DNA of 64,000 nt, from the NCBI RefSeq assembly GCF_002688565.1, contig NZ_CP024011.1, forward strand, positions 2,232,001 through 2,296,000, written 5' to 3'. Source of the DNA: Acinetobacter sp. LoGeW2-3 (GTDB lineage: Bacteria > Pseudomonadota > Gammaproteobacteria > Pseudomonadales > Moraxellaceae). This document shows, one piece after another, positions 1 to 64,000 of this stretch (the first letter of the stretch is position 1; each line of letters opens with the position of its first letter). A model generated the notes under the pieces. It had not been told where the DNA came from. It saw only the letters and a list, made by a program, of their open reading frames with translations, and did not search any database. A program made the position numbers and the translations under genes.

Positions 1-380
1 ACGGCATTTAAATCTAGGTTTGATGTATTGCCACCCATTAAACCGCCAAGCAGATTACTGATCGAACCTAGATCAAAACTGCCACCATTAGCTTTCGTCA
101 GTTGGCTAATTAAACTATTGATATCGAGTTTAGACGCATTTGAACCGGTGAATTGGGTAATTAAATCCGTGAGGGAGCTGGAAGTTAAACTTTTACCTGA
201 AAGTAAGCTAGTTAAGAGGGAATCGAGGGAAGGCGTAGAGGGGGTAGAACCTGTAATAGATCCAATGATGCCAGAAAGACTGCCACTCAATAAACCGCTA
301 AGTAAATTCGTGTTTTGTGTCTCTGTCGTGAGCACTGGACTGAGTTTACTTTTAATTGAACTAAGAAGACTGAAAGCCAT
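1..380 (-). CDS. Partial Ser/Leu/Gly-rich hypothetical protein (N-terminal part)
   Basis: An open frame reads leftwards from an ATG at 380 to the window edge with no stop (about 126 codons seen). A Shine-Dalgarno-like AAGGA lies just upstream of the ATG. The protein starts MAFSLLSSIKSKLSPVL and is rich in Ser, Leu, Gly and Thr, with repeated LLSGLLSG/SLLSG-type segments and SNLLGGLMGGN near the visible end. I see no catalytic motif and do not recognise the family; the composition resembles low-complexity Acinetobacter hypothetical proteins. The C-terminus lies outside the window. An opposite-strand open frame over the same bases is better explained as a shadow of this gene. Confidence 0.6.
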   Translation of the reverse strand, partial: MAFSLLSSIKSKLSPVLTTETQNTNLLSGLLSGSLSGIIGSITGSTPSTPSLDSLLTSLLSGKSLTSSSLTDLITQFTGSNASKLDINSLISQLTKANGGSFDLGSISNLLGGLMGGNTSNLDLNA

Positions 381-737
381 AACCATTCCTTGCGTTTTTT
401 ATCTTGTTTTGATTATTTTGTTTTTAAATAAACGCTCAATTTTTATTCAATTTTTATACAAGTGTAAATTCAAGTATGAATAATCACATTTCGAAAACAG
501 TATGATTAGACGGACTATGGTTTTGGAAAAATTAATTCATTATAAATAATAAGGATTTGTTAAATATTTACGTTTATCTAAAATGTAGTTTATTCGACGA
601 ATGACCATCAAGCTGACTTAAAGCCTTGTAAATCCTTATCTGGTATTATTTTTCAATTAACTAGTAATTTATGAAAAAAATATCAATACTATGCGTAGAA
701 TAATTATGTATTTTAATAAAGCGGCCAGAGATTAAAG
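381..737. other. Intergenic region, no gene seen
   Basis: This AT-rich stretch separates two divergently read genes and must hold both promoters. I see no convincing ORF, hairpin terminator or RNA gene in it. Confidence 0.5.
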
Positions 738-1208
738 ATGGAATTAGATCGTTTTGATAAGCATATTCTTGAAATTTTGACCCATGAAGATGTCAATCTG
801 AATGAACTCTCTGAACGGGTAAATCTTTCAGTCAGTTCGGTCCATCGCCGTATTAAGCAATTGATTGATCATAATATTATTAGCGGCTTGAAAAGAGAAA
901 TTAATTATCAAAAGCTAGGTTTTAGTCTGCATGTGTTGTTACAGGTATCTTTGAGCAAGCATGACAGTGATACTTTTGCCAAATTTCTGGGCGAGCTGGA
1001 AAGTATTCCTGAAGTGATTAATGCTTTTCTGGTGACAGGGCAGTCGGCAGATTTTATTGTAGAAGTGGTTGCACGTGATATGGAAAACTATAGTGAGATC
1101 TTGCTCAACAAGATTGGTAAAATTGAACATGTGGTCGCACTGCACTCTAGTTTCGTAATTAAAGAATATAATGTTTTTAACTGTAGCGGCTTACTCAATA
1201 AAGTTTAA
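738..1208 (+). CDS. Lrp/AsnC family transcriptional regulator
   Basis: The 156-residue protein has the two-part Lrp/AsnC layout: an N-terminal winged helix-turn-helix (about residues 3-55, with SERVNLSVSSVHRRIKQL as the recognition region) and a C-terminal RAM/ligand-binding domain (about 65-145). Its length is normal for the family. Such proteins usually sense amino acids or related metabolites and bind DNA as octamers. No target operon is adjacent: the next gene (yebC) converges on it. Family assignment is firm; the effector cannot be read from sequence. Confidence 0.9.
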   Translation: MELDRFDKHILEILTHEDVNLNELSERVNLSVSSVHRRIKQLIDHNIISGLKREINYQKLGFSLHVLLQVSLSKHDSDTFAKFLGELESIPEVINAFLVTGQSADFIVEVVARDMENYSEILLNKIGKIEHVVALHSSFVIKEYNVFNCSGLLNKV

Positions 1209-1304
1209 TGGATAGGGCGTAGCATCACCTAAACATTTAGCCTGTATGGGTAAGTGGATGTATTGAAATCAGATACAAGATCCTCCAATAAGTTAGATAG
1301 AAAT

Positions 1305-1334
1305 AAAAAAACGCACCCGAAGGTGCGTTTTTGT
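1305..1334. terminator. Bidirectional terminator between the Lrp gene and yebC
   Basis: The inverted repeat AACGCACC-N3-GGTGCGTT is flanked by A-runs on the left and T-runs on the right. It sits between two converging genes, so it can end transcription from both sides. Confidence 0.85.
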
Positions 1335-1345
1335 CTTTATGAAGA

Positions 1346-2095
1346 TTAAGCGTCTAGCTGAGCCAGTACTTCGTCAGAGAATTCAACATTGGTATAAACG
1401 TTTTGAACATCATCAAGATCTTCAAGCATATCAATCATTTTCATGATTTTTTTCGCTTGATCGATGTCAGTGATTTCAGCTTTAGTAGAAGGGCTCATGA
1501 CAACTTCAGCATTATCAGATTTTAGACCTGCAGCAGTTAAAGCATCTTGAACTGTACCGAAGCTTTCTGGAGTCGTAATTACCAGAATTTCATCTTCATC
1601 AACTTCAATATCTTCAGCGCCAGCTTCCAGTGCAACTTCCATGATTTGATCTTCTAAAGACACATCTTCAAAAGTGATCTCACCACGTTTAGTGAACAGG
1701 AAGGCAACTGAACCGTTGGTACCTAAGTTGCCATCAGTTTTAGAGAAGCAGTGACGTACGTCAGGTACAGTACGGTTCAGGTTGTCTGTCATTGTTTCTA
1801 CAATAACCGCAACACCACCTACGCCATAACCTTCATAGGTTACTTCTTTAAGATCGTCGTTATCTTCGCCGCCTGCACCACGTTGAATCGCACGGTTGAT
1901 CACATCACGTGTCATGTTTACAGACAATGCTTTTTCGACAACAGCACGTAAACGTGGGTTGCTACCCGCATCTGGACCGCCGAGTTTTGCAGCAGTGGTT
2001 AATTCACGAATATATTTGGTAAAAAGTTTACCGCGGCTAGCATCTTGTTTTGCTTTACGATGCTTAATATTGGCCCACTTGGAATGACCCGCCAT
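1346..2095 (-). CDS. yebC: YebC/PmpR family protein
   Basis: This is a 249-residue protein starting [18 protein letters not shown], the N-terminus typical of the YebC/PmpR/TACO1 family, with the conserved block [16 protein letters not shown] and a middle segment [16 protein letters not shown]. Members were first annotated as transcriptional regulators. More recent work on the family links them to translation at polyproline-type stall sites. Length and acidic C-terminus are normal. It is transcribed alone and ends at the bidirectional terminator at 1305-1334. Confidence 0.95.
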
Positions 2096-2352
2096 GCGAA
2101 ATATGCTCCTTGTAGATTGGCTGTATGCCTATCGAATTGGGCAAATTCTACCATAAGGGCTTTTTTTAAAAAAAGAGCTTGGTTTTTAGATTTAACGATA
2201 ATGACAAAAAATAGACGGACTGAGGAATCTAATTGAGCATCTAAAGGCAATAATTTAGCTTAAATATAGAAAATGATGATTTTTTAATAGATAGTAATAA
2301 TGAGAGGAAAAAGTGAGATGTCATGTCATGCATAACATCTCATAGATATAAA

Positions 2353-2913
2353 TTATTTCTTTTCAGGGATCACAATATCCAAACCAACATTGTCTTTATA
2401 TAGCTGTTTAATTAAAGCCAAGTCATGTTCAAGGTCTGTTGGATAGATTTTTCCGAAAATACCGCCCTGTTTGGTTTTAGAGTTTGCATACAGTAAAACA
2501 ATTGGTACATTCGCCGCTTTGGCAATATGCCAGAAACCGGTACGAATTGGTCGACGTTCTTCACCATTTTTGGCACGGGTCGCTTCAGGTGCAATCACCA
2601 GATTGAATTTTTCATTACTCTGAAAAAGTTCAACCATCTGGCTCACAATATCCTTGCTAGATTTGCGATCTACCGGAATACCACCAATGCTTTCTAACAA
2701 TGGCTTAAATGGGCCCTTAAACAATTCTTTTTTAATCAGGGTATGAATTTTGATGTCGTACATTTGAAATAAAGCCAGAGAAAGCACGGCATCCATCATT
2801 GAAGTATGTTCGAAACCAACAATCACTTGCTTGTCTTCAAGTACATTTGGTTCAACGTGATACTGCCAGCCTGCAAGTTTAAACGCAGATTCGCCAATGA
2901 ATTTCTTAAACAT
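2353..2913 (-). CDS. PlsC-type 1-acyl-glycerol-3-phosphate acyltransferase family protein
   Basis: From the ATG at 2913 the protein has 186 residues. It carries the acyltransferase block I HX4D (His36-Asp41 in FEHTSMMD), block III-like IPVDRKSS and an EGTR-like APEATR. These motifs define the PlsC/LPLAT fold that transfers acyl chains to lysophospholipids or similar acceptors at the inner membrane. An upstream TTG would add 19 residues (MTRCKNKHKLCVFSYTPSP), but these are not acyltransferase-like, so the internal ATG is preferred. A clear ribosome binding site is lacking at either start. The exact acceptor is unknown. It stands alone. Confidence 0.8.
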   Translation of the reverse strand: MFKKFIGESAFKLAGWQYHVEPNVLEDKQVIVGFEHTSMMDAVLSLALFQMYDIKIHTLIKKELFKGPFKPLLESIGGIPVDRKSSKDIVSQMVELFQSNEKFNLVIAPEATRAKNGEERRPIRTGFWHIAKAANVPIVLLYANSKTKQGGIFGKIYPTDLEHDLALIKQLYKDNVGLDIVIPEKK

Positions 2914-3227
2914 AGGGGAAGGAGTGTATGAAAAAACACATAATTTGTGCTTGTTCTTGCATCTCGTCAAGTAGAATTGCTTTAAAAGCCTTAAATACGT
3001 TCAGAAGCAAGTAAATAAATATATGTACTAAGGGATAATTAAGACCTAAAAGCAATAACTGATTTAAATTTAATCAACAGAATGTCTTATAAGAGATAAA
3101 AAAACTCTTAAAAATGCTAAAAAATGACTGTTCAGCACAAAAAATACTTATTAGACTTTTGTCGAAGCCGAAGGATATGTTTTGGCTTCAAGACACTTCC
3201 GATCATGTTTGCTAGAGATGATAAAGA

Positions 3228-3347
3228 ATGACTTACTTAACGGCTTTGGTACTCTCATTGTTCATTTTTGCACTCATTGTTGTATGGTCTTTAATCGAAA
3301 TTTATATGGATATACGCAAAGAAGAAAATTTGGAGCGCAAAGCTTAA
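3228..3347 (+). CDS. Small single-pass membrane protein (39 aa)
   Basis: The ATG at 3228 opens a 39-codon frame: a hydrophobic helix of about 20 residues (LTALVLSLFIFALIVVWSLI) followed by a charged tail (DIRKEENLERKA). The arrangement, hydrophobic N-terminus then a charged cytoplasmic-type end, looks like a real small membrane protein rather than chance. A weak purine-rich stretch (GAGATGATAAAG) precedes the ATG. There is no homologue I can name. Confidence 0.5.
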   Translation: MTYLTALVLSLFIFALIVVWSLIEIYMDIRKEENLERKA

Positions 3348-3690
3348 GCTTTTAAATAATTAGATAGCTGAATTGATCTTAATATAGAAATTAATTCAGC
3401 CATTAAAATTGTCTGAATATTTAGATGTAAAAAGTATAAAAATATAGTCGAAACTTGATTTTCAAATATGCCCTTAACCCTCCTTTATTTTTAAAAGAAA
3501 TGGAAATATTTCTTTTAAAGGATCATAAGGCTACTCCTAAAGTATTAGAAATTTCCTTGAAGATTTTTGTCCAGATTTATAATTGTCGATGAAGTGTGCA
3601 AGCAGGCACGAAAAGGCTTGTCTTTTAAAAAAATCTTAGCTAGTATTCTTGTCGCCTAAACCTATTGATAAATAAGGTTTTCGGCATATA
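3348..3690. other. Intergenic region with a 12-bp hairpin, upstream of the tRNA gene
   Basis: A perfect 12-bp inverted repeat, TTTAAAAGAAAT (3490-3501) and ATTTCTTTTAAA (3508-3519), with a 6-nt loop, sits in this gene-free stretch. It is AU-rich and not followed by a long T run, so its role is uncertain. The last 50 bases should hold the tRNA promoter. No coding sequence is seen. Confidence 0.5.
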
Positions 3691-3767
<77 letters not shown>

Positions 3768-3800
3768 TATTTTATAATCATATACACTCATATGAAATCT

Positions 3801-3835
3801 AAACCCTTAATTCTTAACGGATTAAGGGTTTTTTT
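3801..3835 (+). terminator. Rho-independent terminator after the tRNA
   Basis: The 10-bp stem AACCCTTAAT/ATTAAGGGTT with a 9-nt loop is followed by a run of seven Ts. Confidence 0.85.
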
Positions 3836-3959
3836 ATACTTAAAATAATCTTATATACACTCATACAGGAACTGCTCGTTTGTATCCTTGTTTGTATCCT
3901 AAATTTAAAATATAACTCAGGATACAAATTTTAAATAAATGTTAGGTAAATAAAGCGTT

Positions 3960-5171
3960 ATGAGCAGAAATAAACTTTTATCTGATGTGGCATATGCTGC
4001 TTTAAAAGCAAAAGATAAAGAATATCGAAAGGCAGATATTTCGGGACTTTATATGAAAGTTCAAACTTCAGGTAAGAAGTCATGGCAACTTCGTTTGAAG
4101 AATAATGAAGGCAAATGGACATGGGTAGGTTTAGGTTCTTATCCAGAGGTCTCAGTTAAAATTGCTCGTTCACAAGCATTAAAATATCAGTCGGGTGAAC
4201 TTCAAATTGTTACTCGTGCAGAACGTTTAAAACAAGCTTTATGTGATGAAAGTGAGTTGTTCGAAAACTTAATGCGGGATTGGATTGATACTAAGAAAAA
4301 TACATGGGATCCAGCAACATTTAAGAAAGAGGTTCAATCTATTGAAAAGCATCTTCTGCCCGTTTTTGGTCAACGTAAATATAAAGATATTACTTCTGGA
4401 GAATGGCTTGAATTTTTCCAAACAAAACAACGTGAAGAAAAAATTCTTAATCGAATTGAAAAATTAATCTCATACTGCCGTAACGCATATGACCTTGCCC
4501 TGTTCAAAGATAAAGCACACCATAATCCACTTGTGGGAATTGGTAAGTTTTTAGATAAAGATAAATCTGAGCCTATGAAGCATGTCAAAAAGCATGAGCT
4601 ACCTGAAATGCTTCAAAAAATAAGAAATTATTCTTCAGAGCAAATTAGTATCGCTTTAGAGTTATTGATCCTAATGTTCCCGAGACCTGGAGAATTAAGA
4701 CAAGCTAAATGGGAACATTTTGACTTTGAAGAACGTGTTTGGATCAGACCAGGTGCAATGATGAAAATGGGTATAGAACATGGTATTCCGCTTTCTAATC
4801 AATCAATTAATTTATTGAAAAGGCTTAAGGCGATCTCAAATCGAGAGAGTGAGTACCTTTTTCCAGCACGTGACAGTGTGAACAAAACAATATCAAATTT
4901 AACTTTTAATGTGGCATTAAATCGACTTGGATATAGAGGTAAGCAAAATCCACATGGTTACCGCCATATCGCTTCAACGGAACTGAACGATCTTTATAGT
5001 GATAAAGCGCAAGTAATAGAATCAGCGTTATCTCACTTAAAGGCTGGAGTAAAGGGAGCATACGACAAGGGTGCTCACCTAAGGGAGCGGTATGAAATTA
5101 TGCAAAATTGGGCAGATCAAATAGATCAACTTTGTGGACCGAGAGTGTTTCCTAAGGTTCATGCAAGCTAA
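3960..5171 (+). CDS. Tyrosine recombinase, P4/DUF4102-type integrase
   Basis: This 403-residue integrase has the DUF4102-type N-terminus (DISGLYMKVQTSGKKSWQLRL, VGLGSYPEVS) and a C-terminal tyrosine recombinase domain. The catalytic set is visible: Arg242 in FPRPGEL, His332 and Arg335 in HGYR, His359 in ALSH and the nucleophile Tyr368 in GAYDKG. Length is normal for island integrases of this type. It starts 193 bp after tRNA-Ile2 and reads away from it, the usual arrangement for an element inserted in a tRNA 3' end. I could not find a second copy of the tRNA 3' end in the window, so the far end (attR) is lost or outside. Confidence 0.9.
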   Translation: MSRNKLLSDVAYAALKAKDKEYRKADISGLYMKVQTSGKKSWQLRLKNNEGKWTWVGLGSYPEVSVKIARSQALKYQSGELQIVTRAERLKQALCDESELFENLMRDWIDTKKNTWDPATFKKEVQSIEKHLLPVFGQRKYKDITSGEWLEFFQTKQREEKILNRIEKLISYCRNAYDLALFKDKAHHNPLVGIGKFLDKDKSEPMKHVKKHELPEMLQKIRNYSSEQISIALELLILMFPRPGELRQAKWEHFDFEERVWIRPGAMMKMGIEHGIPLSNQSINLLKRLKAISNRESEYLFPARDSVNKTISNLTFNVALNRLGYRGKQNPHGYRHIASTELNDLYSDKAQVIESALSHLKAGVKGAYDKGAHLRERYEIMQNWADQIDQLCGPRVFPKVHAS

Positions 5172-5194
5172 TTTTTGAGCAGTTTTTTTACTAT

Positions 5195-5243
5195 TTTTCC
5201 ATTTTTTTAACGTACAACAGGCCTTTTTTTTGAAGCATGCTAG
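5195..5243 (+). promoter_or_regulatory. Upstream element, copy 1 (before the first AlpA-like gene)
   Basis: The stretch has a T-rich tract, then TTTTAACGT, CAGG and GCTAG. The same order and spacing recur at 5607-5656 before the second AlpA-like gene. It is either a shared operator/promoter or the trace of duplication of a whole gene unit. Confidence 0.45.
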
Positions 5244-5277
5244 TTTTGAAATTATCTATTAATCATTAGGGATAGAG

Positions 5278-5508
5278 ATGATTTCAAATACTGCATTTGA
5301 CATTGTTGTAAATGGTATCGTGTTAAAGCCTCTCAGATTAAAAAAGAAAGAAGTATGTGACTATCTGAAATTTTCAGTAGAGCAGTTAAGAAAAGTTTCG
5401 ATGAATGATGAAAGCTTTCCAAGACCAATCAAAACTGGTAGTACACGACAATCTGGTGTTTATTATGATTTTAACGAGATCATGTTTTGGAAAGAGAAAA
5501 ATTTATAA
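5278..5508 (+). CDS. AlpA-like DNA-binding protein (copy 1)
   Basis: This is a 76-residue protein with a predicted helix-turn-helix (about residues 22-45, KKKEVCDYLKFSVEQLRKV) followed by FPRPIKTGSTRQSGVYYDFNEIMFW. That matches the AlpA/excisionase-like fold, where an F-P-x-P turn and a W near the end are typical. AlpA proteins in prophage-like elements activate integrase or act in excision. It lies 107 bp after the integrase and reads the same way. It is paralogous to the gene at 5704. Confidence 0.7.
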   Translation: MISNTAFDIVVNGIVLKPLRLKKKEVCDYLKFSVEQLRKVSMNDESFPRPIKTGSTRQSGVYYDFNEIMFWKEKNL

Positions 5509-5606
5509 TTAGTAAATTTTATCAAATAGGTCCTACAGGGCCTATTTTCTTATATAAAGATCTGGGACGTACTTTGAGTAGTTAATAATTAAACGAAAAT
5601 GGTTTA

Positions 5607-5656
5607 TTTTTTCCTTTTTTTAACGTCACGCAGGGATATTTTAGAGTTGATGCTAG
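5607..5656 (+). promoter_or_regulatory. Upstream element, copy 2 (before the second AlpA-like gene)
   Basis: Aligned with 5195-5243 this copy keeps the T tract, TTTTAACGT, CAGG and GATGCTAG in the same order. It lies about 50 bp before the second AlpA-like start. Confidence 0.45.
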
Positions 5657-5703
5657 ATTAAATCTTTCAACAGATTTCAATTTAAGCAGGTTTAATAGTA
5701 TCA

Positions 5704-5931
5704 ATGAGTTCATGTAAAACGCATACTAAGTCTAAGGAGATTTGTCAGTTTTTGAATAAGAAAACAGTTTGTAAGCTCCTTAGAATTTCGATTAATGAGC
5801 TTCGAGAACAAGAATTAAATGATAATCTTTTTCCACGAGGAATCAAAAGTGGAACGAGCAAGCAGTGTGGAGTTAAGTATCGTTACGATGAGATTATTAA
5901 TTGGCATTTAAGAAAGTTGGAGCAGCGTTGA
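5704..5931 (+). CDS. AlpA-like DNA-binding protein (copy 2)
   Basis: This 75-residue paralogue of the preceding gene has a helix-turn-helix at about residues 18-40 (NKKTVCKLLRISINELRE), then LFPRGIKSGTSKQCGVKYRYDEIINW. The two share the KT/KSG(T/S)xxQxGVxY and DEI/NEI..W features, so they probably arose by duplication. Likely role: regulator or excisionase partner of the integrase. Nothing else of a phage or satellite (replicase, packaging genes) follows. Confidence 0.65.
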   Translation: MSSCKTHTKSKEICQFLNKKTVCKLLRISINELREQELNDNLFPRGIKSGTSKQCGVKYRYDEIINWHLRKLEQR

Positions 5932-5939
5932 ATAATATC

Positions 5940-5963
5940 AAAGCTCACTGTTAAGTGGGCTTT
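5940..5963 (+). terminator. Hairpin after the second AlpA-like gene
   Basis: The 9-bp inverted repeat AAAGCTCAC/GTGGGCTTT starts 8 bp after the stop codon. The T run is short, so it is a moderate terminator candidate. Confidence 0.5.
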
Positions 5964-6086
5964 GTAGCATAAGGCTTGTTGTTAACTCTAATTTGAATGC
6001 TTTGAGTTATCGTCATTTCAATATCTTTTATTGCATTCTGGGTTGCAAAATCGAGGGTCCCTGCTTCTCTCATAAATTCTAAATAA

Positions 6087-6524
6087 ATCTCATCATTAGT
6101 TGAATATACTAAAGCATCATTACAACTAGCCTCAAAAAATCTATCTTCAATAGAAATATCCGAGGTGCTTAAATCACGGATAAAAAAAGTTGAACCAACT
6201 AATAGTACCTTGCTGATGATTAAAGCTGTCATGCAGAAAGTAGATAAGTTATACCAAGAAGGGACTCAATATAAGAAATGCGGAGTGATCTTAACCTGTA
6301 TAGAGCTGAAATCATTTCATATACCAGATTTGCTAGCAGATATTGAGGTGATAGAAAGGTATGATTCTCTACAGAGTATGATTGAAGAAGTGAAGTCTAA
6401 ATTTGGCGATCGCAAATTAGGGATTGGATCAGCTAACTTGCCTAGCCGAGACTGGATAATGACCCGAAATAATATAACCCAAAACTACTTCTCAAGAGAT
6501 GGTCTATTAGAAATTACCAAATAA
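6087..6524 (+). pseudogene. umuC: umuC 3' fragment (DNA polymerase V subunit, C-terminal part)
   Basis: The frame is open from 6087 to the stop at 6522-6524, and an in-frame TAA sits just upstream at 6084. The translated tail matches the UmuC C-terminus: VEPTNSTLLMIKAVMQKVDK, then YQEGTQYKKCGVIL (compare the UmuC GHRYxKAGVML block), then KFGDRKLGIGSA and RNNITQNYFSRDGLL. All catalytic polymerase domains are missing, so this is a broken remnant. A GTG at 6165 opens a 119-codon frame but is not a credible start. An opposite-strand frame at 5951-6232 partly overlaps the fragment and is probably spurious. UmuC genes are frequent in Acinetobacter mobile elements. Confidence 0.75.
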
Positions 6525-6632
6525 ACCATATTTGGTACTGCTATTCACTGAAATGCTCAGGAATATCGGTTTTAAGCGCCGTATTACTTACACGCAGCGG
6601 CTTTTAAAGCAACAAAGTTACATAATTCAAAG

Positions 6633-6760
6633 TTACTTTTCCATCGGTGTTTTACCTTTAAAAGCTGAATGCGGTCTCATCGAGTTATAGTAATGTTGCC
6701 ATTCGCCTAGCTTGTCTTGGATATCATCAGATTTTTGAACACTACCAAATAGTTGCCATT
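6633..6760 (-). pseudogene. Transposase 3' remnant (integrase-core, IS3/IS481-like)
   Basis: On the minus strand, about 42 codons ending at a TAA at 6633 encode DKLGEWQHYYNSMRPHS followed by AFKGKTPMEK. This is the hallmark C-terminus of rve-type transposases (W-x-x-x-Y-N-x-x-RPH-x-x-x-GxTP). The upstream part of the gene and both inverted ends are absent or unrecognisable, so this is a scar of an insertion sequence. Confidence 0.75.
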
Positions 6761-7411
6761 AAATAATATTTTGATAATTAATCAGTTCTTATAGGGAATA
6801 TATCCTAGGTTTTTAGTCATATTGTATTTTTTTAGATATCTCTTTGATCAAGGCTTTTTAAAGGTTGAAACTTGAGCCTATGAGTTTTAATTTTCTCTAT
6901 TGGATTCTCATAAATGACATTCCTTTCCACAGTAACTTCAAATGCGTTTCATAGAGAGATGCTCAGTTGTTAAAAGTTTATGCTGTTTAAGAATCACGAC
7001 TGATGATCTCTTCACTATCTTCAGTTGTGATATTTGCGATATAGGATAAATTAAAATAAAGCATTCACTTGGTGCAAAATGGTGAAAGATTTTTGAGCGT
7101 GCTTCTATTTTTTGCATAATGGTAGGGCGAAATAAAATTTAAGCAATGCATCAAAAAAAAGCATAAAAAATAATTTAAAAAAATAATAGAATAAAAAACT
7201 AATATTTTGAATAAAATAAAATCCATTAATATTTTTTAAATAATTTTAAGTTATTGTATTTAAAAAAATAAAAATATTTATGATAATTTTTGGTGCCATT
7301 TTTTCTAACTCGTGCACTATTATTTTCGTCATAAAAAATAGTTGACATTTCAATCAAATAAATTAGTTTATTGTTTAATAAATCCACAATTTAAAAAACT
7401 TTTGGTGGGAT
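6761..7411. other. Very AT-rich gene-free region before the iac operon
   Basis: About 650 bp have no supported gene. The last 250 bp are extremely A/T-rich with long A runs, consistent with a curved promoter region. A TTGACA (-35-like) is at 7342-7347, with weak -10 candidates near 7365-7372. GTGCAC occurs at 7312-7317 and TGGTGC at 7291-7296. Whether these are regulator sites is unknown. Confidence 0.5.
7342..7372 (+). promoter_or_regulatory. Candidate promoter of the iac operon
   Basis: A consensus -35 hexamer TTGACA (7342-7347) lies about 65 bp before the first gene. The -10 is poorly matched (candidates TAGTTT or GTTTAT, about 16-18 bp downstream), as expected for a regulated promoter. 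Confidence 0.45.
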
Positions 7412-8557
7412 ATGAACAATATTTTTTTTGAAAAAATACAGTCAAAAAATAGTGGTCTGAAAGCCGCTATCAAAGATTCAATTGATATATCGGGGTACAA
7501 AACTGTTGCGGGTAGTCGAGCTTTATTAAATACAGAGCCTGCTATAAAAAATGCTGAGATTGTCGATCTACTTGAACAGCATCAGTGTCAAATTGTGGGT
7601 AAAACCAATCTTCATGAGTTGGCATTTGGTATTACGGGGATCAATCAATTTACCGGTACAGCAATCAACTCTAAATATCCAGAATTAATACCAGGCGGTT
7701 CATCAAGTGGTTCAGCGGCTGCCGTTGCAGCAGGACTTGTTGATTTTTCAATCGGAACTGATACAGGCGGATCAATTCGTATGCCGGCAGCATGTTGCGG
7801 TGTATATGGATTGAAACCAACCTTTGGCCGTGTGAGCCGCGTCGGTGTTTTGCCAATGGATACGACTTTGGATTGTGTGGGACCTTTTGCCAATTCACTC
7901 GACATGATTGTTGAAGCAATGGCGATTATTTGCCCGAACTTTAATAAATCATTAGCTAAGCAACGTATGGAGCCAAGACTTGCTGTCTTGGCTGTGGATG
8001 CTGATGCTGAAGTACAAAATACGATCCGATATTATCTTGAACAAAAAGAGATCATAGATCTGCCAGTTGTTGAATCTTCTTTATTTGATCAAGCCTATCA
8101 CGCTGGCATGCAAATCATTAATGCTGAAACTTGGCAAGCTTATGGTGTGCTTACCGAAACTGGCCTGGTGGCCGAAGATGTCAATGTTCGCTTATTAAAG
8201 GCTGCATCAACTTCAGAAAAAGATGTAGCACAAGCAAATGAAATTCGTACCCAATTTACTCAAGAAATTGAGGCATTGCTAGATCAGTACGATGCGCTGT
8301 TGTTGCCTACATTACCGCAAGTTCCACCTTTACTAAAAGATGCAGCAAATACCGCAGCTTTTTTAAATATGACCGCTTTAATTCGACCTTTTAACTTGTC
8401 TGGTCATCCTGCAATCAGTATCCCGTTAGAGAGCGATACAGGCTTACCAGTAGGGTTGCAAATAATCACTAAACATAATGATGACGAAAAATTATGTGCA
8501 ATAGCTCAATACATTGTGAATAAAAAATCGTCCCCAAAAGAGGAGTTGGATAAATGA
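7412..8557 (+). CDS. iacH: IacH, amidase-signature enzyme of indole-3-acetate catabolism
   Basis: A 381-residue amidase-signature protein. The Ser-cisSer-Lys triad is visible as Lys21 (AAIKDS), Ser97 (PGGSSSGS) and Ser121 (DTGGSIR). It is shorter than many amidases because the N-terminal helical region is reduced. In the iac pathway IacH is an amidase-like enzyme assigned to a late hydrolytic step; its exact substrate is less firmly established than that of IacA. It is the first gene of an operon in the order H-A-B-I-C-D-E-F-G, the order known from Acinetobacter baumannii. The ATG is preceded by GGTGGGAT, and the stop overlaps the next start (ATGA). Confidence 0.88.
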   Translation: MNNIFFEKIQSKNSGLKAAIKDSIDISGYKTVAGSRALLNTEPAIKNAEIVDLLEQHQCQIVGKTNLHELAFGITGINQFTGTAINSKYPELIPGGSSSGSAAAVAAGLVDFSIGTDTGGSIRMPAACCGVYGLKPTFGRVSRVGVLPMDTTLDCVGPFANSLDMIVEAMAIICPNFNKSLAKQRMEPRLAVLAVDADAEVQNTIRYYLEQKEIIDLPVVESSLFDQAYHAGMQIINAETWQAYGVLTETGLVAEDVNVRLLKAASTSEKDVAQANEIRTQFTQEIEALLDQYDALLLPTLPQVPPLLKDAANTAAFLNMTALIRPFNLSGHPAISIPLESDTGLPVGLQIITKHNDDEKLCAIAQYIVNKKSSPKEELDK

Positions 8558-9723
8558 GTGGTTTATCTCGCATGAGTATCAATACCCAAGTAAATAGCGA
8601 TATCAATTTGGACGATTTGTGCAAAGAGATTCGCGATCGTGCCTGTACAGGAGAATTTGATGAGCAGGGTTATGTCTCTATAGACATTATCGATAAATTA
8701 AAAGCTCTAGGTGTTTATCGTGCTTTGGTGCCAATGCGCTTTGGTGGGGAAGAAGTTTCACCTCGTCAATTCTGTGAATTGATTGAACGTATTTCAATGG
8801 CTGATGGATCTGTGGGTTGGGTGGCAAGTTTTGGTATGAGCCCAGCTTACTTAGGGTGTTTGCCAGAAGAAACACTACATGAAATTTATCAGAATGGTCC
8901 AGATGTGGTTTTTGCGGCTGGTATTTTTCCACCCCAAGCTTCAGAAGTGACTGAAGAAGGCATTTTAGTTAAAGGACGTTGGAAATTTTCAAGTGGCTGT
9001 TTAGGTGCAGACATTATCGGTGTAGGCGTTGCGCCAATTAAAGACAACGAAACCCAAGGTTTGCCTCGTATTGCTGTATTACCTGCTGATCAAGTACAAG
9101 TTGAAATGACTTGGGACACAGTGGGCTTAAAGGGTACAGGCAGTCATGACTTAGTGGTAAATAATGTCTTAGTTAAAGAAGACTGGACCTTTGTGCGCGG
9201 TGTTGCATCAAGCTTGCCAGAACCATTTTTTAGATATCCATCATTGTCTTTTGCAACCCAGGTATTAACTGTTGTGGGCATTGGTGTTGCACATGCAGCA
9301 TTAGAAGAATTCAAAATTTTGGCACCCGGAAAATCGTCTATTACAGGCGGTGCAGAAATTGCGAATCGTCCTGTAACCCAATATGAGTTTGCCCAAGCTG
9401 AAGCAGAGTTCCTAGCAGCTAAATCCTGGTTCTATCAAAGTATAGATGTGACTTGGGATACGATCTTAAAAGGTCAAAAGCCAACACCAGAACAGATCAG
9501 CAATATGCGCCTGTCTTGCACACATGCAGCACGTGTCGCAGCAAAAGTAACGCGCAAAATTCAAATGCTGGCAGGTATGACAGCCATTTATACAAATAAT
9601 CCATTTAGCCGTTTTGTGAACGATACCAATGTCGTGACACAACATGCCTTCATGGGTGATGCCACTTTATTAAACGCAGGTGCAATGAGCTTTGGACTTA
9701 AGCCAACACCTGGCTATCTATAA
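8554..9723 (+). CDS. iacA: IacA, flavin-dependent indole-3-acetate monooxygenase (acyl-CoA dehydrogenase fold)
   Basis: This 389-residue protein has the acyl-CoA dehydrogenase/HpaH-like fold: helical N-domain (DKLKALGVYRALVPMRFGG), beta middle domain (VKGRWKFSSGCLGAD) and C-terminal helical domain. The family known from the iac cluster hydroxylates the indole ring using reduced flavin, and IacA of A. baumannii also oxidises indole to indigo precursors. The flavin would come from IacG, at the end of this operon. It overlaps iacH by 4 bp, showing tight translational coupling. Confidence 0.9.
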   Translation: MSGLSRMSINTQVNSDINLDDLCKEIRDRACTGEFDEQGYVSIDIIDKLKALGVYRALVPMRFGGEEVSPRQFCELIERISMADGSVGWVASFGMSPAYLGCLPEETLHEIYQNGPDVVFAAGIFPPQASEVTEEGILVKGRWKFSSGCLGADIIGVGVAPIKDNETQGLPRIAVLPADQVQVEMTWDTVGLKGTGSHDLVVNNVLVKEDWTFVRGVASSLPEPFFRYPSLSFATQVLTVVGIGVAHAALEEFKILAPGKSSITGGAEIANRPVTQYEFAQAEAEFLAAKSWFYQSIDVTWDTILKGQKPTPEQISNMRLSCTHAARVAAKVTRKIQMLAGMTAIYTNNPFSRFVNDTNVVTQHAFMGDATLLNAGAMSFGLKPTPGYL

Positions 9724-9747
9724 ACATAAATCAATAGGGGAAATTTC

Positions 9748-10107
9748 ATGGAAAAAAAATCATCTTTACGCGTGTTGTTCTGCATGGGTATTAACCAAAA
9801 CTTTTTCGATGCACAGCCAGATGAGGCTAAAGCGGTATGGGCTGCTTTCGGTGAAATGTGGAATGGTATTCATGACCTACCAGGTGTTCAGGTGTATGGC
9901 AACTTAGATGACGACCAGAGCATGGTAGGTCCAAGTACAGGATTCCCTTGGACGACATATCTCCTTGCGGATGTACCTGATATAGAAACAGTCCATGCAG
10001 CGTGCAATCTATTCCGCACCACGGTGGTTGGAGAAGGTCCTTACAAACTTTGGAAATATTGCAAAGTAGAAGCACGTGTAGGACGTGAACTTATTATTCA
10101 GCGCTAA
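9748..10107 (+). CDS. iacB: IacB, small iac-pathway protein
   Basis: A 119-residue protein starting MEKKSSLRVLFCMGINQNFF, placed between iacA and iacI exactly as in known iac operons. No classical catalytic motif is visible. The compact alpha/beta pattern with WKYCKVEARVGREL at the end suggests a dimeric ferredoxin-like fold, but that is inference. In the literature IacB is an accessory protein implicated in early steps after indole-acetate hydroxylation. The start is preceded by GGGGAAATTTC. Identification rests on size and gene order. Confidence 0.8.
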   Translation: MEKKSSLRVLFCMGINQNFFDAQPDEAKAVWAAFGEMWNGIHDLPGVQVYGNLDDDQSMVGPSTGFPWTTYLLADVPDIETVHAACNLFRTTVVGEGPYKLWKYCKVEARVGRELIIQR

Positions 10108-10135
10108 TGCAGTTTGAATCAAAGGGCTATCAAAC

Positions 10136-10660
10136 ATGACAGATCAACACATTTTAAATCGATTGGCGCAATTAGAAGCGGTGAATGAGATTCGCCACTG
10201 TCTAACCCGTTATATGGAAATCTGTGATGGTTTGAATGCCAACACTGACCTAGATGAGCTCATGGCACTGTTTAGTGAAAAAGCCATTTGGGAAGGTATA
10301 GGAGAGCGTTACAGCAAGGCATTTGGACGATATGAAGGCAAAGCCAAAATTGCTGCAATGTTTGAAAGTTATATGCGAAAAGATGCGCATTTTACCCTAA
10401 ATGCCCATTTTCTAAATTCTGAAAATATACAGGTACAAGGACAGCAAGCAGTTGGTAAATGGCTCATGTTGCAAACATCGGCTTTTCATCAGGGCGGTGC
10501 ACATTTTACTTCTGCCAAGCTGCATATCGATTTTGGTCTGACTTCAGACAATCGATGGGTAATGACGCATTTCCGTACAGAAAATATTTTTAGCCGAACC
10601 GTGAGCCACTGGAGTGATCAACAAGATTTACCTGTGCCTCAACAGTCCGCTGCAAATTAA
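10136..10660 (+). CDS. iacI: IacI, SnoaL/NTF2-like protein of the iac operon
   Basis: This is a 174-residue protein with the SnoaL-like (NTF2 fold) pattern: N-terminal helices (RLAQLEAVNEIRHCLTRYM), a LMALFSEKAIWEG strand-turn and a C-terminal sheet ending WVMTHFRTENIFSR. Such folds act as small isomerases or hydratases or resemble ring-hydroxylating beta subunits. IacI sits between iacB and iacC as in A. baumannii. Its biochemical step is not settled. Confidence 0.82.
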   Translation: MTDQHILNRLAQLEAVNEIRHCLTRYMEICDGLNANTDLDELMALFSEKAIWEGIGERYSKAFGRYEGKAKIAAMFESYMRKDAHFTLNAHFLNSENIQVQGQQAVGKWLMLQTSAFHQGGAHFTSAKLHIDFGLTSDNRWVMTHFRTENIFSRTVSHWSDQQDLPVPQQSAAN

Positions 10661-10672
10661 TTGGAGAAAAAG

Positions 10673-11950
10673 ATGAACAGTTTGATTCCAATGACAGATG
10701 TCACGATGGATTATAATAGTTTAGTGCAAGCAGATCGTGTCCATACGTCTTTATATAAAGATGAAAAGATCTTTGATGAAGAGATGGAAAAAATCTTCTA
10801 TAGCACTTGGGTTTGGGTTGCACATGCCAGTGAAATTCCAGAAGCAGGTAGCTTCAAGACCATCAACATTGGTAAACAGCCTGTCGTTGCTGTTCGTGAC
10901 CGTAAGAAAAAAGTACATGTATTGCTAAACCGTTGCCGTCATCGTGCTGCGACTGTTTGTGAGCATAAAAAAGGAAAAACCAATAGTTTCGTTTGTCCAT
11001 ACCATGGCTGGAGTTATGCGCTTGACGGTACATTACGTGGCGTGCCTGCACCAGAGAGCTATGGCGAATGTCTAGATAAATCAGAACTGCCTTTAGTCAG
11101 CCTTCGTGTCGAAGAATATAACGGCATGATCTTCGCCTCGTTTAATCATGATATTGAACCTTTAGTTGATTTCCTTGGTCCTGCGAAAAAATGGATTGAT
11201 TTATTCATGAAACAGGGTGGTGGCTATCCAATTAAAGTATTAGGTGAACACCGTTTCCGCTTCCCAGGGAACTGGAAAATTCAGCTTGAAAACACCACAG
11301 ATGCTTATCACTTCCCATTAGTGCATAAATCTTTCTTGAGTTCTGTTGATGAAGAAACAGAACGCATGCTTGATTTCGTCGGTGGTCCAGGTTACGTCGA
11401 AGATCTAGGCAATGGTCATAGTGTCATGGTAATGATTCCTGAGCTGATCGATCTTGAAGAAGAATTAATGGAACGTCCAATTCCAGAACGCTTCACAGAA
11501 CTGGCAGAAGAACTTCGTAAAGAAGGTCATGAAGAACTTCAAGTTCGCCGTATTGTTAGAGCAGTGGGTGGTTCTGGATTTAATTTAAATCTGTTCCCAA
11601 ATATTGCATGTTCAATGGCATTTTTCCGAGTGTTACAGCCAATTTCTGTGACTGAAACTGAGATTCATCACTCTGTAATCACAATGGATGGTGGCCCTCA
11701 AATCGCCAACCAATATCGTCTACGTTTACATGAACATTTCCAAGGTCCATTAGGCTTCGGTACTCCAGATGATTCGGAAGCTTGGGAGCGTGTACAGAAA
11801 GGCTCATATGCAGGTAATGATTTATGGATTATGCTGCACCGTGGCTTACCAGGCGAAGTGAAAACTGAAGATGGTTTAAAAAGTGATGTAAGTGCAGAAA
11901 CAGGCATGCGCGCTGCTTATCAGCAGTGGAAAAAGATGATGACGGCTTAA
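10673..11950 (+). CDS. iacC: IacC, Rieske oxygenase large (alpha) subunit
   Basis: A 425-residue alpha subunit. The Rieske cluster ligands are in CRHRAATVC and CPYHGW (C-x-H...C-x-x-H), and the mononuclear iron ligands are in the ENTTDAYHFPLVH segment. It pairs with IacD (beta) and the reductase IacF as a two-component dioxygenase in conversion of oxidised indole-acetate intermediates towards catechol. The ATG at 10673 has GGAGAAAAAG just before it. An upstream in-frame TTG at 10661 would overlap this site, so I chose the ATG. Confidence 0.92.
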   Translation: MNSLIPMTDVTMDYNSLVQADRVHTSLYKDEKIFDEEMEKIFYSTWVWVAHASEIPEAGSFKTINIGKQPVVAVRDRKKKVHVLLNRCRHRAATVCEHKKGKTNSFVCPYHGWSYALDGTLRGVPAPESYGECLDKSELPLVSLRVEEYNGMIFASFNHDIEPLVDFLGPAKKWIDLFMKQGGGYPIKVLGEHRFRFPGNWKIQLENTTDAYHFPLVHKSFLSSVDEETERMLDFVGGPGYVEDLGNGHSVMVMIPELIDLEEELMERPIPERFTELAEELRKEGHEELQVRRIVRAVGGSGFNLNLFPNIACSMAFFRVLQPISVTETEIHHSVITMDGGPQIANQYRLRLHEHFQGPLGFGTPDDSEAWERVQKGSYAGNDLWIMLHRGLPGEVKTEDGLKSDVSAETGMRAAYQQWKKMMTA

Positions 11951-11965
11951 GGGAGAATAATAAAC

Positions 11966-12451
11966 ATGAATAGCACTTTAGATTTATTACATGAAGTTAC
12001 TGCGTTTATTTGGACTGAAGCAGACATGCTTGACCATGCCGAATATGAAGAGTGGTTGAGCCTCTGGGATGAAGCAGGTAAGTACATTATTCCGATTGAT
12101 CCGAGTTTGACAGATTACGAAAACAATCTGAATTACGCTTACGATGATCATCACATGCGAAAATTACGTGTCGAACGTCTGGTGAATGGGGAGGCAATTT
12201 CAACTTCACCGAAAGCCAATACAGTTCGCAGTATTTCTCGCGTACGCATTATTCATCAAGATGAAAATACAGTTCAACTTCGTTGTGCACAGAACTTACG
12301 TGAGTTCCGTAAAGAAAATTTACGCCACTACACAGCAGATGTGAATTATGTATTGCAACGAAAAGAAGATGGCAACTTTAAGATCCAACGTAAGATCATC
12401 AATTTAATTAACTCAACTGATACCTTGTCTGGTATCAGCTATATCTTGTAA
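11966..12451 (+). CDS. iacD: IacD, Rieske oxygenase small (beta) subunit
   Basis: This 161-residue protein has the ring-hydroxylating beta-subunit fold: N-terminal helix with EADMLDHAEYEEWLSLW, the DDHHMRKLRVERL segment and a C-terminal sheet ending in NSTDTLSGISYIL. It follows IacC by 15 bp, with GGGAGAATAA as ribosome site. The beta subunit is structural in alpha3beta3 oxygenases. The pairing with IacC is certain from context. Confidence 0.92.
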   Translation: MNSTLDLLHEVTAFIWTEADMLDHAEYEEWLSLWDEAGKYIIPIDPSLTDYENNLNYAYDDHHMRKLRVERLVNGEAISTSPKANTVRSISRVRIIHQDENTVQLRCAQNLREFRKENLRHYTADVNYVLQRKEDGNFKIQRKIINLINSTDTLSGISYIL

Positions 12452-12458
12452 TGGAGTA

Positions 12459-13199
12459 ATGATGAAACAAGTTGCTTTAGTTACAGGCGCTGCTTCTGGT
12501 TTGGGATGGACAATTGCTGAATATTTGGCGCAAGAAGGCTATCAGGTCGTAGTTTCGGATATCTCTCTTGAAACTGCTCAGCACAGTATTGCTCAAAGCC
12601 AGTATGCAGACCATCTTCATGCGCTGAAATTAGATATTGCACAACCTGAAGATTTTCATCAGGCATTGAATTGGATTAAGACTACTTTTGGCCGTCTAGA
12701 TGTTGCAGTTAATAATGCAGCTGTAACCAAAGCAACGCCTGTACTTGAAATCAGTGCAGATGAATTTGATTGGGTCACCCAAATCAATCAACGCGGAACA
12801 TTTACAGCATGCCAGTTGATCGGTCAGTTTATGGCTGATCAAAAGTACGGTCGGATTATTAATCTTGCCTCTTTAGCGGGTCAAAATGGGGGCACAGCGA
12901 CAGGTGCACATTATGCAGCATCTAAGGGTGCTATTGTGACCCTCACCAAGATCTTTGCAAAACAGTTTGCAGCTCAGGGTGTAACTGTAAATGCGATTGC
13001 GCCCGGTCCTATGGACTCACCGATGGTTCATGAAGTTGTTGGTGCAGCGAGAATGCCGCAATTTATTGAAAATATTCCAGTCAAACAATTGGGTTCAATG
13101 CAGTTTATAGCCCAGACGGTAGCGTTATTGGCTAAACCAGAGGCTGCGTTTGTATCGGGTGCCACTTGGGATATTAATGGCGGCTTATTTATGCGTTGA
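12459..13199 (+). CDS. iacE: IacE, short-chain dehydrogenase/reductase
   Basis: A 246-residue classical SDR with the cofactor motif TGAASGLG near the N-terminus, NNAAV in the central sheet, and the catalytic Ser and YAASK. It is NAD(P)-dependent by family. In the iac pathway IacE is the SDR acting on an oxidised indole-acetate intermediate. It starts MM (12459 or 12462), 7 bp after iacD. Gene order supports the name. Confidence 0.9.
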   Translation: MMKQVALVTGAASGLGWTIAEYLAQEGYQVVVSDISLETAQHSIAQSQYADHLHALKLDIAQPEDFHQALNWIKTTFGRLDVAVNNAAVTKATPVLEISADEFDWVTQINQRGTFTACQLIGQFMADQKYGRIINLASLAGQNGGTATGAHYAASKGAIVTLTKIFAKQFAAQGVTVNAIAPGPMDSPMVHEVVGAARMPQFIENIPVKQLGSMQFIAQTVALLAKPEAAFVSGATWDINGGLFMR

Positions 13200-13224
13200 T
13201 TGCGCATCGTTTGGGGGAAAGAAC

Positions 13225-14178
13225 ATGACAGAACATTATGATGTAATTGTAAAAAAGCGCCAGGTTCAAGCAGATAACGTGGCGGTACTTGAGTTTGAAT
13301 CAGTAAATGCATTGAAGCTACCAAAGATTGAAGCAGGGGCGCATATCGATGTGCACTTACCGAATGGTTTAGTGCGTCAGTATTCTTTGTGCCAGAATCC
13401 AAAACAGGAAGGTATATTCCGCTTAGGTATTTTGAAAGATCCAGAATCTCGTGGTGGCTCAATTTGTGCATTTGACGAGTTACAAGAAGGCATTCAGCTT
13501 AAAGTGAGTGCTCCACGTAACTTATTTGCTCTTGAGGATGCAGAGCATACAGTCCTCATTGGTGGCGGTATTGGTATTACACCGCTAATCAGTATGGCTT
13601 ATGCACTGTATGAAGAAGGAAAATCCTTTGAGCTGCATTATTGTGGAAGCAGTATTGAGCGTGCGGCATTTGTGGAAGAATTACAACAAGGCCCATTAGC
13701 AGCATTCACAAAATTCTATTTTAAGCAGTCTGGTGATAACCATCGAGAGAGTTTATCGGCTCACTTTAAACAGTTAAAGCATACTAGTCATGTGTATACC
13801 TGTGGTCCAAATGGTTTTATGGACTGGGTCATCGATTTGGCTAAGCAAAACCAATTCGACGACAGTCATATTCATAAAGAATATTTCCAGGTTGAAACTG
13901 ATGCAACAGGTGATGCCTTTGAAGTATATGCACAGCGAAGCGATAAAATCATCATGGTTTCTGCAGAAGAGACATTAATTGATGCTTTAGCTCGTGAAGG
14001 CATCAAAATTGAAAAGTCATGTGAACAAGGAGTTTGTGGAACATGTTTATGTGACGTACTTGAGGGTGAACCAGATCATCGAGATGTATATCTGACGGAT
14101 GAAGAAAAGGCTGAGAATGACCAAATTCTAGTGTGCTGTTCGCGTTCTAAATCAGCTCGTCTTGTTCTCGATATTTAA
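13225..14178 (+). CDS. iacF: IacF, PDR-type reductase with C-terminal 2Fe-2S domain
   Basis: From the ATG at 13225 (317 residues, GGGGGAAAGAAC upstream) the protein shows the phthalate-dioxygenase-reductase order: FMN-binding barrel with RQYSLC, NAD domain with GGGIGITPLISMA and YTCGPNGFMDW, and a plant-type ferredoxin domain with CEQGVCGTC and a distal CC. It moves electrons from NADH to the Rieske centre of IacC. A longer reading frame starts inside iacE but lacks a ribosome site. It has the same architecture as the reductase at 39491. Confidence 0.92.
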   Translation: MTEHYDVIVKKRQVQADNVAVLEFESVNALKLPKIEAGAHIDVHLPNGLVRQYSLCQNPKQEGIFRLGILKDPESRGGSICAFDELQEGIQLKVSAPRNLFALEDAEHTVLIGGGIGITPLISMAYALYEEGKSFELHYCGSSIERAAFVEELQQGPLAAFTKFYFKQSGDNHRESLSAHFKQLKHTSHVYTCGPNGFMDWVIDLAKQNQFDDSHIHKEYFQVETDATGDAFEVYAQRSDKIIMVSAEETLIDALAREGIKIEKSCEQGVCGTCLCDVLEGEPDHRDVYLTDEEKAENDQILVCCSRSKSARLVLDI

Positions 14179-14188
14179 GGAAATGCTC

Positions 14189-14680
14189 ATGATTGAAACA
14201 AATGAATTTCGCAATGCCATGTCATTGTTAACTGGAGCAGTCAACGTTATCACAACGGCTGGAGCAACTGGACGTTTCGGTTTTACCGCTTCAGCAGTAT
14301 GCAGTGTCACAGATAATCCGCCTACGTTATTGGTCTGTATGAATAAAAGTTCAAACTCCCATCAACATTTTTTGAATAACAAAATCTTGAGTGTGAATGT
14401 ATTGCGTGCAGAACAGCAAAATGTATCACAAGCATTTGCTTCTAAACTCAGCGCAGAAGAGCGTTTTAATACGGGCGAATGGAGAACGTTAGAGACGGGG
14501 GCACCAATTTTAGAAAATGCATTGGTGAACTTTGACTGTAGCATTGACCAGATTCAGGAAGTAGGTACACATACCATTTTCATCTGTAAGATTGAGGCGA
14601 TTCAGCAAGGTGAATGTGCTGAAGGATTGGTATATTTCAATCGTGCTTACCATCCCGTTGGACATTGCCAGCGAGCTTAA
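14189..14680 (+). CDS. iacG: IacG, flavin reductase
   Basis: A 163-residue flavin-reductase-domain protein (MSLLTGAVNVITTAG, FGFTASAVCSVTDNPP, LLVCMNKSS), the HpaC-like NAD(P)H:flavin oxidoreductase fold. It supplies reduced flavin to IacA. AAGGA at 14176-14180 gives correct spacing to the ATG at 14189; the ATG at 14183 is too close. It is the last gene of the iac operon, followed by a strong terminator. Confidence 0.92.
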   Translation: MIETNEFRNAMSLLTGAVNVITTAGATGRFGFTASAVCSVTDNPPTLLVCMNKSSNSHQHFLNNKILSVNVLRAEQQNVSQAFASKLSAEERFNTGEWRTLETGAPILENALVNFDCSIDQIQEVGTHTIFICKIEAIQQGECAEGLVYFNRAYHPVGHCQRA

Positions 14681-14716
14681 TGCTCAAGAAAATGCTTTTT
14701 TATAGTCCTCCTTTTG

Positions 14717-14740
14717 ACCACCAGTAATGGTGGTTTTTTT
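14717..14740 (+). terminator. Terminator of the iac operon
   Basis: The 6-bp stem ACCACC/GGTGGT with a 6-nt loop is followed by a run of Ts, 37 bp after the iacG stop. Confidence 0.85.
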
Positions 14741-14965
14741 AATGAAAAATAAAGCATTTTTACAGTGCAGCAATAAATTAAATTATCCTCTATATGTAAC
14801 CAAATATTACATAAAAATAAGTATTTTAAAGGATTTTAGCTTATATAGAGGCTTTTATTTACACTGAATATTCAATAAAAAATAAAAGGCTAATTAAGTG
14901 CACCAAAATGAAAATTAAATTCTTTTAATGCATTATTTTGATATTAAAAACAGTGATTTATAAAA

Positions 14966-14994
14966 TTGACACCGTGCATAAAACAGCCCATATT
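14966..14994 (+). promoter_or_regulatory. Candidate sigma-70 promoter of the OprD-like porin
   Basis: TTGACA (14966-14971) and CATATT (14989-14994) are separated by 17 bp, about 45 bp before the start codon. The rest of the gap from 14741 is AT-rich and gene-free. Confidence 0.65.
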
Positions 14995-15038
14995 TTGGTT
15001 GAAATATCTACTTTAATACTGTTTTCCCAGGGGGCATA

Positions 15039-16310
15039 ATGAGTAATAACAAACAGGTGAATACGATATTCAAAATGAGCTGTATTGCACTGGCTTGTGC
15101 TGTGGTTGGTATTGAGCAAGCATCAGCTGCTTTTGTTGAGGACAGTAAAACGTCATTAAATTTTCGTAATTTTTATATTGAACGTGAATACCCAAATTCA
15201 AATGCTGAAAATATTGGAAGCTGGTCACAAGCGGCTATGTTACGTTTTGAATCAGGCTATACAGATACTCCGGTGCAAGTCGGACTTGATTTAAGTGGGC
15301 AATATGCTTACCGATTGAATGATCACAATGCGGAACGTTTAGACACGATCTTACCTTATGATGCTGATAAAGGAGAGCAGTACCAAGACTATGGTAAATA
15401 TGGAGCAACCTTAAAACTGAAATACAGCAACACGGAACTGAAAATTGGTGAATTACGTCCAATGACTCCAGTTGCTTTCATTGATGATTCACGCCAGCTA
15501 GTGACAACTTATGCGGGTGTGATGCTTGAAAGTAAAGACATCAAAGACCTTAAAATTACAGCAGGTAAATTAACGCATATCAATTCGCGTGAAGATGACG
15601 ATTACGAAAAATTAAGCTTATTTGCGGGTAATGCACCACGTTATGAAAGTGATGGGTTAAATTTTCTGGGTTTGGATTATAACTTTACACCAGCTGTATC
15701 TGGGGCATACTGGTATGGTCAATTAGAAGATATCTATCAACAGCACTATGCAAACTTGGCTTATGGAACCAAAGTCGGAGATACCAAAATCAAGTTAGAT
15801 GCACGCTATTTTCATAACTCCGAAGATGGAGAAGCATTTTACGGAAAAATTGATAATCAGTCTTATGGCGTCATGACCACCATTGAAGATGGCAATCACC
15901 TACTTATGACGGGTGTACGTAAAAATGACGGTCCAAGCACTTTCCCAACATTGGCTGGCTATGCACCTCAACCATTTTTACATGCCTGGGCAAATCTTGG
16001 TTTTGTAAAACCAGATGAACTAACTTGGCATATTCTGTACGCTTATGATTTTAAAGGGCTAGGTGTAAATGGCTTAAGAGCGACAGCACGTTATTTACAT
16101 GGTAGTGAAATTTCTCGTCCAGGTCTTGAAGATAATAGTGAAATTGAAAAAAGTTTAGCATTACGTTATGTGGTGCCTGAAGGTAAATTAAAAGGATTAG
16201 GTTTAGAGTTGATGCATATCCGTACCGATATCAAATATGGTACAGTTTATCAAAAAGGAACTGAGTACAATGAAAATCGTGCAATTGTGACTTATAACTA
16301 TAAGTTTTAA
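15039..16310 (+). CDS. OprD-family outer membrane porin
   Basis: A 423-residue protein with a signal peptide (about residues 1-30, cleavage after QASA) and alternating beta-strand pattern throughout, ending in a terminal aromatic (TYNYKF). Internal segments such as GELRPMTPVAFIDDSRQL match the OprD/OccK porin family, which takes up small carboxylates and amino acids. Its place right after the iac operon, with its own promoter and terminator, suggests entry of indole-acetate or a related acid. Substrate is inference. Confidence 0.85.
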   Translation: MSNNKQVNTIFKMSCIALACAVVGIEQASAAFVEDSKTSLNFRNFYIEREYPNSNAENIGSWSQAAMLRFESGYTDTPVQVGLDLSGQYAYRLNDHNAERLDTILPYDADKGEQYQDYGKYGATLKLKYSNTELKIGELRPMTPVAFIDDSRQLVTTYAGVMLESKDIKDLKITAGKLTHINSREDDDYEKLSLFAGNAPRYESDGLNFLGLDYNFTPAVSGAYWYGQLEDIYQQHYANLAYGTKVGDTKIKLDARYFHNSEDGEAFYGKIDNQSYGVMTTIEDGNHLLMTGVRKNDGPSTFPTLAGYAPQPFLHAWANLGFVKPDELTWHILYAYDFKGLGVNGLRATARYLHGSEISRPGLEDNSEIEKSLALRYVVPEGKLKGLGLELMHIRTDIKYGTVYQKGTEYNENRAIVTYNYKF

Positions 16311-16329
16311 AATCTAAGAATGAATAAAA

Positions 16330-16357
16330 AAGCCTGCATTAAGCAGGCTTTTTTTAT
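16330..16357 (+). terminator. Terminator after the OprD-like porin
   Basis: The stem AAGCCTGC/GCAGGCTT with a short ATTAA-type loop is followed by a T run, 20 bp after the stop codon. Confidence 0.88.
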
Positions 16358-16594
16358 GGGCATAAGCAATTAAATTTGGATTATAAAAGTGCGCTTTTTT
16401 TGATCATTTTAATATTATGAGATTATTATGATTTTATAATAGTTTCTTTAAACTAAGTTATTGATAAATATAGATAATAAAAATTTAATTTAAATTAATT
16501 TCTGGCATGAAAACTGCATTTTTAATCATGAAATAATTGCACTTTCAATTGATAGTTCAATTAATAAATTCGAAAAATTGAGTAGGGGTAGAAT

Positions 16595-17740
16595 ATGAAA
16601 TTAAGCAAATTAATCACATTGGGAACTACAGCGCTTGTAGCAACACAAATGAGTTATGCCGATATCAAAATTGGTGTCGTTACTTCATCTACAGGTCCAG
16701 TTGCAATGGTAGGCATTCCACAGAAAAATACAGTGGCATTATTACCAAAACAAATTGGTGGTGAAAAAGTTCAATATATTTCACTTGATGATGGTAGTGA
16801 CCCTACTGCGAGTGTAAAAGCAATTGCAAAGTTAATTACTGAAAATAATGTAGATGCAATTATTGGTCCATCAGGTTCGCCAAATGCAAACGCAGTTATT
16901 GGTGCTATTGCCAAAGCAGGCGTGCCATTGCTAGCACCAGTAGGGACTTCAACTGTTGTATTACCAATGGATGAACAGAAAAAGTGGGTATTTAAAACTA
17001 CTCAAAATGACGAAATCATTGCTGAAGCATTAGTTCAGGATATGGTAAAGCGTAAAATTAAAACGCTTGGTTTTATTGGAACCGCTGACCCATATGGCGA
17101 AAACTGGAGCCGTGTGATCAGTCAACTAGCAGCTAAAAATGGCATTACTGTCGTACAAAAAGAGTCTTTCCAACGTCAGGATACGTCTTTAACAGGACAG
17201 GCACTCAAATTAATTTCAAAGAAACCACAAGCAATTTTGGTTGCTGCACCTGGCAGTTCAGCAGTTCCACCACAAACAGCATTATACGACCGAGGCTTCC
17301 GTGGTCAAGTTTATCAAACGCATGGAGCTGCACTTGACCAATTCCTGACCATGGGTGGCAAGAAAGTTGAAAATACAATTCTGGCTGCGAGTTTGATGTT
17401 GGTTTTGAAGGAGGTTTCGAGTCAACATCCTTCTAAAGCAATCGCAACTAAGTATATGAATGACTATAAAAAATTATATGGATCATATCCTGCAACTTTT
17501 GGTGCAAACGTTTATGACGCAGGTATTTTGTTAGAAAAAGCAATTCCGACAGCTTTGAAAGGTGGAAAACCTGGTACTGCAGAGTTTAGAAGTGCACTTC
17601 GTACTGCTTTAGAAAAAACTAAAAATGTGGCGGGTACACAAGGTGTATATAGCATGACACCAATGGATCACAGTGGTTTTGATAAACGTGGACGTGAAAT
17701 GATCATTGTTAAAAATGGTACATGGAAGCTACTGAAGTAA
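16595..17740 (+). CDS. ABC transporter substrate-binding protein (branched-chain amino acid/aromatic type)
   Basis: This 381-residue periplasmic binding protein (type-I fold, Peripla_BP_6/LivK) has a signal peptide (about residues 1-22, cleavage after MSYA) and typical blocks IKIGVVTSSTGPVA, IIGPSGSPNANAV and FGANVYDAGILLEKA. It heads a complete Liv-type importer (SBP, LivH, LivMG fusion, LivF). Homologues in aromatic degradation clusters bind aromatic acids, so indole-acetate or a breakdown-related ligand is plausible. GAGTAGGGGTAG precedes the ATG. Confidence 0.9.
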   Translation: MKLSKLITLGTTALVATQMSYADIKIGVVTSSTGPVAMVGIPQKNTVALLPKQIGGEKVQYISLDDGSDPTASVKAIAKLITENNVDAIIGPSGSPNANAVIGAIAKAGVPLLAPVGTSTVVLPMDEQKKWVFKTTQNDEIIAEALVQDMVKRKIKTLGFIGTADPYGENWSRVISQLAAKNGITVVQKESFQRQDTSLTGQALKLISKKPQAILVAAPGSSAVPPQTALYDRGFRGQVYQTHGAALDQFLTMGGKKVENTILAASLMLVLKEVSSQHPSKAIATKYMNDYKKLYGSYPATFGANVYDAGILLEKAIPTALKGGKPGTAEFRSALRTALEKTKNVAGTQGVYSMTPMDHSGFDKRGREMIIVKNGTWKLLK

Positions 17741-17778
17741 TTTTAATTTCTTCTTAAAAATCAAACAATTTTTTATTT

Positions 17779-17811
17779 GAGATGAAAATTCTCATTGGGG
17801 ATTTTCGTCTC
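17779..17811 (+). other. Intercistronic hairpin between binding protein and permease genes
   Basis: GAGATGAAAAT (17779-17789) pairs with ATTTTCGTCTC (17801-17811), 11 bp with one G-U pair and an 11-nt loop, followed by A-rich rather than T-rich sequence. It is probably an mRNA-stabilising or processing structure that raises the binding-protein level relative to the membrane parts. Confidence 0.5.
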
Positions 17812-17834
17812 TAAAAAAAGCAAGGCAAAGTGTT

Positions 17835-18872
17835 ATGGATCTAAATATCGCTCTAATACTTGGTCAAGACGGCATTACCAGCGGTGCGATTTATGCATTA
17901 TTGGCACTCTGTATTTTGTTAGTCTTTACCGTTACTCGAATTTTACTTATTCCTTTAGGAGAGTTTAGTGTCTATGGCGCACTGACACTTGCTTCTATTC
18001 AGGCAGGGCAGCCAAGTAACGTCATTTGGCTACTTGTTGCCTTATTTATTACAAATGCCTTACTTGATGTTTATGTGAGTGTAAAAACAGGTAGTGCGTT
18101 CAATATTAAAGCAACAGTCATATGGGCGATCTATATTGCAGTAGTTGCAATAGCGCTTTTAATGATGCCATTAGCGACATTACCTGCAGTTCTCCAAGTC
18201 CTGTTAGCACTTGCGGTTATTACTCCCTTAGGGCCGCAAATATATCAATTTTTTTTCCAACCTTTGGTTGCAGCTAAACCACTAGTACTACTCATTGTAT
18301 CTATTGCAGCACATGTGGCATTGGTGGGTATTGGCCTACTCCTATTCGGTCCAAATGGTGCACAGACAAAACCATTTAGTGATGCAAGTTTTGAGCTGGG
18401 TGTACTGAACATCAATAGCCAAACTTTATATATCTTATTTGCTTTCTTCCTCATGATTGCAGTGCTTTGGTACTTCTTTGGAAAGACCTTATACGGAAAA
18501 GCATTACGTGCGACAGCAGTTAACCGTGTTGGTGCCCAATTGATGGGGATTTCTCCAATCTTTGCAGGAAAAATCACTTTCGCCATGGCGGCATTTATGG
18601 GTGCTTTAGCAGGGATTTTAATGGCACCGATTACCACTTTGTATTATGACTCTGGTTTCTTAATCAGTCTAAAAGGCTTCGTAGGCGCCATTATAGGTGG
18701 CTTGGTCAGCTTCCCAATCGCTGCTGCTGGGTCAGTCGTCGTAGGCGTTATTGAATCTTTCTCCATGTTTTGGGCAAGTGACTATAAAGAGATCATTGTC
18801 TTCACATTAATTATTCCTTTTCTGCTTTGGAAATCCCTTACTTCCCGTCAAGTTGAGGAGGATCACGAATGA
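17835..18872 (+). CDS. ABC transporter permease (LivH type)
   Basis: This is a 345-residue hydrophobic protein with about eight membrane segments and the LivH-like C-terminal block FGKTLYGKALRATAVNRVGAQLMGI. Downstream GFVGAIIGGLVSFPIAAAGS is the conserved permease loop. The middle is longer than in E. coli LivH: residues about 70-150 carry extra hydrophobic segments. It overlaps the next gene by 4 bp. Confidence 0.9.
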   Translation: MDLNIALILGQDGITSGAIYALLALCILLVFTVTRILLIPLGEFSVYGALTLASIQAGQPSNVIWLLVALFITNALLDVYVSVKTGSAFNIKATVIWAIYIAVVAIALLMMPLATLPAVLQVLLALAVITPLGPQIYQFFFQPLVAAKPLVLLIVSIAAHVALVGIGLLLFGPNGAQTKPFSDASFELGVLNINSQTLYILFAFFLMIAVLWYFFGKTLYGKALRATAVNRVGAQLMGISPIFAGKITFAMAAFMGALAGILMAPITTLYYDSGFLISLKGFVGAIIGGLVSFPIAAAGSVVVGVIESFSMFWASDYKEIIVFTLIIPFLLWKSLTSRQVEEDHE

Positions 18873-20671
18873 AATTCAAAAGTTTATTTTTAATTTTCGT
18901 AGCCATTATGGCGATCAGCCCTTTGGTGCTACCTGCATACCAAGTGACGTTGCTGAACTATATTGGCTTAAATGCCTTAGTGGTCTTGGGGCTGGTTTTA
19001 TTGACAGGTGTAGGGGGAATGACCAGTTTCGGTCATGCAGCTTTAGTCGGGATCGGGGCTTATACCACCGCGTATATTACTGCTAGCCATGATTTACCCC
19101 ATTTCTTACAATGGACAAATGGAAGTGTTTGGGTAGCACTCATTGTGGGAATTATCATTACTGTTATCTCTGCTCTGATAGTAGGTGGATTAACTTTAAA
19201 GTTATCAGGACATTATTTACCACTCGGGACTATCGCTTGGGGTATTTCACTGTACTACTTCTTCTCGACCATTGAGACATTAGGCGGTCACTCTGGTATT
19301 TCAAATATTCCAAGTATTGAAATTTTGGGTTATGCCTTAAATACCAGTAATAAGATGTTTTACCTGATTTGGTTGATTTTATTCATTGCCATTTTACTCA
19401 CACGTAATTTACTTAATTCACGTGAAGGCCGTGCGATCAGAGCGCTAAAAGGTGGTCAGGTCATGGCAGAATCAATGGGTGTGAATACCTTTAGATCAAA
19501 AATGGTCGTATTTATTATTTCTTCTATTTTTGCATCGATTTCTGGTTGGCTATATGCGCATAACCAGTCTTTCATTAACCCAACTCCTTTTGGTCTGCAA
19601 ATGGGTATTGATTACCTGTTTATGGCTTTGCTTGGTGGTGTAGGCAGTATTTGGGGCGCTATTCTGGGCTCAGGTATTTTCACCATGATGCGTCAGTGGT
19701 TACAAGATTACTTACCTATTTTCCTTGGCGATGATGGTCATTATGAAACCATCGTTTTTGGTTTGTTGATTGTGCTCATGATGCAAAAAGCACCTTCAGG
19801 TTTGTGGCCATTAATTCTGAAATTTGTTCCTGATCGCTTTAAGGCAAAAGATCAGCAAATTGTGATCACAGAACCGACTCGTGAATTACCGTCATTAGAA
19901 TTGCCACTCAAAGGCACTCTGATTTTAGAAGCCAAAAATGTGACAAAACGCTTTGGCGGTTTAGTTGCAAACAATCAAATGAATCTAAAAATTCATGCAG
20001 GAGAGATTCTGGCACTGATTGGTCCTAATGGTGCAGGTAAAAGTACCATGTTTAACCAGATTTCAGGTGTTGATGTTCCTACAGAGGGCGAAGTACTGTT
20101 CAATGGGGAAAAAATAAACGGTATTCCATCGCGCGAGATTGCGAAGTTAGGTCTGAGTCGTACTTTCCAGCACGTCAAAATTCTGCCTGAAATGACAGTA
20201 CTCGAAAATGTAGTCATCGGTGCTCATTTGCGTGGTCAAAAAGGGGTAGTGACTTCTTTGCTTCGACTGGATCGTGAAGAAGAAAATAATTTACTTAATG
20301 AAGCTAAGGCACAGTTAGAGCGTGTAGGTTTAGGCGACTATTTATATACAGAAGCTGGAAATCTAGCGCTTGGACAACAACGTATTTTAGAAATTGCGCG
20401 TGCTTTATGTGCTCGTCCAACATTACTTCTTTTAGATGAACCTGCAGCAGGTTTACGTTTCAAAGAGAAACAAGCCTTAGCAGAACTCTTAAGCAAATTA
20501 CGTGCTGAAGGTATGGCGGTATTGCTTGTTGAACATGACATGGACTTCGTTATGAACCTCGTCGACCGTATTGTGGTCATGGAGTTCGGTCAAAAAATTG
20601 CTGAGGGCTTACCTGAAGAAATCCAGAAAGACCCAGCTGTATTGGAAGCTTATTTAGGGGGTGCCGCATGA
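18869..20671 (+). CDS. ABC transporter permease/ATPase fusion (LivM-LivG)
   Basis: A 600-residue fusion. Residues about 1-320 form a LivM-type permease ([49 protein letters not shown]). Residues about 350-600 form a LivG-type ATPase with Walker [12 protein letters not shown], signature [15 protein letters not shown], Walker [12 protein letters not shown] and the switch EHDMDFV. Separate proteins in E. coli are joined here; such fusions are known in other bacteria. It forms one importer with the flanking genes. Confidence 0.92.
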
Positions 20672-21441
20672 AACTTGTAAGTGCAAATGATCAAGGCACA
20701 TCATTGCTAGAAGTGAATAATTTGAGTGTTGCCTACGGTAAAGTCGAAGCACTCATGAACTTTAATATGCGAGTGAACCAGGGGCAAATCGTTTCTGTCG
20801 TTGGTCCCAATGGTGCAGGTAAAACAACGCTACTTTCTGCCATCATGGGTGTATTGGGTTCCAATGGCCAAGTTGAATTTGACGGCTCAGTAGAATCCAG
20901 CCCGCAGATTGAACGCATGGTGGTACGTGGATTAAATCTGGTACCAGAAAAACGCGAACTTTTTGGCACCATGAGCATTGAAGATAACTTACTCTTGGGC
21001 GCATTCCAGCGGTATCGACAAGGGGATAAAGCGTATAAAGATACCCTTGATGAGATTTACACGTTATTCCCACGTTTAAAAGAACGTCGTTTGCAAGAGG
21101 CGGGAACACTCTCCGGTGGTGAGCGTCAAATGCTCGCCGTAGGCCGTGCACTGATGGCCAAGCCTAAATTATTAATGCTTGATGAACCAAGTTTAGGTTT
21201 AGCCCCATTAATCACCCGTGAAATTTTTAAAATCATTGACCAGCTTCGTGGACAAGGTGTTTCTATTCTCTTGGTGGAACAAAACGCCCGAGCAGCATTA
21301 AAACTTGCTGACTATGCTTATGTACTTGAAATGGGTGAATTATCCATGGAAGGCAAAGGTAAGGATTTGGTTGAAGATCCGCGGATCATTGAAAGCTATT
21401 TAGGAATCAGCAGTAAACATCAGGCTGTCTTAGATATTTAG
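20668..21441 (+). CDS. ABC transporter ATPase (LivF type)
   Basis: This 257-residue ATPase has Walker A VGPNGAGKTTLL, signature LSGGERQML, Walker B LLMLDEPSLGL and the C-terminal IIESYLG typical of LivF. It starts inside the stop of the previous gene (ATGA overlap). It pairs with the LivG-like half of the fusion as the second nucleotide-binding domain. Confidence 0.92.
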   Translation: MKLVSANDQGTSLLEVNNLSVAYGKVEALMNFNMRVNQGQIVSVVGPNGAGKTTLLSAIMGVLGSNGQVEFDGSVESSPQIERMVVRGLNLVPEKRELFGTMSIEDNLLLGAFQRYRQGDKAYKDTLDEIYTLFPRLKERRLQEAGTLSGGERQMLAVGRALMAKPKLLMLDEPSLGLAPLITREIFKIIDQLRGQGVSILLVEQNARAALKLADYAYVLEMGELSMEGKGKDLVEDPRIIESYLGISSKHQAVLDI

Positions 21442-21453
21442 GGGTGAAGCGGT

Positions 21454-22458
21454 ATGGATAAATCAGCATGTATTGCAATATTAGGTGCAGGCGCAATTGG
21501 TTGTACCGTTGCTGCTCGCCTAATTTTAGCAGGCTATTCCCGAGTGACCTTAATCGCTCGGGGGAGCAACTATGAGGTGTTAAAAACTAAGGGCATTCAT
21601 CTGCAAGATTTAACAGGTGAATATCAAGTTCAGCCTTATTCAGTAGTTGAGAAATCTGCGGATTTAGAAGAGCAAGATATTATTTTTATTGCCACCAAAG
21701 CAGTATCGCTCAGTAGCTTAATTCCAGATATGGAAGTGTTATTGCACGAGGAAACATTACTGATACCGCTCATTAATGGGATTCCTTTTTGGTATTTTTA
21801 CAAGGGGCAGAAGAAACAGTCAGAGATACGTGCTGTTCAAAGTTTGGATCCACAGCGAGTGCTGATTGACCATTTTCCATTAAAGCATTTGATTGGTGCG
21901 GTGGTATTTATTACTGCTGAACTGATTGAGTATGGAAAAGTCTATTCCAATAATCCTTATTTACTCATTTTTGGTGAGCCGAATGAAAAACTGAGTAAGC
22001 GTTTAAAAGCATTACAGTCTGTTTTTCAGGATACAGGCATTGAAGCACGTATCAGTAAACAAATCCGGGATCAGATTTGGACTAAAGTTATTGCCAATTT
22101 AAGTTCTAATCCTTTGTCTGTGATTACAGGTGCAACGTTAAAAGATATCTATTCACATCCGTATCTGCACGAAATCACTTTGCAAATGACACATGAAATA
22201 CGGCAAGTGGCTGCTAGCTATGGGGCGAGAGTAAGTATTGATCCGCTGTCATTTTTACAGCTCGGCTCGGAGATGGGAGAAATTCACACCTCAATGTGGC
22301 ACGACTACCAACGTAAACAGCCCTTGGAATTATCTGGTATAGCCGAGGCAGTTTTAGAACTTGGGGCTGAATTTGAGTGTGCTATGCCAATGACCCGACA
22401 TATTTATCAACTGACACAATATTTAAGTGAAAAATCTCGTAAAGAGACTGCTGCATAA
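21454..22458 (+). CDS. ApbA/PanE-family ketopantoate reductase-like dehydrogenase
   Basis: A 334-residue protein with an N-terminal Rossmann motif ILGAGAIGCTVAARL and the ApbA C-terminal domain (KVIANLSSNPLSVITGATL). By family it is an NAD(P)-dependent 2-oxo/2-hydroxy-acid oxidoreductase. It lies 12 bp after livF and 13 bp before a class II aldolase, so it probably belongs to the same transcript. The context argues against a role in pantothenate synthesis. The actual substrate is unknown. Confidence 0.8.
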   Translation: MDKSACIAILGAGAIGCTVAARLILAGYSRVTLIARGSNYEVLKTKGIHLQDLTGEYQVQPYSVVEKSADLEEQDIIFIATKAVSLSSLIPDMEVLLHEETLLIPLINGIPFWYFYKGQKKQSEIRAVQSLDPQRVLIDHFPLKHLIGAVVFITAELIEYGKVYSNNPYLLIFGEPNEKLSKRLKALQSVFQDTGIEARISKQIRDQIWTKVIANLSSNPLSVITGATLKDIYSHPYLHEITLQMTHEIRQVAASYGARVSIDPLSFLQLGSEMGEIHTSMWHDYQRKQPLELSGIAEAVLELGAEFECAMPMTRHIYQLTQYLSEKSRKETAA

Positions 22459-22471
22459 TAGGAAAAATTGA

Positions 22472-23233
22472 ATGAACACAGCATTTCAAAACCCTTTAAA
22501 TGTGAGCGCAGAAGAGTGGGAGCTGCGCGTTAAATTAGCGAATTGTTATCATCTTGTTGATTATTTTGGCTGGACAGAAACTATTTTCAATCATATTTCA
22601 GCACGTCTGCCTGGTAATGAACATTATTACCTTGTGAATCCCTTCGGACTCAATTATGACGAAGTAACACCCGAAAATTTACTAAAAGTGGATTTAGACG
22701 GCAATAAAGTGATTGAATCTGAGTTTGATGCCAATCCTGCAGGTTTTGCGCTACACAGTGCTGTGCATGGTGCGCGAGAAGATATTCGTTGTCTTATTCA
22801 TACGCACACCACACCAATTAGTGCCATTGCTCAAAAAAAATCGGGCTTTACTCATGATAGTTTTTACGGTGCGCAACTGTACGGTCGAGTGGGTTATCAC
22901 AATTTTGAAGGTATTACGCTGTTCAAAGAAGAACGCGAACGCATGATCCAAAGTTTGGGTAACCATCACATTTTAGTGCTGCGCAATCATGGTATCGCAG
23001 TGGGTGAAAGCAGTATTGAGAAAGCCTTTTTCCTACTTTGGACAGTGCAGCGTGCTGCTGAAATTCAATGTCAATCAGATGCTATGGGAGGTGAGAACGT
23101 AGAACTTTCTCAAGAAGTCATCCAAAAATGCACTGATCTAACAGCAATGTTGATTCGTGAAAGTGGTTTTGCTACCAAATTCTTTAATGCCATGGTGCGC
23201 AAAATGCGCGCAGCGAAATCACCCGCGGTGTAG
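22472..23233 (+). CDS. Class II aldolase/adducin-family protein
   Basis: A 253-residue protein of the class II aldolase/adducin fold: CLIHTHTTPIS holds the zinc-binding HxH, and VLRNHGIAVG has the third histidine. FNHISARLPG is the phosphate/substrate loop of the family. Members are aldolases, epimerases or decarboxylases. Lack of sugar-pathway neighbours and the location in an aromatic-acid cluster leave its role open. Confidence 0.8.
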   Translation: MNTAFQNPLNVSAEEWELRVKLANCYHLVDYFGWTETIFNHISARLPGNEHYYLVNPFGLNYDEVTPENLLKVDLDGNKVIESEFDANPAGFALHSAVHGAREDIRCLIHTHTTPISAIAQKKSGFTHDSFYGAQLYGRVGYHNFEGITLFKEERERMIQSLGNHHILVLRNHGIAVGESSIEKAFFLLWTVQRAAEIQCQSDAMGGENVELSQEVIQKCTDLTAMLIRESGFATKFFNAMVRKMRAAKSPAV

Positions 23234-23241
23234 GAGAGACG

Positions 23242-24225
23242 ATGAATACTATTTTAAAAAATCCTATTACTGAAAAATGCGCATGGTTAGGGACAGAATT
23301 AAAACAGCGAGAAGATTGGATTCATCATTTGTCTGATGAAGCGCTTCAGCAATTAGATCAGGCCCTACAGCAGCTACATGAGAAAGGCTTAAATGCTCCA
23401 CATTTTAGCCAGCAGGATTTTAAGATTGAATCGGCACCAGTATTGGCTGAATTTGCAGCAATCATGGATGAAATTGAGAATGGCTATGGTTTCATTGTCA
23501 TTCGTGGTTTGTCTAAGGACAAGTACAATGAACAGGATCTCACAGATTTATATTATGGTTTAGGTCTCTATTTTGGTCGTCCAGTGACACAAAATGCGCG
23601 TGGTGACTATATTGGTTATGTCGAAAATGTAGGTGATAAAAACAATAAATCAACACGTGTTTATGAAACCAACTCTTATTTGCCATACCACACTGATTTG
23701 TCTGATGTAGTGGGTTTAATTTGTATCCGTAAAGCTAAAGAGGGCGGTTTAAGCAGCTTAGTGAGTGCAGCAACGGTTTATAATAAAATTTTGCAGCATT
23801 ATCCTGAATATTTAAGCTATTACTATCATCCCGCTTTTTGTGACCATTTGGGTGATGAAAAACCTACACTGACTCCTATCTTTAGTTATTACGATCAAAA
23901 ATTAAGTTGTCGATACATGCGGGCTTATATTGAACTTGGCCATGAACGTTCAGGGATGCCCTTGTCTCAGGTACAAAAAGAAGCACTCGATATTTTTGAC
24001 CAATTTATTCAGGATCCTGAATTACGTCTGGATATGATGCTTGAACCAGGTGATATGCAATTTTGTAACAACTACAGTGTGATGCATTCACGTACAGGTT
24101 TTGAAGATTATGATGAACTGGAAAAACGTCGTAAATTACTACGTCTTTGGTTGAAAATGCCGAATGCACGAATTTTATCCCCTGAATTCCCTGGTCGTAA
24201 TGGAATTGCAGCTAAAGCTGCTTAG
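23242..24225 (+). CDS. TfdA/TauD-family Fe(II)/2-oxoglutarate dioxygenase
   Basis: A 327-residue protein with the iron-binding HxD in LPYHTDLSDVVG and a distal His in NNYSVMHSRTGFEDY, followed by the Arg of RKLLRLWLKMP that holds 2-oxoglutarate. FIVIRGLSKDKY and YYGLGLYFGRP are typical TauD-like segments. Family members hydroxylate or cleave side chains of amines, acids and ethers. It is the last gene of the importer-linked set, 8 bp after the aldolase-like gene. Confidence 0.85.
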   Translation: MNTILKNPITEKCAWLGTELKQREDWIHHLSDEALQQLDQALQQLHEKGLNAPHFSQQDFKIESAPVLAEFAAIMDEIENGYGFIVIRGLSKDKYNEQDLTDLYYGLGLYFGRPVTQNARGDYIGYVENVGDKNNKSTRVYETNSYLPYHTDLSDVVGLICIRKAKEGGLSSLVSAATVYNKILQHYPEYLSYYYHPAFCDHLGDEKPTLTPIFSYYDQKLSCRYMRAYIELGHERSGMPLSQVQKEALDIFDQFIQDPELRLDMMLEPGDMQFCNNYSVMHSRTGFEDYDELEKRRKLLRLWLKMPNARILSPEFPGRNGIAAKAA

Positions 24226-24335
24226 TCCTCTATCAAACTGTCACTTCTTTAGTGGAAGTGGCAATCACTTCAAATGAAAAAAATGATAATATCCATTTGG
24301 AAATAACGTGAATTATTAAGGAAAATGGATCACCC

Positions 24336-24797
24336 ATGGCAAATAAGTTTTCAAAATTTTTTCCTGCACATAGTGAATTCAATCTTCACGAGTTTCCCTA
24401 TTATTGGATTTCTCAAGTCCATGGTTTATACATTGCTAAAATGGATGAAGCACTTAAAAAATATGGCTTAGATAATTCACGTCGACGTATTTTATTGGCT
24501 TGTGCTGCAGAGAAAAATGCAAGTATTTCTACACTTGCCGATTTGGCAATTATTAAAATGCCAACAGCCACTAAAATTGTCTATCGTCTTAAGGACGAGG
24601 GCTTGGTTGATACCCAATTATGTGAAGAAGACAACCGGGTTACTCGCGTAAGTTTGACCGAGCAAGGCTGGAAAATGGTGAAAAAAATTAATGAAATTAC
24701 TTCATTGCTTTTAGACGATAGCTTTAAAGGTTTAAAACCAAATGATTTGAAAAAATTAACAGAATTTTTAAAAGTCATTCGAACAAATCTAAGTTAA
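24336..24797 (+). CDS. iacR: MarR-family regulator, candidate IacR
   Basis: This 153-residue MarR protein has helices LHEFPYYWISQVHGLYIAKMDEA, a winged helix with ISTLADLAIIKMPTATKIVYRL, and a wing EEDNRVTRVSLTEQG. In A. baumannii the iac operon is repressed by the MarR-type IacR, and this is the only MarR protein in the window, at the end of the importer block. The name is a context-based assignment; it may also regulate the importer and the porin. Confidence 0.65.
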   Translation: MANKFSKFFPAHSEFNLHEFPYYWISQVHGLYIAKMDEALKKYGLDNSRRRILLACAAEKNASISTLADLAIIKMPTATKIVYRLKDEGLVDTQLCEEDNRVTRVSLTEQGWKMVKKINEITSLLLDDSFKGLKPNDLKKLTEFLKVIRTNLS

Positions 24798-24938
24798 ATA
24801 AGATGGTTTTTTTAAAATAGATAATTGAAATATCAATTAAATATTAAGCTAAAAATAGCGGAGAAATTAATCTAAATGGCTTAAAAATTGCTTGGTTAGC
24901 TCTATTGTATTGTGTCTTCAACAAGAGCTTCAAAAGTT

Positions 24939-25853
24939 ATGAGTCAATACGCTAGAGCAGAAATTGAAAAATGGCATCAGCATATCCAACAAGTCTGTGG
25001 TCATTTTGAAGCTGATTTTCAAGGTGCTGGACAACTGTTTATTGGGGATGTGGAATCATATCTATTAGGTAAGACTGAAGTTGCGTTTATACGAAGTAAT
25101 GCCAATAAAATTATACGCTATGCGGATCAACCGGATCGAGTTAGTCAGCGCTTCTGTTTCTTGATTTTACAGTATTCAGGCAAGATGCTACTGAAATATC
25201 AGGACCAAATGATTCAACTTAATGAAGGCGATATTGCATTACTTGATCCTGAGCAAGATATTACGATGTATCCACAAGGCTTGTTTAGTCACCTATCCAT
25301 TCATTTATCGCGGGATAAACTCTTTGAACGGGGGATCAATCAGGCATATTTTGGGAAGTTGAATACTCAAAATATGAGTGGTTTTATGTTGCGTAATTTG
25401 CTGAGCAATATGTCAGCCGAAAATATTCGCTTGTGGTATGCCAACCAGGATGGTGATGCATTTGAGGAGGCGATTATTCCTTTAATTAAACCGACCATTC
25501 TTTATTCAAATATAGAGCACCAGCACCAATTTAAAATAAAAATTGAGCGCTTTATTATGGAGCATCTTACGCATCCAAATTTGTCACCCAAAATGATTGC
25601 TGAACACATGGGTGTGTCACTTCGGCATTTATATCGTTTCTTTGAAGAAAAGCAGCAATCAATTCATGGCTACATTCAGCAAAAACGCTTGGAAAAAATT
25701 GCTTATGAATTAAAGGATCAAAAAAATAAACATGTCTCTATCACAGAGATCGCAGGTCGTTGGGGTTTTAGTGACAGCTCTCATTTCTCAAAGATTTTTA
25801 AAAAATATTATCTGGTCACACCCAAACAATATCGTGAAAAACCGTATAGTTAA
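24939..25853 (+). CDS. AraC-family regulator, FeaR-like
   Basis: From the ATG at 24939 the protein has 304 residues. It has an N-terminal AraC-binding-2 type sensor (about 1-190) and a C-terminal double helix-turn-helix (about 205-300, with MIAEHMGVSLRHLYRFFEEK and ITEIAGRWGFSDSSHFSKIFKKYY, then PKQYRE). An upstream GTG at 24912 would add nine residues. It precedes a GMC dehydrogenase and a FeaB-like aldehyde dehydrogenase. FeaR of E. coli controls feaB, so regulation of these two genes is likely. Confidence 0.8.
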   Translation: MSQYARAEIEKWHQHIQQVCGHFEADFQGAGQLFIGDVESYLLGKTEVAFIRSNANKIIRYADQPDRVSQRFCFLILQYSGKMLLKYQDQMIQLNEGDIALLDPEQDITMYPQGLFSHLSIHLSRDKLFERGINQAYFGKLNTQNMSGFMLRNLLSNMSAENIRLWYANQDGDAFEEAIIPLIKPTILYSNIEHQHQFKIKIERFIMEHLTHPNLSPKMIAEHMGVSLRHLYRFFEEKQQSIHGYIQQKRLEKIAYELKDQKNKHVSITEIAGRWGFSDSSHFSKIFKKYYLVTPKQYREKPYS

Positions 25854-25976
25854 AACGATAAAATTCAATCAAAAAAGATGTCATTTTTTAACCATAAATC
25901 TGGCACAGATGAACAAGTTTTAAAGCCAGTTCCATGGTGCAATCGAAAGATAAAATTTCTTTTGAGTGTATGAAAA

Positions 25977-27587
25977 ATGGAACAAATTTATGACTATGTT
26001 GTCATTGGGGCGGGTTCTGCTGGGTGTGTAGTTGCGACACGTTTATTGGAAGCAAAAGCCGGCTCTGTTTTATTACTTGAAGCGGGTGAAGTAGATAAAA
26101 GTATCTTGCACACCATTCCAGCGACAGTGGTAAAGGTCTTTCAACAAAAATCATGGCCATATATGACGGTTCCACAGCCACATTGTAATAACCGTCAAAT
26201 GATTCTTGCACAAGGCAAAGTATTAGGTGGAGGCAGCTCTGTAAACGGAATGATCTATTGTCGTGGTCAGCGCCAGGACTATGATTTATGGGCATCGGAA
26301 TGGGGTTGTGATGCTTGGGAATATAAGAAGGTCTTACCTTATTTTAAAAAATCTGAAGCGAATGAAGCTTTAGCAGATCAATACCATGGACAAGATGGTA
26401 TTTTGCCTGTCAGTGAAAGCCGTTATCGTCATCCTTTGACTTTAGCTTGTATCCGAGCAGGTCAAGAAATGGGAATGAAATATATTACTGACATTAATGG
26501 TCATGACCAGGAAGGTGTCGGTTTTTATCAGACCACGACAAAAAATGGTGAACGCGCAAGTACCTCAAAGACGTTCCTTAAATCTGTCATCAATAAACCA
26601 GAATTAACGCTGCTCACACAAGCACTTGTCCATAAAATTGAAACCCAGAATGGTACAGCGACTGCAGTGCACTTTAGCCAAGAAGGTAAAGCGGTACAAA
26701 CTGTAAAAGTCCGTAAAGAAGTGATTGTATCTGCTGGTGCGATTGGTAGCCCTAAAGTACTGCTGCTGTCAGGTATTGGCCCTAAACAACACCTCGATGA
26801 AGTGGGTATTGAATGTGTCAAGGAACTACCAGTAGGTGAAAACTTCCATGACCATTTGCATATGTCTGTGAATGCAACGATCACGACAGGAAATAGTATT
26901 TTAGGTGAGGATAAAGGTCTTAAAGCGATTAAACATGGTCTGCAATGGCAAATTGCTCGTAGTGGCCTGCTGACAAGTAATATTTTAGAAGGGGCTGGTT
27001 TTATTGATACATCAAATTTCGGCCGTCCAGATGTTCAATTCCATTTCTTACCAGTACTCGATAATTTTGATAATACCCCAGGTGAAAAAGTCGCGGCTGC
27101 GGAGCATGGTTTAACGATTAAAGTAGGGCATCTACAACCCAAAGCACGCGGTACTGTACGTTTAAGTAGCGCGAATCCAGCTGAACTGCCAGTGATTGAT
27201 CCTAACTATTTAGGTAATGAGGATGATATCGCTGCCAACATTCGTGCAGTTCAGGCGGGTCTTCGTTTATTACAACAACCCGCACTCAAAAGTATTGTTA
27301 AAGAAGTAGTTGAGCCAGCCAATATTGATCCAGACGATAGTCAGGCGATTGATAAATGGATGCGCCAAAATATTAAAACGGTTTATCACCCAGTGGGTAG
27401 CTGCAAAATGGGGAATGACCCTAAGAATGCGGTAGTTGACCAAGAGTTAAAAGTTCATGGCTTTAATAATTTACGTGTAGTGGATTGCTCTATTTGTCCA
27501 CAAGTACCAAGCGGCAATACAAATGCCGTTGCCATTATGATTGGTGAACGTGGTGCTGACTTTATTTTAAATCCTGTAAATCACTAA
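25977..27587 (+). CDS. GMC-family alcohol dehydrogenase (FAD)
   Basis: A 536-residue glucose-methanol-choline oxidoreductase. The dinucleotide motif VIGAGSAGCVVATRL is near the N-terminus, GKVLGGGSSVNGMIYCRGQ is signature 1, SAGAIGSPKVLLLSGIGP is signature 2, and the catalytic region is YHPVGSCKMG with VPSGNTNAVA near the C-terminus. Members oxidise primary alcohols to aldehydes. Next to an aldehyde dehydrogenase it should form a two-step alcohol-to-acid route, feeding the aromatic acid pathways of this window (for example an aryl-ethanol or aryl-propanol). The actual alcohol is inferred only. Confidence 0.88.
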   Translation: MEQIYDYVVIGAGSAGCVVATRLLEAKAGSVLLLEAGEVDKSILHTIPATVVKVFQQKSWPYMTVPQPHCNNRQMILAQGKVLGGGSSVNGMIYCRGQRQDYDLWASEWGCDAWEYKKVLPYFKKSEANEALADQYHGQDGILPVSESRYRHPLTLACIRAGQEMGMKYITDINGHDQEGVGFYQTTTKNGERASTSKTFLKSVINKPELTLLTQALVHKIETQNGTATAVHFSQEGKAVQTVKVRKEVIVSAGAIGSPKVLLLSGIGPKQHLDEVGIECVKELPVGENFHDHLHMSVNATITTGNSILGEDKGLKAIKHGLQWQIARSGLLTSNILEGAGFIDTSNFGRPDVQFHFLPVLDNFDNTPGEKVAAAEHGLTIKVGHLQPKARGTVRLSSANPAELPVIDPNYLGNEDDIAANIRAVQAGLRLLQQPALKSIVKEVVEPANIDPDDSQAIDKWMRQNIKTVYHPVGSCKMGNDPKNAVVDQELKVHGFNNLRVVDCSICPQVPSGNTNAVAIMIGERGADFILNPVNH

Positions 27588-27633
27588 TTTAACAGAAAAT
27601 TAAAGAGTTAATAAATTCAGGAACATTGAAACC

Positions 27634-29121
27634 ATGAGCAAAATCGAAATTCTAAATGAAGTAAAAACGTTTTTAGCACGTAAACACGGACATTTTATTG
27701 CAGGGAAAAGTTATGTTGATGAACACGAAGCACGTATAGATATTATTAATCCTGCTACAGAAGAATGTATTGCTACAGTTGCAGATGGATCAGAAGCGAG
27801 TGTAGCACTGGCAGCTCAAAGTGCCCATGAAAGCTTTAAAAATGTTTGGTCTAAGATCACACCCTATGAGCGTAGCCTGAAACTCAATAAATTAGCTGAT
27901 TTAGTAGAGGCAAATGCTGATGAATTAGCACAACTTGAAACTTTGAGTGCGGGTAAACTCATTACCATTGCACAGCACTTGGAAGTAGCGCAAACAATCA
28001 TTTTTTTACGACATTTCGCGAGTTGTGCCACTAAGATCGAAGGTAAAACGATACAGCCATCATTACCCTCTATGCAGGGAGAACAATATACTGCCTTCAC
28101 CGTTCGTCAGCCCATCGGTGTAGTTGCTGGAATCGTACCATGGAATTTTAGTCTGATGATTGGCGCCTGGAAAATTGGTTCAGCGCTATCCACGGGTTGT
28201 ACTATTGTTGTGAAGCCAAGTGAGTTTACAACGCTTTCTGTATTACGTTTGGCAGAACTTGCGATTGAAGCAGGTATTCCGGAAGGCGTGATTAACGTAG
28301 TGACTGGCTTAGGTAAAACAGGTCAATACTTAATAGACTCACCACTCATTAAAAAAGTTTCATTTACTGGGTCTGTGTCTACAGGTATTCGTATTGGTCA
28401 ACAAGCAATGCAAAATGACCTCAAACGGGTTAGCTTGGAACTAGGTGGGAAAAATGCAGCAGCCTTACTCTCGGATGTGAATATTGACGAAATTTTACCA
28501 GTACTGATTCAATCAACTTTTGTTCATCAAGGACAAGTATGTGCAGCACCTGAGCGAATTTTTGTACATCAATCAAAATATGATGAATTCGTGGCTAAAG
28601 CATCAGCAGTATTAGCTAGTATGCCAATGGGTTCTCCCCTAGATGCATCTAACGTTTTTGGTCCTCTTTCAAATAAACCACACTACGAGAAAGTTAAGCA
28701 TTATTTAAATTTGGCGCGTGAAAAAGGCCAAATTATTAGCGGTGGTGAAGCGGTTGAAGGTACAGGTTATTTCGTTAAACCTGCATTAATCAAAGTTGAC
28801 GATTGTAAGGATCCTTTATTCATTGAAGAAACGTTTGGACCATTGATTTCAGTCATTCCTTTTGAAGATGAAGACAGCTTAGTCACTATGATGAATGACT
28901 CAAGATTTGGCTTGGCTGCAAGTGTTTGGTCAAATGATATGAGTAAAGTGTTCCGACTTATCCCACAAATTGATGCAGGTAGTGTTTGGATCAATATGCA
29001 TACTTTCCTTGATCCTGCGGTTCCTTTTGGGGGAATGAAGGCTTCGGGAATCGGTCGTGAATTTTCCGATGCATATATAGATGATTACACAGAATTGAAA
29101 TCTGTAATGATAAGGTTTTAA
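27634..29121 (+). CDS. Aldehyde dehydrogenase, phenylacetaldehyde dehydrogenase (FeaB)-like
   Basis: A 495-residue NAD(P)-dependent aldehyde dehydrogenase. The Glu motif LELGGKN and the nucleophile Cys in HQGQVCAAPERI are present, as is VPWNFSLMIGAWK. The start (VKTFLARKHGHFIAGKSY) and end (MHTFLDPAVPFGGMKASGIGREF...ELKSVMIRF) match the FeaB/StyD phenylacetaldehyde dehydrogenase branch rather than betaine-aldehyde enzymes. It lies 46 bp after the GMC gene under an AraC regulator. Aryl-acetaldehyde, such as indole- or phenyl-acetaldehyde, to acid is likely. Confidence 0.85.
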   Translation: MSKIEILNEVKTFLARKHGHFIAGKSYVDEHEARIDIINPATEECIATVADGSEASVALAAQSAHESFKNVWSKITPYERSLKLNKLADLVEANADELAQLETLSAGKLITIAQHLEVAQTIIFLRHFASCATKIEGKTIQPSLPSMQGEQYTAFTVRQPIGVVAGIVPWNFSLMIGAWKIGSALSTGCTIVVKPSEFTTLSVLRLAELAIEAGIPEGVINVVTGLGKTGQYLIDSPLIKKVSFTGSVSTGIRIGQQAMQNDLKRVSLELGGKNAAALLSDVNIDEILPVLIQSTFVHQGQVCAAPERIFVHQSKYDEFVAKASAVLASMPMGSPLDASNVFGPLSNKPHYEKVKHYLNLAREKGQIISGGEAVEGTGYFVKPALIKVDDCKDPLFIEETFGPLISVIPFEDEDSLVTMMNDSRFGLAASVWSNDMSKVFRLIPQIDAGSVWINMHTFLDPAVPFGGMKASGIGREFSDAYIDDYTELKSVMIRF

Positions 29122-29766
29122 ACTAGAAAATTCCGATATTCCTTTTTAAAATTTGAAGGGACACTGTAATAGGTTATGATAAAATTAATCTATTACAGCC
29201 TCTTTAATACAAGTTGATAAGGTTTAAATCTTCCGGATACCGCAGTAGAAACTAATCAAATAAAATTTCAGTCTTTCTGCACGCCATCCATTGATCAAGT
29301 ATCTCATAGTAGGCTTATCGCCTTTCTACAATAATCACACAAGACGGATAGCCAGATTTAATTAACGCTCTCTGTGCTTATGTTATCCATTTGGATTGTG
29401 CTGGTGTGTGGGGTGTTCAAGTTCATAGAGAAATAGACTTAAACTAAAAATGATAAGAAGGCCCATAAATGGGCTTTGTTTATACAAGTTTTATTATTTT
29501 AAGTCTGTCTCAATGATAAAAGTGAAATATAGCCTATGAAAGCATAATCAAAAAACTTGGTAATAAAGGGACAGGTTTTTGTTGAAAAAAATTGTGTTTA
29601 TAAAGTAGAAACAGTAAGACTTAAAATATTTATTTGCATTTATCATTTTGAAAATGAATATTATTTTAAATAAAAAATCTCTTTGGTTTTTAACCATATT
29701 GTATTTTACTCAAGCAACCAATAAATCAAATCAAAATTATCCTTTCCTTCTATCAAGGAGGAAAAT
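29122..29766. other. Gene-free region with a terminator-like hairpin
   Basis: About 645 bp show no supported gene. AAGGCCCA-TAAA-TGGGCTTT followed by GTTT at 29458-29482 is a plausible terminator. Short disconnected peptide-coding scraps occur but none is recognisable. Confidence 0.5.
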
Positions 29767-30447
29767 ATGGGAATTTTTCAAAAATATTTTAAAACTGCTC
29801 AATATGGTATTGAACTGAAATGGATGCAGGATTGCTCGTATAAGTTACAGCAAGATCTTAATAAGTTTAACCTGTTGCTACAACTAGCTTCACAAAAAGC
29901 AAATGATGAATTGTATTATTCCCAAGTCTTTGAACAGTTCTGTATTATTCTTATTCATCATAAAAGTGAATTAAAACTCGATAAAATTATTAAATTACAG
30001 CTATTAAAAGAGATTTCTCGCTGGATGCAATTGGAACAGGCAAATACTGTACAACGCTCTCTTAAATTATTAAGTGAAGAATTTATCTCTAACAATATTC
30101 ATGAGGCCTATTCAGCTGAAGAGATTCAGGACTTATATTTTTTTTCTTATTTAGATGCCAATGATTTAGTTGATAGTTTGGCTGTGCAAGAACGCTTTAT
30201 TTATAAACATGATGCACGACTAGAAATTTCCAGTGAAATACTCAATTTAACCCAACAGCTAAAAATCATTTTGTCTGCCCAAAAGCTTTCACTATTTTAT
30301 ACCCAACATAAGAAAGCACTCTTAAAGCATTTAATACAACCTGAATATAAATTTAATCATATTTATCAAGATATTAATTTTTTAATCAAATATCTAGTTA
30401 ATTCATATATCACTCATTTAACCGAAACAAAGCTAGATCAGATTTAG
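29767..30447 (+). CDS. Hypothetical protein, helical, unrecognised
   Basis: I do not recognise this 226-residue protein. It is rich in Leu, Gln, Lys and Ile with a predicted all-helical layout, no signal peptide and no metal or nucleotide motif. A very strong Shine-Dalgarno (AAGGAGG) 6-7 bp before the ATG supports real translation. It sits alone between the aldehyde dehydrogenase and the mhp operon and ends just before the IclR-type operator at 30452. Its AT-rich codon use is unlike the neighbouring catabolic genes, which hints at later acquisition. Confidence 0.6.
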   Translation: MGIFQKYFKTAQYGIELKWMQDCSYKLQQDLNKFNLLLQLASQKANDELYYSQVFEQFCIILIHHKSELKLDKIIKLQLLKEISRWMQLEQANTVQRSLKLLSEEFISNNIHEAYSAEEIQDLYFFSYLDANDLVDSLAVQERFIYKHDARLEISSEILNLTQQLKIILSAQKLSLFYTQHKKALLKHLIQPEYKFNHIYQDINFLIKYLVNSYITHLTETKLDQI

Positions 30448-30451
30448 AGGG

Positions 30452-30470
30452 TGGTGCACATGGTGCACAT
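30452..30470 (+). promoter_or_regulatory. IclR-type operator upstream of mhpB
   Basis: TGGTGCAC-ATG-GTGCACAT is an imperfect palindrome, 6 of 8 arm pairs, that also reads as a 9-bp direct repeat. It lies 78 bp before mhpB. A perfect version of the same site is at 36509-36527. Confidence 0.7.
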
Positions 30471-30547
30471 AAATACCAACTATTCTTGTCTGATTAGAAG
30501 AGGATTTGCCATGATGGCGCAGTAAATCTTGTATCCAGGACGGAACT

Positions 30548-31489
30548 ATGACTGCGTATTTACATTGCATGTCACATACCCCTTTGGTTGGGATAGTTGA
30601 TCCAGCCCAGACAATTTTAGATGCAATCACACAGACTGAAGCTAATATTCGTCAGCAGATTCAAGCTTTCGATCCAGAGCTCGTTATTTTATTCGGTCCA
30701 GACCATTACAATGGTTTTTTCTATGATGTGATGCCACAGTTCTGTATTGGCATGCAAGCTCGTGCAATTGGCGATTTTAATACCGCGGCAGGTGAACTTA
30801 GTGTACCTCAAGCTGATGCAGAAGCTTTAGCTACCCATATGATAGAAGCAGGTTTTGATTTGGCTGTATCTTATCAGATGCAAGTTGATCATGCCTTTGC
30901 TCAACCTCTTGAAACTAATTTCAGTTCACTGACTTCTGTACCAGTCATTCCTATTTTTATCAATTCAGTTGCTCCACCAATGCCGACATTCAAGCGTGCA
31001 ATCGAATTTGGCGAAGCGCTAGGGCAGTATTTAAAAAATCTGAATAAAAGAGTATTACTGCTGGCCTCAGGTGGTTTGTCACACCAGCCGCCTGTACCTG
31101 AATTGGTCACCGCGAATGATCATATGAAAGACAGATTATTAGGTAGTGGAAAGAATCTACCAGCAGATGAACGTCAATTGCGTACCCAGCGTGTAATTGA
31201 TGCAGCTCATGCATTTATCAAGGATCAAAACTGCTTGCATCCTCTAAATCCTGAATGGGATCAGATGTTTATAAAATGTCTGATCAACAGCGATTATCAA
31301 ACACTTGCCAATATGAGCAATAAAGAGGTGTCTGAGATTGCAGGAAAGTCGACTCATGAAGTCAAAACATGGGTGGCGGCTGCCAGAGCATTCCAAAGTT
31401 TTGGCGATTTCAAAGTGCAATCACAATTTTATGAACCTATTCCAGAATGGATTGCTGGTTACGGCATTCTCTCAGCCAAATTAGTTTAA
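30548..31489 (+). CDS. mhpB: MhpB-type 2,3-dihydroxyphenylpropionate 1,2-dioxygenase
   Basis: A 313-residue class III (LigB-fold) extradiol dioxygenase, with the metal-binding His residues in [11 protein letters not shown] and [11 protein letters not shown] and the conserved VDHAFAQPL. This matches MhpB, which opens 2,3-dihydroxyphenylpropionate (or -cinnamate) at the meta position. It is the first gene of mhpBCDFE, in E. coli gene order. AGGACGG precedes the ATG. The exact catechol used depends on the upstream oxygenase, which here is not MhpA. Confidence 0.9.
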
Positions 31490-31500
31490 GGATTCTATTC

Positions 31501-32361
31501 ATGACATATAGCTACGAGTCGACCTCGCGTTTTTTGCCTGTCCAAATTGAAGATAAAACCTATCAAGTCCATCTCAATGATATTGGTCAAGGCCAAGAGA
31601 CGATTGTGATGCTGCATGGTTCTGGTCCAGGTGCGAATGGTTGGAGTAACTTTAATAAAAACGTAGACCATTTTGTGAATCTTGGCTATCGGGTGGTTCT
31701 GCTCGACTGTCTTGGCTGGGGTGAAAGTGACAGCATTCTATGTGCTGGCTCCCGTTCTCATTTAAATGCAGAACAACTGAAACAGGTTTTAGATCAGCTT
31801 GAGATTGAGAAAGCCCATTTGGTAGGTAATTCAATGGGAGCACACTCGTGTACGGTGTTCACCTTATTACATCCAGAGTGTGTGGATAAGTTGATTTTGA
31901 TGGGCGGTGGTACTGGTGGTGTGAGCCTGTTTACTCCAATGCCAGCTGAAGGTATCAAACAGATTCAGAAAGTTTATCGTCAACCAACTCTTGAGCATTT
32001 GAAAGATTTAATGAATGTCTTTATTTACGATGCGAGTCAAATGACAGAAGAGTTATTGCAAGGTCGTTTAAAAAATATTTTAAGTAACCAAGCTCACCTC
32101 GATAACTTTATTGGTAGCTTTAAAGCTAATCCAAAACAGTTCCCTGATGTATCTGCACAGCTCGATCAAATCCAACACAAAACCTTGATCGTATGGGGAC
32201 GTGATGACCGCTTCCTCCCACTCGATATTGGCTTACGCTTACTGAGCCTAATCAAAAACTCACAAATGCATATCTTTAACCGTTGTGGACATTGGGCACA
32301 GTGGGAACATGCGGCCGATTTTAATGCATTACTTACTCAATTCTTAGAGGATGAAAAGTAA
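31501..32361 (+). CDS. mhpC: MhpC-type meta-cleavage product hydrolase
   Basis: From the ATG at 31501 this is a 286-residue alpha/beta hydrolase. The nucleophile Ser is in VGNSMGA, the Asp in WGRDDRF and the His in [19 protein letters not shown] is the oxyanion loop typical of MhpC/BphD enzymes. It hydrolyses the ring-opened nonadienedioate-type product to succinate (or fumarate) and 2-hydroxypenta-2,4-dienoate. It starts 11 bp after mhpB; a longer upstream frame overlaps mhpB and was not used. Confidence 0.9.
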
Positions 32362-33140
32362 TGTTAGAAAATAGTCAGAGACTTGCAGATCTTCTCGCTT
32401 CAGTTGATAAAGATCCGATTGAAGTCGAAATCGTAAAACAGCTCTTAATTTCAGATGCAGAAGTTGAAGCCTATGCCATTCAAGCTAGAAATATTGAAAA
32501 GCAGTTACAGCAAAATGCCACGGTGACGGGTAAAAAAATTGGTTTAACCAATCCCAAAGTTCAGCAACAACTCGGTGTAGATCAGCCAGATTTTGGTGTG
32601 CTGCTCAATCATATGGATCTTTCTGAAGAGTCGGCGATTCTAGCAGAGCATTTTATTCAACCGAAAATTGAAGCCGAGTTAGCTTTCTTAATTAAAAAAA
32701 ATATTGAGCAACCGATTCAAACGATTGAAGAAATGCAGCAATACATTTCCTATGTCATTCCATCTTTCGAAATCGTCGATAGTCGTATCCAGGATTGGAA
32801 AATTCGTTTTGTAGACACCGTTGCAGACAATGCTTCAAGTGCAGCCTATGTCCTATCAGGTGAGCGTAAAGCCATTGCAGAAGTGGACTGTGCAACAGTC
32901 AAGATGACACTGACACAAAATGGTGAACTGGTTTCTCAGGGTTCAGGTTTGGAATGCTTGGGTAATCCACTCAATGCTGCAATGTGGCTTGTGAACAAGA
33001 TGTTGAGCCTTGGTACCCCAGTACAAGCTGGAGAAATTATTTTATCAGGTGCATTAGGACCAATGGTGAACGTGAAAGCCGGAGATGAGTTTGAAACTCA
33101 AATTGATGGCTTTGCACCCCTGAAGGTTAAATTTATCTAA
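32361..33140 (+). CDS. mhpD: MhpD-type 2-keto-4-pentenoate hydratase
   Basis: This 259-residue hydratase/decarboxylase-fold protein has blocks GKKIGLTNPKVQQQLGV and KIEAELAFLI, with the acidic metal-binding cluster, and SQGSGLECLGNPLNA. It hydrates 2-hydroxypentadienoate to 4-hydroxy-2-oxovalerate. Its start overlaps the mhpC stop (TAATG), showing translational coupling. Confidence 0.9.
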   Translation: MLENSQRLADLLASVDKDPIEVEIVKQLLISDAEVEAYAIQARNIEKQLQQNATVTGKKIGLTNPKVQQQLGVDQPDFGVLLNHMDLSEESAILAEHFIQPKIEAELAFLIKKNIEQPIQTIEEMQQYISYVIPSFEIVDSRIQDWKIRFVDTVADNASSAAYVLSGERKAIAEVDCATVKMTLTQNGELVSQGSGLECLGNPLNAAMWLVNKMLSLGTPVQAGEIILSGALGPMVNVKAGDEFETQIDGFAPLKVKFI

Positions 33141-33152
33141 TTGGATACAAGA

Positions 33153-34088
33153 ATGAGTAAGAAGCTAAAAGTAGCCATTATCGGTTCAGGAAATATTGGT
33201 ACAGACTTGATGATCAAAGTGATCCGTCATGGTCAAAACCTTGAAATGGGTGCTTTCGTTGGAATCGACCCTAAATCAGAAGGTTTGGCACGCGCTGAAC
33301 GTTTAGGTGTTAAAGCAATTTCGACTGGTGTACAAGGTCTTATTGCTGATCCTTTATTTCAGGAGATCGACATTGTTTTTGATGCAACATCAGCAGCAGC
33401 ACATATTGAAAATGACAAGCTGCTCCGTGAAGTAAAACCAAATATCAAAATGGTAGATTTAACACCTGCTGCGATAGGACCTTACTGTGTGCCTGTCGTA
33501 AATGGTGAAGATCACCTGCAAGTCAATAATGTCAATATGGTGACTTGTGGCGGTCAGGCAACCATTCCAATGGTGCATGCAGTATCCCGCATTGCCAAAG
33601 TTCATTATGCAGAGATCATTGCATCGATTGCGAGCAAGTCTGCTGGTCCAGGTACTCGTGCCAATATTGATGAATTTACAGAAACTACATCTCAAGCGAT
33701 TCAAGCAGTTGGTGGGGCAGAGAAAGGTAAAGCAATCATCATTATGAATCCTGCTGAACCTCCTTTAATGATGCGTGACACTGTCTTTGTTTTATCTGAA
33801 TTAGCGGATCAAGAAGCCATTCGTGCATCTGTACAAAATTTAGTCGCCCAAGTTCAAGCTTATGTTCCTGGCTATCGTTTAAAACAAGATGTTCAGTTCG
33901 ACATTATTCCAGAAGATAAACCCGTTCGTATTGAAGGCTTGGGCTATCGTTCAGGTTTAAAAACGTCAGTATTCCTTGAAGTTGAAGGTGCTGCAAACTT
34001 CCTTCCTGCCTATGCAGGGAATTTGGACATCATGACATCAGCAGGATTGGCTACAGCTGAAAAGATCGCGCAAGCGATTATGGCATAA
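33153..34088 (+). CDS. mhpF: MhpF acetaldehyde dehydrogenase (acylating)
   Basis: From the ATG at 33153 (311 residues, [19 protein letters not shown]) the protein matches MhpF nearly throughout: [37 protein letters not shown] with the nucleophile Cys, and [18 protein letters not shown]. It turns acetaldehyde, NAD and CoA into acetyl-CoA and works in a complex with the aldolase MhpE that channels acetaldehyde. A TTG four codons upstream is a weaker start. Confidence 0.92.
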
Positions 34089-34098
34089 GGAGATCATC

Positions 34099-35115
34099 AT
34101 GGATTTAAACAAGAAAATTTACATCTCAGATGTAACCTTACGTGATGGTAGCCATGCCGTACGTCATCAGTATTCACTAGAAAACGTACGTCAGATTGCG
34201 CGTGAAGTGGATCTGGCGAAAGTTGACTCTATTGAGGTCGCTCATGGTGACGGCTTACAAGGTTCGAGCTTTAACTATGGCTTTGGTGCTCACAGTGACA
34301 TTGAATGGATTGAAGCAGTTCGTGACGTGATTTCACATTCCAAAATTGCGACCCTGCTACTACCGGGCATTGCTACGATTCATGACCTGAAAAATGCTCA
34401 TGCAGCAGGGGCATCAATTGTACGTGTGGCAACCCACTGTACCGAAGCCGATGTATCTAAACAGCACATCGAATATGCCCGTAATTTGGGAATGGATACT
34501 GTCGGTTTTTTGATGATGAGTCATATGCAGACTCCACAAGGTTTGGCAGAACAGGCAAAACTGATGGAAAACTATGGTGCGACTTGTATCTACGTTGTGG
34601 ATTCGGGTGGTGCTATGGGCATGCAGGATATTCGCGATCGTTTCCGTGCTCTGAAAGATGTATTGAAACCTGAAACCGAAACAGGTATTCACGCACATCA
34701 CAACTTGTCACTTGGTGTTGCCAACTCAATCGTAGCGCTTGAAGAAGGTTGTGATCGTGTTGATGCAAGCCTGGCAGGTATGGGTGCAGGTGCTGGTAAT
34801 GCACCTTTAGAAGCATTCATTGCTGCAGTAGACAAAATGGGTGTAAATCATGGCACTGACCTATACCGCTTAATGAATGCGGCAGATGACATTGTGCGTC
34901 CATTACAGGACCGTCCAGTACGTGTAGACCGTGAAACTCTGGCACTTGGCTATGCTGGTGTGTATTCAAGCTTCTTGCGTCATTCAGAAATTGCAGCAGA
35001 AAAATACGGTGTGTCGACTGTAGACATTCTTCTTGAGCTAGGTAAACGCCGTATGGTCGGTGGTCAGGAAGATATGATTGTTGATGTAGCGTTAGATCTG
35101 CTTTCTAAAAAATAA
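34099..35115 (+). CDS. mhpE: MhpE 4-hydroxy-2-oxovalerate aldolase
   Basis: A 338-residue HMGL-like TIM barrel aldolase. The N-terminus [19 protein letters not shown] contains the metal Asp and catalytic Arg/His, [13 protein letters not shown] carries the metal His pair and [13 protein letters not shown] closes the site. It splits 4-hydroxy-2-oxovalerate into pyruvate and acetaldehyde, passed to MhpF. It starts 10 bp after mhpF, with AAGGAGATCATC. It is the last gene of the mhp operon. Confidence 0.93.
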
Positions 35116-35128
35116 CCTTTTCTCTTTT

Positions 35129-35169
35129 CTCCAAACTTCCTCGCATGAGGGAGTTTGGAGCTTTTTTAC
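35129..35169 (+). terminator. Terminator of the mhp operon
   Basis: A long stem, CTCCAAAC-T-TCCTC / GAGGGAGTTTGGAG, around GCAT is followed by a C and six Ts, 13 bp after mhpE. Confidence 0.88.
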
Positions 35170-35192
35170 TTTTTATTTTCAGGGAACGATGT

Positions 35193-36407
35193 ATGTTGTT
35201 TAAAAAGATTGTATTAGCTGCTTTTATAGTAGCGGCTTCAGAGGGTGTTTTGGCAGAGGATAATCTTGCTCAAGAAATCCAGGTACTCAAGGAAAAACTG
35301 GAGTTTTTAGAACAAAAATCCAAGCAGCAAGAGTTGGAGTTGTCACAAGTTCAGGCTACACAGCAAGCAACTAAGCCAGCTACAGTAGCTAAGAATATAG
35401 AATTTAAACCTTATGGTTTTATTCGTGCAGATGTGGCTCATCATTTTGAAGGTGCAGATGCAATCTTCAATAAGATCAGTACAGTGCCTTTAGATTCTAG
35501 TCCAAACAATGTCAATGGACGTACATTGTTTAATGTCAATGCGAGTCGTTTTGGCTTAGATATTAATACCAAAGTTAATGACCAAGATATTAACGGGAAA
35601 ATTGAAGTCGATTTCCGTGGTGGTTCAACTCAGGATCAACTGCGTATTCGTCATGCTTATGTGAAAGTAAATAACTGGTTATTCGGTCAAACTACATCCC
35701 CATTCGTTTCTGCTGACGTACTTCCAGAAATGGTAGATTTTATGGCTAACGTGGGTGGTGGTATTCAGCGTAACCCAATGATCCAGTACCAACACAGTTT
35801 CGATAAAAACCTTAAATCCTGGATTGCACTGGAAGATGGTAGTAATAGTAAAAATACCGATGACCAAACCCGTTTACCCGCTTTAACAACCAAAACCCAA
35901 ATTAAGTCTAATGATGGCAAAAGTATCCTGAACTTCAGAACTTTGGCAATGCAAAAGAAAACCAGTGAGGACGAGGCGTTTGCTTGGGGCTTGGGATTAG
36001 GTGGAATCTATCAGTTAAATGAATCCAATAAGCTGCATGCTGACTACTACCATGTGAAAGGCGACAGTAAATATATGCTGTTTGCCAATGATGCCTACGT
36101 CTTAGACCAAGACAAGGATATCGTGGAAAACGAGTATGATTCTCTAGCACTAGGCCTTACCCATAACTGGAATGCAAAATGGCGTTCTACACTTGGTGTT
36201 GGTGCAATGCTTGCTGAAGATGGTGAATATGCGCGTTTAAAACCAGAAGCGAATGAAAGCCTGTACCAAGGTTGGGCAAACTTGTTCTATGCACCAAATA
36301 AATCGTTAAGCTACGCTGTAGAATACGTCTATGGTGAGCGTAAAGATTTCCTAGGTCGTCAAGGTACAGATAGTCGTTTAGAAGGTATGGTGAAATATTC
36401 ATTCTAA
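35193..36407 (+). CDS. DcaP-like outer membrane porin
   Basis: From the ATG at 35193 (404 residues) the protein has a signal peptide (about 1-22, cleavage near VLAED), then a Gln/Lys/Glu-rich coiled-coil (EIQVLKEKLEFLEQKSKQQE), then a beta-barrel starting FKPYGFIRADVAHHFEG. This order, N-terminal coiled coil plus barrel, is that of DcaP, the trimeric dicarboxylate-uptake porin of Acinetobacter. It ends in a terminal phenylalanine (MVKYSF). It sits just after the mhp terminator and probably imports the aromatic acid for that pathway. Confidence 0.85.
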   Translation: MLFKKIVLAAFIVAASEGVLAEDNLAQEIQVLKEKLEFLEQKSKQQELELSQVQATQQATKPATVAKNIEFKPYGFIRADVAHHFEGADAIFNKISTVPLDSSPNNVNGRTLFNVNASRFGLDINTKVNDQDINGKIEVDFRGGSTQDQLRIRHAYVKVNNWLFGQTTSPFVSADVLPEMVDFMANVGGGIQRNPMIQYQHSFDKNLKSWIALEDGSNSKNTDDQTRLPALTTKTQIKSNDGKSILNFRTLAMQKKTSEDEAFAWGLGLGGIYQLNESNKLHADYYHVKGDSKYMLFANDAYVLDQDKDIVENEYDSLALGLTHNWNAKWRSTLGVGAMLAEDGEYARLKPEANESLYQGWANLFYAPNKSLSYAVEYVYGERKDFLGRQGTDSRLEGMVKYSF

Positions 36408-36466
36408 GTTATATGCGACTAAAGTTTAATGAGTTTTTTCTTAGCTCATCTTGCAATTTTTGAACA

Positions 36467-36500
36467 TAAACCCTGCATGTATGCGGGGTTTATTTTTTCT
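36467..36500 (+). terminator. Terminator after the DcaP-like porin
   Basis: TAAACCCTGCAT/ATGCGGGGTTTA with a small loop is followed by ATTTTTTC. Confidence 0.8.
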
Positions 36501-36508
36501 ACAAAGTA

Positions 36509-36527
36509 TGGTGCACATAGTGCACCA
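36509..36527 (+). promoter_or_regulatory. IclR-type operator upstream of the Rieske oxygenase operon
   Basis: TGGTGCAC-ATA-GTGCACCA is a perfect 8-3-8 palindrome, 108 bp before the alpha subunit start. The related site at 30452 precedes mhpB, so one regulator, most likely the IclR protein at 40460, probably reads both. Confidence 0.78.
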
Positions 36528-36634
36528 CTATTGCTGAATTGATTGAATGATAAGTCCTAGCTTTCTAGTATGAATTAACCCCAGTCAAACCAAATCACCA
36601 AAGTTTTCGTGCTTGGTTAACAAGGAAGCGTAGT

Positions 36635-37897
36635 ATGAACATTAAGTTAATTGAGTCACCAGTGCTCGGCATTGTAGATGAAAAAGAAGCAGAATTTCGC
36701 GTAAATACGGCAGCATACCGTGGACAAGAAATCTTTGAATTAGAGATGAATAACATTTTCTATAAGACCTGGATTTATCTATGTCATGAAAGTGAAATTG
36801 CTAAAGCAAATGACTATAAGTCTACGCAAATTGGTACACGTCCAGTTGTAGTAACCCGTAGCCGTGATGGCAGTATTTCTGCATTTTTAAATGCCTGTCC
36901 GCATCGTGGTGCAACTGTATGTCGTACTGAAAAGGGTAATACCCGTGCTTTTGTTTGTCCTTACCACGGCTGGTCTTTCCGTCCAAACGGTGAATTGATT
37001 GGTATTCCAGATGAACAGCGTTACCACGACTGTTTCGATAAGTCTGATAAAAACCTGAAAATGGTGCCACGTATTGCATCTTATGGCGGTTTAGTATTTG
37101 GTTCTTTCAATGAAAATGTTGAGCCTTTGGAAGACTTCCTAGGTGGCATTAAAGAACATATTGATATCTGGTTACAACGTACTGCAGGTTCAACTTATAA
37201 AGCATGCACACCACATCGTTATGGCTATGATGGTAACTGGAAATTCCAGGCTGAAAATGTATATGACGGCTATCACCCAGGGTTTGTACACCGCTCAGCA
37301 TTTAACACAGTAAAAAAATTCGCAGGTTCTTTTGAAAACCGTGCATTAGATGTAGCAGTTCGCCAAGAAGGATATACACGCGGTTATCCAGAAGGACACG
37401 GTACATTAGAAGCGGGTGCGCCTTTAGAATCAGGTAATGTTGATCCACAAGCACGTGCTGAATATAGCCAAAAACTGGTTGATTTATTCGGTGAGCAAGG
37501 TGCAGCGGATACTCTAACAAACCGCCAGTTCCTGATTTTCCCTAACCTAGTGATCTTTGACTTCAATATCCGTGTGATTCAGCCAATTTCTCACGACAAA
37601 ACTGAAGTGTATTCATACCCATTGATGATTGACGGCGCTCATGAATCGATCAATGCGAACCGTATGCTCGATGCGCAAACACGTGTTGGTACAGCAGGGA
37701 TTCTGTCTGCTGATGATACTGATGTCTTCAATGGTAACCAAAATGCATTGAATGCTATTGGTATGGATTGGATTACCTTAAGCCGTGGCTTAGGTAAAGA
37801 AGAAGTCAAAGAAACAGGTGAGCGTGTAGGTGTTTACAGTGATGAAGCTCCTCAACGTGCGTTCTGGCGTAAATGGACAACAATGTTATCTAAATAA
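36635..37897 (+). CDS. Rieske dioxygenase large (alpha) subunit
   Basis: A 420-residue alpha subunit. Rieske ligands are in CPHRGATVC and CPYHGW, and the mononuclear iron site in AENVYDGYHPGFVH. It is of the short benzoate/salicylate-hydroxylase type, paralogous to IacC (compare the CRHRAATVC and ENTTDAYHFPLVH blocks). Pairing with a beta subunit, a PDR-type reductase and the mhp genes suggests dihydroxylation of an aromatic acid to give a catechol such as 2,3-dihydroxyphenylpropionate. The substrate is not evident from sequence. AAGGAAGCGTAGT precedes the ATG. Confidence 0.9.
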   Translation: MNIKLIESPVLGIVDEKEAEFRVNTAAYRGQEIFELEMNNIFYKTWIYLCHESEIAKANDYKSTQIGTRPVVVTRSRDGSISAFLNACPHRGATVCRTEKGNTRAFVCPYHGWSFRPNGELIGIPDEQRYHDCFDKSDKNLKMVPRIASYGGLVFGSFNENVEPLEDFLGGIKEHIDIWLQRTAGSTYKACTPHRYGYDGNWKFQAENVYDGYHPGFVHRSAFNTVKKFAGSFENRALDVAVRQEGYTRGYPEGHGTLEAGAPLESGNVDPQARAEYSQKLVDLFGEQGAADTLTNRQFLIFPNLVIFDFNIRVIQPISHDKTEVYSYPLMIDGAHESINANRMLDAQTRVGTAGILSADDTDVFNGNQNALNAIGMDWITLSRGLGKEEVKETGERVGVYSDEAPQRAFWRKWTTMLSK

Positions 37898-37909
37898 GGG
37901 ACTGAAACT

Positions 37910-38398
37910 GTGAAAAATGAAATTCAAGCACTAATCCATAAAGAAGCAGCTTTACTTGACCAGACTAAACTGGATGACTGGTTAGAGCTTTATGCTGAAG
38001 ATGGCAGCTACTGGATTCCAATGGATGAAAACTGTGATCCATTAAAAGATTCATCCATTATTTATGATGACATCGAACGTTTGAAAATGCGTGTTGAACA
38101 GATTATGCGTCAACACCGTGTTGCTCAAGATCCAGCATCACAAACACTTCGTATGATCAGCAATATTGATATTCAGGTTGTAGAAGGTGAAGAACAAGCA
38201 TCTGCAACATTCGCAATGTTGTTGATGGAAATGCGTTCAGGTGACTGGCGTCAACGTGGCTTGGGTAATATTAACCATTATCCAGCGCATTGCACGGCAA
38301 CTTTTACCAAAGTAAACGGTGAATGGAAGATCAAAGACAAAGTGATCAAACTGTTAAATCGTCATCAGCCAATTTTTGGTTTGTCTTTCCTTATGTAA
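37910..38398 (+). CDS. Rieske dioxygenase small (beta) subunit
   Basis: This 162-residue beta subunit starts with GTG at 37910, with AAGGG as ribosome site 9 bp upstream. It has N-terminal EAALLDQTKLDDWLELYAEDG, the IERLKMRVEQIM segment and a C-terminal sheet ending LLNRHQPIFGLSFLM. It belongs to the alpha subunit 12 bp upstream. Confidence 0.9.
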   Translation: MKNEIQALIHKEAALLDQTKLDDWLELYAEDGSYWIPMDENCDPLKDSSIIYDDIERLKMRVEQIMRQHRVAQDPASQTLRMISNIDIQVVEGEEQASATFAMLLMEMRSGDWRQRGLGNINHYPAHCTATFTKVNGEWKIKDKVIKLLNRHQPIFGLSFLM

Positions 38399-38406
38399 TT
38401 TCTATT

Positions 38407-38433
38407 GCTGGGCATTTTGCCCAGCATCTTTTT
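38407..38433 (+). terminator. Hairpin inside the Rieske operon
   Basis: GCTGGGC-ATTTT-GCCCAGC is followed by ATCTTTTTA, 8 bp after the beta-subunit stop. The dehydrogenase gene begins about 13 bp later. This would lower expression of the downstream dehydrogenase and reductase relative to the oxygenase. Confidence 0.7.
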
Positions 38434-38446
38434 ATAGAGAATTTTT

Positions 38447-39481
38447 ATGCTCGCGCTAAATAAAGTAGCTAGCGGAATGGGGAATATCACACTTCAACAT
38501 GTGGATGTGCGACAACCAAATCCTGGCGAAATGCTGATTAAGATCAAGGCAAGTGGTCTCTGTGGCACTGATATGAGTGTCTATAAAGGTGCAGGCACTT
38601 ATGCTCAGCGTATGAATTTTCCAACCACTTTAGGTCATGAAGCTGTTGGGGAAATTGTTGAATTAGGTGATCAAAACAGCGGCTTAAAAATTGGTGATTT
38701 GGTCAGTCTGGAAAGTCATATCCCATGTTGGGTATGTCCTGCATGTAAAGCGGGTGACACTCACATCTGCCCAAATACGCGTTATCCAGGGATCGATATT
38801 AACGGTACATTTGCTGAATATGCAACAGTTCCGACCTGTATTGCCTGGGTTAATCCACTTGATATTTCTATTGAACATGCAGCACTGCTTGAACCTTTAG
38901 GTATTGCGGTCAATGCCACGCTAGAAGGTAAAGGTGTCGCGGGTAAAACTGTAGTCGTTAATGGCTGTGGTCCGATCGGTTTAATGAATATTGCGGTCGC
39001 CAAACACTTTGGTGCATCTAAAGTCATAGCAGTAGACACCAATGACTATCGATTGCAAGTCGCTCAGGAAATGGGTGCGGACGAAGCAGTCAATCCTCTG
39101 AAATTTGATGCTGTAGCCACTGTAAAAGCTTTGACTCAGGGCTCGGGTGCTCAAGTGGTATTTGAATATACAGGCAGTGTGGAAGGAGCTAAAAATGCCT
39201 TTCAATTCCTTGCCATTGGTGCAGAGCTGAAATGGTGTGCGACACCAAATCAGGCTTTTGAATTCGATTTTGGCATCTGGCGTAAATCACGTCCGACCAT
39301 TTACAACATTCATGGCCGAAAAATCTGGAGTACGTGGCAAGTCGCGTCCCAATTGGTCTATGACAAAAAAATTAATCTGGATCCTGTGATTAGTCACCGT
39401 CTTGAACTCAATGATGCAGCACGTGCATTTGAGCTGGTGTTGGCAGGTGAAGCGATTAAACCTGTAATTATTTGTGAGTAA
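38447..39481 (+). CDS. Zinc-dependent medium-chain dehydrogenase (Tdh-like)
   Basis: A 344-residue zinc MDR protein. Catalytic zinc residues are in LCGTDMSVY and LGHEAVGE; the structural zinc has four cysteines in CWVCPACKAGDTHIC; the NAD motif is VVVNGCGPIGLMNIAVAK. Its closest general likeness is L-threonine 3-dehydrogenase. Placed between the oxygenase and reductase genes, it probably oxidises a cis-dihydrodiol or alcohol intermediate, a job normally done by an SDR enzyme. No such SDR exists in this operon. Confidence 0.85.
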   Translation: MLALNKVASGMGNITLQHVDVRQPNPGEMLIKIKASGLCGTDMSVYKGAGTYAQRMNFPTTLGHEAVGEIVELGDQNSGLKIGDLVSLESHIPCWVCPACKAGDTHICPNTRYPGIDINGTFAEYATVPTCIAWVNPLDISIEHAALLEPLGIAVNATLEGKGVAGKTVVVNGCGPIGLMNIAVAKHFGASKVIAVDTNDYRLQVAQEMGADEAVNPLKFDAVATVKALTQGSGAQVVFEYTGSVEGAKNAFQFLAIGAELKWCATPNQAFEFDFGIWRKSRPTIYNIHGRKIWSTWQVASQLVYDKKINLDPVISHRLELNDAARAFELVLAGEAIKPVIICE

Positions 39482-39490
39482 GGAGGATAT

Positions 39491-40450
39491 ATGGAACACA
39501 ATATCCTATTGAAAGTTGCAAGCATCAAGGATGTAGCACAAGACATTCGTGAGATTGAATTTGTTTCAGCTGATACAAATTTTGAATTACCAAAATTTGA
39601 AGCTGGTGCACATATTGAGATCAAACTAAAAGAAGATCTTTACCGTAGTTATTCATTAGCGAATGATTGCAGTGAAGCACATCGTTATGTGGTTGCAGTA
39701 CATCGTTCTCCTGTAAGTAAAGGTGGTTCATCTTATATTCACCAATCGCTAAAAGAAGGCGATCTGATATTTTCAACTGCTCCACGTAATAATTTTCCCC
39801 TAGATGAAAGCACAGAGAATTATGTCCTGATTGCCGGTGGTATTGGTATTACTCCAATTTTGGCCATGGCTTATCGTTTAAATGCTTTAGGTAAAGCTTG
39901 GACTGTACATTACTGTGCACGTACACGTCAGCATGCAGCATATCAAGATCAACTTACTGAATTATCTGAAAAATCTGGAAATAAAGTACAGTACTACTTT
40001 GACCATGAAGCAGATGGTCAAAGCTTAAACTTGGCTGAATTGGCACGAAGTACGGCGGCTGAATCACATTTTTATTGTTGTGGTCCGAAAGGCATGTTGA
40101 ATGCATTTGAGGCAGCAACTGAACATCGTAAAGATACTGCACATTTAGAGTACTTCTCTGCAAAAGAAGAAGCTGCTCTAGATGGTGGTTATGAAATCGA
40201 ATTAGCGAAATCTAATTTGATTTTAAAAGTGCCTGCTGGAAAGTCTATTTTGGATGTGGTGTTTGAAGCGGGTGTGTCAGTTCCATCTTCATGTCGTGAA
40301 GGTATCTGCGGTAGCTGTGAAACCACAATTATTAGTGGTGAAGCAGACCATCGCGATGCACTTTTATCAGATGAAGAAAAAGTAAGCAATCAGACCATGA
40401 TGATCTGTTGTTCAGGTGCAAAATCTAAGAAATTAGTACTTGACCTTTAA
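39491..40450 (+). CDS. PDR-type oxygenase reductase with C-terminal 2Fe-2S domain
   Basis: This 319-residue reductase has an FMN barrel (LYRSYSLANDCSEA), an NAD domain (LIAGGIGITPILAMAYRL, YCCGPKGMLNAF) and a C-terminal plant-type ferredoxin (CREGICGSCETT, distal MMICCSG). It transfers electrons from NADH to the Rieske oxygenase at 36635. It has the same layout as IacF, so the two systems have parallel two-component electron chains. AAGGAGGATAT gives a strong ribosome site. Confidence 0.92.
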   Translation: MEHNILLKVASIKDVAQDIREIEFVSADTNFELPKFEAGAHIEIKLKEDLYRSYSLANDCSEAHRYVVAVHRSPVSKGGSSYIHQSLKEGDLIFSTAPRNNFPLDESTENYVLIAGGIGITPILAMAYRLNALGKAWTVHYCARTRQHAAYQDQLTELSEKSGNKVQYYFDHEADGQSLNLAELARSTAAESHFYCCGPKGMLNAFEAATEHRKDTAHLEYFSAKEEAALDGGYEIELAKSNLILKVPAGKSILDVVFEAGVSVPSSCREGICGSCETTIISGEADHRDALLSDEEKVSNQTMMICCSGAKSKKLVLDL

Positions 40451-40459
40451 ACACTTCAA

Positions 40460-41269
40460 ATGGATTTGACTATGTCTTCAAGTGATCAAGAAAGTCCGTA
40501 TAAAACCTGTCAAACCTTACAACGAGGTTTACAGCTAATCCAGTGCTTTAACAATATGACCAATACGGCGAGCCGTGTTTCAGAACTGAGTAAAGATACT
40601 GGGTTACACCGTACAACTGTCAAGCGATTACTAGAGACATTAAGAGAAAGTGGTTTCGTTAAATACGATTCAATTACAGGGTTATATAGCTTGACCTATC
40701 AGGTTAAAAGCTTGAGCTGTGGTTATCGGGATACGGTGGAAGTGGTTGAAATAGCATGGCCAATCATGAAGGAGGTTTCTAAACAGATTGTTTGGCCGTG
40801 TTCAATATTAACCTTTGATAAAGATGAAATGGTGGCGCGTAACAGTACACGTCCATATAGCCGTTTATCTTTTCACTCTGCGATTCCTGGTCGTCGCATG
40901 CCTGTGCTAAAAACAGCTGCAGGTCGTGCATTTTTATCATTTGTATCCCAACAGGAGCGGGAGCTAATTCTACAACTGTTGCAAGATAAAAATGATGAGT
41001 ACTCAAGTTATGCTAAAGACCCTGAATATATCAAGAAAGTAATTAATGAAACTCGAACAAGAGGGTATGGGATTAATAGTGGGGATTGGGAAGATGAGCC
41101 GAAATTTGGTGCCATAGCTTTCCCGATTATTAAAAACCATGAAGTGATTGCCTGTTTGAATTGTGTCTATCTTCTGAGTGCTGTTAAGAAATTGAAAAAT
41201 TTCCAGACGTTGGTAGATACAATGAAAGCAGGTAAAAACCAGATAGAACAGTTGATTAATTCAGAGTAA
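40460..41269 (+). CDS. IclR-family regulator of the Rieske/mhp system
   Basis: A 269-residue IclR protein: N-terminal winged helix (QTLQRGLQLIQCFNNM, SRVSELSKDTGLHRTTVKRLLETL) and C-terminal effector domain (about 95-265, with AAGRAFLSF and INSGDWEDEPKFGAIAFPI). MhpR, the regulator of E. coli mhp genes, is also IclR-type and activates with phenylpropionate-type acids. It sits 10 bp after the reductase. The twin TGGTGCAC-N3-GTGCAC sites are the likely binding sites. Start at ATG 40460 or 40472. Confidence 0.88.
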   Translation: MDLTMSSSDQESPYKTCQTLQRGLQLIQCFNNMTNTASRVSELSKDTGLHRTTVKRLLETLRESGFVKYDSITGLYSLTYQVKSLSCGYRDTVEVVEIAWPIMKEVSKQIVWPCSILTFDKDEMVARNSTRPYSRLSFHSAIPGRRMPVLKTAAGRAFLSFVSQQERELILQLLQDKNDEYSSYAKDPEYIKKVINETRTRGYGINSGDWEDEPKFGAIAFPIIKNHEVIACLNCVYLLSAVKKLKNFQTLVDTMKAGKNQIEQLINSE

Positions 41270-41295
41270 CTGTTCTGTGCAAAGGATTTTGCCAA

Positions 41296-42639
41296 ATGGA
41301 AAACAATCAAATGATAGATTCGAGGGCTTTGGATAAAAAAGTGGCATTAAGGTCGATGCCACTTATTATCCTATGTGCAATTTTTGCAAATTTAGACCGA
41401 ATGAACGTCGGTTTCGCAAAACTGCAAATGACATCAGATTTAGGATTCAGTGAAACCATGTTTGGTTTCGGTGCTGGTCTGTTCTTTATTGCTTATGCAG
41501 CATTTGGTCTGCCGAGTAATATAGCTTTAGACAAATTTGGCGCAAAGCGTTGGATTTGTACCATTATGATTATTTGGGGTGCTTTGACTGCCATTATGTA
41601 TATGGTCCAAACACCTGAACAGTTCTATGCAGTCCGTTTTCTTTTAGGTGCGGCAGAGGCTGGTTTCTTCCCAGGTATCGTTCTATATATTTCACGTTGG
41701 TTCCCTAAGCGTCGCCGTGCAACCATGACAGCCTGGTATACGATTGCTATTCCAATTGCAGGTATTATTGGTGGACCGATTTCAGGCCTCATTATTGATA
41801 GTATGGACATGACCAATGGCTTACGTGGTTGGCAATGGATGTTCATCCTGGAAGGTGTACCTGTAATCTTCCTTGCTTTAATTGTATTAAAGTATCTTCC
41901 AAACACAGTTCAAGATTCTCACTGGTTAACACCTGCTGAGAAACAATACATCTTGAGTGAACTGCAATCAGAAGAAAAAGCCAAAGTTGAATCGATCACT
42001 TCATTCTCAGCAATTTTCTTCAACAAGTATATTTGGATTCTAGTGCTGATTTACTTCTCACTACGTCTAAGCTTAAATACATTGCAACTATGGACACCGA
42101 CGTTTATTCACGGTGCGGGTATCTCAAGCAACTTCTCTGTAGGCTTGTTAAGTGCTTTACCGTATATCGTAGGCGTAGCATTCATGTTCTACATCGGTAA
42201 ATCCTCAGATACAAAAGGTGAGCGTCGTTGGCACTTATTCATTCCAATGATGTTGACTGCTATTGGATTGTGTCTTGCAGGTGCGATGTCAACAAATGTT
42301 GTATTTGTTGTGATTGGCTTAATGTTAGCTGGTATGGGTTCCACAGCTGCATTACCACTATATTGGCAGTTCCCTCAATCCTTCTTGTCAACAGCAACGT
42401 TGGCTGCAGGTTTAGGTATTATCAGCTCGTTTGGTAGTGTTGCATCATTCGGTGCACCATATATGATTGGTTGGATGCGTGACCATATTGCCGATCCTGG
42501 TATGGCACTGTATGTAATTTCATTTGTCATTGTATTAGGTTCATTAACTATCTTTACGATTCCTGCTAAATCAGTAAATCAAAGAGATGCGAAAAAAACA
42601 GCTGATGAAGCAGTATCTGGTGCTGAATCTAAAGCTTAA
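41296..42639 (+). CDS. MFS transporter, anion:cation symporter (ACS) family
   Basis: A 447-residue protein with about 12 membrane segments. The opening LDRMNVGFAKLQMTSDLGFSE and FFIAYAAFGLPSNIALDKFGAKRW are typical of the ACS family, which imports organic anions including aromatic acids. FPKRRRATMTAWY is the conserved loop motif. Located in the Rieske/mhp block, it is the likely inner-membrane importer for the acid degraded there. Confidence 0.88.
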   Translation: MENNQMIDSRALDKKVALRSMPLIILCAIFANLDRMNVGFAKLQMTSDLGFSETMFGFGAGLFFIAYAAFGLPSNIALDKFGAKRWICTIMIIWGALTAIMYMVQTPEQFYAVRFLLGAAEAGFFPGIVLYISRWFPKRRRATMTAWYTIAIPIAGIIGGPISGLIIDSMDMTNGLRGWQWMFILEGVPVIFLALIVLKYLPNTVQDSHWLTPAEKQYILSELQSEEKAKVESITSFSAIFFNKYIWILVLIYFSLRLSLNTLQLWTPTFIHGAGISSNFSVGLLSALPYIVGVAFMFYIGKSSDTKGERRWHLFIPMMLTAIGLCLAGAMSTNVVFVVIGLMLAGMGSTAALPLYWQFPQSFLSTATLAAGLGIISSFGSVASFGAPYMIGWMRDHIADPGMALYVISFVIVLGSLTIFTIPAKSVNQRDAKKTADEAVSGAESKA

Positions 42640-42665
42640 GAATCAAATGCTGTATGCATAATACA

Positions 42666-42696
42666 AATGCCCAATGTGAATTCATTGGGCATTTTT
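42666..42696 (+). terminator. Terminator after the ACS transporter
   Basis: AATGCCCAATG/CATTGGGCATT with a TGAATT loop is followed by TTTAATT. It separates the two MFS genes. Confidence 0.85.
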
Positions 42697-42709
42697 AATT
42701 GAGACGGTC

Positions 42710-43879
42710 ATGACAAATTTAAGAAAACAACCACTTTCTAATTACCTGGTTCTGATGATGGCGATTGCCTGTGGACTCTGTACGGGAAGCAATTATTACA
42801 ATCAACCTTTGTTAAGTTCCATCGCTCATGATTTTGATGTGACTATGACAGTGGCAGCATATTCTAGTGTTATTGCACAGACTATGTTTACTATAGGTTT
42901 AGTATTACTTGTACCATTAGGTGACTATTTCGAAACTAAAAAAACAATTACTGGGTTTATGGCTATAGCAGCCCTTGGCCAATTAATTTGTTACCTATCA
43001 TGGGATATACAGGTATTTTTCATTGGTACAGCTATCAGTAGTTTATTTGTGGTCGCAGCACAGATTCTGATCCCGTTTTCTACGATTCTTGCCTTACCTC
43101 AGCAATCCGCCAAAGTGGTAGGTACGCTTATGAGCGGTTTAATGATGGGGATTTTGCTGGCAAGAACTGCAGCGGGTTTTATTTCATCAATTGGGGAGTG
43201 GCATTATGTGTATTTGATCAGTGGTGTCTTGTTGCTTATCTTTGCCATGATTTTACAATTGAAATTACCATCACATTTTCCAAAAAAGATTCAATACTTT
43301 TCTATCTTTCATTCGATGTATGTGCTGATTAAAACTAAACCTTTACTACGTCAGCGTTCAATTCTAGGTTTTTTATGTTTTGGCACAGTGAGTACAGTAT
43401 TCACTACGATGGCATTATTATTATCAGAGCAACCATATGAGTACAGTGATTTTCAGATTGGTTTAGTAGGGCTGGTGGGAATTGCAGGAATCATCATTGG
43501 ACCCTCTATTGGGAAGTTTTTCCAGAAGGGCAAAGAACAACAGCTCACTCATTATTCATTAATTTTATTAATTTTGAGTTGGTGTGTTTTATATTTTGCC
43601 CAGGTTAATCTGCTTATTTATGTGATCGGGCTGATCATGATATATATAGCCTTAACTGTATTGCACATTACTAATCAGAACGTGGTATATGGAATTGATC
43701 CAAATTCAAAATCACGTCTGAATGCCATTTATATGGGTTTGTACTTCAGCGGGGCTGCTATTGGCTCAGTAATTGCAATCTATCTATGGAATCATTTTGG
43801 CTGGGTAGGGTGCTGTTCGTATGGAATGATCTGTGCTATCGCATGCTATGTAATTAATAAAATAGCTGAAAACAAATAA
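42710..43879 (+). CDS. MFS transporter, drug:H+ antiporter-like
   Basis: A 389-residue protein with about 12 membrane segments, starting MTNLRKQPLSNYLVLMMAIACG and containing SNYYNQPLLSSIAHDF and the motif-A-like PLGDYFETKKTI. It resembles the sugar-efflux/DHA1-like group, which exports small molecules. It follows the terminator at 42666 but is too close to have a large promoter of its own. Role in aromatic-compound efflux or tolerance is inferred only. Confidence 0.8.
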   Translation: MTNLRKQPLSNYLVLMMAIACGLCTGSNYYNQPLLSSIAHDFDVTMTVAAYSSVIAQTMFTIGLVLLVPLGDYFETKKTITGFMAIAALGQLICYLSWDIQVFFIGTAISSLFVVAAQILIPFSTILALPQQSAKVVGTLMSGLMMGILLARTAAGFISSIGEWHYVYLISGVLLLIFAMILQLKLPSHFPKKIQYFSIFHSMYVLIKTKPLLRQRSILGFLCFGTVSTVFTTMALLLSEQPYEYSDFQIGLVGLVGIAGIIIGPSIGKFFQKGKEQQLTHYSLILLILSWCVLYFAQVNLLIYVIGLIMIYIALTVLHITNQNVVYGIDPNSKSRLNAIYMGLYFSGAAIGSVIAIYLWNHFGWVGCCSYGMICAIACYVINKIAENK

Positions 43880-44081
43880 TATGTATATTTCTTAAAGGCG
43901 ACTTATGAAAGTGAAGCTTAAATCTAGGTCTAAGTCTAGGTTTAAGCAGAATTATTAAATCTATTTTTAAAAATCTAATTTATTCTTATTTAAAATATTT
44001 ATTTCGAAATAATTTCCAGTTCTTTCTGTGTCTTTATCATATTGAAATTTTGCTTTTCCCATTAGCCAGAAATAATTCATC

Positions 44082-44123
44082 AAATCATCAATTTTTTTTA
44101 AATTTTTTGAAATCATCAATTTT
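44082..44123 (+). promoter_or_regulatory. Tandem upstream activator sites for a V4R/sigma-54 activator
   Basis: AAATCATCAATTTT is repeated at 44082-44095 and 44110-44123, 28 bp apart. The nearer copy ends 49 bp before the -24 element. The half-site ATCATCAA resembles the sequence of the sites before the phenol hydroxylase operon (50658-50697). Confidence 0.6.
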
Positions 44124-44172
44124 AATTAGATAATTTTATTTAAATATGTTTTAAAAACAAATACTTATTTGT

Positions 44173-44187
44173 TGGCACACTCCTTGC
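44173..44187 (+). promoter_or_regulatory. Sigma-54 promoter of the monooxygenase operon
   Basis: TGGCAC-ACTCC-TTGC matches the -24/-12 consensus exactly, 67 bp before the start codon at 44255. With the two V4R activators nearby it predicts activator-dependent expression. Confidence 0.88.
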
Positions 44188-44254
44188 GAAGTACCTAAAA
44201 GCTTAGATAGGAAATTTAAGCAAAAGGATAATTCGAGAACATTGGAGAAGTTTC

Positions 44255-45916
44255 ATGGACAATTTAAATATTTTAATGAAAGGTGTTGATACATTAGTAA
44301 CGGTAGTTGGCGCAGGATTCACTGGACTATATTCATTATATAAACTGCGTGATCAGATGAAAGTGCCTGTTAGAGTTTTTGAAAGTGCTCCGGATGTTGG
44401 TGGAACATGGTACTGGAATAATTATCCTGGCGCACGCTGTGATATCGAGAGTGTGCATTACTCTTATTCATTTGATCAACAGTTACAGCAGGAATGGACC
44501 TGGAGTGAGAAATTTGCGGCCCAGCCAGAAATTCTAAAATATCTCAACCATGTTGCAGACCGTTTTGATCTTAGAAAAGATATTACTTTTAACACTAAAG
44601 TAAATTCTGTAGTGTGGAACGAGCAGGAAAAATACTGGCTGGTTACTACCAATCAAGGCGAAGCCATTAAATCCCGCTTTTTTATTTCCGGTGTAGGTAC
44701 ATTATCAGTACCTAAAAAACCAGAGTTCCCAGGTGTAGAAAACTTCAAAGGTCCTACCTTGATTACAGGCAACTGGCCTAAAGAACCAATCAGCTTAAAA
44801 GGTAAGCGTGTAGGTGTAATTGGAACTGGATCTACAGGTATCCAGCTGATTACAGAAATTGCCAAAGAAGTAGGTGAGTTATATGTTTTCCAGCGTACAC
44901 CTAACTATTCAACCCCTTTGGGCAACGGACTGAATCAGCCAGCAGAAGACCAGGCCAATAAGAAACAGTATTCCCTGATTCGTTCTAACTCGCGTAATCA
45001 TTTTCTAGGCGTCCCTTATAACGAAGTTCAGCCGTCTGCCTTGGCTGTACCGGAAGAAGAGCGTCTAAAAGTCTATGAAGATCGCTATCGCCGTGGAGGA
45101 TTCCGACTCTTTATCGACAGTTATCAGGATATTCTGTTTGACCCAAAAGCCAATGAGACTGTGTCAGAATTTATCCGCCAGAAAATTCACCAGCGTGTGA
45201 AAAAAGCAGAAGTGGCTGATCTACTTGCTCCGAAAGACTATTGTTACGGTACAAAACGTCCACCGATGGAAAGCGGCTATTATGAGGTTTATAACCAAGA
45301 CAATGCCCATTTAGTTGATGTGAAAAAAACACCAATTACCCGAATTGAAGAAAATGGTGTGGTAGTAGGCGATAAGCTTTATGAAGTGGATGTCCTGATT
45401 TTAGCGACCGGCTTTGATGCCATGACTGGGCCACTGTTCGCCTTAGGTCTGCAAGGCAAAAATCAAGAAAAGCTAACAGATAAATGGAAAGACGGGCCGC
45501 GTACCTATCTAGGCCATACGGTTAACGGCTTCCCGAATCTGTTCTTGGTGACGGGTCCACAAAGTCCTTCCGTGCTGTATAACATGCCGCTTGCGATAGA
45601 AGACCATGTCGATCTGGCTACAGGCATTATTAAGCACATGCTGGACCAACAGCTGCTGGAGGTAGATGCTGAGGCTCAAGCGGAAGAAGAGTGGGTCAAC
45701 CATGCCAATGAGCTGGCGCAAGCGAGTCTGCTACCAAATACTGATTCCTGGTATATGGGGGCTAACATACCGGGCAAACCGCGCCGTTGTTTAGTCTATT
45801 TAGGCGGTGCTCCAAAGTATCGTGAGATCTGCGATGAGGTGGTTTCAGCAAATTATAAAGGATTTAAATTTGTTACCGCCGATACTCAGCGCACTTCACT
45901 TCAACAAGTATCTTAA
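44255..45916 (+). CDS. Baeyer-Villiger-type flavin monooxygenase
   Basis: A 553-residue class B flavoprotein monooxygenase. It has the FAD motif VVGAGFTG (about 17-24), the BVMO block VGGTWYWNNYPGARCD and the NADPH motif VIGTGSTG (about 188-195). The BVMO fingerprint FxGxxxHxxxWP is at 164-175 but reads FKGPTLITGNWP, with Ile170 where His is expected. Members insert oxygen next to a carbonyl, making esters or lactones. The gene after it is an esterase. Expression is sigma-54 dependent by promoter. The likely substrate is a ketone. Confidence 0.85.
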   Translation: MDNLNILMKGVDTLVTVVGAGFTGLYSLYKLRDQMKVPVRVFESAPDVGGTWYWNNYPGARCDIESVHYSYSFDQQLQQEWTWSEKFAAQPEILKYLNHVADRFDLRKDITFNTKVNSVVWNEQEKYWLVTTNQGEAIKSRFFISGVGTLSVPKKPEFPGVENFKGPTLITGNWPKEPISLKGKRVGVIGTGSTGIQLITEIAKEVGELYVFQRTPNYSTPLGNGLNQPAEDQANKKQYSLIRSNSRNHFLGVPYNEVQPSALAVPEEERLKVYEDRYRRGGFRLFIDSYQDILFDPKANETVSEFIRQKIHQRVKKAEVADLLAPKDYCYGTKRPPMESGYYEVYNQDNAHLVDVKKTPITRIEENGVVVGDKLYEVDVLILATGFDAMTGPLFALGLQGKNQEKLTDKWKDGPRTYLGHTVNGFPNLFLVTGPQSPSVLYNMPLAIEDHVDLATGIIKHMLDQQLLEVDAEAQAEEEWVNHANELAQASLLPNTDSWYMGANIPGKPRRCLVYLGGAPKYREICDEVVSANYKGFKFVTADTQRTSLQQVS

Positions 45917-45936
45917 TTTGCAGGGAGCAAAAAGTT

Positions 45937-46836
45937 ATGCCAATTACCGCAGAAATTGAAACATTATTAGGCCAGATTCAGGCTGCAGGCATTAAACCTT
46001 TTCATCAAAGTCAGGTAGACGAAGTAAGAGGGGTAGTCGCTTCTTTTCAAACCATGCAAAAACCGGTGGAGAGAAAAAGCCAAACTATGGATATCGAATA
46101 CCGGCCCGGGACGTATCTACGCATTTATCAGCCAAACATATCTTCAGAGAATTTACCGGTACTAGTTTATTACCACGGCGGTGGTTTCGTCGCAGGTAAT
46201 TTGGAAGTTGCGGATGAAACCTGTCATGTGCTTGCAGAAATGAACCAGCATATTGTGGTGTCTGTTGACTATCGTCTGGCACCAGAACATCCATTTCCCG
46301 CTGCGCACTTGGATGCACGGGAAGGATTAGTTTGGACGTTGGAAAACATTCAATATTATGGAGGCGATCCTAAGCAAATTTCACTCATTGGTGACAGTGC
46401 TGGCGGAAATCTGGCAGCAACAACTGCTTTGTGGGCAAAATCTGAAGGCATTGCAATTAAAAAGCAAATTTTAATTTATCCAGTAATTCAGCCGGATATG
46501 GAATCTGCCTCACGGACCGAGGAAAATGGTTATCTAATTTCACAGCAGGATATGGATTGGTTCTGGAAGAACTACCAGGTACAGGACGGTCATACCGTCC
46601 AATATTCTCCACTGCAATTCAAAAATTTGAATGAGGCTCCGGAAACACTAATTATTACCACTGAATATGAAGTCTCACGGGATGATGCTGAATATTATGG
46701 CCTGTGCTTAATCGAAAAAGGAGTGAGCACTACGATTAAACGTATTCAGGGTGGAGTGCATGGCATTTTCTGGCTGTCTGCTGTGGTCCCGGAACATCAG
46801 CTGATTCGGGCAGAAATTGCGAAATTTTTAAGATAG
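45937..46836 (+). CDS. Alpha/beta hydrolase, hormone-sensitive-lipase-like esterase
   Basis: This 299-residue family IV esterase has the oxyanion motif YYHGGGFVAGN, nucleophile Ser in GDSAGGN, and C-terminal Asp/His in the VSRDDAEYYG and GVHGIFW region. It starts 21 bp after the monooxygenase, with GGGAGC as ribosome site. It should hydrolyse the ester or lactone product of the monooxygenase to an alcohol or phenol and an acid. Confidence 0.88.
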   Translation: MPITAEIETLLGQIQAAGIKPFHQSQVDEVRGVVASFQTMQKPVERKSQTMDIEYRPGTYLRIYQPNISSENLPVLVYYHGGGFVAGNLEVADETCHVLAEMNQHIVVSVDYRLAPEHPFPAAHLDAREGLVWTLENIQYYGGDPKQISLIGDSAGGNLAATTALWAKSEGIAIKKQILIYPVIQPDMESASRTEENGYLISQQDMDWFWKNYQVQDGHTVQYSPLQFKNLNEAPETLIITTEYEVSRDDAEYYGLCLIEKGVSTTIKRIQGGVHGIFWLSAVVPEHQLIRAEIAKFLR

Positions 46837-46852
46837 TTTTCCCTAAGATAGA

Positions 46853-46885
46853 AAAACCAGCATTCATTGAATGCTGGTTTTTTAT
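46853..46885 (+). terminator. Terminator of the monooxygenase-esterase operon
   Basis: AAACCAGCATTC/GAATGCTGGTTT with a short ATT loop is followed by a T run, 17 bp after the esterase stop. A 10-bp palindrome, GACCTAGGTC, lies at about 46984-46993 in the gap that follows. Confidence 0.88.
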
Positions 46886-47122
46886 TATTTGAATGTCACT
46901 AAATGCAAAGTAAAAGTCTTGACGCCGTCGTTATCTGAAACAGATTTAGTAGAGATGTTGAAACGTTTAAATTTGTAATTTTAGACCTAGGTCGTCTGTA
47001 TTTCCATATAACCGACCGATACACTAGGTTTTGGAAAATAGTATTAAATTAAAATAAAAACAAAAAGATATTAATACATTTTAGGTGTTTTAAGGTTCGA
47101 TTGAGGTATGGAGAAATACTCA

Positions 47123-48748
47123 ATGAAAAATTATATGGATATTTCAGTAAATGATTTTATTAGTAAAATTTCTTTCGACAGTGAAGATGGAAAAATCTGG
47201 TTCGATGGCGACCGTTCGTTGTTATTCAATGCCAACAGTTTGTATACCCTGAAACAATTTTTAATAGATGAATATGGCTTAGATGTCGCTAAAAAAATCA
47301 TTTACCGCTGGGGGTATGAAATTGGTATTGAAGATGCTGTACGTGCTTTAAAGCTCCGCGCCGATGACCTTCTGTCTGCCTTTGTCGCTGGACCACAGCT
47401 AGCGAAAATACGCGGCATGGTGAACGTAGACATTGAAACTTTAGATTTCAATCCACACCAGAACAAGTTCAAAGGTATTTTTAAATGGAATGATTCTTAT
47501 GAGGCTTATGCGCAAATCAAAAATCGCTCTTATGCGCCATACTGTTGTTGCTGGTGGCTGACCGGATATTCCAGTGGCTATACATCAAAGTTTTTGAATA
47601 CGCCATATCACTATATTGAAACCCATTGTGTTGCCAAAGGCGATGAATGCTGCCGGATTGAAAGTCATGAAGGGCAAGACAGCCATTATGGGTTGAAATC
47701 TGAATATTTTATAGAAACTATAAAGCCATTATTTTTAAACAGCTATTTTGATGCTATTGGCAAGTCCAAGACCTTTGCTCGGGTATGTCAATTACTGCTG
47801 AAAGCCGCTGAATCTGATATTACAGTACTGCTGCAAGGAAGTACCGGCGTCGGTAAAGAAGCTTTTGCACGGGGTATTCATCAGAACAGTGCACGTAAGG
47901 ACAAAGAATTTATTGCAATCAATTGTGCCTGCCTGCCAGAACAATTAATCGAAGCTGAGTTATTTGGAAGCAACAAAGGCGCATTTACCGGCGCAACAGA
48001 AAACCGCATGGGGAAATTTGAACGGGCAGATGGCGGTACTATCTTTTTAGACGAAATTATTGAACTTTCACCGAAGGCGCAGGCTTCTTTACTACGTGTA
48101 CTGCAAACTGGCGAGTTTGAGCGAGTAGGGGATACGAAAACCAGAAAAACCAATGTTCGGGTAGTGGTGGCCTGTAATGAAAGCCTAAAAAAAGCAGTGG
48201 AAGAAGGCCGTTTCCGTAGTGACCTATATTACCGCTTAGCTACCTATCCGGTTTTGATTCCTTCTTTGAAAGAACGTCGTGAAGATATCAATCTGCTGGT
48301 TGAATACTATATCCACTTCTTTGAAAAGCAGTATGACAAGACATTTAATGGCTTCAGTGACCGGGTGTATGCCTTTTTTAACAGCTATGACTGGCCGGGA
48401 AATATACGTGAATTAAGAAATATCTTGGAACGTTCGGTGCTTTTATCTAATGATACGGCACTTGATTTAGAAGATTTAATGCTGGAGGAACAGATCATTC
48501 AGGATTTCCTAAGCCAGAATAAACAAAAATTTAATGAGATTCAGGGTATTGTGACTAAAAGCGATTTAAATCAACTGATTGAACACTTGATGCAAAGTTC
48601 TGAACAGGTTGATATGGAATATGTTGAAGCGACCATTTTACAGACGGCATTAAATAAATACCGAGGTAATGTTTCCAAAGCTGCCCGCTATTTGAATATG
48701 ACACGCAGTGCACTGGAATACCGTTTGAAAAAGCATGAAGTGATTTAA
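47123..48748 (+). CDS. V4R/sigma-54-dependent activator (XylR/NtrC family), MopR paralogue
   Basis: From the ATG at 47123 (541 residues, GGAGA 8 bp upstream) the protein has a XylR-N/V4R sensor (about 1-210), an AAA+ domain with Walker A GSTGVGKEAFARG, NKGAFTGATE and Walker B GGTIFLDEI, and a Fis-type C-terminal helix-turn-helix (NVSKAARYLNMTRSALEYRL). It aligns with the MopR-like protein at 48805. The four zinc ligands are kept (Cys143, Glu166, Cys169, Cys177), as is Trp122, but the phenol-binding His is Ala94. It probably activates the promoter at 44173 with a non-phenolic ligand. An upstream ATG at 47108 is possible. Confidence 0.88.
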   Translation: MKNYMDISVNDFISKISFDSEDGKIWFDGDRSLLFNANSLYTLKQFLIDEYGLDVAKKIIYRWGYEIGIEDAVRALKLRADDLLSAFVAGPQLAKIRGMVNVDIETLDFNPHQNKFKGIFKWNDSYEAYAQIKNRSYAPYCCCWWLTGYSSGYTSKFLNTPYHYIETHCVAKGDECCRIESHEGQDSHYGLKSEYFIETIKPLFLNSYFDAIGKSKTFARVCQLLLKAAESDITVLLQGSTGVGKEAFARGIHQNSARKDKEFIAINCACLPEQLIEAELFGSNKGAFTGATENRMGKFERADGGTIFLDEIIELSPKAQASLLRVLQTGEFERVGDTKTRKTNVRVVVACNESLKKAVEEGRFRSDLYYRLATYPVLIPSLKERREDINLLVEYYIHFFEKQYDKTFNGFSDRVYAFFNSYDWPGNIRELRNILERSVLLSNDTALDLEDLMLEEQIIQDFLSQNKQKFNEIQGIVTKSDLNQLIEHLMQSSEQVDMEYVEATILQTALNKYRGNVSKAARYLNMTRSALEYRLKKHEVI

Positions 48749-48762
48749 TCCTCTTCTTGAAA

Positions 48763-48783
48763 AAAAGTATGAGGATACTTTTT
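48763..48783 (+). terminator. Weak hairpin between the two convergent activator genes
   Basis: AAAAGTAT-GAGG-ATACTTTT with a trailing T, 15 bp after the stop. A further short inverted repeat, GAGCC/GGCTC, follows at about 48791-48812. Confidence 0.5.
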
Positions 48784-48804
48784 AAAGTAAGAGCCGTAAT
48801 TTAA

Positions 48805-50472
48805 TTAGGCTCTATATTTCTTCAGACGGTAGTCCAAGGTCGCACGGCTGATTCCCAATATACGTGCCGCTTCAGACACATTATGCTGGCTTTGATGTAG
48901 CGCATGTAGAATGATCTGCTGTTCATATTTTTCTAATGAAAAATCCGCTTTGAATAGTTCAGATATTTTCTGCTGTTCTTGCATAGAAGAGGTGTGTTCT
49001 AGAGTATGCATAGAATCAGAAGAGTTAAATTCTGGAAATAAATGGCGCAGCTTAATTTCCTGTTGGTCATCAGCAAGTAGGGAGGCTCGTTCTAGGACAT
49101 TCTCCAGTTCGCGAATGTTGCCGGGCCAGGAATAATTCATAAAATAATGCGTAGCTTTGTTGCTGAGTCCATTGAATTTCTTGTCATACATATTTTCAAA
49201 GCGTTTTAAAAAATGTTTGACCAACAATGGAATATCTTCCTTACGTTCACGTAAAGGTGGAATTTTGACTGGAAAAATATTTAAGCGGAAATATAAATCT
49301 GAGCGGAAACGTCCTTCTTTAACTGCTTGCTCAAGATTTTCATTGGTAGCTGCCACTACTCGAACATCTACTTTCCGAGTCTGATAATCACCTACACGTT
49401 CAAATTCGCCTTCCTGCAACATACGAAGAAGGGCAGCTTGTGCGCGTGGAGATAATTCGGCCAATTCATCCAGGAAAATGGTACCCTGATGCGCTCGTTC
49501 AAATTTGCCGATACGCTGACTAACAGCACCTGTGAATGCTCCTTTTTCTACGCCAAATAACTCGGCTTCAATTAAGTCATGTGGGATGCAGGCACAATTG
49601 ACCGCAATAAATGGTTTGTCTCTTCGTGGGCTTGCATAATGAATGCCGCGGGCAAAAGCTTCCTTGCCAACACCGGTTTCTCCAGAAAGTAAAACTGCGA
49701 CTTTGCTGCCGGCAGCTTTTTTCAGCAGATCACAGACATAGCGGTAAGCAGCCGATTCGCCTACTGCATTAAACATGCTGTAGTCAGCTTCAGCTCGAGT
49801 ATAAATGTCTTGTTTTAGCTGGTTCAGCTCGGCTCTTAGCGCAATAATTTCATCTGAAATAGGGTCAGGAGACATGAACTGAATTAGTTCATCGGCATTC
49901 TCCCATTCACTCAGCGGTTTGCCGATAATACGGCAATGGTCGTGCCCTTGTGCAATGCACTGGGTTTCTTGGTAAATAATAGTTTGGCCCATCACATAGC
50001 TGCTGTAGCCGCATGCATAACCTAGCTGCAGCCAGCAAGCGGGTTCATCCGATTTGCCAAATTCATTAAGATGCACCTCACCTTCGAAGGAGTGCAGCCA
50101 ATTAAAATCGGCATAAAACTCATGGTGCTTATGACTTAATTCTAAAGCATTGACTTCTACCTGAACCATACCGCGGATCCCATGCATTTGCGGTCCGGCC
50201 ATAAAAGCTTCAGTTTCATTTAAGTCTGGTCTAAGTTGGGCGGTGGCTTCTGCGTCTCGCATACCAGCTTGATAGCCACATCGAATAAAGAAGCGTTTAG
50301 CGGGTTCATAGCCCAGCATGTCGTGCAGATCTTTGCGTAAAAAGCCAAAAATGTCGGTATGCAACAATAGCATACGATTTTCCTCGAACCAGATCTGGCC
50401 ATGATCTGCATCAAATTTGATACAGTTGATGAGGTCCTGAATTTCATGCTTCGGCTTTAAATAATTCTGCAT
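48805..50472 (-). CDS. mopR: MopR/DmpR-type phenol-responsive sigma-54 activator
   Basis: A 555-residue activator: V4R sensor (about 1-215), a linker, AAA+ domain with Walker A GETGVGKEAFARG, VEKGAFTGAVS and FLDELAEL, and C-terminal Fis helix (NVSEAARILGISRATLDYRL). Residues match the known phenol sensor MopR with a constant offset of nine: His97 and Trp125 (phenol contacts) and Cys146, Glu169, Cys172, Cys180 (zinc). It is divergent from mphKLMNOP, as in Acinetobacter phenol degraders. The gene is also called mphR or mopR in different strains. Confidence 0.93.
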   Translation of the reverse strand: MQNYLKPKHEIQDLINCIKFDADHGQIWFEENRMLLLHTDIFGFLRKDLHDMLGYEPAKRFFIRCGYQAGMRDAEATAQLRPDLNETEAFMAGPQMHGIRGMVQVEVNALELSHKHHEFYADFNWLHSFEGEVHLNEFGKSDEPACWLQLGYACGYSSYVMGQTIIYQETQCIAQGHDHCRIIGKPLSEWENADELIQFMSPDPISDEIIALRAELNQLKQDIYTRAEADYSMFNAVGESAAYRYVCDLLKKAAGSKVAVLLSGETGVGKEAFARGIHYASPRRDKPFIAVNCACIPHDLIEAELFGVEKGAFTGAVSQRIGKFERAHQGTIFLDELAELSPRAQAALLRMLQEGEFERVGDYQTRKVDVRVVAATNENLEQAVKEGRFRSDLYFRLNIFPVKIPPLRERKEDIPLLVKHFLKRFENMYDKKFNGLSNKATHYFMNYSWPGNIRELENVLERASLLADDQQEIKLRHLFPEFNSSDSMHTLEHTSSMQEQQKISELFKADFSLEKYEQQIILHALHQSQHNVSEAARILGISRATLDYRLKKYRA

Positions 50473-50657
50473 TGTGCTATGTCCTTTGCCTTCTTATTGT
50501 TCTCAAAATCCCTTGAGTAACCCTTTTAATCTACAGGGTTATGGCATAAGAATGTACTGCAAAAAACGCCAATCACCATACTGAAAAAATAGGCATTTGG
50601 GAATTCAAAGGCTTATCTCAAACTCTTATTGCATCCGATCTTTTCTACAATTCACCA

Positions 50658-50697
50658 TTTGATGAATCTATCAAAAAAAAATTCATGGATTGATGAA
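50658..50697 (+). promoter_or_regulatory. MopR-type upstream activator sites
   Basis: Two inverted repeats stand side by side: TTTGATGAATCTATCAAA (50658-50675) and TTCATGGATTGATGAA (50682-50697). They end 63 bp before the -24 element, in the position of sites for DmpR/XylR-type activators. Confidence 0.7.
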
Positions 50698-50760
50698 ATT
50701 TTATAGATAAATTTAACTTAAATTTTAAATATTTTAATAAAAAACAATCACATAAAATGT

Positions 50761-50775
50761 TGGCATGCTAATTGA
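50761..50775 (+). promoter_or_regulatory. Sigma-54-like promoter of the mph operon
   Basis: TGGCAT-GCTAA-TTGA: the GG at -24 is conserved, but the -12 element has GA instead of GC. Position and nearby activator sites still favour sigma-54 control. Confidence 0.65.
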
Positions 50776-50824
50776 TATATATCTTATAGCAAGGAAATTT
50801 GTCCATGAAGAAGGATTCTCAGCC

Positions 50825-51118
50825 ATGACAAATCAAGCAGCGATGCCACAGCTGACCAAATATATTCGGGTAACCGGTGACCGGAACGCAAAATTTGTAG
50901 AGTTCGATTTTGCCATTCACGATCCGACTTTATTTGTTGAGCTGGTACTGCCGCGCGATGCGTTTCAAAAATTCTGCGAGGTGAACCATGTCGTTGAAAT
51001 GAATGAAGCGCAAAAAGCCAGAAATGATGCGGAAGAAGAAAAATGGCGCTACGGGACTGAAGCAACTTTAGTCGGTGCGCAGCGATATATCCCGGATCAT
51101 GAAGATCCATTGAAATAG
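50825..51118 (+). CDS. mphK: Phenol hydroxylase assembly protein MphK (DmpK-like)
   Basis: A 97-residue protein from the ATG at 50825 (AAGGA 10-14 bp upstream), with KYIRVTGDRNAKFVEFDFAIHDPTLFVELVLP, the DmpK/PhK family core. It helps assemble or activate the oxygenase and is not needed for catalysis itself. It heads the K-L-M-N-O-P order of multicomponent phenol hydroxylases. A 5' extension from 50765 overlaps the promoter and was rejected. Confidence 0.9.
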   Translation: MTNQAAMPQLTKYIRVTGDRNAKFVEFDFAIHDPTLFVELVLPRDAFQKFCEVNHVVEMNEAQKARNDAEEEKWRYGTEATLVGAQRYIPDHEDPLK

Positions 51119-51133
51119 CTTAAGGAGATAGCC

Positions 51134-52138
51134 ATGTCATTAGAAATTAAAACTTCCAGCATTGAACCGATACGCCAGAGTTATGCTTATATCGAACGCC
51201 GTTTTGGCAATAAGCCGGCAACTCGCTATCAGGAAGTGAGTTTTGATATTCAGGCGGAAACCAATTTTCATTACCGACCTTTATGGAAGCCGGAAAAAAC
51301 TTTAAATGATAAAACCCATACTGCGCTGGTAATGCAAGATTGGTATGCATTTAAAGATCCACGCCAGTTTTACTACGGAACTTATGTGCAGCACCGTGCA
51401 CGTTTACAAGATACCGCTGAAGCGAATTTTAGCTTTTTTGAAAAGCGTCGGTTGGCAGAACATATTTCTGAAGAAGTCAAAGCCAAAGTTATTGCCTTGT
51501 TTATTCCGTTCCGTCATATCGAACAGACTGCCAATCTGCATATGATGTCTGGCAGTGCTTATGGTTACGGCACAGTACTGACACAAGCCTGTATTTATGC
51601 CGCTATGGACCGATTAGGCATGGCACAGTACATCTCACGGATTGGACTTGCGCTGGATGGTGGCACAGGGGAGTCCTTAATTCCAGCCAAGCACGCCTGG
51701 ATGCAGGATGAAGCTTGGCAAGGACTACGTAAGTTATGTGAGCAAAGCCTGACAGAACAGGATTATTTCAAACTGTTTTTATTGCAGAACCTAGTAATTG
51801 ACAGCTTTATGTCAGAGCTGGTTTATACCCAGTTTGATCAATGGCTGGGAGAGCATCAGGCGCGTGATTTGGCGATGCTGACCGAATTTATGCAGGAAGC
51901 ACTAGTAGATTTACGCAAATGGTCGGACAGTGTTTTTAAAACTGCTGCAACAGAATCTGTCCAAAACAAGCAATTACTCAGCCAGTGGCTAGCAGAATAT
52001 CTGCCGGTAGTAAAAGCAGCATTTACGCCGTGGGCAGCACAGGTTTTACCATTAGATGCCATAGAAGTAGCAGAACAAAAACTGCTGGAACGCAGTAAAA
52101 AATTGGGCATTGAACTCGAACAAATTGAACAGGCTTAA
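51134..52138 (+). CDS. mphL: Phenol hydroxylase beta-type subunit MphL
   Basis: A 334-residue diiron-oxygenase beta subunit (DmpL-like). Blocks RRFGNKPATRYQEVSFDIQ, DWYAFKDPRQFYYGTYVQHR and the helical ARLQDTAEANFSFFEKRRL are typical. It lacks the iron ligands and pairs with MphN in the (alpha-beta-gamma)2 hydroxylase. AAGGAGATAGCC precedes the ATG. Confidence 0.92.
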   Translation: MSLEIKTSSIEPIRQSYAYIERRFGNKPATRYQEVSFDIQAETNFHYRPLWKPEKTLNDKTHTALVMQDWYAFKDPRQFYYGTYVQHRARLQDTAEANFSFFEKRRLAEHISEEVKAKVIALFIPFRHIEQTANLHMMSGSAYGYGTVLTQACIYAAMDRLGMAQYISRIGLALDGGTGESLIPAKHAWMQDEAWQGLRKLCEQSLTEQDYFKLFLLQNLVIDSFMSELVYTQFDQWLGEHQARDLAMLTEFMQEALVDLRKWSDSVFKTAATESVQNKQLLSQWLAEYLPVVKAAFTPWAAQVLPLDAIEVAEQKLLERSKKLGIELEQIEQA

Positions 52139-52149
52139 GGAGAAGCAGC

Positions 52150-52416
52150 ATGTCTAAAGTTTATCTCGCATTACAGGACAATGATACTTCACGCTACATC
52201 ATCGAGGCGATTGAAGCAGACAATCCTGAAGCCAACATTCAATATCTACCGGCCATGATCCGAGTGGAAAGCGAAACAGATTTGATTGTCCGTGCAGAAA
52301 CGGTTTCAGAGAAGCTGGGACAGGATTGGGATATTCAATCCCTTCAACTCAATATGATTACGCTGGGCGGCAATGTTGAAGAGGATGATGATACCTTCCG
52401 CCTGCATTGGAACTGA
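52150..52416 (+). CDS. mphM: Phenol hydroxylase regulatory (coupling) protein MphM
   Basis: This 88-residue protein of the MmoB/DmpM type has no cofactor motif: VYLALQDNDTSRYIIEAIE, then SLQLNMITLGGNVEEDDDTFRLHWN. It binds the hydroxylase and couples oxygen activation to substrate. It starts 11 bp after mphL. Confidence 0.92.
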   Translation: MSKVYLALQDNDTSRYIIEAIEADNPEANIQYLPAMIRVESETDLIVRAETVSEKLGQDWDIQSLQLNMITLGGNVEEDDDTFRLHWN

Positions 52417-52481
52417 GCCCTAAATAAGAATTGCACCGCATAGAGGCCGTGCATCTGAAAAAGACATTAAGGACGACAAGA

Positions 52482-54005
52482 ATGAACTCTAAAATCAATG
52501 CGATTGGCAAAAAGCTGAATGCCAAAGACCGTTACCGTGCACTGACCCGTGATCTGGACTGGGAGTTTTCTTACGCAGACCGTAAAGAAGCTTTTCCTTA
52601 TGAAGAATTTGAGGGTATTAAAATTACAGACTGGTCCAAGTGGGAAGATCCATTCCGCTTAACCATGGATGCTTACTGGAAATATCAGGCGGAAAAAGAG
52701 AAAAAGCTATATGCCATTTTTGATGCTTTTGCACAGAACAATGGCCAGCTGAATGTGACCAATGAGCGCTATTTAAATGCCATTAAACTATTTTTAACTG
52801 CTGTAACACCTTTGGAATATCAGGCTTTCCAAGGCTATGCACATGTCGGACGCCAGTTCAGTGGGGTAGGTGCACGTATTGCATCACAGATGCAGTCGAT
52901 TGATGAATTGCGTCATGTGCAGACCCAGATCCATGCCATGAGCCATTACAATAAATTCTTTGATGGTTTTCAGGACTGGTCACATATGCATGACCGTGTT
53001 TGGTACCTGTCTGTACCTAAATCCTTCTTCGAAGATGCACGTTCTGCAGGTCCGTTTGAATTTTTACTTTCAATCAGCTTTGCCTTTGAATATGTGTTGA
53101 CGAATCTTTTGTTTGTGCCATTCATGTCCGGTGCTGCTCATAATGGCGATATGGCAACGGTGACTTTTGGCTTCAGCGCACAGTCTGATGAAGCTCGCCA
53201 TATGACATTAGGTCTGGAAATTGTGAAATTCCTGCTGGAACAGCATGAAGATAATGTGCCGATTGTGCAGGAATGGATTGATAAATGGTTCTGGCGGGGT
53301 ACACGCCTGCTGTCGATTGTCGGCATGATGATGGACTACATGTTGCCAAACAAAGTTATGTCGTGGAAAGAGGCCTGGGAAACCTATTTTGAAGAAGCCG
53401 GGGGCGCACTGTTCAAAGATTTGAGCCGTTACGGCATTCGCATGCCGAAATATTCGGAAGTGATTGAAAAAGAGAAAGAGCACGTTTCACATCAGGCCTG
53501 GTGGATTTTCTATAACTTTGGACATGCGGCAGGTTTCCATACCTGGATTCCAACCGATGAAGAAATGGATTGGTTATCTGAAAAATATCCGGACACATTC
53601 GATAAGTATTACCGTCCACGCTGGGAATTAGCGCGCAAGATGGAAGCCGAAGGTAAACGTTTTTACAGCGCCGGGCTGCCGCAATTGTGCCAGATCTGTC
53701 AGATTCCAATGACATTTACCGAAATGGATGGTGACCCAACTGCGTTCAGTTATCGCAGTAGTGTGTATAAAGGTGAGCGCTACCACACCTGTTCCGATGG
53801 CTGTCATGACATCTTCGAACGTGAACCAGAGAAATATATTCAGGCTTGGCTGCCAGTTAACCAAATTTTGCAAGGCAACTGTGGCGGACCTGATCTTGAA
53901 GTCATGCTACGGGAGTACTACCGCTTTAATGTCGGCGCTGACAATCTGGACATTGAAGGCTCGCCAGATCAGGAACGCTGGAAAAAATGGAAAGGCGTGG
54001 CTTAA
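52482..54005 (+). CDS. mphN: Phenol hydroxylase alpha (catalytic diiron) subunit MphN
   Basis: A 507-residue alpha subunit from the ATG at 52482 (AAGGACGACAAG upstream). The diiron site is formed by two carboxylate-His motifs, DELRH and DEARHM, with additional Glu ligands, and the C-terminal YHS-type module CQICQIPMTF...YHTCSDGCHDIFE binds zinc. It hydroxylates phenol to catechol. A longer frame from 52431 has no ribosome site. Confidence 0.94.
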   Translation: MNSKINAIGKKLNAKDRYRALTRDLDWEFSYADRKEAFPYEEFEGIKITDWSKWEDPFRLTMDAYWKYQAEKEKKLYAIFDAFAQNNGQLNVTNERYLNAIKLFLTAVTPLEYQAFQGYAHVGRQFSGVGARIASQMQSIDELRHVQTQIHAMSHYNKFFDGFQDWSHMHDRVWYLSVPKSFFEDARSAGPFEFLLSISFAFEYVLTNLLFVPFMSGAAHNGDMATVTFGFSAQSDEARHMTLGLEIVKFLLEQHEDNVPIVQEWIDKWFWRGTRLLSIVGMMMDYMLPNKVMSWKEAWETYFEEAGGALFKDLSRYGIRMPKYSEVIEKEKEHVSHQAWWIFYNFGHAAGFHTWIPTDEEMDWLSEKYPDTFDKYYRPRWELARKMEAEGKRFYSAGLPQLCQICQIPMTFTEMDGDPTAFSYRSSVYKGERYHTCSDGCHDIFEREPEKYIQAWLPVNQILQGNCGGPDLEVMLREYYRFNVGADNLDIEGSPDQERWKKWKGVA

Positions 54006-54082
54006 GCAACGCCATAGATCAGGATTGTCTGTAGAGATTTGGGGCAATCCTTCTTACTCAAGGAATTTAGGAGTTTACTGTT

Positions 54083-54445
54083 ATGCCTGTTAAAGCGATT
54101 AACGACCAATACCAATTTGAACCACGCGATCTGCAATTCCACTATGGCGACAATATGCTGATTTATGTGGGCTGGGATCAGCATACCTTGTTCTGTGCAG
54201 CGCATGCCCTAGTGGTATCGCCGAAGCAGAGCTTTCAAGATCTGATCGACCAACAACTTCAAGGTGGATTCCATCAGCATCCAGACTTCGTAAATATTGA
54301 CTGGTCCAAGGTGCAGTATTTACTGGATGGTCAGGCCTTTACGCCTGTTTTGGATCAAACGTTAGAAAGCCAAAATATAGGTCATAAGTCTCTGTTGCGC
54401 TTTGCTACGCCAGGTCTAGACGGCTACCAACATAGTCATGTCTAA
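54083..54445 (+). CDS. mphO: Phenol hydroxylase gamma subunit MphO
   Basis: A 120-residue DmpO-like protein with blocks YQFEPRDLQFHYGDNMLIYVGW and HTLFCAAHALVVSPKQSF, the third structural subunit of the hydroxylase. It lies 77 bp after mphN; the gap has a modest hairpin, AGGATTG/CAATCCT at about 54021-54051. Confidence 0.92.
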   Translation: MPVKAINDQYQFEPRDLQFHYGDNMLIYVGWDQHTLFCAAHALVVSPKQSFQDLIDQQLQGGFHQHPDFVNIDWSKVQYLLDGQAFTPVLDQTLESQNIGHKSLLRFATPGLDGYQHSHV

Positions 54446-54456
54446 GGAGAGTGCTC

Positions 54457-55518
54457 ATGAGTTATCAAGTAACAATTGAACCGGTGGGAATGACCATTGA
54501 AGTAGAAGAAGATCAAACTATTCTAGATGCGGCATTGCGTCAAGGCGTATGGCTGCCTTTTGCTTGTGGTCATGGCACTTGTGGTACTTGTAAAGTCCAA
54601 GTGACAGATGGTTTTTATGATGTGGGTGAGGCTTCACCTTTTGCTCTAATGGATATTGAGCGTGAGGAAAATAAAGTCTTAGCCTGCTGCTGCAAGCCTG
54701 AGTCTGATATGGTCATTGAAGCCGATGTGGATGAAAACGAAGACTTCCTTGGCTATCTGGTTCAAGACTACGATGCTGAAGTCTTAGAAATAAAAGATCT
54801 TTCTCCAACCATTAAAGGTATACGCCTGTCCATTGACCGCCCAATGCAGTTTCAGGCCGGGCAGTACATCAATGTCCAATTTCCGGGCATTGAAGGTACC
54901 CGAGCTTTTTCCATTGCCAATCCACCGAGTGAAGAAGGCATTGTTGAGCTGCATATACGCCAGGTTCCGGGCGGTGCAGCAACCACTTATGTACATGAGT
55001 CATTACAGCAGGGGGATAAGCTCGCAGTCTCTGGACCTTATGGACAATTCTTTGTGCGTAAATCAGATACACAGGATGCTATTTTTATTGCAGGCGGATC
55101 AGGTCTATCCAGTCCTCAATCCATGATTCAGGATTTATTGGAGCAGGGAGATACTCGCACCATCTACTTATTTCAAGGCGCACGTGATGTAGCCGAGCTG
55201 TATAACCGTGAGCTGTTTGAAACTTGGGTGAAGCAATATCCAAACTTCCGCTATATTCCAGCTTTAAATGCTCCGAAGGCAGAAGATGACTGGCAGGGCT
55301 TTACTGGTTTCGTGCATGAGGCAGTGGCTGATTATTTTGAAAATAAATGTGCAGGACATAAGGCTTATTTATGCGGCCCACCCCTGATGATTGATGCTGC
55401 GATTTCAACCTTAATGCAAAGTCGATTATTTGAGCGCGATATCCATACAGAACGTTTTTTAAGTGCAGCTGATGGTGCAGCTGATCAATCCAGATCAGCA
55501 TTGTTTAAGCATATTTAA
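54457..55518 (+). CDS. mphP: Phenol hydroxylase reductase MphP
   Basis: From the ATG at 54457 (353 residues; AAGGAG 7 bp upstream favours it over GTG 54451) the protein has an N-terminal plant-type 2Fe-2S domain (CGHGTCGTC and distal CCC), an FAD domain (TRAFSIANPP) and an NAD domain (IFIAGGSGLSSPQSM, YLCGPPLMIDAA). It passes NADH electrons to MphN. It is the reverse domain order to IacF and the Rieske reductase. Confidence 0.94.
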   Translation: MSYQVTIEPVGMTIEVEEDQTILDAALRQGVWLPFACGHGTCGTCKVQVTDGFYDVGEASPFALMDIEREENKVLACCCKPESDMVIEADVDENEDFLGYLVQDYDAEVLEIKDLSPTIKGIRLSIDRPMQFQAGQYINVQFPGIEGTRAFSIANPPSEEGIVELHIRQVPGGAATTYVHESLQQGDKLAVSGPYGQFFVRKSDTQDAIFIAGGSGLSSPQSMIQDLLEQGDTRTIYLFQGARDVAELYNRELFETWVKQYPNFRYIPALNAPKAEDDWQGFTGFVHEAVADYFENKCAGHKAYLCGPPLMIDAAISTLMQSRLFERDIHTERFLSAADGAADQSRSALFKHI

Positions 55519-55607
55519 TCTATTCAATTATTCTAATTTTTTGCTAGAGCAGCTGATACATCATTCTGTCTCACTGCCTTAGCTCACACTCACTCAAGGA
55601 AAAGAGT

Positions 55608-56528
55608 ATGAACCATCAAGACATCGAAAATTTAGTTAAAAGAATTAATGTAGATACTGCCAATGGTCCTGTAGATCAGCGTGTTCAGCAGGTGGTAGTA
55701 CGTTTAGTTTCAGATTTATTTAAGGCTATTGAAGACTTAGACTTGCAGCCTTCTGAAGTATGGAAAGGTCTGGAATATCTGACTGATGCCGGACAGGCCA
55801 ATGAGTTAGGTCTATTGGCTGCCGGTATCGGGCTGGAGCATTTCCTGGATTTGCGTGCAGATGAAGCGGATGCAAAAGCAGGTGTCACTGGCGGCACACC
55901 GCGGACAATTGAAGGTCCACTTTATGTTGCCGGAGCACCTGAAAGTGTGGGTTTTGCACGCATGGATGATGGCACTGAGTCAGATCATGTTGATACATTA
56001 ATTATCGAAGGTGTCGTAACAGATACTGAAGGCCAAATTCTGCCGAATGCAAAAGTTGAAATCTGGCATGCTAACAGCTTGGGGAATTACTCCTTTTTTG
56101 ATAAATCCCAGTCAGATTTTAATTTGCGACGTACCATTTATACTGATGAAAATGGCCGTTATACCGCATTAACTACAATGCCAGTAGGTTATGGCTGTCC
56201 GCCAGATGGTACTACACAAGCTTTATTGAATAAGTTGGGACGTCATGGAAACCGACCGTCACATGTGCATTATTTTATTTCTGCACCTAGTTTCCGTAAA
56301 TTAACTACCCAATTCAATATTGAAGGCGATCAGTACCTGTGGGATGATTTTGCCTTTGCGACACGTGATGGATTAGTTGCTACAGCAGTAGAGGTGAAAG
56401 AGCCTGCTGAAATTCAGCGCCGTGGCTTAGACAAACCATTTAAACATATTCAGTTTGATATCAAGTTAGTTAAAGAGGCTGCGCAAATACCATCTGCGGA
56501 AGTAGAACGCCGCCGTGCCAGTGCTTGA
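55608..56528 (+). CDS. catA: Catechol 1,2-dioxygenase, copy 1 (phenol-linked)
   Basis: A 306-residue intradiol dioxygenase. Iron ligands are Tyr161 (SLGNYSFF), Tyr195 (VGYGCPP), His219 and His221 (SHVHYF). It has the N-terminal helical linker domain for dimerisation. It opens catechol to cis,cis-muconate. It lies 89 bp after mphP with AAGGAAAAGAGT upstream and is followed by a terminator. It differs from the second copy (61394) at about 52 of 306 residues by hand count. Confidence 0.94.
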   Translation: MNHQDIENLVKRINVDTANGPVDQRVQQVVVRLVSDLFKAIEDLDLQPSEVWKGLEYLTDAGQANELGLLAAGIGLEHFLDLRADEADAKAGVTGGTPRTIEGPLYVAGAPESVGFARMDDGTESDHVDTLIIEGVVTDTEGQILPNAKVEIWHANSLGNYSFFDKSQSDFNLRRTIYTDENGRYTALTTMPVGYGCPPDGTTQALLNKLGRHGNRPSHVHYFISAPSFRKLTTQFNIEGDQYLWDDFAFATRDGLVATAVEVKEPAEIQRRGLDKPFKHIQFDIKLVKEAAQIPSAEVERRRASA

Positions 56529-56541
56529 ACTGAAGTAAATA

Positions 56542-56569
56542 AAAAAACAGCCAATAGGCTGTTTTTTTA
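56542..56569. terminator. Bidirectional terminator between catA and the OmpW-type gene
   Basis: AAAAAACAGCC/GGCTGTTTTTT around a short AATA loop, flanked by A and T runs, between two converging genes. Confidence 0.88.
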
Positions 56570-56594
56570 TTTGGACTATATTTTAAGACTGTAT

Positions 56595-57200
56595 TTAAAA
56601 ATGGTAACCCAGCGTTAGGCTGTATAGGCTAGGATCAATTTTTAAATTGCCTGCATATGCGCCGTCAATTTTGACATCGCTGTCGACTTTTACATAACGG
56701 TAGTCAAAACCAAGACTGAACTTTTTATTCACGAAATACTCAAAACCGGCATTTAATGCTACACCATGGGAATTGGATAGATCGACATCCGAACCATCTA
56801 CTGTTTCAGTATCATAAAAATATACGTAGTTATAGCCAACGCCAAGATAAGGATTGAATGATCCATTCTTATTGAAATGGTATTGTAGACTTAACGTCGG
56901 TGGTAAATATTTGGTACTACCCAACTTTACACCGTCACCATAAAAATTATGCTGCGGCGGGACACCAGCCAATAAATCTACACTAATATGTTCATTCAAA
57001 AATATACCCATAGCTAAAGTCGGTCGGTAACTTTCACTGATGGACGTTTCTACACTATTGAATAACTGACCAGGATGATCATCAGCTTCAATTTTAGTGA
57101 TGCCGAAGCGCAGATATTTATCATTTTCAAGCAGAGGGGCGGCATGTGCTGCCGCACTGACCGTTAAGCAAAGACTAAGACACAGCATTGTTTTTTTCAT
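56595..57200 (-). CDS. OmpW-family outer membrane protein
   Basis: A 201-residue protein with a signal peptide (about 1-20, cleavage after AHA), an eight-stranded small barrel pattern and the OmpW blocks DHISVDLLAG-like (HISVDLLAGVPPQHNF), YLPPTLSLQYHF and FNPYLGVGYNY, ending in Phe. OmpW-like barrels take up hydrophobic small molecules; beside phenol and catechol genes a role in aromatic uptake is plausible. Confidence 0.88.
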   Translation of the reverse strand: MKKTMLCLSLCLTVSAAAHAAPLLENDKYLRFGITKIEADDHPGQLFNSVETSISESYRPTLAMGIFLNEHISVDLLAGVPPQHNFYGDGVKLGSTKYLPPTLSLQYHFNKNGSFNPYLGVGYNYVYFYDTETVDGSDVDLSNSHGVALNAGFEYFVNKKFSLGFDYRYVKVDSDVKIDGAYAGNLKIDPSLYSLTLGYHF

Positions 57201-57645
57201 CGGGTTTATTCCTTTAAATATTCAATGTTCCAACTCTTTAGAACATAGGGAATATTGCAAGGCCCATACCACTTATATAAAGTTTTTAAAAACAAAAACT
57301 TATATTTAAATGACTTTTAGAAATTTCATTATTTAATTAAATATGAAGATTAAAATAATTTTTTTTCTAGAAATGATTAAAAATTTTAAAGAAGTTTTTG
57401 TGTTTTATCGGACATTTTCTCAGCGGGATATTTTTTACTTTAAGGGCTGCATTTGTAGGCATGGCGTAGTATCTTTCAAACAATTAGCACCACTGTAGAT
57501 ATGCTGGCATTTTTCTTGTTCCGTTTTCCACCGGCAGAGCCTTATATTACAGCATTATACTATTCCAAACCTCTCGAAAGTGTGGTGCATTTACGTTAAG
57601 ATTCTGATGATCTGGGCCTGATTAAATACCTGTATCTATAATAAT
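57201..57645. other. Gene-free region right of the OmpW-type gene
   Basis: The left part is very AT-rich and must contain the OmpW-type gene promoter. The right part is less AT-rich and holds a 32-codon reading frame from an ATG at about 57500 (MLAFFLFRFPPAEPY...) that I cannot support as a gene. Confidence 0.5.
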
Positions 57646-57676
57646 AAAAAAAGCCACGATATTCCGTGGCTTTTTG
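57646..57676. terminator. Terminator of the cat operon
   Basis: AAAAGCCACG/CGTGGCTTTT with a short ATATTC loop, flanked by A and T runs, just after the catD stop on the minus strand. Confidence 0.88.
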
Positions 57677-57691
57677 ATTTTCTAAAACTAA

Positions 57692-58471
57692 TCAGACTGA
57701 AATAAATTCTTTTACTGCCTGATTAAAGGCTTCTGGCTGTTCAACATTGGAAATATGCGAAGCATCTATTCCATATAGCTGGCTGTTCGCAATACGTTGC
57801 TGCATAAACTGGCCATCTGCAACGGTGGTCACCGAATCCTGCTGACCCGCAATAATCAGCACAGGCACGGTGATACTGTTTAATTGATCACGGACATCCG
57901 CTTTAGCCAGAGCTTCACAGCAGCTTGCATAGCCTTCTGGGCTGCCAGCTCCGAGGTCGTTTGAAAGCTCTGCTACGACTGCCGGGTTGCTCTGGATAAA
58001 GGGATTGGTAAACCAGCGTGATGCCGCAGTTGCGGCAATTGGTGCAAGGCCTTGCTCACGGACAAGCGCAGCACGATCTTGCCATGCCTGTTCCTGGCCA
58101 ATTTTGGCTGCAGTATTGCAGACAATCACGTGGCTAAAACGTTCTGGCTTATGAATCGCTAACCATTGACCGGTTAAGCCACCCATAGAAATACCACAGA
58201 ATGTAGCTTTTGCAATGTTCAAATGATCCAGTAGATTCACGACATCCTGACCCAGCTGCTCCAGGCTATATGGGCCTTGCGGCGCAGATGATGCACCATG
58301 ACCACGGGTGTCATAGCAGATTACATAATAATCCTGCTGGAAATGTTCAATCTGTGGCTGCCACATGCTGTATTTGGTACCCAGTGAGTTGGAGAAAATC
58401 AGAGCAGGCTTACTAGCGTCACCAAAGGTCTGGTAATTAATCTGGGCATCATTCGATGTAAATGTTGGCAT
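57692..58471 (-). CDS. catD: 3-oxoadipate enol-lactonase CatD
   Basis: A 259-residue alpha/beta hydrolase: nucleophile Ser in FCGISMGG, His near the C-terminus (IDASHISNVEQPEAF), and the opening SLGTKYSMWQPQIEHF typical of PcaD/CatD. It hydrolyses 3-oxoadipate enol-lactone to 3-oxoadipate. It is the last gene of the leftward cat operon. The ribosome site GGGAGGAATTTTA is supplied by the end of the intergenic element at 58475-58545. Confidence 0.92.
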   Translation of the reverse strand: MPTFTSNDAQINYQTFGDASKPALIFSNSLGTKYSMWQPQIEHFQQDYYVICYDTRGHGASSAPQGPYSLEQLGQDVVNLLDHLNIAKATFCGISMGGLTGQWLAIHKPERFSHVIVCNTAAKIGQEQAWQDRAALVREQGLAPIAATAASRWFTNPFIQSNPAVVAELSNDLGAGSPEGYASCCEALAKADVRDQLNSITVPVLIIAGQQDSVTTVADGQFMQQRIANSQLYGIDASHISNVEQPEAFNQAVKEFISV

Positions 58472-58474
58472 TAA

Positions 58475-58545
58475 AATTCCTCCCGGCCTCCCTTTCTTGC
58501 ATTTGATTCAAAGCCGTACTTTGAATCTACATTCAGGGAGGGGTT
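58475..58545. repeat. Intergenic hairpin element between catF and catD
   Basis: The element is bounded by AATTCCTCCC and GGGAGGGG-type inverted ends and has an inner stem GATTCAAAG/CTTTGAATC. It shares CTTTCTTGC and CAGGGAGG with the larger element at 59793-59898. It resembles a REP/MITE-like intergenic repeat. Confidence 0.6.
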
Positions 58546-58563
58546 CATATTTTTAATTGTGCA

Positions 58564-59769
58564 TTACACATGTTCAATAATCAGCGCGATCCCTTGACCC
58601 ACACCGATACACATAGAGCAGAGAGCATATTTACCACCGGTCTGTTCCAGCTGGTTCAAGGCAGTGGTCACCAGACGCCCCCCGGAAGCACCGAGTGGGT
58701 GGCCTATCGCAATGGCACCACCATTCGGGTTGACATGTGCGGCATCATCAGGAAGTCCAAGGTCACGGGTCACGGCCAGTGCCTGTGCCGCAAAGGCTTC
58801 ATTCAGCTCAATCACATCCATCTGATCCAGCGTTAGCCCAGTCTGAGCCAGCAACTTTTTGATCGCCGGTGCCGGACCAAAGCCCATAATGCGTGGCTCA
58901 ACACCGACAACTGTAGAGCCAATCACTTTGGCACGCGCTTTCAGGCCATATTCTGCAACTGCTTCATCGGATGCAATCAGGAGTGCAGCAGCACCATCAT
59001 TGATGCCGGATGCATTGCCTGCCGTCACCGTACCATCTGCTTTGACGACTGGTTTTAACTTGGTTAAACCTTCTAGTGTTGTAGAAGCACGAGGATGTTC
59101 ATCGGTATCAACAACCACAGGTTCGCCTTTACGCTGTGGAATAACTACCGGAATGATTTCATTTTGAAAGAAACCTTTGGCTTGTGCCGCTGCAGTACGT
59201 TGCTGGCTGGTCAGGGCAAACTTGTCCTGATCTTCACGGTTGATATTGAACTGTGCTGCCACATTTTCCGCAGTTTCTGGCATGGTTTCCACGCCATACA
59301 GTTCTTTCAGTTTTGGATTGATAAAGCGCCAACCCATGGTGGTGTCTTCAATCTTTTGTGTACGACCATAAGCCGTTTCGGCTTTACCCATGACAAAAGG
59401 GGCACGTGACATGGATTCCACACCGCCAGCCACAATCAGATTCGCCTCACCAGCTTTAATCGCACGAGCAGCAATGGCTAATGCATCCAGGGAGGATCCG
59501 CAGAGACGGTTAATCGTGGTTGCTGGCACTTGATAAGGTACACCAGCAAGCAATGCTGACATACGGCCCACGTTGCGGTTATCTTCACCGGCCTGGTTGG
59601 CACAGCCGTAGATAATGTCATCAACTTTTTCCCAGTTGATACTTGGGTTGCGTTCCATCAAGGCTTTAATTGGAATCGCACCCAGGTCATCGGCACGGAC
59701 AGGTGCCAGACCGCCCGCATAGCGGCCAAATGGGGTACGAATGGCATCGATGATATATGCGTTTTTCAT
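58564..59769 (-). CDS. catF: 3-oxoadipyl-CoA thiolase CatF
   Basis: A 401-residue thiolase: nucleophile Cys in [26 protein letters not shown], the His in [19 protein letters not shown] and the second Cys in [12 protein letters not shown]. It splits 3-oxoadipyl-CoA into succinyl-CoA and acetyl-CoA, the last step of the 3-oxoadipate pathway. It is flanked on both sides by intergenic elements. Confidence 0.94.
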
Positions 59770-59792
59770 TTATTAAATTCCTTGTTCCTTTA

Positions 59793-59898
59793 AATCCCTC
59801 TAAATCCCCCTTTATAAAAGGGGGACTTTTCCTCTCTTTCTTGCGCTGAGTTTTAAAAGCGGTGCTTTAAAACTCGCTCAGGGAGGTTAGGAGGGATT
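59793..59898. repeat. Intergenic hairpin element between catJ and catF
   Basis: About 106 bp with inverted ends AATCCCTC/GAGGGATT and two inner stems (CCCCCTTT-ATA-AAAGGGGG and GAGTTTTAAAGC/GCTTTAAAACTC-like). It abuts the catJ stop codon exactly. Similar short elements recur between Acinetobacter genes, in my reading, and a related shorter one is at 58475-58545. Confidence 0.7.
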
Positions 59899-59899
59899 A

Positions 59900-60553
59900 T
59901 TAACCCTGTGTCGCATCAATTAGTGGTGCACCGGTCATAGACTGCAATTCTTCAAATGACAGGCCTTCAACTTTTTCAATGACTTTCATGCCTTCAGCAG
60001 TGACATCAATCACACATAGGTCGGTATAGATGCGGTCCACACATTTCAGGCCAGTGGCCGGATAAGTCAGTTCAGCCACAATCTTAGGTTCGCCTTTTTT
60101 GGTGACATGATCTGTTGTGATAAAGACTTTCTTGGCACCGACGGCCAGATCCATGGCTCCGCCGACGGCAGGAATTGCATCCGGTGCACCGGTATGCCAG
60201 TTGGCCAGATCACCATTGGCCGCGACCTGGAAAGCTCCGAGTACCGCAATGTCCAGGTGACCACCACGCATCATCGCGAAAGAGTCTCCATGGTGGAAGA
60301 AAGCACCACCGGTCAACATGGTCACGTATTCTTTCCCGGCATTGATCAGTTCAGGGTCTTCTTCACCTTTGGCTGGAGGGGGACCGAAAGCCAGCAAGCC
60401 ATTTTCAGAATGCAGGAAAACATCCTTGTCTGCTGGCAGATAACTGGCAATCTTGGTCGGCAGGCCGATGCCGAGGTTGACATAGGCACCATCCGGAATG
60501 TCCTGGGCAACACGTTCAGCAATCTGGTCACGGGTCAGTTTGTTATAGCTCAT
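59900..60553 (-). CDS. catJ: 3-oxoadipate CoA-transferase subunit B, CatJ
   Basis: A 217-residue CoA-transferase beta subunit: GAYVNLGIGLPTKIA, the catalytic Glu in LHSENGLLAFGP, and GGHLDIAVLGAFQV. With CatI it moves CoA from succinyl-CoA to 3-oxoadipate. It lies 21 bp after catI. Confidence 0.94.
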   Translation of the reverse strand: MSYNKLTRDQIAERVAQDIPDGAYVNLGIGLPTKIASYLPADKDVFLHSENGLLAFGPPPAKGEEDPELINAGKEYVTMLTGGAFFHHGDSFAMMRGGHLDIAVLGAFQVAANGDLANWHTGAPDAIPAVGGAMDLAVGAKKVFITTDHVTKKGEPKIVAELTYPATGLKCVDRIYTDLCVIDVTAEGMKVIEKVEGLSFEELQSMTGAPLIDATQG

Positions 60554-60574
60554 CTTTTATCTCCTAATCCGTGA

Positions 60575-61243
60575 TTACTGTGCAGGCTGTACTTGTACAA
60601 CGTGTTGAACAAAAATACCCGGGGTAATGATGTGTTCAGGATCGAGTGCACCGAGTTCAACCACTTCGGATACTTGAGCAATGGTCACATCTGCCGCCAT
60701 CGCCATAATTGGACCGAAGTTACGGGCAGATTTTCGATACACCAGATTGCCCCAACGGTCACCTTTAGAAGCCTTGATCAGTGCAAAATCTGCCTTGATT
60801 GGATTTTCTAAAACGTAATCTTTACCTTCGTAGTTCATAGTCTGTTTGCCTTCAGCCAGCAAAGTACCAAAACCAGTTGGTGTGTAGATTGGGCCTAGGC
60901 CCATACCCGCTGCCTGAATACGACAAGCCAGATTACCTTGCGGAACCAGTTCCAACTCGATCTTGCCCGCACGATACAGTTCGTCAAATACCCAGGAATC
61001 AGACTGACGTGGGAAAGAACAGATAATCTTACGTACTGCGCCAGCTTTAAGAAGCTTTGCCAGACCATAGTCCCCGTTACCGGCGTTATTATTGACAATG
61101 ACGAGATCTTTAATACCCAGCTCAATTAAGCCATCAATCAGTTCAGCCGGCTGACCTGCTGTACCAAAACCGCCAATCATGATGGTTGAACCATCTTTAA
61201 TTTGGGAAAGAGCTGCTCGTAATGATGCTGATTTATCAATCAT
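60575..61243 (-). CDS. catI: 3-oxoadipate CoA-transferase subunit A, CatI
   Basis: This 222-residue CoA-transferase alpha subunit has GSTIMIGGFGTAGQPAELI, NNNAGNGDYGLAKLL and the C-terminal EVVELGALDPEHIITPGIFV. It pairs with CatJ. The 150 bp to catA copy 2 hold a terminator-like hairpin and a tandem repeat, so catI may have its own promoter. Confidence 0.94.
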   Translation of the reverse strand: MIDKSASLRAALSQIKDGSTIMIGGFGTAGQPAELIDGLIELGIKDLVIVNNNAGNGDYGLAKLLKAGAVRKIICSFPRQSDSWVFDELYRAGKIELELVPQGNLACRIQAAGMGLGPIYTPTGFGTLLAEGKQTMNYEGKDYVLENPIKADFALIKASKGDRWGNLVYRKSARNFGPIMAMAADVTIAQVSEVVELGALDPEHIITPGIFVQHVVQVQPAQ

Positions 61244-61277
61244 AAAAATTACTCAAACAAATATAAATTTATATTTA

Positions 61278-61306
61278 AATCATTATTAATCATTATTAAT
61301 CATTAT
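61278..61306. repeat. Tandem 10-bp repeat upstream of catI
   Basis: AAT then CATTATTAAT twice and a partial third CATTAT. On the minus strand it precedes the catI start by 35-63 bp. It may be a promoter feature or a low-complexity run. Confidence 0.45.
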
Positions 61307-61355
61307 CTTATTAATAGTGATTAGTAATGATTTAATTGAATTAGAGTAGGGGGAA

Positions 61356-61383
61356 AGAATGGATAGTGGAGACTACCCATTCT
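61356..61383 (-). terminator. Hairpin after catA copy 2
   Basis: AGAATGG...CCATTCT with inner TAGT-GGAG-ACTA makes a stable stem just after the catA stop on the minus strand, then TTCCCCC. It probably reduces read-through into catIJFD. Confidence 0.55.
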
Positions 61384-61393
61384 TGAAGAATGA

Positions 61394-62314
61394 TTAAGCG
61401 CTTACGCGGCGACGCTCAATTTCAGTCGTAGGTGCAGTCTCTGTTTCTTTTACAAGTTCAACATTGAACTGAATGTGTTTGAATGGTTTGTCTACACCGC
61501 GACGAGCAATTTCAGCTTCATCGGTCACGTCAACAGCAGTTGCCACCAGACCATCACGTGTAGCGAATGCAAAATCGTCCCAAAGATATTCATCACCTTC
61601 AATATTAAATTGAGTTGTCAATTTTCGGTAACCTGGTGCAGATACGAAATAATGAACATGAGAAGGACGGTTACCGTGTCGGCCAAGTTTATTTAACACA
61701 AACTGGGTGGTCCCTTCTGGAGGGCAACCATAACCGACTGGCATAGTCGTTTGAGCGACATATTTACCATCTTGATCAGTAAAAATTGTGCGACGGAGGT
61801 TAAAGTCTGATTGAGACTTATCAAAGAAGGAATAATTCCCTAAGCTGTTGGCATGCCATACTTCAACTTTAGCACCTTCAATAATATTGCCTTCAGCATC
61901 CGTTACGGTACCTTCAATAAGTAAGGTATCGACTGTATCTGATTCTGATCCATCATCCATACGTGCGAAGCCTACAGACTCAGGTGCCCCAGCAACGTAA
62001 AGAGGGCCTTCGATGGTACGTGGTGTACCGCCAGTAATACCTGCTTTAGCATCCGCTTCATCCGCACGAAGGTCTAAGAAATGTTCTAAGCCTAAACCAG
62101 CAGCAAGAAGTCCAAGTTCATTGGCTTGGCCTGCATCTGTAAAATATTCAAGACCTTTCCAAACTTCTGATTGGGATAAGTCTAGATCTTCAATTGCTTT
62201 AAATAGATCTGAAACCAAACGAACAACAACTTGCTGTACACGCGCATCTACAGGTCCAGTTGCAGTGTCTACGTTCATTTTTTTAACTAAAGCATCGATT
62301 TCTTGATGGTTCAT
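61394..62314 (-). CDS. catA: Catechol 1,2-dioxygenase, copy 2 (cat cluster)
   Basis: This 306-residue intradiol dioxygenase is the same length as the copy at 55608 and about 83% identical by hand count. It keeps Tyr161, Tyr195, His219 and His221. It is in the cat operon order catB-catC-catA-catI-catJ-catF-catD, as reported for A. lwoffii and A. radioresistens rather than A. baylyi, where catA is separate. Differences from copy 1 cluster in the N-terminal helices and the C-terminal tail. Confidence 0.94.
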   Translation of the reverse strand: MNHQEIDALVKKMNVDTATGPVDARVQQVVVRLVSDLFKAIEDLDLSQSEVWKGLEYFTDAGQANELGLLAAGLGLEHFLDLRADEADAKAGITGGTPRTIEGPLYVAGAPESVGFARMDDGSESDTVDTLLIEGTVTDAEGNIIEGAKVEVWHANSLGNYSFFDKSQSDFNLRRTIFTDQDGKYVAQTTMPVGYGCPPEGTTQFVLNKLGRHGNRPSHVHYFVSAPGYRKLTTQFNIEGDEYLWDDFAFATRDGLVATAVDVTDEAEIARRGVDKPFKHIQFNVELVKETETAPTTEIERRRVSA

Positions 62315-62440
62315 GCTACTTACTCCTTAAGTATTTTTTGTTAATTAGGACAATTTTTACTTTTGAAAAAAATCTTGTCCTGGTCCTTATTGCTAACTGT
62401 TTTTCGTGTTTATAAAATGATCTCAAAATTTTGAAATAAA

Positions 62441-62731
62441 TTAAGTATCATCATCTCGAATTGAAGATGGATGACGATTTAATGCCATGACTTCAATCTT
62501 CATAAACGGATAAAGTGGCAAACCTTGTAAAAGGTTATGTAGCTCTTCATTACTTTCGACATCAAAAATACTGATATTCGAGTACTGCCCTGTAACTCGC
62601 CAGATATGACGCCATTTGCCTTGGCGTTGCAACTCTTGTGAATATGCTTTTTCAACAGCTTTAATTTCGTTGACTTGCGCTTCAGGCAAGTCACGAGGAA
62701 TATTTACATCCATTCGTACATGAAACAGCAT
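62441..62731 (-). CDS. catC: Muconolactone delta-isomerase CatC
   Basis: A 96-residue protein with MLFHVRMDVNIPRDLP and GQYSNISIFDVESNEELHNLL, the CatC core. It converts muconolactone to 3-oxoadipate enol-lactone and forms a decamer by family. It lies 29 bp after catB. Confidence 0.95.
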   Translation of the reverse strand: MLFHVRMDVNIPRDLPEAQVNEIKAVEKAYSQELQRQGKWRHIWRVTGQYSNISIFDVESNEELHNLLQGLPLYPFMKIEVMALNRHPSSIRDDDT

Positions 62732-62760
62732 GTTCCACTCCTTAATCCGTTATGTGTCGC

Positions 62761-63870
62761 TTATATGCGGCGAAGGTTATCGATTTTGTCTTCATCCATT
62801 TCAATGCCGAGCCCTGTGCCTTGAGGCAGGTGTAATGCAAAGTCATGGTATTGCAATGGTGTTTTCAGAATTTCTTCAGTGAGCAGTAATGGGCCAAAAA
62901 GTTCGGTACCAAATGCCAGATTTTCAAAGGTCGAGAACAGGTGAGCAGAAGCAATCGTTCCTACAGAACCTTCTAGCATGGTGCCACCATACAGGTCGAT
63001 TCCTGCAAGGTTAGCCACAGTGGCTACATCACGGCCTTCAAGCAAACCACCAGATTGCGCCACTTTCACTGCAAATACCGATGCTGCATTGGTACGCGCC
63101 AGCTTATAAGCACTACTTGGCCCCATTAGTGATTCATCGGCCATGATGGCAATATCAAAGCGACGAGTCAGACGCTCCATGGCATCAATATTGTCAATCG
63201 CACATGGCTGTTCAATCAGATCGACACCACCGTCTTGTAGCAGGGTAATGCCTTTAATAGCATCCAGTTCTGACCAGGCACGGTTCACATCAACACGGAT
63301 AGATACTTTATCGCCAAGGGCTTTTTTAATCGCCAGTACATGTTCAACATCGGCTTCAACCGCACGGGAACCAATTTTTAGCTTGAAGAAGTTATGGCGT
63401 TTCGCTGCCAGCATTTTCTGTGCTTCTGCGATATCTTTTTCTGTATCCCCAGAGGCCAGTACCCAAAGCACTGGAACACTATCACGCAAACGGCCACCGA
63501 GCAGTTCAGATAAAGGCAAACCTAGACGCTGTGCCTGAATATCTAGCAGGGCTGTTTGAATAGCACATTTTGCAAAACGGTTACCATTGATGTTCTTTTT
63601 TAGAACTTGCATGGTTTGTGCAATATTCTGTTTATTCAGCGACTTCAGTAGTGGGCTAAAATAAGTATCAATATTGGTTTTGATACTTTCTGGGCTTTCT
63701 TCACCATAGCCCAGGCCACCGATTGTGGTTGCTTCACCCCAGCCAATCAACCCGTCCTGAGTTTCAATTTTGATCAGCACCAATGTCTGGGTCTGCATTG
63801 TCGCTACTGCCATTTTATGAGGGCGGATGGTTGGGATATCGATAAGCAACGTTTCTATTGATCTGAACAT
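62761..63870 (-). CDS. catB: Muconate cycloisomerase CatB
   Basis: A 369-residue enolase-superfamily enzyme: N-terminal capping domain (about 1-130), then a TIM barrel with the base Lys in NFFKLKIGSRAVE, metal ligands in IRVDVNRAW, LIEQPCA and IMADESLMG, and the opposite Lys in FAVKVAQSGG. It cyclises cis,cis-muconate to muconolactone using manganese. It is the first gene of the leftward cat operon. Confidence 0.95.
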   Translation of the reverse strand: MFRSIETLLIDIPTIRPHKMAVATMQTQTLVLIKIETQDGLIGWGEATTIGGLGYGEESPESIKTNIDTYFSPLLKSLNKQNIAQTMQVLKKNINGNRFAKCAIQTALLDIQAQRLGLPLSELLGGRLRDSVPVLWVLASGDTEKDIAEAQKMLAAKRHNFFKLKIGSRAVEADVEHVLAIKKALGDKVSIRVDVNRAWSELDAIKGITLLQDGGVDLIEQPCAIDNIDAMERLTRRFDIAIMADESLMGPSSAYKLARTNAASVFAVKVAQSGGLLEGRDVATVANLAGIDLYGGTMLEGSVGTIASAHLFSTFENLAFGTELFGPLLLTEEILKTPLQYHDFALHLPQGTGLGIEMDEDKIDNLRRI

Positions 63871-63952
63871 ATCGCTATATAATCCATTATTCGATATTAC
63901 ATACCATATTTGAATTTATTTTGCGAAAATAGGCTATAAATAGTATTTTAAT

Positions 63953-63967
63953 ATACTTAAAAGGTAT
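63953..63967. promoter_or_regulatory. CatM/BenM-type operator before catB and catM
   Basis: ATAC-TTAAAAG-GTAT is an exact ATAC-N7-GTAT, the consensus known for CatM and BenM. An imperfect second site, ATAC-N7-GAAT, is at 63901-63915. Both lie in the 113-bp gap between catB and the next gene. Confidence 0.8.
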
Positions 63968-63983
63968 TTAATGGGGCGATTCA

Positions 63984-64000
63984 ATGGAACTGAAAACTTT
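63984..64000 (+). CDS. catM: Start of a LysR-type regulator, candidate catM (partial)
   Basis: Only MELKT (five codons) is seen before the window edge. ATG-GAA-CTG matches the MEL start of CatM/BenM, and GGGG is 7-10 bp upstream. Position, divergent from catB with a CatM-type operator between them, makes catM the best guess. Confidence 0.6.

Follow-up and report, generated by a model that had tools for sequence, protein, structure and literature searches.

A monooxygenase–esterase operon precedes the phenol genes

What might a Baeyer–Villiger-type monooxygenase (BVMO) and an esterase contribute when they lie directly ahead of the genes for phenol degradation? This arrangement occurs in Acinetobacter sp. 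LoGeW2-3, in a stretch of 64,000 nucleotides that was analysed as a whole (the window). A preliminary description had placed both enzymes in one sigma-54 unit, followed by a V4R activator, mopR, the phenol hydroxylase operon and catA. This layout was borne out in every element: a sigma-54 promoter, a BVMO of the phenylacetone monooxygenase (PAMO) class, a family IV esterase, a terminator, an XylR/DmpR-type activator, mopR, mphKLMNOP and catA follow one another in this order. The BVMO and esterase genes are separated by 20 nt, with a single sigma-54 promoter ahead of them and the terminator behind the esterase, and the activator gene is convergent with mopR. The features are:

44076–44091, +: predicted MopR-type enhancer (UAS) of the BVMO promoter, TTCATCAAATCATCAA; third-best place in the window with both the de novo motif and the matrix
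44104–44119, +: half-matching second enhancer site, TTTTTGAAATCATCAA, lying 28 bp 3′ of the site above; below 2 bits with the matrix
44172–44188, +: sigma-54 −24/−12 element of the BVMO promoter, TTGGCACACTCCTTGCG; near-consensus, same letters in the NCu2D-2 plasmid copy
44255–45916, +: PAMO-class Baeyer–Villiger-type flavin monooxygenase by homology (P0001, 553 aa); proposed to turn an aryl ketone into a phenyl ester
45937–46836, +: family IV (HSL-type) esterase (P0002, 299 aa; PF07859, HGGG, GDSAG); proposed to release phenol from a phenyl ester
46851–46883, +: intrinsic terminator 3′ of the esterase; strong hairpin (z −7.2), among the listed terminator-like sites, which overall are no commoner in the window than in shuffles
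47108–48748, +: XylR/DmpR-type sigma-54 activator with H106A-type pocket (P0003; domains, pocket comparison); proposed aryl-ketone sensor
48805–50472, −: mopR/mobR, phenol sensor (P0004; NCBIfam MobR, MopR structures 5kbe and 7vqf)
50651–50666, +: mph enhancer site 1, TTCACCATTTGATGAA; best with the de novo motif, second with the matrix
50682–50697, +: mph enhancer site 2, TTCATGGATTGATGAA; second with the de novo motif, best with the matrix
50760–50774, +: mph sigma-54 element, TTGGCATGCTAATTG; like PHEA-2 TTGGCATA-N4-TTGTA
50825–51118, +: mphK (PF06099), likely start, from the promoter position
51134–52138, +: mphL (PF02332)
52150–52416, +: mphM (PF02406)
52482–54005, +: mphN (PF02332 and YHS)
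54083–54445, +: mphO (PF04663)
54451–55518, +: mphP, reductase (Fer2, FAD and NAD domains)
55608–56528, +: catA, catechol 1,2-dioxygenase (TIGR02439, 476.7 bits, cut-off 392)
57692–63870, −: one cluster of catD, catF, CoA-transferase B and A subunits, a second catA, catC and catB (NCBIfam)

The start of mphK is most likely 50825 and not 50765, because 50765 falls within the promoter and 50825 matches the distance of 39 bp to the start site that was published for PHEA-2. The start codon of mphN was corrected to the ATG at 52482. For all seven catechol-branch proteins of the last cluster, the best NCBIfam match exceeds its cut-off.

The BVMO lies on a branch lacking the fingerprint histidine

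The BVMO aligns to PAMO (1w4x) across query residues 15–538 with about 50% identity and scores 583 bits, compared with 440–465 bits against cyclohexanone monooxygenases (CHMO). A CHMO-type reading was dropped on account of the clearly higher score to PAMO, and homology places the enzyme in the PAMO class. Two Rossmann GxGxxG motifs are present (GAGFTG, residues 19–24; GTGSTG, 190–195). The BVMO fingerprint is FxGxxxHxxxWP, also written FxGxxxHxxxW[P/D]; here this region reads FKGPTLITGNWP, with Ile at the position of the expected His (His173 in PAMO), and does not match exactly. As a regular expression caught only 54 of 120 matches, the fingerprint was followed in an alignment: PAMO has the His, and none of 121 sequences in the group of the BVMO does. 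The PAMO residues R337 (the catalytic Arg), K336, D66 and W501 are kept in our protein and throughout the group (121/121). Because Ile replaces the fingerprint His, we class the protein, by sequence, as a BVMO homologue whose branch departs from the fingerprint and not as a strict type I BVMO; such a branch matters for the recognition of BVMOs in genome sequences. Other differences from PAMO are Q152T, L338P, I339P, L340M, A442V, S444Y and L447P. In the tree, the BVMO nests in a mainly actinobacterial clade (support 100/99), and dN of 0.015 against dS of 0.98 (115 codons) points to strong purifying selection. Its predicted structure, which stands outside the evidence base, has a mean pLDDT of 74.3.

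The esterase matches Abhydrolase_3 (PF07859) with 202.7 bits and has both the HGGG oxyanion motif and the GDSAG serine elbow, features that assign it to family IV (HSL).

The second activator keeps an aromatic pocket and lacks the phenol anchor

The protein encoded at 47108–48748 has the architecture XylR_N, V4R, AAA+ and Fis HTH, with PF06505, PF00158, PF25601 and PF02954 above their cut-offs, V4R at 28.8 bits below its 31-bit cut-off, and a GAFTGA motif in the AAA+ domain. With the MobR profile NF041906 (cut-off 999), it scores 568.6 bits and the protein encoded at 48805 scores 1037.9 bits; at the position of MopR His106, the former has Ala and the latter His. Both measures set the 47108 protein outside, and the 48805 protein within, the predicted MobR/MopR phenol sensors. 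Ten of the 13 MopR pocket positions are unchanged in the activator, including nine of the ten hydrophobic ring contacts (Ala162 is Ser). The phenol-anchoring His106 is Ala in all six activator orthologues and His in all 116 MobR-like proteins. Because the pocket is largely kept and this anchor is lost, a non-phenolic effector is to be expected.

With 45–48% identity to MobR types and an orthologue group of its own, the activator is not a recent in-place duplicate of mopR. The whole genome encodes only these two XylR_N activators. EtpR of Aromatoleum aromaticum EbN1 is likewise an XylR_N/V4R sigma-54 activator and responds to an acetophenone, p-hydroxyacetophenone; the route under its control is anaerobic, and it has retained the His/Trp anchor for phenolics, whereas our activator has Ala for the His (PMC4630880, PMC10715001).

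The BVMO and mph promoters carry the same enhancer type

Our first enhancer pattern gave four matches where 1.23 were expected, a number reached in 2 of 100 shuffles; this pattern and the enhancer matrix (39 sites from 26 of 32 loci) were both seeded from the window's own promoters, and their agreement with 44076 is therefore built in to some extent. The site was recovered again without a window-derived seed, by de novo search of the mopR–mph intergenic regions of other genomes (32/32; 29 after the redundancy filter). The three top places of the de novo enhancer motif in the window are the two mph enhancers and the BVMO promoter, and the BVMO promoter is also the best window match of the de novo sigma-54 motif from these regions. 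We consider the resemblance of this promoter to the mopR–mph motifs, as read from the DNA, to be more than chance. No third composite promoter was found in the genome with a pattern drawn from both known promoters, for which only this absence is informative.

Distribution of the cassette and its parts

Among 175 Acinetobacter genomes, the intact cassette occurs in one. A plasmid of NCu2D-2 carries a promoter–BVMO remnant, in a genome without mopR at the cut-off used; relative to the BVMO promoter, the remnant differs at 2 of 16 positions in the full enhancer and at 1 of 16 in the second site. The junction of the V4R activator with mopR is also present in a second Acinetobacter genome. In the clade of the BVMO itself, 19 of the 20 actinobacterial loci examined have an esterase of the same type directly behind the BVMO. 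Searches with tblastn near these 20 copies gave a CatA-like match in three, which is suggestive only, and MphL or MphN in none. Among 80 more distant BVMO loci (43–53%), 11 have an esterase of this type and none has MphL, MphN or CatA matches.

Precedents for the two-gene logic

The 4-hydroxyacetophenone system of Pseudomonas fluorescens ACB, HAPMO, applies the BVMO and esterase logic of the cassette to a hydroxyacetophenone. Its product is hydroquinone, not phenol, and its BVMO belongs to a subgroup other than that of the cassette. The closest published case that we found is acpAB of Rhodococcus rhodochrous GD02, a likeness judged by gene arrangement and description. According to its description, which names HAPMO as analogous and mentions acpAB homologues in Proteobacteria, acpAB of GD02 and of R. 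jostii RHA1 encodes an adjacent BVMO (PAMO being the closest characterised) and an NlhH-like esterase, the same two-gene logic, and, as proposed for the cassette, a phenol hydroxylase and the cat branch follow metabolically (PMC9618137). On acetophenone, acpAB of GD02 rose >4000-fold, pheAB 950-fold and catABC >100-fold, and RHA1 grows on this substrate (PMC9618137). The pathway had been proposed biochemically in 1975 and was tied to genes in Rhodococcus in 2022, without enzyme assays (PMC9618137). Unlike acpAB, the Acinetobacter cassette has sigma-54 control and an XylR/DmpR-type activator and adjoins a multicomponent phenol hydroxylase. With the Acinetobacter MopR/MphR–mphKLMNOP system, the window has in common the regulator, divergent operon, enhancers and −24/−12 element, to which it adds a diverged second activator and a BVMO–esterase operon on the same enhancer type (PMC3063778). 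No Acinetobacter acetophenone locus or V4R-controlled BVMO was found in the open-licence PMC literature.

Because PAMO shares the same degree of identity (53–56%) with several BVMO types of Rhodococcus, this measure does not discriminate, and naming the actinobacterial clade AcpA on this basis was dropped.

A proposed route from aryl ketones to phenol

We infer substrate, effector, assignment of the activator to its site, and flux as follows. An acetophenone-type, non-phenolic aromatic ketone would bind the activator, which would then bind the MopR-like enhancer at 44076 and drive sigma-54 transcription from 44172. The BVMO would insert oxygen beside the ring, forming a phenyl ester, which the esterase would split into phenol and a carboxylic acid. 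Phenol would switch on the adjacent mopR/mph genes and pass through catechol into the β-ketoadipate branch encoded at 55.6–63.9 kb.

Given the aromatic-type sensor, the phenol-gene neighbourhood and the common type of switch, the module probably degrades ketones of the acetophenone kind as far as phenol and so feeds the neighbouring phenol regulon. The earlier proposal that the pair supplies phenol to mph is in this respect supported, not proven. It gains from the pairing conserved in the BVMO's own clade, from the same logic in Rhodococcus acpAB, co-induced with phenol-hydroxylase and cat genes, from the anchorless aromatic pocket together with the MopR-type enhancer, and from the recurrence of the V4R–mopR junction; linkage to mph did not prove universal. 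On balance, we also think it likely that the cassette moves horizontally and serves the phenol regulon, to which it has been joined, as an entry module for aryl ketones. Counted against these views are the Ile in the fingerprint, the single intact cassette in 175 genomes, the remnant genome without mopR at the cut-off, the few catechol genes near relatives (3/20; 0/80), the two changes in 16 positions of the remnant enhancer and, for the parallels in other bacteria, the equal closeness of other Rhodococcus BVMO types to PAMO, the grouping of the Marinibacterium BVMO with PAMO and the possible damage to the CB82 frame.

An unlikely alternative has the pair acting on ketones that are aliphatic or cyclic (acetone, butanone, cyclohexanone types, or the methyl ketones that arise when alkanes are oxidised subterminally), with the mph neighbourhood incidental. 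BVMO–esterase pairs are thought to do so elsewhere, an acetone monooxygenase (ACMO) has been described, the NCu2D-2 remnant sits in a genome without detected mopR, and in one study a BVMO and a carboxylesterase of A. towneri rose during growth on a substrate with 2-ketones (PMC13055320). However, the dedicated activator belongs to the aromatic-sensing XylR_N/V4R family and keeps nine of ten ring contacts, and the BVMO is PAMO-class, not CHMO-class. Phenylacetone monooxygenase, as the nearest BVMO with a solved structure, raises the thought of a benzyl-type ketone such as phenylacetone, which would yield benzyl acetate and benzyl alcohol, hence no phenol and no coupling to mph. This seems very unlikely: PAMO has no known native substrate, the position beside mopR–mph would be idle, and the Rhodococcus acpAB precedent passes through phenol hydroxylase (PMC9618137). 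The near-consensus enhancer could even let MopR itself bind the BVMO promoter; together with the lost fingerprint His, this would fit an activator and operon that respond to phenol or other products and serve to detoxify or scavenge phenyl esters, with a BVMO that is secondary or not a Baeyer–Villiger enzyme (for example, a sulfoxidase). The activator without a phenol anchor stays linked, however, the four PAMO residues are invariant in the group and the BVMO is under strong purifying selection, so that we hold this to be highly improbable.

As to novelty, the route from ketone through phenyl ester and phenol to catechol, as set out in the preliminary description, is known elsewhere; what is new is its place and wiring in Acinetobacter. 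Returning to the aryl-ketone route, it is possible, if somewhat short of an even chance, that the 47108 protein arose from a MopR-like phenol sensor, chiefly through loss of the His anchor, and is the first sensor of the XylR/DmpR type to be devoted to an aryl ketone without a hydroxyl group, with Trp134 free to hold the ketone oxygen; that it and MopR make up a circuit in which two sensors and two promoters use almost the same enhancer, and by which the Acinetobacter phenol operon becomes an acetophenone-to-succinate route; and that the large branch to which the BVMO belongs works without the fingerprint His. The locus would give a low-GC gammaproteobacterial acetophenone route in one 20-kb block; it would also offer a predicted biosensor for ketones and a clear comparison in regulation, with two paralogous sensors and two promoters sharing one enhancer type.

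Related pairs beside other genes

Also in line with the proposed route, in Marinibacterium anthonyi pLA6_004 a BVMO and an esterase adjoin an HpaB-type (phenol-hydroxylase-like) enzyme; this BVMO groups with PAMO in the tree, outside the clade of the cassette BVMO. The same neighbours occur in Bradyrhizobium sp. CB82, together with an intradiol dioxygenase and catC, and the frame of the CB82 BVMO may be damaged at its start. Two BVMO relatives (P0006, P0010) and two V4R relatives (P0127, P0128) agree in source and in the length of the longest contig (35216 and 17684 bases), which suggests that the BVMOs and V4R proteins lie on the same contigs; mopR was not found on contigs of these lengths among the 120 of 152 mopR matches listed. 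In five actinobacterial loci with reading frames listed, a large regulator-like protein is encoded beside the BVMO–esterase pair, and in the two of these that were scanned it is LuxR-type with STAND/TPR parts.

Organization of the monooxygenase-esterase locus

The preliminary description had proposed that a Baeyer-Villiger-type monooxygenase (BVMO) and an esterase convert an aryl ketone via a phenyl ester to phenol, feeding the phenol hydroxylase operon mphKLMNOP and thus catechol formation. Gene and family calls located every element of the layout it named (promoter, monooxygenase, esterase, activator, mopR, mphKLMNOP and catA).

Features of the locus
44172-44188, sigma-54 promoter, TTGGCACACTCCTTGCG
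44255-45916, flavin monooxygenase (BVMO)
45937-46836, HSL-type esterase
46851-46883, strong terminator
47108-48748, XylR_N/V4R/AAA+/Fis activator
48805-50472, mopR, on the strand opposite to the activator

Outside the region first described, positions 57692-63870 hold catD, catF, both CoA-transferase subunits, a second catA, catC and catB, so that the window covers the conversion of phenol as far as the beta-ketoadipate end products. The two catA copies are at 55608-56528 (with mph) and 61394-62314 (with the cat cluster). A separate cluster (35145-42639) comprises a porin-like protein (by eye), Rieske oxygenase large and small subunits (benA-like, below cut-offs), a threonine-dehydrogenase-like Zn dehydrogenase, a ferredoxin-type reductase, an IclR regulator and an MFS transporter.

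On evidence gathered since that description, the proposed route is probably the best explanation of the locus, with substrate, effector and flux as predictions. The route is already known in Rhodococcus. According to the available text on R. rhodochrous GD02 (PMC9618137), acpA encodes a BVMO with 55% identity to phenylacetone monooxygenase (PAMO, 1w4x) and acpB an esterase; on acetophenone, these were the top-induced genes (>4000-fold), with pheAB induced 950-fold and catABC >100-fold. The same text reports that RHA1 carries acpAB and grows on acetophenone, mentions homologues in Proteobacteria, and assigns acpAB without demonstrated enzyme activity. GD02 AcpA is likened here to the window BVMO by this published description, not by sequence, and percent identity to PAMO fails to separate Rhodococcus BVMO types. 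What would be new is a location in Acinetobacter, control through sigma-54 and a variant of the phenol sensor that is predicted to sense ketones.

The BVMO belongs to a clade paired with esterases

The closest solved relative of the BVMO is PAMO (583 bits), followed by steroid monooxygenase (543) and cyclohexanone monooxygenases (440-465). In a 46-row tree, it fell within a 29-row, mainly actinobacterial clade (support 100/99), with PAMO outside; Arthrobacter and Corynebacterium proteins were among its nearest rows, at a weakly supported fork (81/92). The fingerprint motif of Baeyer-Villiger enzymes contains a His, and the alignment places Ile at this position in the window BVMO. We rejected damage as the reason: when the window BVMO was aligned with the 120 matches listed of 7,985, none of the 121 sequences had the His and all conserved PAMO Arg337, Lys336, Asp66 and Trp501, which makes the loss a trait of the branch. 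Comparison with an IS-truncated Acinetobacter plasmid copy (dN 0.015, dS 0.98; 115 codons) indicates that the protein evolved under strong constraint.

We compared 20 actinobacterial loci, from 20 of the 26 strongly matching genomes among 301 in the family of one Rhodococcus genome. Their BVMOs are 55-63% identical to that of the window, and in 19 of the 20 loci a same-strand esterase (41-44% identical) lies immediately 3', beginning 29-155 bp past the aligned BVMO end. In contrast, among 80 loci whose BVMOs are more distant (43-53%), only 11 had an esterase match of this type, indicating that the pairing is a clade trait; MphL, MphN and CatA matches were found in none of these 80. Large LuxR-type STAND/TPR proteins adjoin the actinobacterial pair at two loci (L203:10818-13127 and L198:10690-13128) and are possible regulators of acpAB-like genes.

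In two other lineages, a BVMO-esterase pair adjoins an HpaB-type hydroxylase and a flavin reductase in Marinibacterium anthonyi pLA6_004 (annotated nphA1), whose BVMO clusters with PAMO outside the clade, and on a plasmid of Bradyrhizobium sp. CB82, whose BVMO is inside the clade on a long branch. In CB82, BVMO and esterase share a single 825-residue reading frame (L135:8028-10505), which is without the first Rossmann motif and may have an out-of-frame start; its neighbours are an intradiol dioxygenase, a muconate-type cycloisomerase and catC.

The activator pocket lacks the phenol-anchoring His

Using the MopR pocket residues listed in the available text of PMC10715001 and PMC7264223, we found 10 of 13 positions unchanged in the activator, including Trp134 and nine of ten hydrophobic ring contacts; the differences are A162S, S166T and His106Ala. 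Position 106 is Ala in all six orthologues of the activator and His in all 116 MobR-like proteins compared, many near-identical to each other. As far as the available texts describe, the pocket His anchors the phenol hydroxyl and is retained even in EtpR, a sensor of p-ethylphenol and p-hydroxyacetophenone (PMC4630880, PMC10715001), whereas the activator has Ala; the toluene sensor XylR differs again, with Tyr (PMC7264223). The natural reading of this loss would be an aromatic effector that lacks a phenolic hydroxyl, and we infer that Trp134 may hold the ketone oxygen.

We searched de novo for motifs between mopR and mph in other Acinetobacter genomes (32 intergenic regions, of which 29 passed a redundancy filter). 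The first motif was the sigma-54 -24/-12 element, whose top window match is the BVMO promoter (44171). The second, a palindrome (TTCATCATTTGATGAA), had its top three window places at 50651 and 50682 (mph) and 44076 (BVMO). These three places also ranked highest with a matrix built on 39 sites drawn from 26 of the 32 loci; its fourth place scored 6 bits less, and sites scoring as well as 44076 are expected at 0.033 per 64 kb. This result is partly circular because the matrix sites were chosen with a window-derived pattern. The CAAATC spacer of the 44076 site is identical to that of several mph sites. Across the whole 3.36-Mb genome, a composite promoter pattern matched just the BVMO and mph promoters, from which it was written, and the only two XylR_N proteins are the activator and MopR. 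MopR may also act on the BVMO promoter by cross-talk.

The cassette is rare and mobile in Acinetobacter

Among 175 Acinetobacter genomes, mopR was detected in 44, and this BVMO in intact form in the window's own genome only; the same held for esterase and activator at the cut-offs used, which partial copies would escape. In G119, the only one of 33 other mopR genomes with compared neighbourhood sequence to match the activator at >58% identity, the final 223 activator residues (92% identical) abut a truncated mopR (88%) and adjoin a transposase resembling that of IS17 by eye (L139:390-3287). This is a decaying copy of the activator-mopR junction. Plasmid NZ_CP015595.1 of Acinetobacter sp. NCu2D-2 (L102:12001-13515) carries the promoter and first 115 BVMO codons, interrupted by IS17 (IS5-like). 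Its -24/-12 element is identical to that of the window, and the full enhancer and half site differ at 2 and 1 of 16 positions, respectively. This remnant is flanked by a DUF1826 gene and choline genes, at a site elsewhere than beside mopR, and the NCu2D-2 genome is absent from the 44 with detected mopR. Together, the single intact copy, the G119 junction and this remnant mark the cassette as rare and mobile, and show that its linkage to mopR predates this genome and is not universal.

Five other Acinetobacter genomes encode BVMOs of 41-47% identity, placed in other tree groups. At two Acinetobacter loci (L017 in G037, L018 in G140), the BVMOs (45-46%) have the fingerprint His and a 30-31% identical esterase ∼0.9 kb beyond the BVMO match, and represent a different ketone cluster within the genus.
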